From: Gemmatimonas sp.
Lineage (GTDB): Bacteria; Gemmatimonadota; Gemmatimonadetes; Gemmatimonadales; Gemmatimonadaceae
Assembly (NCBI GenBank): GCA_013822285.1
Contig: PNKF01000006.1
Coordinates: 1 to 35,108 of the forward strand
DNA: 35,108 nucleotides
Direction: 5' to 3'
Shown piece by piece: positions 1 to 35,108 of the stretch (its first letter is position 1; each line of letters starts with the position of its first letter). The notes beneath the pieces were generated by a model. The model had not been told where the DNA came from. It did no database searches and saw nothing but the letters and a program-made list of their open reading frames with translations. The position numbers and the translations under genes are program-made.

Positions 1-3000
1 CCTAGGCCGCCGCGGCCCACGCTGCGCTCCTTCCAAAGCGAGTACACGGCTGGAATGACGAGCAACGTGAGAATCGTGCTCGACACCATCCCGCCGATCA
101 TCGGCGCCGCGATGCGCCGCATCACCGTGCTGCCGGCACCGGTGCCCCACAGCAGGGGCAACAGGCCGCCCATAATCGCCGTGACCGTCATCATCTTCGG
201 GCGCACGCGCTCCACCGCGCCCTCCATCACCGCCTCGTAGAGATCGCGCAGCGAGGGCCGGCGTCCCTCTGCCGATTTCGCGGCCCAGGCGTGGTCCAGA
301 TAGATCAGCATCACCACACCGGTCTCGGCCGCAACTCCCGCGAGCGCGATGAAGCCAATCGCGACCGCCACCGACCAGTTGTAGCCTAGCGCCCAGAGGA
401 ACCAGATGCCCCCGACCAGCGCGAAGGGCAGGGACAGCATCACGATGAGCGACTCGCCGACACTCTTGAAATTGAAGTAGAGCAGCAGGAAGATCAGCGC
501 GAGCGTCGCCGGAATCACCAGCTTCATCTTCTCCTTCGCGCGCTGCATATACTCGTACTGGCCGCTCCAGACCACCGAGTACCCGGTGGGCAGCGTCACC
601 CGGGCAGCCACCTCCCGCTGGGCGTCCGCCACGTACCCGCCGATGTCGCGACCCGTGACGTCGACGTACACCCACGCCGTCGGCATCGCGCCCTCGGTCC
701 GCACCACCATCGGCCCGGCGACGGAGGATATCCGCGCAATCTGGCCGAGCGGCACCTGCGCCACGCCGCCGCTCGGCGCGGCCGATCCCCCCATCCCACC
801 CATCGCCGCAGCGGTGCTGCCGCCAGCCGCGTGCGCCACCGGGACAAGCACCGACGCGAGGCGCTCCGGCGTGTCGCGCAGTTCCTGGGGATATCGCACG
901 CGTACGCCGAACCGGCGGCGCCCTTCCACCGTCTGCGTGATTGTCATCCCTCCGATCGCGGTCGCAATCACCGCCTGCACATCGCCAACGTTCAATCCGT
1001 GCCGCGCCGCCGCCCGACGATCGATGTCAATGTCGAGATAGTAGCCGCTGACGGCGCGCTCGGCGAACGCACTCCGGGTGCCAGGGACCATTTGCACCGC
1101 GCTCTCGATCTCGCGACCGATGCGCTCCAGTTCGCGCAGATCGGGGCCGAACACCTTGATGCCGACAGGCGTCCGGATTCCGGTCGCGAGCATGTCGTTG
1201 CGCCCCTTGATCGGCATCGTCCACGCGTTCGTCACGCCGGGAAGCCGCACCGCCGAATCCATCGCCGCCACGAGTCGGTCGTACGTCATTCCCTCGCGCC
1301 ACATCTCCCGCGGGCGAAGCGTGATGGTCGTCTCGAACATGTCCAGCCCGGCCGGATCGGTCGCCGTGTTGGCGCGTCCGGCCTTCCCCCACACGTGCTC
1401 CACCTCGGGGAATGCGCGCAGGATGCCGTCCTGGATGCGCAGGATCTCGCGCGCCCGGGCCACGCTCACGCCCGGCAGCGTCGTGGGCATGAAGAGGATG
1501 GTTCCCTCCTCGAGGGTCGGCATAAACTCGCCGCCGATGCGCGTCCACGGGACCCACGTGACGACCACGGTCGCGACGGCGGCCGCGACGACCGGCCAGC
1601 GGTGGCGCAGGACGAACGTGATGAGCGGCCGATAGGCGCGCATCAATACGCGGTTCACCGGGTTCGCAGACTCGCGGTAGATGCGACCGCGCACGAAGAG
1701 GCCCATCGCCACGGGCACGAGGGTCACCGACAGTAGGCTCGACGCTGCCATCGCGAACGTCTTCGTGTACGCCAGCGGGCGGAACAGCCGTCCCTCTTGG
1801 CCTTCCAGCGCAAACACCGGCAGGAACGACACCGTGATAATAAGGAGGGAAAAGAAGAGCGCCGGGCCGACTTCCTGCGCTGCGGCCACGACGACGCGCC
1901 AGCGCTCCCGCGTCGACAGGACGCCGGTGTCGAGCCAGCGAGTCGTCGCGTCCTCCGCCTCCAGGCCAGCGGCTCGCCGCTGTGCCATCACAGCACGCTC
2001 CAGATGTTTGTGCAGGTTCTCAATCATCACAATTGCGGCATCGATCATCGCGCCGATGGCGATGGCGATGCCGCCGAGCGACATAATGTCCGCACCCACG
2101 CCCACGTAGCGCATCGCAATGAACGCCATCAGGATGCCGACCGGGAGCGTGATGATTGCCACCAGCGCGGACCGCGCGTGGAGCAGGAAGACGATGCACA
2201 CGAGCGCCACGACGAGGCTTTCCTCGAGCAACTTGCCGCGGAGCGTCTCGATCGCCCGCTCAATGAGATCACTCCGGTCGTACACGGGGCGCACGACCAC
2301 GCCTGGCGGCAGTCCGGGAGCGATTGCCGCCAGCCGCGCCTTCACGCGTTCGATGGTCGTCAGCGCGTTCTGGCCGAAGCGCATCACCACGATCGCACCG
2401 ACGGCGTCGCCGCGGCCGTCCAGTTCGGCGACGCCGCGGCGCACGGCGGGCCCGACGTTCACGCGCCCCAGTTCCGCCACCCGAATCGGCGTACCCGCTG
2501 GCGTCGCGCCCACCACCACGTTTTCGATGTCGGCCAGCGACTTGAGATAGCCGAGCCCGCGGACCATATACTCGCGCTCGGACAGCTCGACGACCATGGC
2601 CCCGATATCGGCGTTCGCTCCCTGAATCGCCTGCATCACGCGTGTCACGGGGATGCGGTACGCCAGCAGCTTCGCCGGGTCGAGGTCCACCTGGTACTGC
2701 TTCTCGTACCCCCCGAGCGTCGCGACCTCCGAGACCCCCGAAACAGCCGTGAGCTCATACCGCAGGTACCAGTCCTGAAGCGCCCGCAACTCCGCGAGAT
2801 CCATCCGCCCGGTCGTGTCTTCGAGCGCATACTGGTACACCCAGCCCAGTCCCGTCGCATCCGGGCCAAGCGTCGGCGAGACGGTGGTGGGCAGCCGTCC
2901 CTTCAACCCATTCAGATACTCGAGCACGCGGCTGCGCGCCCAATACAGGTCAGTATTGTCGTCGAAGATGATGTAGACAAAGGACACGCCGAAGTACGAG

Positions 3001-3254
3001 TAGCCGCGCACGACGCGCGCCCCCGGCACCTTCAACATCTCGGCGGCAATCGGATACGTGACCTGATCCTCGACGATCTGCGGCGCCTGCTCGCTGAACT
3101 CCGTCTGGATGATGACCTGGACGTCGCTCAAGTCCGGCAGGGCCTCCAACGGCGTCCGTTGCAGCGCGAGCACGCCGCCCCCGAGGGCGGCCACCATCGC
3201 GAGCGCAACGATGAACTTGTTGGCTACCGACCACTCAATGACGCGCTTCAGCAT
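1..3254 (-). CDS. cusA: Copper/silver efflux RND transporter, CusA-type inner-membrane pump (C-terminus runs off the left edge)
   Basis: Minus-strand translation from ATG at 3254: MLKRVIEWSVANKFIVALAMVAALGGGVLALQRTPLEALPDLSDVQVIIQTEFSEQAPQIVEDQVTYPI...; contains the CusA-like TM4 motif GGIAIAIGAMIDAAIVMIENLHK. Frame is open to the window edge, so it is absent from the ORF track. Confidence 0.96.
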   Translation of the reverse strand, partial: MLKRVIEWSVANKFIVALAMVAALGGGVLALQRTPLEALPDLSDVQVIIQTEFSEQAPQIVEDQVTYPIAAEMLKVPGARVVRGYSYFGVSFVYIIFDDNTDLYWARSRVLEYLNGLKGRLPTTVSPTLGPDATGLGWVYQYALEDTTGRMDLAELRALQDWYLRYELTAVSGVSEVATLGGYEKQYQVDLDPAKLLAYRIPVTRVMQAIQGANADIGAMVVELSEREYMVRGLGYLKSLADIENVVVGATPAGTPIRVAELGRVNVGPAVRRGVAELDGRGDAVGAIVVMRFGQNALTTIERVKARLAAIAPGLPPGVVVRPVYDRSDLIERAIETLRGKLLEESLVVALVCIVFLLHARSALVAIITLPVGILMAFIAMRYVGVGADIMSLGGIAIAIGAMIDAAIVMIENLHKHLERAVMAQRRAAGLEAEDATTRWLDTGVLSTRERWRVVVAAAQEVGPALFFSLLIITVSFLPVFALEGQEGRLFRPLAYTKTFAMAASSLLSVTLVPVAMGLFVRGRIYRESANPVNRVLMRAYRPLITFVLRHRWPVVAAAVATVVVTWVPWTRIGGEFMPTLEEGTILFMPTTLPGVSVARAREILRIQDGILRAFPEVEHVWGKAGRANTATDPAGLDMFETTITLRPREMWREGMTYDRLVAAMDSAVRLPGVTNAWTMPIKGRNDMLATGIRTPVGIKVFGPDLRELERIGREIESAVQMVPGTRSAFAERAVSGYYLDIDIDRRAAARHGLNVGDVQAVIATAIGGMTITQTVEGRRRFGVRVRYPQELRDTPERLASVLVPVAHAAGGSTAAAMGGMGGSAAPSGGVAQVPLGQIARISSVAGPMVVRTEGAMPTAWVYVDVTGRDIGGYVADAQREVAARVTLPTGYSVVWSGQYEYMQRAKEKMKLVIPATLALIFLLLYFNFKSVGESLIVMLSLPFALVGGIWFLWALGYNWSVAVAIGFIALAGVAAETGVVMLIYLDHAWAAKSAEGRRPSLRDLYEAVMEGAVERVRPKMMTVTAIMGGLLPLLWGTGAGSTVMRRIAAPMIGGMVSSTILTLLVIPAVYSLWKERSVGRGGL

Positions 3255-3264
3255 AGCCGTGGCC

Positions 3265-4587
3265 TCAGTGATCGTGTTTGGTGGGCGCGGCCGTCGAGTC
3301 CGCCTTGCTTGCCTTCGGCGCGCTCGTGCTCCCGACGGGCGGCGTGCTAATCGCCATTCCCGGCATCCCAGCCATCCCCCCGAGCGCGGACCCGAGATTC
3401 GACTCCGCGTCCACCAAGAACGTCGCCGAGGCGACGACCGTCTCGCCGACCTGCAGCCCCGACCGGATCTCCGCACGGGTATCCGTCGAGATGCCGCGGA
3501 CGACGTCCCGCGGCTCGAGGACTCCATCCGCGCGCTGCACGAAGACGAGGTCGCGGCGGCCCGTCGAGAGTACCGCCGAGCGCGGAACGTGCAGCACCGG
3601 CCGCGAACTCGTGGACCGGATGCGCACCGTCGCGTACATCCCGGGCCGCAGATGGCCGGCGCGGTTGTCGAGTTCCACGCGCATCCGCATCGTCCGCGTC
3701 TCGGGGTTCACCGTCGGCTGCAGAAACACGATCCGACCGACCTGTGATTCCCCGGGGCGCGCGTCCATTTCGATCTCGACCGACTGGCCGATGGACACCA
3801 TCGAGACGTCCCGTTCGAAGACTTCGCCCTCCACCCAGACCTTCGAGAGGTCGGCGATGCGATAGAGGGGATCGCCGGCCATAATGCGCTGGCCCTCGAG
3901 CACGTACTTGTCCAAGACGACGCCCGAATACGGTGCCCTGATCACGAGCACCTTCGGCACGGCGCCGGAGCGCTCCACGCGTTCGACCTCGTCGGCGGGC
4001 ACATCCCAGTTCAACAGGCGCTCACGCGCCGACTGATGAAGACGCTGCGCACCTTCGACCGTCGCGCTGTCCGCGCCGGCCACGTCCCGCACGAGGGCCT
4101 GCGCGAGCACCAACTCGCGTTCGGCACTCACCAGCATCGGCGAGTACGTCGCCAGCAGCGACTCTCCCGCGCTGACGAAGCGGCCGGTGAAATCGACGTA
4201 CAGTCGGTCCACCCAGCCGTCGAACTTGAGACTCACGGTGCGAACCCGGGTCTCGTCGTAGGTCACTTGGCCAGTGCTCCGAACCTCTTGGGCGAGCGGA
4301 CTACGCTCGACCGACGCAAACGTGACACCGATACGGCGCGCCGCCGCCGCGTCGAGCATCACGGGCTGCGCCGAACCGGTGCCCGCCGCCGCTCCGTGTG
4401 CGTGCCCGGCGGACTCGGCCGCTGGACCCTCGTCGCGGGAGGCGAGGACTGCGGCCACAATGGCGCCACCGATCAGCACCGCGCCGATCAGCCAGCGGCG
4501 CCAACGAATGCCGGGTGCAGCGGCATCGGCGTCGAACACGGTCGCGTCATCGGATGGAGTGGTCCCTGTTTCGTGAGCCTCGGACAT
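3265..4587 (-). CDS. cusB: RND efflux periplasmic adaptor subunit, CusB-type
   Basis: ORF 3265..4860; likely start MSEAHETGTTPSDD at 4587, overlapping the stop of the upstream gene (TGATG). N-terminal TM, adaptor core (VRSTGQVTYDETRVRTVSLKFDGWVDRLYVDFTGRFVSAGESLLATYSPML), His/Met-containing ends. Confidence 0.93.
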   Translation of the reverse strand: MSEAHETGTTPSDDATVFDADAAAPGIRWRRWLIGAVLIGGAIVAAVLASRDEGPAAESAGHAHGAAAGTGSAQPVMLDAAAARRIGVTFASVERSPLAQEVRSTGQVTYDETRVRTVSLKFDGWVDRLYVDFTGRFVSAGESLLATYSPMLVSAERELVLAQALVRDVAGADSATVEGAQRLHQSARERLLNWDVPADEVERVERSGAVPKVLVIRAPYSGVVLDKYVLEGQRIMAGDPLYRIADLSKVWVEGEVFERDVSMVSIGQSVEIEMDARPGESQVGRIVFLQPTVNPETRTMRMRVELDNRAGHLRPGMYATVRIRSTSSRPVLHVPRSAVLSTGRRDLVFVQRADGVLEPRDVVRGISTDTRAEIRSGLQVGETVVASATFLVDAESNLGSALGGMAGMPGMAISTPPVGSTSAPKASKADSTAAPTKHDH

Positions 4588-5978
4588 CAGCCTTCGCCTC
4601 CCGGCGCAAGGCGGCCGGTGTTGGAGTCCATCAGTTCGCGCCCCAAGAGCATCTCGAGGTCGGACAACGCCATCCCCTCGGCTGCTTCGAGCGCCGCAAG
4701 TTCCTGCTCGTATCGATTCACAATCGCTTGATTGTCGAGCAGGGTCATCAGGTTCACGGTCCCGACGCGATACGCGGCGAGGGCCGCCGTGACGGCGGCG
4801 CGCGATTGCGGCAGCACCGTGGTGCGATACAGCGCCTGCAGATTCCGCGCACGCTGCCATTGTGCGTAGGCTTCCCCGACGCGAGCGCGCGTCTCGGCAC
4901 GCATCGCCGCGAGGTCCGCCGCCGCCATCGCCCGCATCGCCGCCGATTCGTCCCGCATCCGTAGCTGCCGATCACGCGCGAACACCGGCACCGACGCCCC
5001 AAGCATCAGACTCGCCATCCGCTCCGGCCCCCCCACGCCCCCTCGCTGGCCGTACTGAAGCCCCACCTCGACGTCAGGCCAAATCTCGCGGCGAGCGCGC
5101 GTCTCGTCCGCCTCCGCTGCGCGCAGGTCGGCCTGGCCGCCGCGAATCATCGGACGCGTCTCTGCCGCGACCACCACCAGCGAGTCAAGCGACGGCAAGT
5201 CCGGCGGGAACTGCGGCAGGAGCATCGGTGCCGTCGCCGAATCCATCGGCTCATCAAGCAGCCCACTCAGTCGGGACAGCGCCACGAGACGCATCGCCCG
5301 CATCGCCACGATCTCCTCAGTCATCCGGGCCACTTCGACCCGCGCCTTGAGAACATCCGCTTGGGAGGCTTCGCCGACGCGATACATGGCGTCCGCCGTC
5401 TGCGCGATGTCCTCCATGAGGCTGCGCGTCGTCAGCGCGATGCTGATGGCGCGCTCCGCCGTGTAGACATCGTAGAACGCAGTCGCGACAGCGGCTCGGA
5501 CTTCCCAGCGGAGGTCCGCCGCGCGCGCGCGCGCTCCGCTCGACCGAGCGTCGGCCGCCGACGCGGCGAGGCCCAGCTTGCCCGCGGTGGGCAGCATCTG
5601 CGTCACTTGCACCTGCGTCATCCCCAGCGGATTCATTGGACCAAGGCCGGGCAACGACCGGTTCATCAGGCCGAGCTGTACGTTGGGATCCGGTGGGCGC
5701 GATGCACCGGGCACCCGCGCACTCGCCGCCTCGGCGAGGGCCGTCGCGGCGAGAATGCGCGGATTCTCCCGCGCAGCGACTTCGTAGAGCGCGCCCAACC
5801 GAGTCCCGACGCTGGACGACTCGTTCCCTTGCCCGGCGAGCAGTGAGGCAGAGAGAGGCACCAGCGCGCCGACCCGAAGCAGGCGGCGCGGCCACCCGCG
5901 TCGCCGCGCGTGTCCACCTCGGGAACGCGTGTGCGTCGCATCAGGGACGACCACTTCGGATTCGCTCACAGAGTGCAC
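4587..5978 (-). CDS. cusC: TolC-family outer membrane efflux protein (CusC position)
   Basis: ORF 4587..6044 (TTG start in track); a GTG at about 5978 with an upstream GGAG looks a better start. Signal peptide-like N-terminus and OEP heptad-like repeats (AVATAFYDVYTAERAISIAL..., NLMTLLDNQAIVNRYEQELAALEAAEGMALSDLEMLLGREL). Confidence 0.88.
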   Translation of the reverse strand: MHSVSESEVVVPDATHTRSRGGHARRRGWPRRLLRVGALVPLSASLLAGQGNESSSVGTRLGALYEVAARENPRILAATALAEAASARVPGASRPPDPNVQLGLMNRSLPGLGPMNPLGMTQVQVTQMLPTAGKLGLAASAADARSSGARARAADLRWEVRAAVATAFYDVYTAERAISIALTTRSLMEDIAQTADAMYRVGEASQADVLKARVEVARMTEEIVAMRAMRLVALSRLSGLLDEPMDSATAPMLLPQFPPDLPSLDSLVVVAAETRPMIRGGQADLRAAEADETRARREIWPDVEVGLQYGQRGGVGGPERMASLMLGASVPVFARDRQLRMRDESAAMRAMAAADLAAMRAETRARVGEAYAQWQRARNLQALYRTTVLPQSRAAVTAALAAYRVGTVNLMTLLDNQAIVNRYEQELAALEAAEGMALSDLEMLLGRELMDSNTGRLAPGGEG

Positions 5979-6091
5979 CTCGCTCCAGTCAGGATTGATG
6001 CCGTCGCACGCTCGTCGGAGTCCGACTTCGCGATATTGCGACAACGGAAGATTGGCCTATGCGCGCCGCGTAACCTGTCGGTAGCCCGCTG

Positions 6092-6110
6092 GTTTTATGT
6101 AGGGTAAAAC
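6092..6110. promoter_or_regulatory. Putative operator 1: GTTTTAT-GTAGG-GTAAAAC, overlapping the cusCBA -10
   Basis: 7-bp inverted arms with one mismatch around a 5-bp spacer; same architecture as the 12336 and 14591 sites. Confidence 0.65.
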
Positions 6111-6124
6111 CCCACTCCAGTCAA
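6096..6124 (-). promoter_or_regulatory. Putative sigma70 promoter for cusCBA: TTGACT-N17-TACATA
   Basis: On the minus strand: -35 TTGACT (rc of 6119-6124), 17-bp spacer, -10 TACATA (rc of 6096-6101). Confidence 0.7.
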
Positions 6125-6534
6125 CCATAGGCTTCGGGCCCCACGGCACACGCGGTTCACGGATGCGGCGTGCTTCAGAGAAAATCGTGCGGAGTTGCCC
6201 CGCCCTCACGCGCTCGGTGCGCGCGCTCGCGATGGCAGATCTCAGCCCTGCGCAGAAGCGCCTCGCGGCCTTCGCACAGCTCCCCGGCAGTGTCCTCGAC
6301 CCACGCATCAGCCGCAATCACGGCCCGGCGCCGAACCCACGGCCATGTCGATCCCTCCGCCGGTGTGGAGTCGAGCCCGCGCGCTTCCATCTCCGGCTAT
6401 CGCGAGTGGTCATCGCGAGCACGGATTCGTACCGATTGTCGCGCATCGCGTCGGTTGCCCCCACGACGGCCCCTGTCGAGACCCCGACCATCGCAGACGG
6501 TCGCACCCGCGTGAGGTTCGCGACGCGTCAGGCG

Positions 6535-8631
6535 TCACAGGCGCGTGCGCTTCAGCAACTGCGCGTTGATGGCCACGACGACCGTGCTGGCGGACATGAG
6601 CACCGCGCCAAGCGCCGGTGTGAGGAGTATTCCCCACGCCGCGAGAGCCCCGGCGGCCAGCGGAATTGCCACGATGTTGTATCCCGCCGCCCACCACAGA
6701 TTCTGAAGCATCTTCCGGTAAGTCGCCCGAGAGAGCGTAATGATCCGCGGAATGTCGCGAGGGTCGGATCGCACCAAGACGATATCTCCCGCCTCGACCG
6801 CCACGTCCGTGCCAGCCCCGATCGCAATCCCGACATCGGCGGTGACGAGCGCGGGAGCGTCGTTCACGCCGTCGCCGACCATCGCGACCCGCTTCCCGCG
6901 TGCCTGAAGGCCCTGCACGTGCCGCGCCTTGTCCTCCGGCAGCACCTGCGAAAACACGGTATCAATGCCGAGCTCGGCGGCCACGGCGTTGGCGACGGCA
7001 TGGGCGTCCCCGGTGAGCATCGCGACCTCGACGTTCAGCGAATGCAATGCCCGGATGGCCTCCCGACTCTCCTCGCGGATGCCATCAGCCACCGCAAAGA
7101 CGGCGAGGACCGAGGAGCCGCGCAGGAGGTGAATCGCGGCTTGTCCGCGCGTCGCGGCGCGCGCGCTTGCCAGCTGAAGGGCCTCGGGAACGGCGGCCGA
7201 AGCGGCGGCGAGAAGCGCCGGGCCACCCAGCTGATACGCGACGCCGTCCACGACGGCTTCGATTCCCCGCCCCGGAATGGACCGCACGGCCGTCGCTTCC
7301 GGCACGATGAGGCCGCGGTCGATCGCGGACCGGACGATGCCGCGGGCGATGGGGTGTTCCGACTCCGATTCCACCGCCGCCGCGATGCCGAGCGCGGCGT
7401 CGGAGGTCAGTCCCTCGGTGGCGGTGAGCTCGACCACCCGGAATTCCCCAAGCGTGAGGGTGCCAGTTTTGTCGAAGATGACCGTGTCGAGATTTCGCGC
7501 TTCCTCAAGGCCGCGCCGATCCCGCACGAGCAGCCCGTTGCGCGCCCCCATTGCCGTCGAGTTCGCCACGACGAGCGGCACGGCGAGCCCCAGCGCGTGC
7601 GGGCAGGCAATCACGAGCACCGTCACCACCCGGACGATGGCAAAATCGAGCGGCGCACCGAGCAGCTGCCACGCGATGAACGTCACTGCGGCCGACGCGA
7701 CCGCGATGATAGTCAAGATGCGCGCCGCGCGGTCCGCGAGGTGCTGGGCCCGCGACTTCGACGTCTGCGCCTCCGCCACGAGTCGCATGATGCCGGACAG
7801 CTTGGTCTGGTCGCCGGTGTGCGTGACCTCCACCCGCAGGGGACCGGCACCGTTCACCGTCGCCGCGATCACGTCATCGCCCTCGTGCTTCTTGACCGGT
7901 CGCGATTCCCCCGTGATCATCGCCTCGTCCAGCGAGCTCTCGCCCCGACGCACCACGCCGTCCGCCGGCACCCGCTCCCCGGGGCGCACCAACACGAGGT
8001 CGCCAACGCGGAGCGCGCTGACTGGGACAACCTCCTCGCCCTCCGCGAGTATGCGCGTCGCCCGATCCGGCAGGAGCTTCGCAAGTTCCTTCAGGGCGCC
8101 CTGGGCCTGCTGAATCGAACGCATCTCGATCCAATGACCGAGCAGCATGATCGTGACCAGCGTCGCCAGTTCCCACCAGAGCGCCTCAGTCTTGATGAGC
8201 CCGATCTGAACGATCCACGAGAAGACGAACGCCACGCCAATCGCCAAGGAGATGAGCGTCATCATCCCGGGCAGGCGACTCCGCAGTTCGCGCACCGCTC
8301 CACGCACAAACACCAATCCCCCATACAGGAACACGACGGTGCCCAGCACGGGGGGTATCCAGGCCGAACCCGGAATCAGCGGTGCGCGGAAGCGAAGGAG
8401 TTCCTCAATGTGCGGAGACCACGCAACGACCGGGACAGTCAGGGCGAGGGACAGCCAGAACCGGTCGCGGAACATCGCCGGGCTGTGTCCCGCGTGCTGA
8501 TCGTGTCCCGCGTGCGGATCGTGCCCCGCGTGCGGATCGTGCCCCGCGTGCGGATCGTGCCCCGCGTCCTCTCCCTGCCCAGGCTGCGCGCTGCGGGGCT
8601 CGGGCGGCGTGTGGCCTTGATGACCGCTCAT
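6535..8631 (-). CDS. copB: Heavy-metal P1B-type ATPase, CopB-like (copper/silver), His-rich N-terminus
   Basis: ORF 6535..8748, likely start MSGHQGHTPPEP at 8631. CPHALGLAVPLVVANSTAMGARNGLLVRDR (CPH metal-site motif), DKTGTLT, MVGDGVNDAPAL; N-terminal GHDPHAGHDPHAGHDPHAGHDQHAGH. Confidence 0.95.
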   Translation of the reverse strand: MSGHQGHTPPEPRSAQPGQGEDAGHDPHAGHDPHAGHDPHAGHDQHAGHSPAMFRDRFWLSLALTVPVVAWSPHIEELLRFRAPLIPGSAWIPPVLGTVVFLYGGLVFVRGAVRELRSRLPGMMTLISLAIGVAFVFSWIVQIGLIKTEALWWELATLVTIMLLGHWIEMRSIQQAQGALKELAKLLPDRATRILAEGEEVVPVSALRVGDLVLVRPGERVPADGVVRRGESSLDEAMITGESRPVKKHEGDDVIAATVNGAGPLRVEVTHTGDQTKLSGIMRLVAEAQTSKSRAQHLADRAARILTIIAVASAAVTFIAWQLLGAPLDFAIVRVVTVLVIACPHALGLAVPLVVANSTAMGARNGLLVRDRRGLEEARNLDTVIFDKTGTLTLGEFRVVELTATEGLTSDAALGIAAAVESESEHPIARGIVRSAIDRGLIVPEATAVRSIPGRGIEAVVDGVAYQLGGPALLAAASAAVPEALQLASARAATRGQAAIHLLRGSSVLAVFAVADGIREESREAIRALHSLNVEVAMLTGDAHAVANAVAAELGIDTVFSQVLPEDKARHVQGLQARGKRVAMVGDGVNDAPALVTADVGIAIGAGTDVAVEAGDIVLVRSDPRDIPRIITLSRATYRKMLQNLWWAAGYNIVAIPLAAGALAAWGILLTPALGAVLMSASTVVVAINAQLLKRTRL
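8485..8568. repeat. 18-bp tandem repeat encoding GHDPHA units of the ATPase N-terminus
   Basis: gtgYcccgcgtgcKgatc, four full copies (8485, 8503, 8521, 8539) plus a partial copy. Confidence 0.95.
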
Positions 8632-9503
8632 CGCTCCACTCCCGGTGGGCGCGCGTCCGTGGCAAAGACCAGCGAGACCCAGTGCGCATCCCATACCGCC
8701 CCGCGAGAGGCCGGCTCCTCTTCGATGTGAACCGCCCGGACACTCCACATCCCCAAGCGGTGTATCGGAAAGCGCGCAACCCCGTCGCCATCCGTCAGAC
8801 CAGACCCGACCTGGTGCTCCGCCGCGCCGTGGGAGTCGCCCGACGTCGCATCACGACTCGCGTCCGGCGGGACCGCCTCGGCATGCACCGGAAGTCCAGG
8901 GAGCGGCCGCCCGCGGAACACCGCGCGCACCCGAAGCGTGTCCCCGACCCGTAGTCGGGCCGGATCGCTGAGCGGAATGAACTCGAGAACCTGCCCAGCG
9001 CTGCGGTCATATGCCCTCGGCCCCCCGCGCCCCACTTGCACGAGCGTCTTTGCATACTTCGCGTAGCGCCGCGTAACGCTGTCGCGCCCCTCGAGGAGCC
9101 GCAGACGCTGCACGCGGGCGAGCGCGGAATCCGCCCCCTCCAGTTCGAGATATCGACGAAATCCCGCCGCCGTCTCGCGCATGGCTCGCGGATGCAACGC
9201 CACGGCGAGCGCGTACTGGCCCGGCGCATCGGGCCGGTCCCGAACAATGAGGGATCGCTCCGTGACGGCAAAATCCGTCAGCGGAACGATCGTATCGGCG
9301 GAGACGCGCGTCGCCGTCGCGATGCGATCCACTGCCACCGCAGATCGACTCGTCGGAAATCGACTGCTCGTCTGGCCTCGGACCGTCACGACCGTGCCGG
9401 GCACCCAATCGAATGCGTTGGGGACCAGCCAGAAATCATCGGCTCGCGCGGACGCGGCCACGAGGAGAACTCCGGCAACTGCCACGCGACCGACATACCT
9501 CAT
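8628..9503 (-). CDS. Exported DUF4198-type (Ig-like/carboxypeptidase-regulatory-like) protein
   Basis: ORF 8628..9698; likely start MRYVGRVAVAGVLLVAASARADDFWLVPNAFDWVPGTVVTVRGQTSSRFPTS at 9503. The HDFWLxP-like start after the signal peptide and GLPVHAEAV...GLTDGDGVARFPIHRLGMWSVRAVH C-terminus fit DUF4198. ATGA overlap with the downstream ATPase. Confidence 0.78.
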   Translation of the reverse strand: MRYVGRVAVAGVLLVAASARADDFWLVPNAFDWVPGTVVTVRGQTSSRFPTSRSAVAVDRIATATRVSADTIVPLTDFAVTERSLIVRDRPDAPGQYALAVALHPRAMRETAAGFRRYLELEGADSALARVQRLRLLEGRDSVTRRYAKYAKTLVQVGRGGPRAYDRSAGQVLEFIPLSDPARLRVGDTLRVRAVFRGRPLPGLPVHAEAVPPDASRDATSGDSHGAAEHQVGSGLTDGDGVARFPIHRLGMWSVRAVHIEEEPASRGAVWDAHWVSLVFATDARPPGVER

Positions 9504-9558
9504 TGGTGTGAACCTCTCGCTGCAAGGGGTGGACCTGCGCGCGTCGCGCAGGCGTGCG

Positions 9559-10350
9559 TCAACGCCAGAGCCGAAATCCCGCCACGAGCGCCATCTCGCC
9601 AGGGGATTCGCCCGCCAACCGTGCCAGCTCCGCCGCACGACCGAAGCCGCGCTCGACGATGAGGCCGAGATACGGCGCGAACTCGCGCCGCACTTCAAAC
9701 CGAGCCCGCAGTCCGAAGGACGCGGAACTTAGACCTCGGCCGATGCCGAAATCCGGCTCGTCGCGTAAGGCGACGGTGGTCTCCAGCCGCGGTTGCAAGA
9801 CCAAGCGCTGGGTGAGGTAGAGGTCGTATGAACCGGTCAGGTCGAATGACACGTTGCCGCCGCTCGAGACGAACAGCGAGGGCTCGAGCTCAAACCAGTT
9901 TGGAGCGAGGCCCTGCAGGCCGAGTACAGCCCCGTATCGCGACCGCACGCCTGCTGCACCCGACCGCCGATCGGCCCGGAACCCAATTTGCGCGTCCCAG
10001 AAGGACGACACGAGGCGGCCATAGAGGACCTGGTATTCACCGTGGGTCGCGCGCCCGACGGACGCGGCACTGCCGTCCGCCTTGAGCCACAGCCGATTCA
10101 CGGCTCCCCCAGTCCATCCCACGAGGTCGAACAGGATCGGCCGCTCCGACGCGTTCGGGGCGAGCTCCAAGACCTCGGACAACACGAACGTTTCGCGACT
10201 CCACGCCATCCCGTGCGGCGATTCGTGCGGCAACGAGTCGGAGGACTGGGCGGCCAGCGGCGCGGAGAGCATCAGGGCAAGGAGGCCGAGCCAGCATCGA
10301 GATCTGCGGAAGCGGGGGGGCGCCTCACGAAGCATTGTGATGCCCCTCAT
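9559..10350 (-). CDS. Copper resistance protein B-like outer membrane beta-barrel protein
   Basis: Signal peptide then LFDLVGWTGGAVNRLWLKADGSA...GEYQVLYGRLVSSFWDAQIGFRAD..., typical of CopB (copper resistance B precursor). Start may be the internal Met at 10335. Confidence 0.88.
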   Translation of the reverse strand: MRGITMLREAPPRFRRSRCWLGLLALMLSAPLAAQSSDSLPHESPHGMAWSRETFVLSEVLELAPNASERPILFDLVGWTGGAVNRLWLKADGSAASVGRATHGEYQVLYGRLVSSFWDAQIGFRADRRSGAAGVRSRYGAVLGLQGLAPNWFELEPSLFVSSGGNVSFDLTGSYDLYLTQRLVLQPRLETTVALRDEPDFGIGRGLSSASFGLRARFEVRREFAPYLGLIVERGFGRAAELARLAGESPGEMALVAGFRLWR

Positions 10351-12232
10351 GCCCAGCGTCGGCTCCGACGCGCACCTCGCGAAACATGCCCACTTCCATG
10401 TGGTAGAGCACGTGACAATGGAACGCCCAACGTCCCGGAGCGTCGGCGGTCACGAGGAGCGAGACCCGTTCGGCCGGCTTCACGTTGATGGTGTGAATCC
10501 GAGGACTGCGGTCCCCGTGGCCACTCTCAAGCTCCATCCACATTCCATGCAGGTGCATTGGGTGGTTCATCATGGTGTCGTTGACCATCGTGAGACGGAT
10601 GCGCTCGCCGAAGGCCAACTCGATGGGGGGCGCCTGGTCAAAGGGGACGCCGTCGATGGCCCAGCTGAACCGCTCCATGTTGCCCGTCAGATGCAGTTCG
10701 ATCTCGCGGCTCGGCGCGCGGTACTCCGGCCACGCGGCGACGGCACGGAGATCCGCGTAGGTCAACACGCGCCAGCCATCGCGGCCGAGGCCGGCGCCCG
10801 GCTCGGCGAGTCGGCTCTTGGTACTCATCGGCACCATCGCGTTCGTCGGGCCGTGCGTGTCGGGACCGTGCGGCGTCGCGGGTGGAGGGGTGCCGGGGGC
10901 GCGCAGCGTCGTCTCTGCCGGGGGCATCTCGTGGCCCGCGTGCTCGTCCGACGCCGTGCTGGGACTCGGCGTGGCCGCGGGGCTCATCACCATCGCACCC
11001 CCCTTGCCCCCATGATCCATCCCGGCCATGTCGCCGTGATCCATCCCGGCCATGTCGCCGTGATCCATCCCGGCCATGTCGCCGTGATCCATCCCCATGT
11101 CCGTCATCGTGAGGAGCGGGCGCCGGCGACGCGCTGGGAGCTCCGCCGACAGTCCCTCGCGAGGTGTGAGGGTGCCGGCCGCAAAGCCGCTTCGGTCCAT
11201 CGCCTCGGCGAACAGGGTGAATGCCCGATCGTCGCGTAACTCCACGATTACGTCGTACGTCTCCGCGATGGCAATCCGAAGCTCGTCCCGCTCGACCGGC
11301 TCGACGGGCTGTCCGCTCACCTGCACCACCGTCATCGGCACGCCGGGGATACGGACGTCGAAGTAGGAACCGGCGGCCGCGTTGACGAGACGCAGCAGCA
11401 CGCGCTCGCCGGGTACAAACTGCCCCGACCACGGCGATTCGGCCGGACGGCCATTGAGAAGATACGTATACGTCGCCCCGGTGATGTCCGCGATGTCCGT
11501 GGGGTTCATGCGCATCCCCGACCACATCAGCCGATCGCTCACCGTGGCCGAGAAGCCGTCGCGAGACACGTCGCGGAAGAAGTCGGCGAGGGTTCGACGC
11601 TGATAGTTGTAGGCGTCGGGCTGCTTCTTGAGGCGGGAGAGGACCCGGTAAGGATTCTCAAACGTCCAGTCCGACAGCACCACGACGTGCTCTCGGTCCC
11701 ACGTCGGACCAACACGTTCCGCGGGCTCAATCACCAAGGCACCATAGTGGCCCAGCTGCTCCTGGAGACCGGAGTGACTGTGGTACCAGTACGTGCCCGC
11801 CTGCTTGATGGGATACCGATACTCAAACGTCTCCCCGGGCTTGATGCCGGGAAAACTCAAACCGGGCACGCCATCCATCCCGGGCGGCAGCAGGATGCCG
11901 TGCCAGTGAATCGAGGTGTCTTCCGCCAGCGTATTCCGTACGCGAATCACCGCGTCCTCTCCCTCGCGAAATCGCAGGACGGGCCCAGGAACCGAGGCGT
12001 TGATGGTCACCGCGCTCGCGGCGCGGCCGTCCAGACGGATGTGGCTTTCCGCAATCGTGAGATCGTATTCGCGGGACCCCGTCGTCGATGGGGGAAGGGG
12101 TCCAAGGCCGGGATCGAGCGACGCCGGCACGTCGGCGGCCGCGGCCGCGGCCGCGCGAACGGACAGCGCGAGACCGGCACCGGCAACGGCCGCGCTGCCG
12201 AGAAACTGCCGTCGGGTGTGTCGGGAGGGCAT
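10325..12232 (-). CDS. copA: Copper-resistance multicopper oxidase (CopA/PcoA type), Tat signal
   Basis: MPSRHTRRQFLGSAAVAGAGLALS Tat signal; Cu motifs HWHGILLP, YWYHSHSGLQEQ, HPMHLHGMWMEL, WAFHCHVLYHMEVGMF; Met/His-rich MDHGDMAG repeats. Confidence 0.96.
   Translation of the reverse strand: MPSRHTRRQFLGSAAVAGAGLALSVRAAAAAAADVPASLDPGLGPLPPSTTGSREYDLTIAESHIRLDGRAASAVTINASVPGPVLRFREGEDAVIRVRNTLAEDTSIHWHGILLPPGMDGVPGLSFPGIKPGETFEYRYPIKQAGTYWYHSHSGLQEQLGHYGALVIEPAERVGPTWDREHVVVLSDWTFENPYRVLSRLKKQPDAYNYQRRTLADFFRDVSRDGFSATVSDRLMWSGMRMNPTDIADITGATYTYLLNGRPAESPWSGQFVPGERVLLRLVNAAAGSYFDVRIPGVPMTVVQVSGQPVEPVERDELRIAIAETYDVIVELRDDRAFTLFAEAMDRSGFAAGTLTPREGLSAELPARRRRPLLTMTDMGMDHGDMAGMDHGDMAGMDHGDMAGMDHGGKGGAMVMSPAATPSPSTASDEHAGHEMPPAETTLRAPGTPPPATPHGPDTHGPTNAMVPMSTKSRLAEPGAGLGRDGWRVLTYADLRAVAAWPEYRAPSREIELHLTGNMERFSWAIDGVPFDQAPPIELAFGERIRLTMVNDTMMNHPMHLHGMWMELESGHGDRSPRIHTINVKPAERVSLLVTADAPGRWAFHCHVLYHMEVGMFREVRVGADAGHEGHHNAS
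11013..11100. repeat. 24-bp tandem repeat encoding the MDHGDMAG repeats of the multicopper oxidase
   Basis: tgatccatcccggccatgtcgccg in three identical copies (11013, 11037, 11061) followed by a partial copy. Confidence 0.97.
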
Positions 12233-12335
12233 TCGGGAGTCAGTTCCGAGTCGTGGAGGTGGCGCCGACCGGCGCCCTCATACGCGAGCGCGCCGCTGGC
12301 AGTCTGAGCCTGCTTGGTTTAACTTGCCGCAGGCC

Positions 12336-12352
12336 CTTTACACTTAGTAAAG
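12336..12352. promoter_or_regulatory. Putative operator 2: perfect CTTTAC-ACTTA-GTAAAG between divergent copA and regulator operons
   Basis: Perfect 6-bp inverted arms, 5-bp spacer. Overlaps the edge of a minus-strand -10 TATACT (rc of 12351-12356; possible -35 TTTACG 18 bp upstream) and a plus-strand candidate TTGCCG(12324)-N18-TAAAGT(12348). Confidence 0.68.
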
Positions 12353-12441
12353 TATAGCATGTACCCGTGCGGTGCGTAAAGAGTTCGACATACGCCGCCG
12401 CCACCCTCCCCTGTCCCGCGGCGTGTGCCGCCCATTTCATC

Positions 12442-12957
12442 ATGAAGCCCATGATTCGTCGTTCGCTCCTCGCGGTTGTTCTTGGCCTGAGTTTCGTTTC
12501 GCGTGCGCACGCGCAGGCGCACGCGCACGGGGGGCACGCCACGGCCCCAAACGCCGAGGCAACCGCGGTGATCCAAGCAATCCAGGCACTCTTCGCTGCG
12601 GCGGAGCGCGGGGACATGGCTGCCCTCGACAGCATCTATGCGGGGGACAGTCTTATTATCATTGAAGGGGCGGGCATCAACCGTGGGTGGGCTGACTACC
12701 GCGACCAGCACTTGGCCCCGGAACTGAAGGAGTTCAGCAACTTCCGGTATCGGCCGTTCGAAATCGAGGCGCGGGTCTCAGGCAACCTTGCGTGGGCCAC
12801 GTTCCGATATGCGCTCAGCGCTGACGTGCGTGACGGCAAGGCCGACGTCGTGGGACGCGGCACGGCGATTCTGGAGCGGCGCGGCACCCGCTGGGTCGTG
12901 CGCCTTACCCAAACCGCGAGTCGCCCGCGTCGCCCCAGTGACCCACCGATGCCCTGA
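12442..12957 (+). CDS. Exported NTF2/SnoaL-like (DUF4440-type) protein with His-rich N-terminus
   Basis: MKPMIRRSLLAVVLGLSFVSRAHAQAHAHGGHATAPNAEATAVIQAIQALFAAAERGDMAALDSIYAGDSLIIIEGAGINRGWADYRDQHLAPELKEF...; signal peptide and SnoaL-like fold pattern. Confidence 0.82.
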   Translation: MKPMIRRSLLAVVLGLSFVSRAHAQAHAHGGHATAPNAEATAVIQAIQALFAAAERGDMAALDSIYAGDSLIIIEGAGINRGWADYRDQHLAPELKEFSNFRYRPFEIEARVSGNLAWATFRYALSADVRDGKADVVGRGTAILERRGTRWVVRLTQTASRPRRPSDPPMP

Positions 12958-12997
12958 GCACGTTTTTCGCCGTCTGACTTCCGCCGGAGCCGCCGCG

Positions 12998-13462
12998 ATG
13001 CCGCCTCGCCCACCTCGTTCGCCGTCCGCGAAGCCACCCCAATTGCCGGGAACTGTACGGCTTTCGGGGCAGGGCGTCGGCACGGTCCTCGGAGAGCTCG
13101 AAGCGCGACTCATGCGCTTGTGCTGGCGCGCCTCGCGCGCCCTGACGGCGCGGGAAATTCACGATCTCCTCCGTGCGGACCATCCCATTTCCCCGCTGAC
13201 GAGCACGACCGTACTCAATCGGCTCGTCGGGAAGGGGTTCCTCGTGCGTGAGCGCGTCGACGGCCGACTGCGTTTCAGCGCGAGCATTGACGAGACCGCC
13301 TTCGTCGCCCAGGCGTCGCGGCGCGCGGTCGAAGGGATACTGTCGCTTGGCGCGGAGGCGGTCACGGCGTCTTTCGTAGACGTACTGGCGGAGCGCGACC
13401 GTTCCCAGCTCGAGGAGCTCTCGCGACTCATCCGCCGGAAGTTGCGCGACCAAGGCGAGTAA
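12998..13462 (+). CDS. BlaI/MecI/CopY-family transcriptional repressor
   Basis: GELEARLMRLCWRASRALTAREIHDLLRADHPISPLTSTTVLNRLVGKGFLVRERVDGRLRFSASIDETAFVAQASRRAVEGIL; winged-helix plus BlaI-like C-terminus. Start MPPRPPRSP at 12998. Confidence 0.92.
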   Translation: MPPRPPRSPSAKPPQLPGTVRLSGQGVGTVLGELEARLMRLCWRASRALTAREIHDLLRADHPISPLTSTTVLNRLVGKGFLVRERVDGRLRFSASIDETAFVAQASRRAVEGILSLGAEAVTASFVDVLAERDRSQLEELSRLIRRKLRDQGE

Positions 13463-13464
13463 TC

Positions 13465-14526
13465 GTGGCGGAGCGCGTGCGCTCGGGAGTCCGGCCGCCG
13501 CTCATCCGCCGCGAGGAGCGACGACGACGTGCGTTGCTGTTCGCAATCGTCGTCGCGTTGCTGCTCGGCATCACGCCGGTAATTGGACACCACCTGCTCG
13601 GCGGCATTCCATGGTTGTCGGCGGAGCGGCAACATCTCGCGATGGTGTGCCTCGTCGCGCTGCACGAGCTCTTGGCTCCCGTGCATGGCGCCGCGCATTG
13701 GCTGCTGTACGCCGGCGTCGCCTTCGCGGTCATCGAGCGCGGTCGTGTCTGGCTGAAACACGCGCGCGTGATGCGCCATTTGCCGATGGCGCGAGTGAGC
13801 GCGAGTTCGTCGCTCGGCCGGGCCGCCGAGCGCGCGGACCTGCCCCTGCACCGCGTACGAGCCGTGCGCGCGTTGCCAGTGCCGGCCCTCACCTCGGGCT
13901 TGGTGTCGCCACGCGTGCTCGTATCTGCCACCCTCGCGGAACGTCTGACGGAAGACGAACTCACGGCCGTCCTGGCCCACGAAGCCGTCCATCTTCGGCG
14001 GCGCGATCCCTTGCGGCTGTTCGCGCTCCGCGGCCTCGCGTCCCTCCTCTTCTGGCTCCCCGTGCTTCGACGTCTCGCGGCTGACCTCGAGGACGAAGTG
14101 GAGATCACGGCGGATGATCACGTCGCTGAGCGACTGGCGCTTCCACTCGCGTCCGCGATTCTCAAGCTGGGCGGAGAGCAGACGATACCGGTGGCCGGCA
14201 CCGTCGGGTTTCAGCGCACCGACTTGCTGCCCCGCCGTATCCGCCGTCTCGCCGGTGAGGACGCGCCCGCGACCTCACACACGTCGACGCGATCAATCGC
14301 CGCGGCGGCAGCGGCCCTGCTGCTCACCTGGAGTTCGGGTGTGATCGTGCTGCATCCGCTCGACGCAGCCAGCCCGGGAACGGTCGGGCGACTCGCGCAC
14401 TGTGTGCACCGGGAGACCCTCGCGCTGGCGCACCTGTTCTGCCGCACCTCAACGGGGGGACTCGCGCACCGCGACTCGGCGTGCGCGCACGACAGCGGCC
14501 GTCCTCTCCCGACCGCGGCGAACTGA
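13465..14526 (+). CDS. M56-family (BlaR1/MecR1-type) membrane metalloprotease, putative signal transducer
   Basis: Multiple TMs; LTEDELTAVLAHEAVHLRRRDPLRLFALRGLASLLFWLPVLRR (HExxH) with downstream EDEVEITADDHV; directly follows the BlaI-family gene. No penicillin-binding domain. Confidence 0.9.
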   Translation: MAERVRSGVRPPLIRREERRRRALLFAIVVALLLGITPVIGHHLLGGIPWLSAERQHLAMVCLVALHELLAPVHGAAHWLLYAGVAFAVIERGRVWLKHARVMRHLPMARVSASSSLGRAAERADLPLHRVRAVRALPVPALTSGLVSPRVLVSATLAERLTEDELTAVLAHEAVHLRRRDPLRLFALRGLASLLFWLPVLRRLAADLEDEVEITADDHVAERLALPLASAILKLGGEQTIPVAGTVGFQRTDLLPRRIRRLAGEDAPATSHTSTRSIAAAAAALLLTWSSGVIVLHPLDAASPGTVGRLAHCVHRETLALAHLFCRTSTGGLAHRDSACAHDSGRPLPTAAN

Positions 14527-14527
14527 T

Positions 14528-14570
14528 CCTGCGGAAAAGTGCATCCGCCGGGATGCAACTTGCAGGAATC
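14528..14570. other. Interrupted stem-loop between the M56 gene and copC
   Basis: TGCATCC-GCCG-GGATGCA (14540-14557), extendable with bulges (AAGTGCATCC/GGATGCAACTT and CCTGC/GCAGG). No T tract. Confidence 0.5.
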
Positions 14571-14588
14571 ATGCGGGTAGGCTAGTAT
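14560..14588 (+). promoter_or_regulatory. Putative sigma70 promoter for copCD: TTGCAG-N17-TAGTAT
   Basis: -35 TTGCAG 14560-14565, 17-bp spacer, -10 TAGTAT 14583-14588. Confidence 0.68.
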
Positions 14589-14590
14589 GT

Positions 14591-14607
14591 TATTACGCAG
14601 CGTAAAA
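14591..14607. promoter_or_regulatory. Putative operator 3: TATTAC-GCAGC-GTAAAA at the predicted copCD transcription start
   Basis: Inverted arms (TTAC/GTAA perfect, 6-bp arms with one mismatch) with 5-bp spacer, 2 bp after the -10. Confidence 0.65.
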
Positions 14608-14627
14608 ACCTTCAATCAGTGATTCCA

Positions 14628-15044
14628 ATGCCGCGCATCCGCCACGCCGTAACCCTGTTGCTCGCCATCTCGGCTCTCGCCCTCCCGCTCAGAGCCGCCA
14701 GCGCCCACCCCCGACTGCTCAAGGCAACACCGGCGGCCGACAGTCGCGCGGCCGAGGCCCCTCGGGAGATCCGACTGACGTTCAATGAGGCCGTGGATGT
14801 CGCGCTCACGCGCGTCACGTTGCTCCGTGGCGATACGCCAGTGCGCCTCGATTCCCTTCGCCTGGCCGTTGGCGACGATCACACCGTCATCGCTCCGATC
14901 GGCCTCGCGCTCACACCGGGACGCTACACCCTGCGCTGGCAGGTCTCCGGCGACGATGGCCATCCGGTGCGCGGCGAATTCAGCTTCGAAGTCCTCGCGG
15001 CGGACGCGCCCGTCGCGCGGCCGACGCACTCGGCACACCCATAA
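14628..15044 (+). CDS. copC: Copper resistance protein CopC (periplasmic Cu-binding)
   Basis: MPRIRHAVTLLLAISALALPLRAASAHPRLLKATPAADSRAAEAPREIRLTFNEAV...YTLRWQVSGDDGHPVRGEFSFEV; canonical CopC with mature N-terminal His and DGHP motif. Confidence 0.95.
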   Translation: MPRIRHAVTLLLAISALALPLRAASAHPRLLKATPAADSRAAEAPREIRLTFNEAVDVALTRVTLLRGDTPVRLDSLRLAVGDDHTVIAPIGLALTPGRYTLRWQVSGDDGHPVRGEFSFEVLAADAPVARPTHSAHP

Positions 15045-15059
15045 TCGAGAGACCTGCAC

Positions 15060-16001
15060 ATGGAGAGCACATTCGGAGTCGAGTCCCCGGCGTTCGTCGC
15101 CGTCCGCGCCGTACTCTCCATGGCCACGGTCGGCTTGCTCGGGAGCCTCGCCCTGCGCTGGGCCGTACTCCTGCGATACGTCGGCCCCGATTCGATGGAA
15201 TTGCGCGAGGCCGTCGACCGCCGGCTGGGGCGATGGGTCGCCCGTCTCGCGGCCGTTGCGATACTCGGCACCCTTGCGCGATTCGCGGCGCAGCACGCGG
15301 CCGTCTTTGGCACGGACGGCGACGTCACGGTGCAGTCGCTCTCGGCATTGATTTTTCGCTCCGCGTGGGGCCGTTCGTGGTGGCTCGCCTTCCTTGCGTC
15401 TCTCGTAATCGCCGGCCTTGCGCCCCGGCTGCGCGGCGCCTCGCGCGGCCCGTGGATCGGCGCGGCGTGCGCCATCCTCGTCTTCGCGATCGCACAACCT
15501 CTGTCTGGGCACCCCGCGGCGGCACACAATCCCTGGCTCGCGACCGCCGTTCAGTCCCTCCATCTCGTGGGCGCGGGCGGCTGGATCGGCAGCCTTGCAC
15601 TCCTGACCGCCGTGGCGATTCCCGTCGCACGCACGCTTCCGGCCGAACTGCCAGGTGATTCCGACGTCCGCGTGGCCGAACTCATTCGCGCGTTCAGCCC
15701 GACCGCGCTTGTCTTCGCGAGCGCCCTCGGACTGACGGGGCTCTTCACGGCGTGGAACAACCTCGGCGGCCTCGCGCCGCTGTGGGAGAGTCCGTACGGT
15801 CGGACGCTCCTGCTTAAGCTCGCACTGCTCTCGGTGGCCGCGGGCACCGGAGCATACAACTGGCGGCGCGTCCTGCCGCATCTCGGAACACCCGAAGCCA
15901 GCGCCCGCTTGCGCCGCTCGTCGCTTGTCGAGCTGGCGGCAGCGATGATGGTCCTCGTCGTGACTGCGGTTTTGGTTGCGACGCCGATGCCCTGGGAGTA
16001 A
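15060..16001 (+). CDS. copD: Copper resistance protein CopD-type membrane protein
   Basis: Multi-TM protein directly after copC; HPAAAHNPWLATAVQSLHLVGAGGWIGSLALLTAVAIPVAR..., SPTALVFASALGLTGLFTAWNNLGGLAPLWESPYGRTLLLKLALL. Confidence 0.92.
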   Translation: MESTFGVESPAFVAVRAVLSMATVGLLGSLALRWAVLLRYVGPDSMELREAVDRRLGRWVARLAAVAILGTLARFAAQHAAVFGTDGDVTVQSLSALIFRSAWGRSWWLAFLASLVIAGLAPRLRGASRGPWIGAACAILVFAIAQPLSGHPAAAHNPWLATAVQSLHLVGAGGWIGSLALLTAVAIPVARTLPAELPGDSDVRVAELIRAFSPTALVFASALGLTGLFTAWNNLGGLAPLWESPYGRTLLLKLALLSVAAGTGAYNWRRVLPHLGTPEASARLRRSSLVELAAAMMVLVVTAVLVATPMPWE

Positions 16002-16035
16002 GTCGGATCGTCGTGGGACGCCATTCGGCGATGCG

Positions 16036-16072
16036 ACTGCGCGGCACCTGACTTCGTCGGGTGCCGCGCAGT
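16036..16072. terminator. Strong stem-loop, probable bidirectional terminator between convergent copD and small membrane ORF
   Basis: ACTGCGCGGCACC TGA CTTCG TCG GGTGCCGCGCAGT: 13-bp perfect arms extended by 3 inner pairs (one wobble). Confidence 0.6.
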
Positions 16073-16097
16073 CCGTTCCGATCCGCCGCGACCCCAC

Positions 16098-16304
16098 TCA
16101 GTGGGTGTGCTGCTCTGCTGGCAGATCCCGCTGATCCACCGTGCGATCACGCATCACGTGCATCGCCACCTGCACGCTGGTCCACGAAATCATCGCCAGG
16201 GCCAGCGTCAGACCCACAACCAGGGTGGCCACGTCCGCTCGGCTGTGCGGACGGCGGTTGCGTTGCGGCGGGTTGTTTGCGGCACTCGCTGGCGTCGTGG
16301 TCAC
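16098..16304 (-). CDS. Small single-TM membrane protein downstream of the PepSY protein
   Basis: ORF 16098..16361; likely GTG start near 16304: MTTTPASAANNPPQRNRRPHSRADVATLVVGLTLALAMISWTSVQVAMHVMRDRTVDQRDLPAEQHTH. Confidence 0.5.
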   Translation of the reverse strand: MTTTPASAANNPPQRNRRPHSRADVATLVVGLTLALAMISWTSVQVAMHVMRDRTVDQRDLPAEQHTH

Positions 16305-16308
16305 ACGC

Positions 16309-17787
16309 TCACGTGCCTCGCGACGTGCGGCCGGGGAATCGCACACGCCAGCCCGTTGCAATCATGGCCAGCACGAGGAGCTGAAAGACGACCAAGAACG
16401 TCACGTCAATCGTCTTGTTCCCGGTGAAGGCAAAGGTGTGAACAGCGAGGAAGGGACCGAAGACGCGCCAAAACCACGGCCGACGCTGGATGATTTGTGC
16501 CGTCCGTTGCGATACGTACACATCGGTGTTTCCGGAATCCTTGAAGCGGAAGTGGTAGGTGTCGATGGGACGGTTGAGGTCCATCCACAGCTGCGGGGAC
16601 GCCCCGAGGTATGCAAAGGACGGCTTCCCGATGATCTCCTGCCGCGCGATCTCGCCGGCGACGGCCGGGGCCAGCGACACCACTGGCGCGCCGGTGGCGT
16701 CGAAGACCCGTGGCTCTTCGTCGAGCCGCGTCGTCACGGCCCAGACGGGTTGCGTTCCGAGCAGACGCCACTCGATTGCCTGGATTGGCCGTGGACTCGC
16801 CGGTAACGCGGACGAGACCCGGCGCAACACTTCGGCAGGCGTCGCGACCGTGCCGCCGGTCTCAAACCCAGCATCCCACTCGGTCCTGAAGCTGGCCTTG
16901 CCGCGAAAGGGGTCCTCAAGGGGGCCGAGGCTGAGCCAGAGGTACCCGCCGATGAGCACTTGTACCGAGAGAATCCCGCCAACCAGCACTCCGAGCTTGC
17001 GGTGCCAGTCTCGGGCGCGCGGCCTCGGAACGGCCCGCTGCCCGTCCGCGGACGCAATTGCGGCCCGAGGTCTTCGCCACCAGAACAGCAGGTACCCGAA
17101 CCCGGTGAGCGTGATGACGCCGATGGCACAGGCGTAGAGCAACGTCGTCCAGAGCGGGAGGTGGTGGCTGAGCTGGTTGACGTGGAACGTCCGGTACCAC
17201 CATTCGAATCGTTCCGACTCCGCGTTCAAGCGGCGAAGCGTGCGCCCCTCGTCGCGCGAGAGGATGAGTCTCGCCGACTGCGCCCCCGCGAGGGTTGCGC
17301 GGACGACCTGTAGACGGTCTACGTCATAGTATCGATTGTACTCTGTCGCCGGTTCCATCGCCGTCATCCGACCACCCAGCAGCGCCTCGTCGGCAACGAC
17401 CGCCAGCAGGCTGTCGGGCAACGGATCGAGACGCGCACCGGTCCTGGCGTCGAAGACCATCGCGAGCGCGTACGGAGTGGGCTTTACCACATACCACAAG
17501 TACGGTCCACGGGACTGCAGGCGCAGCCAGTAGATGCGCCCGATGCCATGCCGAGTCGCCAGATTCGCAAGCAACTCGTTGGGGTTGAGCGTCGCCGAGT
17601 CCAGCCGCAAGTCAACGGAGTTGAACGGGTTCAGGCGGTAGACCCCGGCAAGCCCGTTCGGAGCGTTCATGGTGACGAGCATCATCGCGGCGGCCGAGAC
17701 CACCCATCCCACGAGTGGCACCGTCAGACCCAACCCGAGCCAGCGATGCCAGGAGGCTACTCGGGCCTTCGCGCGTGGAGACGGCAG
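16309..17787 (-). CDS. PepSY-associated TM domain protein (flavin-reductase/siderophore-type PepSY_TM), N-terminus uncertain
   Basis: ORF 16309..17733 extended upstream in frame through LPSPRAKARVASWHRWLG to a CTG at 17787 directly after an in-frame TGA. Body: W..HRWLGLGLTVPLVGW, WYRTFHVNQLSHHLPLWTTLLYACAIGVITLTGFGYLLFWW, DWHRKLGVLVGGILSVQVLIGGYLWLSLGP. Confidence 0.85.
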   Translation of the reverse strand: MPSPRAKARVASWHRWLGLGLTVPLVGWVVSAAAMMLVTMNAPNGLAGVYRLNPFNSVDLRLDSATLNPNELLANLATRHGIGRIYWLRLQSRGPYLWYVVKPTPYALAMVFDARTGARLDPLPDSLLAVVADEALLGGRMTAMEPATEYNRYYDVDRLQVVRATLAGAQSARLILSRDEGRTLRRLNAESERFEWWYRTFHVNQLSHHLPLWTTLLYACAIGVITLTGFGYLLFWWRRPRAAIASADGQRAVPRPRARDWHRKLGVLVGGILSVQVLIGGYLWLSLGPLEDPFRGKASFRTEWDAGFETGGTVATPAEVLRRVSSALPASPRPIQAIEWRLLGTQPVWAVTTRLDEEPRVFDATGAPVVSLAPAVAGEIARQEIIGKPSFAYLGASPQLWMDLNRPIDTYHFRFKDSGNTDVYVSQRTAQIIQRRPWFWRVFGPFLAVHTFAFTGNKTIDVTFLVVFQLLVLAMIATGWRVRFPGRTSRGT

Positions 17788-18059
17788 TCAGGGCTCCGTG
17801 AAGTTCGCCATAGGCAGTGAGAGAAAAGGGAGCGGACGTCCCGAGGGGAGCGGCTCGTTGATTTTACTGCCAAGTTCGTCGCTCACGCCAGCCGTGGAGG
17901 CAACGAGTGTGCGACCACCGCCGAAGGACCGGCTGGACCGATCTGGCGCGCGGAGTGCGTGCACGTTCCCACCGGCGGCACCTCGGGCTCCGCAGCGGGT
18001 GGGCCGTCGAGCGGCGTCGCGAGGCTCGCCGCCGTGAAGACCCCGCGTCGCACCGACGG

Positions 18060-20486
18060 CTAGCGCGCACGGCCAGGACTCCGGTACGAGAGCAGGCGCA
18101 GCGCATTGGCCACCACCACCAACGTGCTCCCCTCGTGCAGCGCGACCGCCGGCCCGATCCCCAGCGCACCGACCAGAGTCGCGACGACGAGGGACGCGAT
18201 CACGGCGAGCGAGATGGCAACGTTCTGCCGAATGACGCGCCGCGCTGCGCGGCTAATGCCGATGGCGAACGGCAAGCGGCTGAGATCATCACCCATGAGC
18301 GCGACGTCCGCGGTCTCCAGTGCCGCGGCAGAGCCGGCACCACCCATCGCGACACCGACGGCCGCATGGGCGAGGGCCGGCGCGTCGTTGACGCCGTCGC
18401 CGACCATCGCGACCGGCCCCCGCTTGGCAAGTTCCTGGATCACCGAAACCTTGTCCGCTGCCAGCAGACCCGCGTGCACCTCGGTGACGCCGATCTGAGC
18501 GGCCACGGCGTTCCCAGCACCGGCGTTGTCGCCCGTAAGCATCACGATGCGTTGGATTCCCATCCGTCGGAGCAGCGCCAGCGTCCCGCGCGCACCTGGC
18601 CGCGGTTGATCCGCAACACCAATCACGCCGAGCCATTCAATCTCCGGCGCGACCCCGGTGCTGGCCGCCTCGGCTCGCCGCACGACCAGCGTGCTTCGAC
18701 CGGCTCGCTCAAGCGTCGAGACGGCATCGCGTATGGTGTCCGGCACCGCGACCTGCGCATCGTCAAAAAGGAGCAGGCGACCGACCTCCACGCGCACGCC
18801 CTCCACCACTCCGCGCATCCCACGCCCCGTCACCGCGGTCGCGTCGTCGGCCGCGGGAACTGCGAGCGCCCGCGCCTCGGCCTCGCGGACGACCGCTCGG
18901 GCCAGAGGGTGCTGCGAGCGCCGCTCGATCGACGCGGCGGTCTGCAGCAACAGCTCTTCGCTCACGCCAGTGGCGGGCCGCAGGTCGGTCACGCATGGCT
19001 CGCCGAGCGTGATCGTGCCCGTCTTGTCGAGCGCGAGCGTATGCACCGCGCCCAGTGACTCGAGATGCGCGCCGCCCTTGATGAGCACGCCGTTGCGCGC
19101 GGCCTGGGCAATACCCGACAGCACCGCGGCCGGGGTCCCCAACGCGAGCGCGCACGGCGAGGCCGCGACGAGCAGCGCCATCGCGCGGTAGAACGACTCG
19201 CTCCACGTCCAGACACCGAGGAGCGGCGGCACGACGATCAACAACGCATCCGCGACCAGCACCGCCGGCACGAAGATGCGCGCGAATCGGTCGGTGAACT
19301 GCTGCGTCGGGGCCTTCTGCGTTTGCGCCTCGGACACCAGCTTGATGACGCGGTCGAGCGTGCGATCCCCGACCGCCGCGGTAACCTCTACCACCAGTGC
19401 GCCTTCACCGTTCACCGACCCAGCGAAGACGGTGTCGTCCGCGGCCTTGTCCACCGGCACGCTCTCGCCGGTGATAGGCGCTTGATTCACGCCGGAGTGC
19501 CCTTCGCGGACAATCCCGTCGACAGGGATGCGCTCCGCCGGCCAGACGACCACACGATCACCGCGCTGCACCTCGACGATCGGTACAATCGCCTCAGTCC
19601 CATCGCGAACGACCCGCGCCGTCTGCGGCGCCAACTCTGCAAGTGCCGCGATCGCGTGGCGCGCTCGACCCAACGCGTAGTGCTCGAGCGCGTGGCCGAG
19701 ACTGAACAGAAACAGCAGCAGCGCTCCTTCGAACCATTCGCCGAGCAACGCCGCGCCGACGGCGGCCACCACCATGAGGAGATCGATATTGAAATGAAAG
19801 CGACCACGTCGCAGATCGGCGATGAAGTGGCCGACGTTGTCCCGCGCGCCAAACACGTACGCGACCGCAAAGAGCGCCGTCACCGCGAGTGCCGGCACTT
19901 CCTCGAGGCGCGTTGCGACCGCGCCCAACAGCAGAAAGACACCCGAGGTCAGGCTCCACGCCAGTGCGCGGTTCCGCGCATACCAACTGCGGGGCGGGAT
20001 CGTTGGTCGTCGTGCGGCCGCGCGCTCCGAGAGGGAGCGCGCGATGCGCTGCTCATCCACTCGGCGCCGGTCGAACTCGACGCGCGCCAACTGCGCGGCG
20101 AAGTTGACGCTGGCCGCCCGCACGCCGGGCATCGTGCGGAGCTCCATCTCGAACCGACGCCCGCTGTCCTCGCTCCCAACGGATTGAAACGGCAGCACCA
20201 CGTGGCCGAATCGTGCCGTAATCGCCGTTCCTGCGGCGCGGGCCAGTGCTTCCACCTGATCGAGGGGCAACACTTCGGGATCGTAGTGCAAACAGAGCGC
20301 GGCAGACCCGGTCGTGCGCTCGACGTGCGCGTGACGAACACCGCGCCGCCGTTGCATCAGTCGAAGCAATCTCGCGATACAAACATCCTGGTCGCCGACT
20401 GCTTCCGGTAACAGCAGCGGCAACTCGAGTTGAATGACTGGTCCGTGCGGCTCGTGCCTTACGGGCTCACTCCCGAGGCGGTTCAT
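18060..20486 (-). CDS. P1B-4-type heavy-metal ATPase (Co/Zn/Cd-like)
   Basis: AASPCALALGTPAAVLSGIAQAARNGVLIKGGAHLE (SPC motif), DKTGTITLGE, MVGDGVNDAPALAHA, C-terminal HEGSTLVVVANALRLLSYR. ATGA overlap with czcA stop. Confidence 0.93.
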   Translation of the reverse strand: MNRLGSEPVRHEPHGPVIQLELPLLLPEAVGDQDVCIARLLRLMQRRRGVRHAHVERTTGSAALCLHYDPEVLPLDQVEALARAAGTAITARFGHVVLPFQSVGSEDSGRRFEMELRTMPGVRAASVNFAAQLARVEFDRRRVDEQRIARSLSERAAARRPTIPPRSWYARNRALAWSLTSGVFLLLGAVATRLEEVPALAVTALFAVAYVFGARDNVGHFIADLRRGRFHFNIDLLMVVAAVGAALLGEWFEGALLLFLFSLGHALEHYALGRARHAIAALAELAPQTARVVRDGTEAIVPIVEVQRGDRVVVWPAERIPVDGIVREGHSGVNQAPITGESVPVDKAADDTVFAGSVNGEGALVVEVTAAVGDRTLDRVIKLVSEAQTQKAPTQQFTDRFARIFVPAVLVADALLIVVPPLLGVWTWSESFYRAMALLVAASPCALALGTPAAVLSGIAQAARNGVLIKGGAHLESLGAVHTLALDKTGTITLGEPCVTDLRPATGVSEELLLQTAASIERRSQHPLARAVVREAEARALAVPAADDATAVTGRGMRGVVEGVRVEVGRLLLFDDAQVAVPDTIRDAVSTLERAGRSTLVVRRAEAASTGVAPEIEWLGVIGVADQPRPGARGTLALLRRMGIQRIVMLTGDNAGAGNAVAAQIGVTEVHAGLLAADKVSVIQELAKRGPVAMVGDGVNDAPALAHAAVGVAMGGAGSAAALETADVALMGDDLSRLPFAIGISRAARRVIRQNVAISLAVIASLVVATLVGALGIGPAVALHEGSTLVVVANALRLLSYRSPGRAR

Positions 20487-23400
20487 GCGAACTCCGCAGC
20501 GTCCGCCATCGATGCCGCACGACGAGCGGCGCGGCGTTCCCGTCGTCCCTCAATCCAGACGTACAGCGTGGGCAGTACGAGCAGCGTCAACAGGGTCGAG
20601 GTGACCAACCCGCCGATGACGACCGTAGCCAGCGGGCGTTGTACCTCTGCGCCAGTCCCCTGCGACAGCGCCACCGGGAAGAATCCAATGCTCGCGACCA
20701 ACGCCGTCATGAGCACTGGACGCAGCCGCTGTCGCGCGCCGCTCAGGGCCGCCGCGCGCGCCGAAAGCCCGTCGGACCGAGCGCGCTGCACGGTCGTCAG
20801 TAAGACGAGGCCATTCAGCACGGCCACGCCGAAGAGGGCAATGAAGCCAATGCTCGCCGAGACGGAGAGATGAAACCCGCGAAACCAGAGTGCGAAGACG
20901 CCACCCACCGCCGCGAATGGCAAGTTCACCAGCACGAGCCCCGCGAGCCACCAGGAGCGCAGCGAAACCCAGAGCAGCACCGCAATCAGCGTGATTGAGA
21001 GAGGCACCACGATGCGCAGTCGCGCCATCGCGCGCTGCTGGTTCTCAAACGCGCCGCCGTACGTCACGAACGTGCCGGTCGGCAGGGTCACCTCGGCGCC
21101 AACGCGCGACTGCACCTCAGCCGCGAATCCGCCAAGATCCCGCGCTTCGACATTCGCCTGCACGATCGTGAAGCGCTGCGCCCGCTCGCGGCTCACCTGC
21201 ACGGGTCCGCTCTCAAGCCGGATGTCCGCAAGGGCAGCGAGGGGAACGCGGGCGCCGTTCGAGGACGGAATCGTGATCGCGCCGATTGCCTCGGGCGAAC
21301 TGCGCATCGCCTCGGGATAGTAGACCGCGACATCGATTGCCCAAGCTCCTTCGACCAGCGTCGACACTGGCCGGCCGCCGACGGCCGTCTCGAGCGCCTC
21401 TTGAACCTCCGCCATTGGTATACCGAATCGTGCCATCGCCGTGCGATCCATTCGGACATTGAGGTACCCCTGACCCGCGGTCTGCTCGACGCGGACCTCG
21501 GTGGCCCCTCGAATCGATCGTAGCACGCGCGCAATGCGCTCAGCCACCTCGAGTGTCTCGGCGGGATCATCGCCGAACGCCTTGACCGCGAGGTCGGCGC
21601 GCACGCCTGAGATCAGCTCATCGAGACGCATCTGCATCGGTTGCGTCATGCCGATCGCTATGCCGGGAATCTCCGCTTCCAGTCGCCCAGAGAGCTCACG
21701 CTCGAGCGAGTCCTTCGTGACGCCCGGCCGCCAGTCCGCGCGCGGCTTCAGCATGACGAAGATGTCCGCCTGATTGACACCCATCGGGTCGCTTCCGATC
21801 TCCGGACGACCCACGCGACTGACAACTGTCGTCACCTCCGGTGACTCTCGCACGACGCGCTCGAGGTCCGCCTGCATCGCCACCGAACGCGTCAGCGATA
21901 TGGTCGGGTCCTTCGTGGACGAAATCATCAGCGATCCCTCATCGAGCTGAGGGAGAAACTCGGTGCCCAACCGCGGCACCAGCAACAGCGCCATCGCGAA
22001 GACCGACACGGCCGCTGCCACCGTCACGCGCGGCCGCGGCGTCACCAGTTCCAGAAGTCGCGAGTACCGCGCATCGAGCCACTGCGCGAGTCGCTCGGCA
22101 ACGACCGACTCGCGTGCACCACGGCGGAAGACCCAAGTGCCGACCGCCGGGATGAATGCCAGTCCGAGGAGCAGGCTGCCGAACAGCGCCATCGCGACCG
22201 TAAGCGCCATCGGCCGGAACATGCGTGCCTCGAGGCCCTCGAGACTCAGAATCGGCACGTACACGAGCATGATGATGAGCACGCCGAACGCGATTGGTCG
22301 CGCCACCTCGCGTCCAGCAGAGACGAGACGCGCGGCAATGCCTTCGCGCGTCGTCGGCAACTTTCCGTCCACCTCATCACCGTGCAAGGTGCGCACAAAG
22401 TGCTCGGCCATGACAACCGCACCGTCCACAATCATACCGAAGTCAATCGCGCCGAGGCTCATGAGATTCGCCGAGAGCCCGAGCCACCGCATCCCCACGA
22501 ATGCGCACAACAGCGAAAGCGGAATCGTTGCGGCCACCAGCAACGCCGCGCGGACATTCCCCAGGAAGAGCAGCAACACGGCGATGACGAGGAGTCCACC
22601 TTCGACGAGATTCGTGCGCACCGTGCGCAGCGTGCCGGCAACCAAGTCGGTCTGATCGTAGTACGGCGCGACGACAACGCCCTCCGGCAGGAATCGGTTG
22701 ATCTCCTCCACGCGTGCGCGTACGCGGCGCACGACTTCCCGTCCGTTCTCGCCGCGCAGCATCATCACGATTCCACTCACCACCTCACCTCCACCGTCAC
22801 GCGTCACCGCGCCTTGACGCAGTTCGGCCCCCTCACGCACGTCCGCCACGTCATTCACGGTGATGGGCACGCCGGACGCGCTCGCACGTATCACCGTGCG
22901 GCGCAGATCATCCAGTGTTCCCGCTTGACCGAGTCCGCGCAGGATGTACTGCTCGTCGCCGTGCTCGAGATAGCCCCCCGCCGCCACGGCGTTGTTCGCC
23001 TCAATCGCCGCGACGACGTCGTGAAGAGTCAATCCAAAGCTCACCAGCCGCTCCGGACGCACGACAACCTGCGCCTGTCGCACGTTTCCGCCGAAGCTGT
23101 TGACCTCCGTGACTCCAGGGACTGTCCGAAGTTGTGGCCGCACGAGACGGTCGTGGAGGGTGCGCAACTGCATGATGTCGTTGCCACCACCCTCGACGGT
23201 ATACATGTAGATCTCGCTGTTGGCCGCAGAGAGCGGACCCAGCGCAACCTCTGCGCCGCTGGGCAACTGCTGACGCACGCCCTGCAGCCGTTCGGAGATC
23301 AGCGTGCGGGCGCGCTGAATCTCCGTGTCGTCCTCGAACACAACGGTGACGGACGCAAAACCATACTTGCTGACCGAGCGCACCTGTTTGACGGCGGGCA

Positions 23401-23665
23401 TGCCATTCATCGCAACCTCCACAGGGAAGGTCGCGAGGCGCTCCACTTCAATCGGCGAAAGACCCGGCGCCTCGATCAATACCTGCACCTGCACGTCAGT
23501 GAGATCCGGGAACGCGTCGACACGCAGCGTCGAGAGCGCCCACAGTCCCCCACCCACCAGCGCCACCACCGCCGCCACCACGAGGCCCCGCTGCCGCACC
23601 GCCCACGCGACCAGGCGCTCAGCAGGATCCGCAGGAGCGCTGGGAATCGGATTCATTTGGGACAT
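20483..23665 (-). CDS. czcA: Heavy-metal efflux RND transporter, CzcA/CnrA-type
   Basis: MSQMNPIPSAPADPAERLVAWAVRQRGLVVAAVVALVGGGLWALSTLRVDAFPDLTDVQVQVLIEAPGLSPIEVERLATFPVEVAMNGMP...; TM4 motif DFGMIVDGAVVMAEHFVR. Confidence 0.96.
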   Translation of the reverse strand: MSQMNPIPSAPADPAERLVAWAVRQRGLVVAAVVALVGGGLWALSTLRVDAFPDLTDVQVQVLIEAPGLSPIEVERLATFPVEVAMNGMPAVKQVRSVSKYGFASVTVVFEDDTEIQRARTLISERLQGVRQQLPSGAEVALGPLSAANSEIYMYTVEGGGNDIMQLRTLHDRLVRPQLRTVPGVTEVNSFGGNVRQAQVVVRPERLVSFGLTLHDVVAAIEANNAVAAGGYLEHGDEQYILRGLGQAGTLDDLRRTVIRASASGVPITVNDVADVREGAELRQGAVTRDGGGEVVSGIVMMLRGENGREVVRRVRARVEEINRFLPEGVVVAPYYDQTDLVAGTLRTVRTNLVEGGLLVIAVLLLFLGNVRAALLVAATIPLSLLCAFVGMRWLGLSANLMSLGAIDFGMIVDGAVVMAEHFVRTLHGDEVDGKLPTTREGIAARLVSAGREVARPIAFGVLIIMLVYVPILSLEGLEARMFRPMALTVAMALFGSLLLGLAFIPAVGTWVFRRGARESVVAERLAQWLDARYSRLLELVTPRPRVTVAAAVSVFAMALLLVPRLGTEFLPQLDEGSLMISSTKDPTISLTRSVAMQADLERVVRESPEVTTVVSRVGRPEIGSDPMGVNQADIFVMLKPRADWRPGVTKDSLERELSGRLEAEIPGIAIGMTQPMQMRLDELISGVRADLAVKAFGDDPAETLEVAERIARVLRSIRGATEVRVEQTAGQGYLNVRMDRTAMARFGIPMAEVQEALETAVGGRPVSTLVEGAWAIDVAVYYPEAMRSSPEAIGAITIPSSNGARVPLAALADIRLESGPVQVSRERAQRFTIVQANVEARDLGGFAAEVQSRVGAEVTLPTGTFVTYGGAFENQQRAMARLRIVVPLSITLIAVLLWVSLRSWWLAGLVLVNLPFAAVGGVFALWFRGFHLSVSASIGFIALFGVAVLNGLVLLTTVQRARSDGLSARAAALSGARQRLRPVLMTALVASIGFFPVALSQGTGAEVQRPLATVVIGGLVTSTLLTLLVLPTLYVWIEGRRERRAARRAASMADAAEFA

Positions 23666-23674
23666 CGAAGGCTC

Positions 23675-24892
23675 CTAGTGATCGTCGGAGAGGGAAGCCT
23701 TCGCGAGTTCACTCTTGAGCGTGAAGGCCCCGCGCGTGACGATGCGCTCGCCCGCACGAAGACCATCAAGCACGATCATCTGCGACGCTTGCACCCCCGA
23801 CGAGCCCGCGGGCACCATCGTCGCCACACGAACGTCACGGCGCGCGTACACGCGCTCCGACACTTCCACGAAAACGAAGCGCTGCTCGCCGTCGGAGACC
23901 ACGGCCGAGACGGGAATCGTCAACACCTGTCCGCGCTCGCCGAGCGATTCGCGGGCCGAGACGACGAGCCGCACCCCGGCAAACATGCCGGGGCGCAGTC
24001 GCCGCCCCGCGTTGGGTACGTGAATCACGGCCTGCACAGTTCGCGTCTCGGGATTCAACGCATCCTTCAAGCGTTCGACGGCGCCGTCGAAGCGCACCCC
24101 CGGAAGTGCCGCGATCGTCACGCTCGCGCGCTGCCCCTCACGCACGAATGCCAACGAGCGCTCGGGCACCTCGGCGACGACATCCACTTCGCTCAGGTCC
24201 GCGACCGTGAAAATCGGTTGACCACTTTCCACCGCCGAGCCCGCCAGCACATGTGATTCAAGGATGCTGCCTTGGAGGGGCGCGCGGATCTCCAGCGTGG
24301 CCGAGGGTTCACCGCCGGACGCCACCCGCGCAATCTCACTCTCAATCGCGCCGAGCAGGCGCATCCGACGCCGCGCCGCCTCCGCCAACGCCGCCGCTCC
24401 CGTTGAGTCACGCGAGGACGCAAGCGTCAGCACGCGACGCTCCGCCTGCTGCAGGTCCGCCTGCGCGACGACGAACTCCGGTGTGTAGAGCGTAGCCACC
24501 GTTTGGCCAGCTCGGACCTGCTCACCCGCGATGACGAGCAGCGTTTCGATGCGTCCCGCCGTCCGCGAGGAAACCACCGCGATGCGCCGAGGGTCCACGT
24601 CGACCTCACCCGGGACTTCGAGATGCTCGCCAGTTTGCTCAGCCGCCGCTGCACTGACGCCAGCGGTTTCGATTCCCGCGGTCCGATGGGCCTCGACGCT
24701 GAGCTCCACACGACCCTCCTCCGCCGCGTCGTGTGTCGCCTCCGACTCGGCGACGTCTGCCGCCACTTCGGCAGTTGGATCGCTGGCGCAGGCCATGGCA
24801 AGCACCGCGACGAGCATGAGCGCGAGCGCGGCGGCGCGCGCGCGCCAAGCGGACACGCCAAGGGTCAGCCACTGCGAATTCCGAAGATGCAT
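23675..24892 (-). CDS. czcB: RND efflux periplasmic adaptor, CzcB-type
   Basis: HRTAGIETAGVSAAAAEQTGEHLEVPGEVDVDPRRIAVVSSRTAGRIETLLVIAGEQVRAGQTVATLYTPEFVVAQADLQQAERR...; adaptor family, immediately upstream of czcA. Confidence 0.94.
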   Translation of the reverse strand: MHLRNSQWLTLGVSAWRARAAALALMLVAVLAMACASDPTAEVAADVAESEATHDAAEEGRVELSVEAHRTAGIETAGVSAAAAEQTGEHLEVPGEVDVDPRRIAVVSSRTAGRIETLLVIAGEQVRAGQTVATLYTPEFVVAQADLQQAERRVLTLASSRDSTGAAALAEAARRRMRLLGAIESEIARVASGGEPSATLEIRAPLQGSILESHVLAGSAVESGQPIFTVADLSEVDVVAEVPERSLAFVREGQRASVTIAALPGVRFDGAVERLKDALNPETRTVQAVIHVPNAGRRLRPGMFAGVRLVVSARESLGERGQVLTIPVSAVVSDGEQRFVFVEVSERVYARRDVRVATMVPAGSSGVQASQMIVLDGLRAGERIVTRGAFTLKSELAKASLSDDH

Positions 24893-24896
24893 GGGA

Positions 24897-26299
24897 TCAC
24901 CGCTCCGTGAGCGTGAAGGAGTTCATTGCGAAGGACACGAGTGCATCCGCGGCATCGCCGCCACCTTGCCGCAGGGACGCATAGGCATCGGCGGCATTTA
25001 TCAAGGCCGCGAGCGCCGCAATCTCGGCACGTGCAAGTGCGCGTTCGAAATCCAGCAGCTCGAGCAGGGAGAGCTGCTGCGCCCGATACGCCGCGAGCGC
25101 GCCATCGCGCTCCTCACGCGCGCCAAGAAGCAACGCGCTGTCGAAAGTGTCGATGCGGCGGAGCGCGGCGACGTAGTGTGCGCGCGCAGCTGCGAGTCGC
25201 GCGTCCGCGGCCGCCGTGATGGCGCGACGAGTCTGGACGCTCGCGTCGATTTCGAGTTGCTCCGAGAGCGCCGCTCGCTCGTTCGCGGCGCGCGCCGTGC
25301 GCGGCAACGTGACCGTGATTCCCGCACTCGGGCCCAGCGCCGGTCCTCCCGTCGCTTGGCCTACTCGCTCCACGCCGAGGTATGCCTCCGCGCGCGTGCG
25401 CCGCGCAGCGAGACCCAGTGTCCGTGAGAGTTCAGCGCGCGAGAGCGCGATGTCCGCAAGACGGACATCAAGCGCGGTGGGCGCGAGCGCGCTCGCGTCC
25501 GCCGCGCTTGGCAGGCGCGTGCGCCAGTCCGTGAGCGGCGTATGCGCGAGCAGCGAGTCCACGCGGCCAGTCGTTCCGCTCCGCCGGACTCCGTGTCCGC
25601 GACCAAGGACCGAAGGGCGACCTGCGACGCGGCGCTCACGGCCTGGAGTTCGGCACGCTCGGTCTGCACGCGCAATCGCTCGGTGCGCACGCGAAGCACA
25701 TCCACGAAGCGCGCCTCCCCGACTGCGAGGCGGCTCAGCAGTCCCTGTTCGGCGTCCGCGAGTAGGGCATCCTCGGCGTTTAGGCGCTCGACAATGCGCC
25801 CGGTCCCGACCGACTGCACGAGCGCCCGAAGGAGCGTCGGTGCAAGCGCGCGCCTCGCGGCCTCCAGCAATGCCTCCATTTCCTGGATCTCCACGTCGGC
25901 ACGCGCGCGTTCCGCCTGCCGACGAGCAGCGGAACCCACTTCGCGTCCTAGCTCAAGCCGCAGGTTTCCTTGATCGAGTGCCGACGCCGGCGCCTCGGAG
26001 AGTCCGGTGGACAGCGTCGCAGGACCGAGTCGCCCCGTCGCTTCCGCCTGCGCCCTCACGCTCGCAAGCCGAGCACGGAGTGCACGGAGTGCGGGATGCT
26101 GCGCCGCAATCTCCGTCTCCAGGGTGGCGAGCACATCCGCGAGGTGATCGCCCCCGACCGCTTGCTGTGCGCGGAGAGAAGTTTCGAAGGTTGGGCTGCT
26201 GCACAAGAGCGCTAAACCGAAGCCGACTCGGCGAGCGATGCGTGCGAGGGGAGTGCGGAGGAAGCGAGAAAGCGCCTCTCGCCGGATGGACGGATGCAC
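24897..26299 (-). pseudogene. CzcC-like outer membrane factor (TolC family) split by an apparent frameshift near 25560-25620
   Basis: N-terminal half in ORF 25361..26326 (signal peptide, OEP repeats up to ..LRSLVADTESGGAERLAAW), C-terminal half continues in another frame as ORF 24897..25562 (..DSLLAHTPLTDWRTRLPSAADASALAPTALDVRLADIALSRAELSRTLGLAARR...). Joining needs a one-base change. Confidence 0.82.
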
Positions 26300-26463
26300 G
26301 GAGGTTCTCCTGCGACCCTCGGCCACGCGCGCGCGCGTGACGCTTGAGGAATCAGTACGATGTGAGACGCGCGCGACGACGTCAGCGCGCGGACGATGGA
26401 GGCTTCAGCAGGCCGAACTCCCCAACGCCCGTCTCCACGGAGGGGGAGGACCAGCCTGCGTAC

Positions 26464-26826
26464 CTAAGCGCGCGCGACCACGATCGGTGGACGCAATTGA
26501 TTGGCGCGATCAGCGCTCGCGAGCTTCTCGGCCGGCGGCCGGAGTGGAGCGTCTTTAATGAGCCGCGCTCGATTGTCCAACTCGGTCGCGTCGAGCGCGG
26601 CTGTTGCATGCGCGTGCATGCAATGGCAGACATGCAGGGCGTGGTCCCGGCTCTCCGCAGGTGCCGGCGGAGCGTGAGGAACCGGCGAATCGAGAACCAC
26701 GCTGATCGAGCTGCGACTATCACGCTGTCCGTCGCCGTCATGTGCTTCGGCGATGACCGGCTCGACGAAACTCGCGAGCAGAACCCCGATCACGAGCCAC
26801 GCTGCGATGCGGCGGTACCGGAGCAT
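26464..26826 (-). CDS. Small exported Cys/His-rich protein at the head of the czc operon (CzcI-like position)
   Basis: MLRYRRIAAWLVIGVLLASFVEPVIAEAHDGDGQRDSRSSISVVLDSPVPHAPPAPAESRDHALHVCHCMHAHATAALDATELDNRARLIKD...; signal peptide and HALHVCHCMHAHA cluster; in frame inside the spurious long ORF 26464..28608. Confidence 0.7.
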   Translation of the reverse strand: MLRYRRIAAWLVIGVLLASFVEPVIAEAHDGDGQRDSRSSISVVLDSPVPHAPPAPAESRDHALHVCHCMHAHATAALDATELDNRARLIKDAPLRPPAEKLASADRANQLRPPIVVARA

Positions 26827-26989
26827 CCATCCCCGCCGACGCGCGCCGTCTTGAACCCGGCTCGTCGGGAGATCATCAGAAGGGCGGTGAGTGCGGCTCG
26901 GCATCCTGCTACGAAGTCCACCCCTGCCCGCACCCACAAACAACCGACGGCTGCCGCACGGTGTCCTCGCCAGACGGACGCAGGCGTCG

Positions 26990-27018
26990 GCGACATCATA
27001 GGTGGTTCGGGATATATT
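26990..27018 (+). promoter_or_regulatory. Candidate promoter of the helicase gene: GCGACA-N17-TATATT
   Basis: -35-like GCGACA 26990-26995, -10 TATATT 27013-27018, 9 bp before the ATG (very short leader). Confidence 0.45.
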
Positions 27019-27027
27019 CAGGGTCCC

Positions 27028-29121
27028 ATGAGCAGCGACCCCCGCCTCTACCCGCCCCGCGAGCGGACCGTCGAGCCGAAGCGCCCGGTGGACTTCGCCG
27101 CTGAACTGAACGAGGCGCAGCACAAGGCCGCCACGCACCCCGATGGCCCGTTGCTCATCGTCGCCGGCGCGGGCACCGGCAAGACCCGCACGCTCGTTTA
27201 CCGCGTCGCGCATCTGATCGAACGCGGCGTCCCGCCGCAGCGCATCCTGCTCCTCACCTTCACGCGCCGCTCCGCGCAGGAAATGCTCGCGCGCGCCGAG
27301 CGGTTGGTGGGGCAGACGAGCCGCGGCGTCCACGGCGGCACCTTCCACGGCACCGCGCATCGCCTCCTGCGTCGCTTCGGTCCCGAGGTCGGGCTCGCCG
27401 CCGATTTCACGATCCTCGACCAAGGCGACTCGGAGGATCTCATGCAGATCTCCCGCGCCGCCCTCGGACTCGGCGACAAGACCAAGCGCTTCCCGAAGAA
27501 GGAGACGTTGCACCACGTCTATTCGCGGCACGTCAACACGGACATCCCCGTCGGAGCGATCCTGCGCGACGAGTATCCGCGCTTCGTGGAGTTCGAGGAC
27601 GACTTCGCGCGCGTCTTCGCGGACTTCACCGCACGCAAGCAGGATCGCGGCCTCCTCGACTACGACGATCTCCTGCTCTACTGGGCGCTGATGCTCGAGG
27701 CGGTGCCCGCCGTCGCCGACAAGGTCGCCGGCCTCTACGACCACATCCTCGTGGACGAGTACCAGGATACGAACGTCCTGCAGGCGCGCATCCTCAAGGG
27801 GATGTGCCGCATGCATCGCAACATCACGGTCGTCGGCGATGACGCGCAGAGCATCTATGCCTTCCGCGGCGCGACGATCCGCAACATCCTCGATTTCCCG
27901 CGCGAGTACCATGGCGCCAAGACAGTCACGCTCGAGGAGAACTACCGCTCGACCCAGCCGATCCTCGACGCCACGAACCTGCTGATCTCCCGCGCCGAGG
28001 AGCGCTTCTCGAAGGATCTCTACTCCAAGCGCACCGGAGGCGAGAAGCCCTGGCTCGTCACGGCGCAGGACGAGAACCAGCAGACGCGCTTCGTGGTGGA
28101 CCGCATCCTCGAACTGCACGAGGAAGACATCCCCCTGCGCGAGATGGCGGTGCTCTTTCGCGCCGGCTACATGAGCGCCGATCTCGAGATCGAACTCACC
28201 GCGCGCAACATCCCTTTCGATAAGTGGGGCGGGATCAAGTTCCTCGAGGCGGCGCACGTGAAGGACGTGCTCGCCTTCCTGCGCGTGCTCGAGAATCCTC
28301 GTGACGAGGTCAGCTGGTATCGCCTGCTGCTCCTGATGCCCGGCATCGGCGAGGTCACCGCGCGCAACGCGGTGCAATCCATGGCCGATCTCGCCTGGTC
28401 GCACGACTCGTTCGGGCGTTTCACTCCGCCACCTCGTGCGAAGGAGGCGCACGGCGCACTCGTGCGCCTCCTCGCCGACCTTCGGACCCGCTCCGGCGGC
28501 GATGAGTCGCGCGTCGCCTACGAAATCGCCCGCGTGCGCGCGATGTACGACGACATCCTCCGCGAGCGGTATGACCGCGTGGATCCGCGGCTCAGTGACC
28601 TCGACCAACTGCAGACGATCGCCGGTGGCTACCCCGACCGTGCGACCTTCCTCTCCGCGCTCGCGCTCGAGCCCCCCTCGTCAACGAGCGATCTCGGTTT
28701 CGGCGGTGAGTCGGAGGACGACACGCTCGTGCTCTCCACCGCCCACAGCGCGAAGGGGCGCGAGTGGGATGCGGTCTTCCTCATCTGGGCCGTGGATGGA
28801 TGGTTCCCGATGGCACGCGCGCTCGGCAGCGACGACGAGATCGAGGAGGAGCGCCGCCTGATGTACGTCGCGATGACCCGCGCGCGGAACCATCTCGCGG
28901 TGAGCTATCCGCTCAACGTGTACGACACGCGGCGCGGCGCGGACTACTCGATGGACCAGCTCTCGCGCTTTCTTGATCGCGGCGTGCGGCGTGCCTTCCA
29001 GCGGGTCACGCTCGAGACGCCCACCGATGCGGCGATCGACCCCGAGGCGCCGGCGAAGGCCCCCGAGGTCGATCTCAAGGCACTGCTCAAGAACCGCTTC
29101 GCGCCGCCGCCGGCGCCGTAA
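27028..29121 (+). CDS. UvrD/PcrA-type ATP-dependent DNA helicase
   Basis: LNEAQHKAATHPDGPLLIVAGAGTGKTRTLVYRVAHLIERGVPPQRILLLTFTRRSAQEML; VDEYQDTN; VGDDAQSIYAFRGA; ENYRSTQPILDATN; STAHSAKGREWDAVFLI; EERRLMYVAMTRARNHL. Confidence 0.95.
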   Translation: MSSDPRLYPPRERTVEPKRPVDFAAELNEAQHKAATHPDGPLLIVAGAGTGKTRTLVYRVAHLIERGVPPQRILLLTFTRRSAQEMLARAERLVGQTSRGVHGGTFHGTAHRLLRRFGPEVGLAADFTILDQGDSEDLMQISRAALGLGDKTKRFPKKETLHHVYSRHVNTDIPVGAILRDEYPRFVEFEDDFARVFADFTARKQDRGLLDYDDLLLYWALMLEAVPAVADKVAGLYDHILVDEYQDTNVLQARILKGMCRMHRNITVVGDDAQSIYAFRGATIRNILDFPREYHGAKTVTLEENYRSTQPILDATNLLISRAEERFSKDLYSKRTGGEKPWLVTAQDENQQTRFVVDRILELHEEDIPLREMAVLFRAGYMSADLEIELTARNIPFDKWGGIKFLEAAHVKDVLAFLRVLENPRDEVSWYRLLLLMPGIGEVTARNAVQSMADLAWSHDSFGRFTPPPRAKEAHGALVRLLADLRTRSGGDESRVAYEIARVRAMYDDILRERYDRVDPRLSDLDQLQTIAGGYPDRATFLSALALEPPSSTSDLGFGGESEDDTLVLSTAHSAKGREWDAVFLIWAVDGWFPMARALGSDDEIEEERRLMYVAMTRARNHLAVSYPLNVYDTRRGADYSMDQLSRFLDRGVRRAFQRVTLETPTDAAIDPEAPAKAPEVDLKALLKNRFAPPPAP

Positions 29122-29142
29122 CAGACGTTACGGCGCCGGCGG
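29107..29142. terminator. Perfect 16-bp inverted repeat containing the stop codons of both convergent genes; probable bidirectional terminator
   Basis: CCGCCGGCGCCGTAAC-AGAC-GTTACGGCGCCGGCGG; TAA of the helicase at 29119-29121 and TAA of the minus-strand gene at 29130-29128. Confidence 0.7.
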
Positions 29143-31245
29143 GTAGATCGTGACCGTCGTCGGCCGAATCGTGATGGGCACCGGCGCCCCGGCGGCATTC
29201 GTCGCCGAATGGACGATCGCGGTGATGACCGTCTCCACCGTCGTGGTGGGCGGCAACGCCTTCAGGATCACGCCACCGAGATCGAAAGTCGCCGTCGTCG
29301 CGAAGGGCGTGGAGCCGGTGAAGCGGATGATGCCCGCCGCCACCTGCGAGTCATCCACGGTGACGACTGCTGCGGTGTTCGTACTGTCGCGCCAGAACCA
29401 AGGGTTCTGCCCCTCATACGAGAATCGCGCGGGATCCCAGGTGAAGCTGACATCGAGCGCCGCAACATTGGCGCCCCCGCGGTTCGAGAGATCGAACTGG
29501 AACGAGGGGCCGAAGACCTGCCCAGAGAACAAGTTGAAGAGCGGCGTCTGGCCCACGAGCAGCCGAATCCCGGGCGGCGGGGCCGCGACGTCGAATGATG
29601 CTGAGAACGCGTTGGGAGCAGTCGCCGTACTGAAGACGAGATTCACTCCGTTCGCCGCGCCATCGATCGCGAGATTCGTGAAGGTCGCGAGACCGTTGAC
29701 AGCGGCCACCGAGCGCGTGCCAAGCAAGGTGCCCGAGCCCTGCAGATCCGCCGCGATCAGCGGCGAGCCGCCGATTAATCGGATCCCCGCATGGTCGCGG
29801 ACCTCGACCACGGGTTGCGTCGTGAACGCCACGCCCGACACGGCCCCCGCGGGCTGCGTCAGCACGACGAGCGACGCGGCCTCCTGCGTGATCGTGATTG
29901 CGTCGGTGGTGTCGGGCTTGAGGGTCCCCGACGATGCAACGATGCGAAACGTCCCCGGGCCATTGATACGCTGGCCCTGGAAGATCACGCCGCCGAGCAC
30001 CGCGAGATCCGTCGTCGTGCCGTTGAGCGTGCCTGAGCTCCCCAGCAGCGAGAGCGTCACCTGCTGCGTCTCCTCCGCGCGCGCGCCGAACTCGTCCACC
30101 AACTCCACGGTGATCGCGGCCGGAAGAATCACGCCGGAGAGCCCCGTGGTCGGCGCCGAGTTGATGCGTACTGCGACGGCGGGCTGCACCGCGACGGCAG
30201 AGAACTGTACGCTCAGCGGGGAGCCGAGCAGACGGGCGCGCAGGAAGTAAGTCCCCTTGGTCGGCCCCGCGATCCAATCACCGGGAAGATTCGCGCGCCC
30301 TTGAATGTCCGTGAGCGCGATCGTGTCGCCGATGATCGATCCGGTCACGCCTTCGGTGCTGAACTCGATGCTCGCGCCCGGCACCGGATTCCCTGCCGCA
30401 TCACGCGCGATGACGCCGATGCCGGGAACGGACTCGCCGACCTCCACGCGACGCGAGGCGCCTTCCGCGTCCACCAGTTGCGCCGCATCGCCCGGCACCA
30501 CGACCACGAAGGTCCCTGGCCCAGCGAGCGGCGCGATGACGACGCTACGCGCGATGTCCACGCTGCTCGCCGCGATCCCTTCGAGGTCGCCGCCGGGCAG
30601 TACGCGGAAGAGCCGGAGCCCGGGCCGCTTCGCGGCGGGAATCGCCGCGAGATTCACGCGCACTTCCACGCTCACGGCCCCTGCGAACACGGCGCTCGCC
30701 GGTCCCACCGCAAAGGCCGTCGACGTGAGGACGCGCGCGTCATCGGCCTCGAGTACCGCGGGGCCCACGGTGAGGGTGCCCGTCGTCGTCGCGCCCGGGG
30801 CGATCGTGATGGAAAGTGCATTGTCCAGCAGCGACGTCGTCACAGGCGCCGGCGCCGTGGGCGCGGGCACGGGCACAGGCAGGCGCACCGCGATGCCGAC
30901 TGCGGCGCTCTCGCCCCCCGCCGATGCGGAAATGGCCACCACACCGGGCGACACCGCCGTGATGACACCGGCCGAGGAGACGCTCGCGACCGACGGATTG
31001 GTGGAGCGCCAGCTGATCTTGCGCTCCAGCGCCGCCCCCGCCGCGTCGCGCGCCACCGCCGAAAGCGGCGTGATCGCACCCACCGGCAACATGTTCTCGA
31101 CCGGGACCCCAGTGACGGAGATCTCGGCGACCGCCGTACGGGGCTCAGTCGGCCCGCCATCGCAGCTCGCCAGCAGACTGACCGTCGCGCCGACGGTCGC
31201 GAGCGAGGACCACAGCGCCCGTTTCACCTTCCGCTCGTGCACCAT
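29128..31245 (-). CDS. Secreted lipoprotein with Ig-like (BIG2-type) domains and a C-terminal cohesin-like domain
   Basis: Lipobox LLASC; ISVTGVPVENMLPVGAITPLSAVARDAAGAALERKISWRSTNPSVASVSSAGVITAVSPGVVAISASAGG (BIG2); C-terminal FQFDLSNRGGANVAALDVSFTWDPARFSYEGQNP...GIIRFTGSTPFATTATFDLGGVILKAL. Confidence 0.8.
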   Translation of the reverse strand: MVHERKVKRALWSSLATVGATVSLLASCDGGPTEPRTAVAEISVTGVPVENMLPVGAITPLSAVARDAAGAALERKISWRSTNPSVASVSSAGVITAVSPGVVAISASAGGESAAVGIAVRLPVPVPAPTAPAPVTTSLLDNALSITIAPGATTTGTLTVGPAVLEADDARVLTSTAFAVGPASAVFAGAVSVEVRVNLAAIPAAKRPGLRLFRVLPGGDLEGIAASSVDIARSVVIAPLAGPGTFVVVVPGDAAQLVDAEGASRRVEVGESVPGIGVIARDAAGNPVPGASIEFSTEGVTGSIIGDTIALTDIQGRANLPGDWIAGPTKGTYFLRARLLGSPLSVQFSAVAVQPAVAVRINSAPTTGLSGVILPAAITVELVDEFGARAEETQQVTLSLLGSSGTLNGTTTDLAVLGGVIFQGQRINGPGTFRIVASSGTLKPDTTDAITITQEAASLVVLTQPAGAVSGVAFTTQPVVEVRDHAGIRLIGGSPLIAADLQGSGTLLGTRSVAAVNGLATFTNLAIDGAANGVNLVFSTATAPNAFSASFDVAAPPPGIRLLVGQTPLFNLFSGQVFGPSFQFDLSNRGGANVAALDVSFTWDPARFSYEGQNPWFWRDSTNTAAVVTVDDSQVAAGIIRFTGSTPFATTATFDLGGVILKALPPTTTVETVITAIVHSATNAAGAPVPITIRPTTVTIYPPAP

Positions 31246-31739
31246 CAGCGCTCGTCCGCCGTCGGCCCGTACAGGCCCGGCACAGGGATGTCGAGCAGCC
31301 TGAGGTACACCGTCAACTGCGCGCGATGATGAATCAGGTGATTCATCACGAAGCTGCGCAGCACCACCGGTCGCGGCCGCGTGAACATCACGTGGGTCCC
31401 GTTCTTGAGCGTCCAGGATCGCAGCATCGCCTCATCGCTCATCGCCGCGATGGCGGCGCGACCACGCGCGCTCCATTCGTCGTGCTGCGCAACAAGCGCG
31501 GCGGTGGTGGCGGGAGCCGCCGGCATCTTGGCCGTGGCAAAGTCAAAGACTTCATCGCCGCAGGTCACTTCCGCCCACATCCCCATCGTCGCCACGTGGG
31601 AGCCGAGCTTCCCCAGTGTCATGCTCTTGGCATGCGGCGCCCACCCATGCTGCGCGTCCGGAATGCGCTCGAGCACCTTGCGCGTTCCGACCATCTCCTG
31701 GTCCCACTCGGCGAGCAGGGCTTCGTTCAACGCCATCAT
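31245..31739 (-). CDS. DinB-family protein
   Basis: MALNEALLAEWDQEMVGTRKVLERIPDAQHGWAPHAKSMTLGKLGSHVATMGMWAEVTCG...RSFVMNHLIHHRAQLTVYLRLLDIPVPGLYGPTADE; conserved metal-site His pattern. TGATG overlap with the next gene. Confidence 0.93.
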   Translation of the reverse strand: MMALNEALLAEWDQEMVGTRKVLERIPDAQHGWAPHAKSMTLGKLGSHVATMGMWAEVTCGDEVFDFATAKMPAAPATTAALVAQHDEWSARGRAAIAAMSDEAMLRSWTLKNGTHVMFTRPRPVVLRSFVMNHLIHHRAQLTVYLRLLDIPVPGLYGPTADER

Positions 31740-32806
31740 TTGCTCCGGTTCATGTGTCGAGTCACGAGCGTGTCGATGGTGCCCGCGAGATTCTCTCCGG
31801 AGTCTCGATACGCGGCCTCGAACGCGTCAAGGTCCGTGAGGTAAATTCCGCGCGCCAGTAACGCCGCATTATCCAGGCGCACGCGTTCCGCGTACAGCGG
31901 CGAGATGGTGCGCCAGCGCGGCGCCAGCGAGTCCACGAGCGTCCGGCGCGCCACCGCATAGATGGAGTCGCGGAGCGCCAGACGACGGGGCCGCGCCGCC
32001 TCCCCGGGCGCGCCGGCGAACGCGGCATCGAGCGCGCGATAGAGCTGCCCCCAGAACGCCGCGAGCGCCCGCTCGTCCGCCCACTCCGCCGCGGCCTGGT
32101 TGGCGCGCACCGTGTCACCGCGGGCGCGAAAAAATCGCTCCGCCCCACGCGCGCCGACGAAGTTCGCGAAGCTCTCGTTGAAGGGCGCGTCGCTCGCCGC
32201 GTAGTACCGGTTGTGCGTCAGCTCGTGGATGACGGTGTTCACGAGTTGCACGGAGTCCTGCGCGGCGGTCGTGGAGAGGAGGGGATCGTTGAACCAACCC
32301 AGCGTCGAGAACGCCGAGGCCGGGCGCAGATACGTGTCGAAACCATCCGCGACCAGCGTCGATTCGGCACGCAGCGCATCCTCGACCCTGAAGAATCCCT
32401 TGTACGGCAATCGGCCCACCAACGGGAAGCGCCAGAGCACGGGCTCCAACGCATCGCGACGCGCGCCGGAGAGCACGAGCACGAGCGTATCGCTGCGCAG
32501 CTGCGTGAATTGCGTGAACACCTGCTTGGCCGGGAGGCCGAGAGAGTCCTCGGCGAAGCGCCGGGCCTCGAGCACCAGTTGCAGCCGACCGCGCAGCGCC
32601 GCCGGCGTCGTCGAATCCCCTGCCACTTCGGCAATCGGCCGCCGCGCCCAGAGGATCTTCGCCTCCTCCCATCCCGCGCGGGCGAGATAGCGTCCAAGCG
32701 GCGTGACGGCGAGCCAAAGCCCCGCGAGCAGGATGAGGCCGCCAAGGCCCGTCAAGGCCCAGCGCCCCCAGCGTCGCGGCGATTTCCCCTCTGGACCACC
32801 ACTCAC
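31736..32806 (-). CDS. Predicted aminopeptidase (HExxH membrane-anchored type)
   Basis: ORF 31736..32845; better start GTG at ~32806 after GAGGGGGA. Contains AKQVFTQFTQLRSDTLVLVLSGARRDALEP, TLGWFNDPLLSTTAAQDSVQLVNTVIHELTHNRYYAASDAPFNESFANFVGARGAERFF. Confidence 0.85.
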   Translation of the reverse strand: MSGGPEGKSPRRWGRWALTGLGGLILLAGLWLAVTPLGRYLARAGWEEAKILWARRPIAEVAGDSTTPAALRGRLQLVLEARRFAEDSLGLPAKQVFTQFTQLRSDTLVLVLSGARRDALEPVLWRFPLVGRLPYKGFFRVEDALRAESTLVADGFDTYLRPASAFSTLGWFNDPLLSTTAAQDSVQLVNTVIHELTHNRYYAASDAPFNESFANFVGARGAERFFRARGDTVRANQAAAEWADERALAAFWGQLYRALDAAFAGAPGEAARPRRLALRDSIYAVARRTLVDSLAPRWRTISPLYAERVRLDNAALLARGIYLTDLDAFEAAYRDSGENLAGTIDTLVTRHMNRSK

Positions 32807-32838
32807 GGTTCCCCCTCGGCGGCTATCTTTCACACCCG

Positions 32839-35108
32839 ATGTCATTCGTCCATCTCCACTGCCATTCCGAATATTCGCTCCTCGATGGCGCGAACCGGAT
32901 CGATGATCTGATCAAGCGGGCTCAGGAGTTCGAGCAGCCCGCCCTCGCGATCACCGATCACGGCAACATGCACGCGGCCTGGGAGTTCCAGGAGCAGGCG
33001 AAGAAGGCCGGAATCAAGCCGATCCTCGGGATGGAGGCCTACGTCGCCCCCGGGGACCGCCGCGTGCGCACCCGCGCCGCCCAAGGGGAGAAGAACTATT
33101 TCCACCTCGTCCTCCTCGCGCGCGACATCACGGGCTACAAGAATCTCGTCAAGCTCACCTCCCTGGGCTACACCGAGGGATTCTACGGGAAGCCGCGCCT
33201 CGACCGCGAACTCCTCGCCCGCTACAGCGAAGGACTGATCGTCTCGTCGGCCTGCATGGCCGGCGAGGTCGCGCAGCACCTCCTCGAGGATCGCTACGAC
33301 CAGGCGATGGCCACCGCCGCGTGGTACGCCGAGGTCTTCAAGGACCGGTACTACCTTGAGGTGCAGGCCCACGAGGCGGGCGAGCAGAAGAAGCTCAACG
33401 ACCTCGTCTTCAAGCTCGCGAAGGACATGTCGCTGCCGGTCGTCGCCACCAACGACGCCCACTTCCTCAAGGCCGAGGACCACGCGGCGCACGACGTGCT
33501 CCTCTGCATCGGCCTCAAGAAGGACCGGCTCGACGCCGACCGCATGCGCTACGACCGCGGGCTCTACTTCAAGAGCGCCCCCGAGATCAGCGCGCACTTC
33601 AAGGGACGTTCCGACGTCCTCGAGAACACGCTCAGGATCGCGGACGAAGTCAACGTCGTCTTCGACAAGAAGTACTTCGTTCCCTCCTTCCCGCTCCCCA
33701 CCGGCGTGAAGAGCGAGAACGAACTCCTCGTGAAGCTCTCGACCGATGGCGCCAAGAAGCGCTACGGCGACCCGCTCCCCAAGGAAGTGCAGGAACGGCT
33801 CGACTACGAGCTGGGCGTCATCACGAAGACCGGGTACGCGGGCTACTTCCTCATCACCGCGGATTTCATCCAGGCGGCGCGCGACCGCGGCATCCCCGTG
33901 GGACCGGGGCGCGGCTCCGCGGCGGGCTCGCTCGTGGCGTACGCCACCGGCATCACGAACGTCTGCCCCCTCAAGTTCGACCTCCTCTTCGAACGCTTCC
34001 TGAATCCGGAACGCGTCTCGATGCCCGACATCGACGTGGACTTCTGCGAAGAGCGGCGCGGCGAGGTCATCGAGTACGTGCGCGACAAGTACGGCCGCGA
34101 CTCAGTGGGGCAGATCATTACCTTCGGGACCCTCAAGTCGCGCGCCTGCATCAAGGACGTCGGCCGCGTGCTGGGCTTCTCCCCCGCCGAGACGGACGCG
34201 ATCGCGAAGCTGATTCCCAACGCCCCGAACTTCTCGCTCACGGTGGCCGAGGCGATCGAGAAGGTGCCGGAAGTCCGCAAGCTCTACGAGCAGGACGACC
34301 GCCACTCGCAGCTCTTCGACTTCGCGATCTCGCTCGAAGGGCTCTCGCGCCACGCGGGGGTGCACGCCGCCGGTATCGTCATCGCGCCGGGCCCGCTCGA
34401 CGACTACGTCCCCATCTGCACCGCGGAGTCCAAGGGCTCCGGCGCCGATGGCGACGAGCGCGTGGTGGTCACGCAGTACGACATGATCGCGCTCGAGAAG
34501 GCCGGGATGCTCAAGATGGACTTCCTTGGCCTCACCACGCTCACGATCCTCACGGACGCGGTGAAGGCGATCGAGACGCGGCGCGGTGTCGCGATCGACC
34601 TCGACTCGCTCCCGCTCGACGACGAAGCCACGTATCGCCAGCTGCGAGCCGGTCGCACGGCGGGCGTCTTCCAGTTCGAATCGCCCCTCGCCACCGACAT
34701 GGTGCGCGCGATGCGCGCCGACCGCTTCGACGATCTTGTCGCGTCCAACGCGCTCATGCGTCCCGGCCCGCTCGACGCCGGCATGCACAAGGTCTACCAG
34801 CGTCGCAAGAAGGGCGAGGAGCCGGTCACCTACCAGCTCCCCGAGCTGGAGGAGATCCTCGCCCCCACCTACGGCGTCATCACCTATCAGGAACAGGTGA
34901 TGCGCATCGCGCAGCGGCTCGCGGGCATCTCGCTCGCTGAAGCCGACGTCCTGCGAAAGGCCGTGGGCAAGAAGGACGCCGAGCTGATCAAGAAGGAGCT
35001 CGGCAAGTTCTCCGAGAAGGCCATCGCCAAGGGCTTCCCGCCCAAGGTGATCGAGGACATCTCCGCGCAGATCGAGACCTTCGGCCGCTACGGCTTCAAC
35101 AAGTCGCA
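32839..35108 (+). CDS. dnaE: DNA polymerase III alpha subunit (C-terminus runs off the right edge)
   Basis: MSFVHLHCHSEYSLLDGANRIDDLIKRAQEFEQPALAITDHGNMHAAWEFQEQAKKAGIKPILGMEAYVAP...; GYFLITADFIQAARDRGIPVGPGRGSAAGSLVAYATGIT; PDIDVDFCEERRGEVIEYV. Missing from the ORF track because it has no stop in the window. Confidence 0.98.
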   Translation, partial: MSFVHLHCHSEYSLLDGANRIDDLIKRAQEFEQPALAITDHGNMHAAWEFQEQAKKAGIKPILGMEAYVAPGDRRVRTRAAQGEKNYFHLVLLARDITGYKNLVKLTSLGYTEGFYGKPRLDRELLARYSEGLIVSSACMAGEVAQHLLEDRYDQAMATAAWYAEVFKDRYYLEVQAHEAGEQKKLNDLVFKLAKDMSLPVVATNDAHFLKAEDHAAHDVLLCIGLKKDRLDADRMRYDRGLYFKSAPEISAHFKGRSDVLENTLRIADEVNVVFDKKYFVPSFPLPTGVKSENELLVKLSTDGAKKRYGDPLPKEVQERLDYELGVITKTGYAGYFLITADFIQAARDRGIPVGPGRGSAAGSLVAYATGITNVCPLKFDLLFERFLNPERVSMPDIDVDFCEERRGEVIEYVRDKYGRDSVGQIITFGTLKSRACIKDVGRVLGFSPAETDAIAKLIPNAPNFSLTVAEAIEKVPEVRKLYEQDDRHSQLFDFAISLEGLSRHAGVHAAGIVIAPGPLDDYVPICTAESKGSGADGDERVVVTQYDMIALEKAGMLKMDFLGLTTLTILTDAVKAIETRRGVAIDLDSLPLDDEATYRQLRAGRTAGVFQFESPLATDMVRAMRADRFDDLVASNALMRPGPLDAGMHKVYQRRKKGEEPVTYQLPELEEILAPTYGVITYQEQVMRIAQRLAGISLAEADVLRKAVGKKDAELIKKELGKFSEKAIAKGFPPKVIEDISAQIETFGRYGFNKS

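Follow-up and report, generated by a model that had tools for sequence, protein, structure and literature searches.

A gene for a BlaI-type repressor is followed directly by a gene for a BlaR1-like M56 membrane protease among the copper-resistance genes of a Gemmatimonadaceae genome, which raises the question of what such a pair controls there and how it would sense copper. The window analysed was the entire 35,108-nt contig of this incomplete genome of a soil bacterium. The results described below suggest that whole copper-resistance programmes are probably turned on through destruction of the repressor, given the Cys/His tail found in place of the penicillin-binding part of the protease and the predicted repressor sites found before cop genes in dozens of related genomes.

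The blaI-m56 pair and its copper island

The positions of the genes, motifs and putative operators of the copper island are given in Table 1. One side of the island contains, in this order, the tolC-cusB-cusA-like operon, the copper ATPase, a DUF4198 protein, copB and copA. The DUF4440-blaI-m56 run is divergent from copA, and copC and copD lie downstream of m56. The start codon of m56 is a GTG, which leaves a gap of 2 bp after the blaI stop codon. A previous sequence-only reading of this stretch had described the pair with this gap, the HEAVH and EITAD motifs of the protease and a location between copA/copB and copC/copD; the open reading frames and Pfam matches gave the same coordinates and motifs, and profile matches placed cop genes on both sides. 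Its statement that no beta-lactamase gene lies nearby was also borne out, as neither a beta-lactamase nor a mecA-type target gene was found among the window proteins scanned.

The DUF4440/SnoaL gene is presumed to be the first gene of the blaI-m56 operon. Its product contains a signal-like N-terminus plus AHAQAHAHGGHA and is possibly a periplasmic copper-binding accessory; the gene is located beside blaI-m56 in many orthologous loci.

Table 1. Features of the copper island, with window positions and the basis of each assignment.
Feature	Position	Strand	Basis or remark
tolC-cusB-cusA-like efflux operon	3..6044	-	Predicted target; cusA reaches contig end
Putative operator, 1 mismatch, TTTATGTAGGGTAAA	6094..6108	.	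Upstream of tolC-cusB-cusA
Copper-translocating P-type ATPase	6535..8748	-	TIGR01511
copB, outer-membrane protein	9559..10350	-	PF05275, E 2e-66; predicted target
copA, multicopper oxidase	10325..12232	-	TIGR01480, E 5e-241; predicted target
Putative operator, perfect, TTTACACTTAGTAAA	12337..12351	.	Divergent copA / DUF4440-blaI-m56 promoter region
SnoaL/DUF4440, secreted-looking, His-rich N-terminus	12442..12957	+	Pfam; start inferred from signal-peptide-like Met
blaI-type repressor, winged helix, 154 aa	12998..13462	+	Pfam Penicillinase_R PF03965, E 6.8e-18
M56 (BlaR1-like) membrane zinc protease, 353 aa	13465..14526	+	Pfam Peptidase_M56, E 4.9e-13
His/Cys-rich TM1 end, outer loop, TM2 start	13588..13698	+	H42 H43 H57 C62 H67 H74 H78
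HEAVH zinc-protease motif, residues 172-176	13978..13992	+	H172, E173, H176 invariant in 42
EITAD, residues 213-217	14101..14115	+	E213, D217 invariant
Extracytoplasmic Cys/His tail	14398..14490	+	H312 C313 x H315...H323 L x C326...C340 x H342
Putative operator, 1 mismatch, ATTACGCAGCGTAAA	14592..14606	.	Upstream of copCD
copC	14619..15044	+	Pfam; predicted target
copD	15060..16001	+	Pfam; predicted target

The M56 protein, the repressor and a candidate metal sensor

The M56/M48 family was the sole Pfam match in all 35 aligned members of the protease; the penicillin-binding domain, which the sequence-only reading had reported missing, was found in none of them, including the 353-residue protein of the window. 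The EITAD motif is the probable third zinc ligand region. An AlphaFold2 model of the M56 protein gave a mean pLDDT of 80.6, with a good core and a poor tail (pLDDT about 50). Foldseek with this model returned ZMPSTE24 and BlaR1 (8exq, TMq 0.44, probability 1.00 with E slightly above 0.001), and a profile of the protein against the PDB matched BlaR1 with an E value of 0.003. The fraction of Lys and Arg residues was 0.28 in the N-terminus and 0.14 in the protease core, compared with 0.04 in the loop and 0.06 in the tail. This concentration of positive charge in the N-terminus and core indicates, by the positive-inside rule, that the loop and tail lie together on the outside.

The Cys/His tail is located after the last membrane helix. 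Its residues are conserved across 42 sequences as H312 (36), C313 (41), H315 (35), H323 (41), C326 (40), C340 (40) and H342 (39), and those of the TM1-TM2 region as H42 (35), H43 (41), H57 (38), C62 (42), H67 (39), H74 (41) and H78 (41). Judged from the sequences, the tail and the His/Cys-rich TM1-TM2 region form a candidate metal sensor, with copper as the putative ligand of their Cys and His residues. Relatives of the M56 protein in other phyla are without a tail of this type.

The repressor could be aligned with MecI over residues 34–148 (E 2e-5). The cleavage site of MecI (N101-F102) falls on S125-F126 of the repressor in this alignment. At the cleavage-like positions of the orthologous repressors, P1 was Ser in 36 of 42, P1' was Leu, Phe or Ile in 40 of 42 and the next residue was Val in 40 of 42. 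None of these 42 repressors contains a C-x-C, and hence none has the CopY-type CxCxxxxCxC; the CopY profile TIGR02698 scored 33 bits against the repressor, where the cut-off is 122. Direct copper binding by the repressor in the manner of CopY was ruled out, the cysteine motif being missing. The sequence-only reading had noted this absence and had called for a separate sensor. The absence stood, and extends to the orthologues, while the sensor seems to be contained in the M56 protein itself, in the Cys/His tail that had been overlooked.

The pair, the operator, the regulon, the conserved ligand-type residues and the conserved protease motif can be read directly from the DNA. Operator binding by BlaI, copper as the ligand, activation of the protease and cleavage are the predicted steps that would join them. 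In the proposed switch a BlaI-type dimer bound to TTTAC-N5-GTAAA would hold copAB, its own operon, copCD and tolC-cusBA off. The M56 protein would be an inner-membrane protein whose protease domain faces the cytoplasm and whose loop and C-terminal Cys/His tail face the periplasm. When copper (or Cu/Ag) is in excess there and is bound by the Cys/His ligands of the loop and tail, the protease would become active and cut the repressor near S125-F126, which would allow transcription of the copper-resistance regulon and of the switch itself. This full course, in which M56 senses the metal directly, cleaves BlaI and derepresses the copper regulon, is considered likely.

The pair could also run the copper regulon with M56 responding not to copper itself but to one of its consequences, such as envelope damage or protein misfolding, or to a different metal, for example Ag, Zn or Cd. 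The identity of the metal comes from the neighbouring genes alone, Zn could bind at the Cys/His sites, and the relatives on gammaproteobacterial plasmids lie beside CzcA/CusA-type pumps that are not necessarily copper pumps; however, the copper-specific CopA, CopB, CopC and CopD are among both the neighbours and the operator targets, and the ligand-type residues of the tail and loop are near-invariant, and we regard such indirect or other-metal sensing as unlikely.

A related mechanism has been described for PetR-PetP of Synechocystis PCC 6803 (Garcia-Canas et al., 2021, doi 10.1073/pnas.2017898118), where, according to a commentary (PMC7896320) and a review (PMC13421787), a copper-activated BlaR1-like protease degrades a BlaI-family regulator. 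The regulon described there comprises four proteins, namely plastocyanin, cytochrome c6 and two unknown ones, with PetR both repressing and activating, and how the protease detects copper was left open. PetRP is also treated in the GeCoViz paper (PMC9252766). Since PetRP was reported in 2021, the principle of copper-triggered BlaI proteolysis is not new. The mechanism at the present locus is most likely a copper switch of the PetRP kind in which the sensor part is new. A closer relation, in which the pair is a direct PetRP orthologue that moved into a copper-resistance context and does mechanistically nothing beyond PetRP, overlaps with this explanation and differs from it in ancestry and novelty only. 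The families and the signal are the same in both systems, but the regulon here is copper resistance and not plastocyanin and cytochrome c6, and direct orthology is judged quite improbable.

The operator and copper linkage across the order

A set of 201 genomes of the order was surveyed, and the M56 protein was present in 38 of them at a threshold of E ≤ 1e-10. In the 35-kb window the shorter pattern TTAC-N(3-7)-GTAA occurs only twice, at the sites beginning at 12337 and 14592, and three sites with at most one mismatch to TTTAC-N5-GTAAA were observed against about 0.017 expected. The perfect site touches the -10 box of a predicted copA promoter. In the orthologous loci 49 perfect dyads have a spacer of 5, spacers of 2–4 or 6–8 did not occur, and the cop box TACAnnTGTA, the classical BlaI/CopY core, was absent from these loci.

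Across the survey set 62 perfect sites were found in the 38 genomes with the pair (26 with a site), compared with 14 in the 163 pair-less genomes (13 with a site), giving 1.6 and 0.09 perfect operators per genome, respectively. Operators outside the island in genomes G100, G132 and G104 were located at copper ATPase, tolC-cus, copC or copA genes. The pair-less genomes do have copper genes, and five have a copper ATPase 64–65% identical to that of the window, yet the 167 kb around their copper genes contained no site with at most one mismatch. These counts, and the site-free cop loci of pair-less genomes, indicate that the operator tracks the pair and not the copper genes. From this co-occurrence, the place of the operator at the pair's own promoter and its dyad form, we infer that BlaI binds TTTAC-N5-GTAAA.

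The operator might instead be owned by another copper regulator, with blaI-m56 a mere passenger of the island. Binding of BlaI to the operator is itself a prediction from sequence, and the 12 of 38 genomes with an M56 match and no perfect site would fit such an arrangement, although some of these M56 matches are fragments. The site-free cop loci of the pair-less genomes, including the five with similar ATPases, count against it, as do the operator at the pair's own promoter and a dyad form like that of BlaI/CopY sites, and the passenger arrangement is very improbable.

A second metal operon is present in the window at 18060–26326 and encodes a ZntA/CadA-type ATPase, CusA, CusB and TolC. It contains no TTTAC-N5-GTAAA and probably lies outside the blaI-m56 regulon. 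The second TolC-like gene (24897–26326) is in two frames, 25361–26326 and 24897–25562, each with an OEP match, and is split by a frameshift or assembly error.

The linkage of the pair to copper genes was compared in 40 orthologous loci, using stretches of up to 20 kb and the window's own proteins, with copA, copB, copC, copD or the copper ATPase counted as core copper genes. The blaI gene was directly upstream of m56 on the same strand in 37/40 loci, and a core copper gene was present in 36/40. The four loci without one comprised two on contigs of less than 4.3 kb and two with RND efflux genes. As a control, 36 further M56 loci were taken from the same genomes or close ones (stretches up to 19 kb); none of them contained a core copper gene or the operator and none encoded an M56 protein with the Cys/His tail. 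Fisher's exact test on the copper linkage gave a p value of 1.5e-17, which should be read as very strong and not literally because the loci are not phylogenetically independent. Chance co-location of the pair with copper genes was ruled out by this comparison. Gene order in the orthologous loci differs widely between genera, so the linkage is not merely inherited synteny. The association with copper genes, for which the sequence-only reading had proposed a neighbourhood survey, is therefore not limited to one genome, and control of the copper regulon by the blaI-m56 pair is regarded as very likely. The operator that tracks the pair and the sensor-like Cys/His tail back the sequence-only reading independently of this linkage.

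Genome G132 contains five M56 loci and 12 operators, and one of the copies (L073) is seemingly broken by a frameshift or stop. The divergent locus L068 of genome G007 lies before tolC-cusBA, and its M56 tail is without C326; neither a core cop gene nor an operator lies within the stretch, and this M56 protein possibly has an altered metal specificity.

A conventional BlaI-BlaR1 pair that senses beta-lactams or the cell wall and is present in the island by accident would suit the membership of both proteins in the BlaI and M56 families but is hardly credible, and beta-lactam sensing was ruled out, as there is neither a penicillin-binding domain nor a target gene such as a beta-lactamase among the scanned window proteins, the copper linkage and operator are kept through rearrangements, and control M56 loci of related genomes have neither copper genes nor operator.

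Plasmid relatives and known systems

A wider search was made by tblastn of the M56 protein on plasmids. A Paenibacillus lautus plasmid (L173:5277-8432) has the order blaI-m56-copC-copD, like the window, with a much diverged M56 protein from another phylum. In Priestia megaterium the neighbourhood of a BlaI-M56 pair includes a four-helix copper protein and a cluster of a metal-sensitive regulator, copZ and an ATPase. A BlaI-M56-TolC-HlyD-CzcA cassette (L172:5159-12230, L246, L247, L248, L251) was found in Shewanella, Pseudoalteromonas, Glaciecola and on one Salmonella plasmid, and other plasmid relatives of M56 were located away from metal genes or beside arsenic genes. When four gammaproteobacterial M56 proteins were aligned, the sole invariant His, Cys or Met residues beyond the HExxH were a loop HWHH...H and a C-terminal HH...H, which in these four sequences occupy the same two places as the Gemmatimonadaceae ligands. 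A perfect AAAACCGAT-5-ATCGGTTTT inverted repeat precedes the cassette in 3/4 sequences and may be its operator.

These relatives tentatively suggest a wider M56 family in which Cys/His ligands of the periplasmic TM1-TM2 region and a short tail replace the penicillin-binding domain, with a ligand set for each subtype. The copper type would run copper resistance in many Gemmatimonadaceae, and related types would run plasmid metal-efflux cassettes in Bacillota and gammaproteobacteria. If such a family exists, metal-triggered proteolysis of a repressor would be a general route of metal-responsive transcription besides metal-binding repressors, metal-binding activators and two-component systems. 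The Gemmatimonadaceae clade also suggests that the labels BlaR1/M56 and BlaI/MecI/CopY have in many cases been given to metal-stress switches and not to regulators of antibiotic resistance.

The plasmid pairs of Bacillota and gammaproteobacteria resemble the Gemmatimonadaceae pair in having adjacent BlaI and M56 genes, no penicillin-binding domain and copper or RND efflux genes beside them. Their M56 proteins are 26–32% identical over part of the length and are without the Cys/His tail of the Gemmatimonadaceae type; the tblastn search on plasmids as a whole yielded tail-less relatives of 26–38% identity. The BlaI-BlaR1 and MecI-MecR1 systems of staphylococci and bacilli share the adjacent repressor and M56 protease, the fold (8exq, 8exr), an M56 gluzincin domain with HExxH within a membrane protein and the MecI-like cleavage region. 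In contrast to these, the M56 protein described here has a Cys/His tail instead of a penicillin-binding sensor, there is no beta-lactamase or mecA target, and the operator half-sites are 5 bp apart, whereas those of the classical BlaI/MecI operator are separated by 4 bp. CopY and TcrY of enterococci and streptococci belong to the same winged-helix BlaI/MecI/CopY DNA-binding family and are likewise adjacent to copper genes, but the present repressor is without the CxCxxxxCxC and the operator TACAnnTGTA is absent; relative to CopY, sensing has presumably moved to the membrane protease.

The closest parallel is PetRP, which also combines a BlaI-family regulator with an adjoining BlaR1-like membrane protease and is the one bacterial case, in the literature found, of copper sensing by proteolysis with protease and repressor identified. 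Going by the published descriptions of PetRP, the Gemmatimonadaceae pair differs in its phylum and in its regulon of predicted copper resistance and efflux. With respect to the literature found, three things are new: the operator, the Cys/His tail, and the proposed role of such a pair in Gemmatimonadota as a master switch for resistance to copper. In the Gemmatimonadaceae clade the candidate sensor is concrete, a compact tail that has some seven ligand-type residues, the operator is sharply defined and the resistance regulon is a full one, so that point mutations could be used to address sensing, cleavage and DNA binding one by one.
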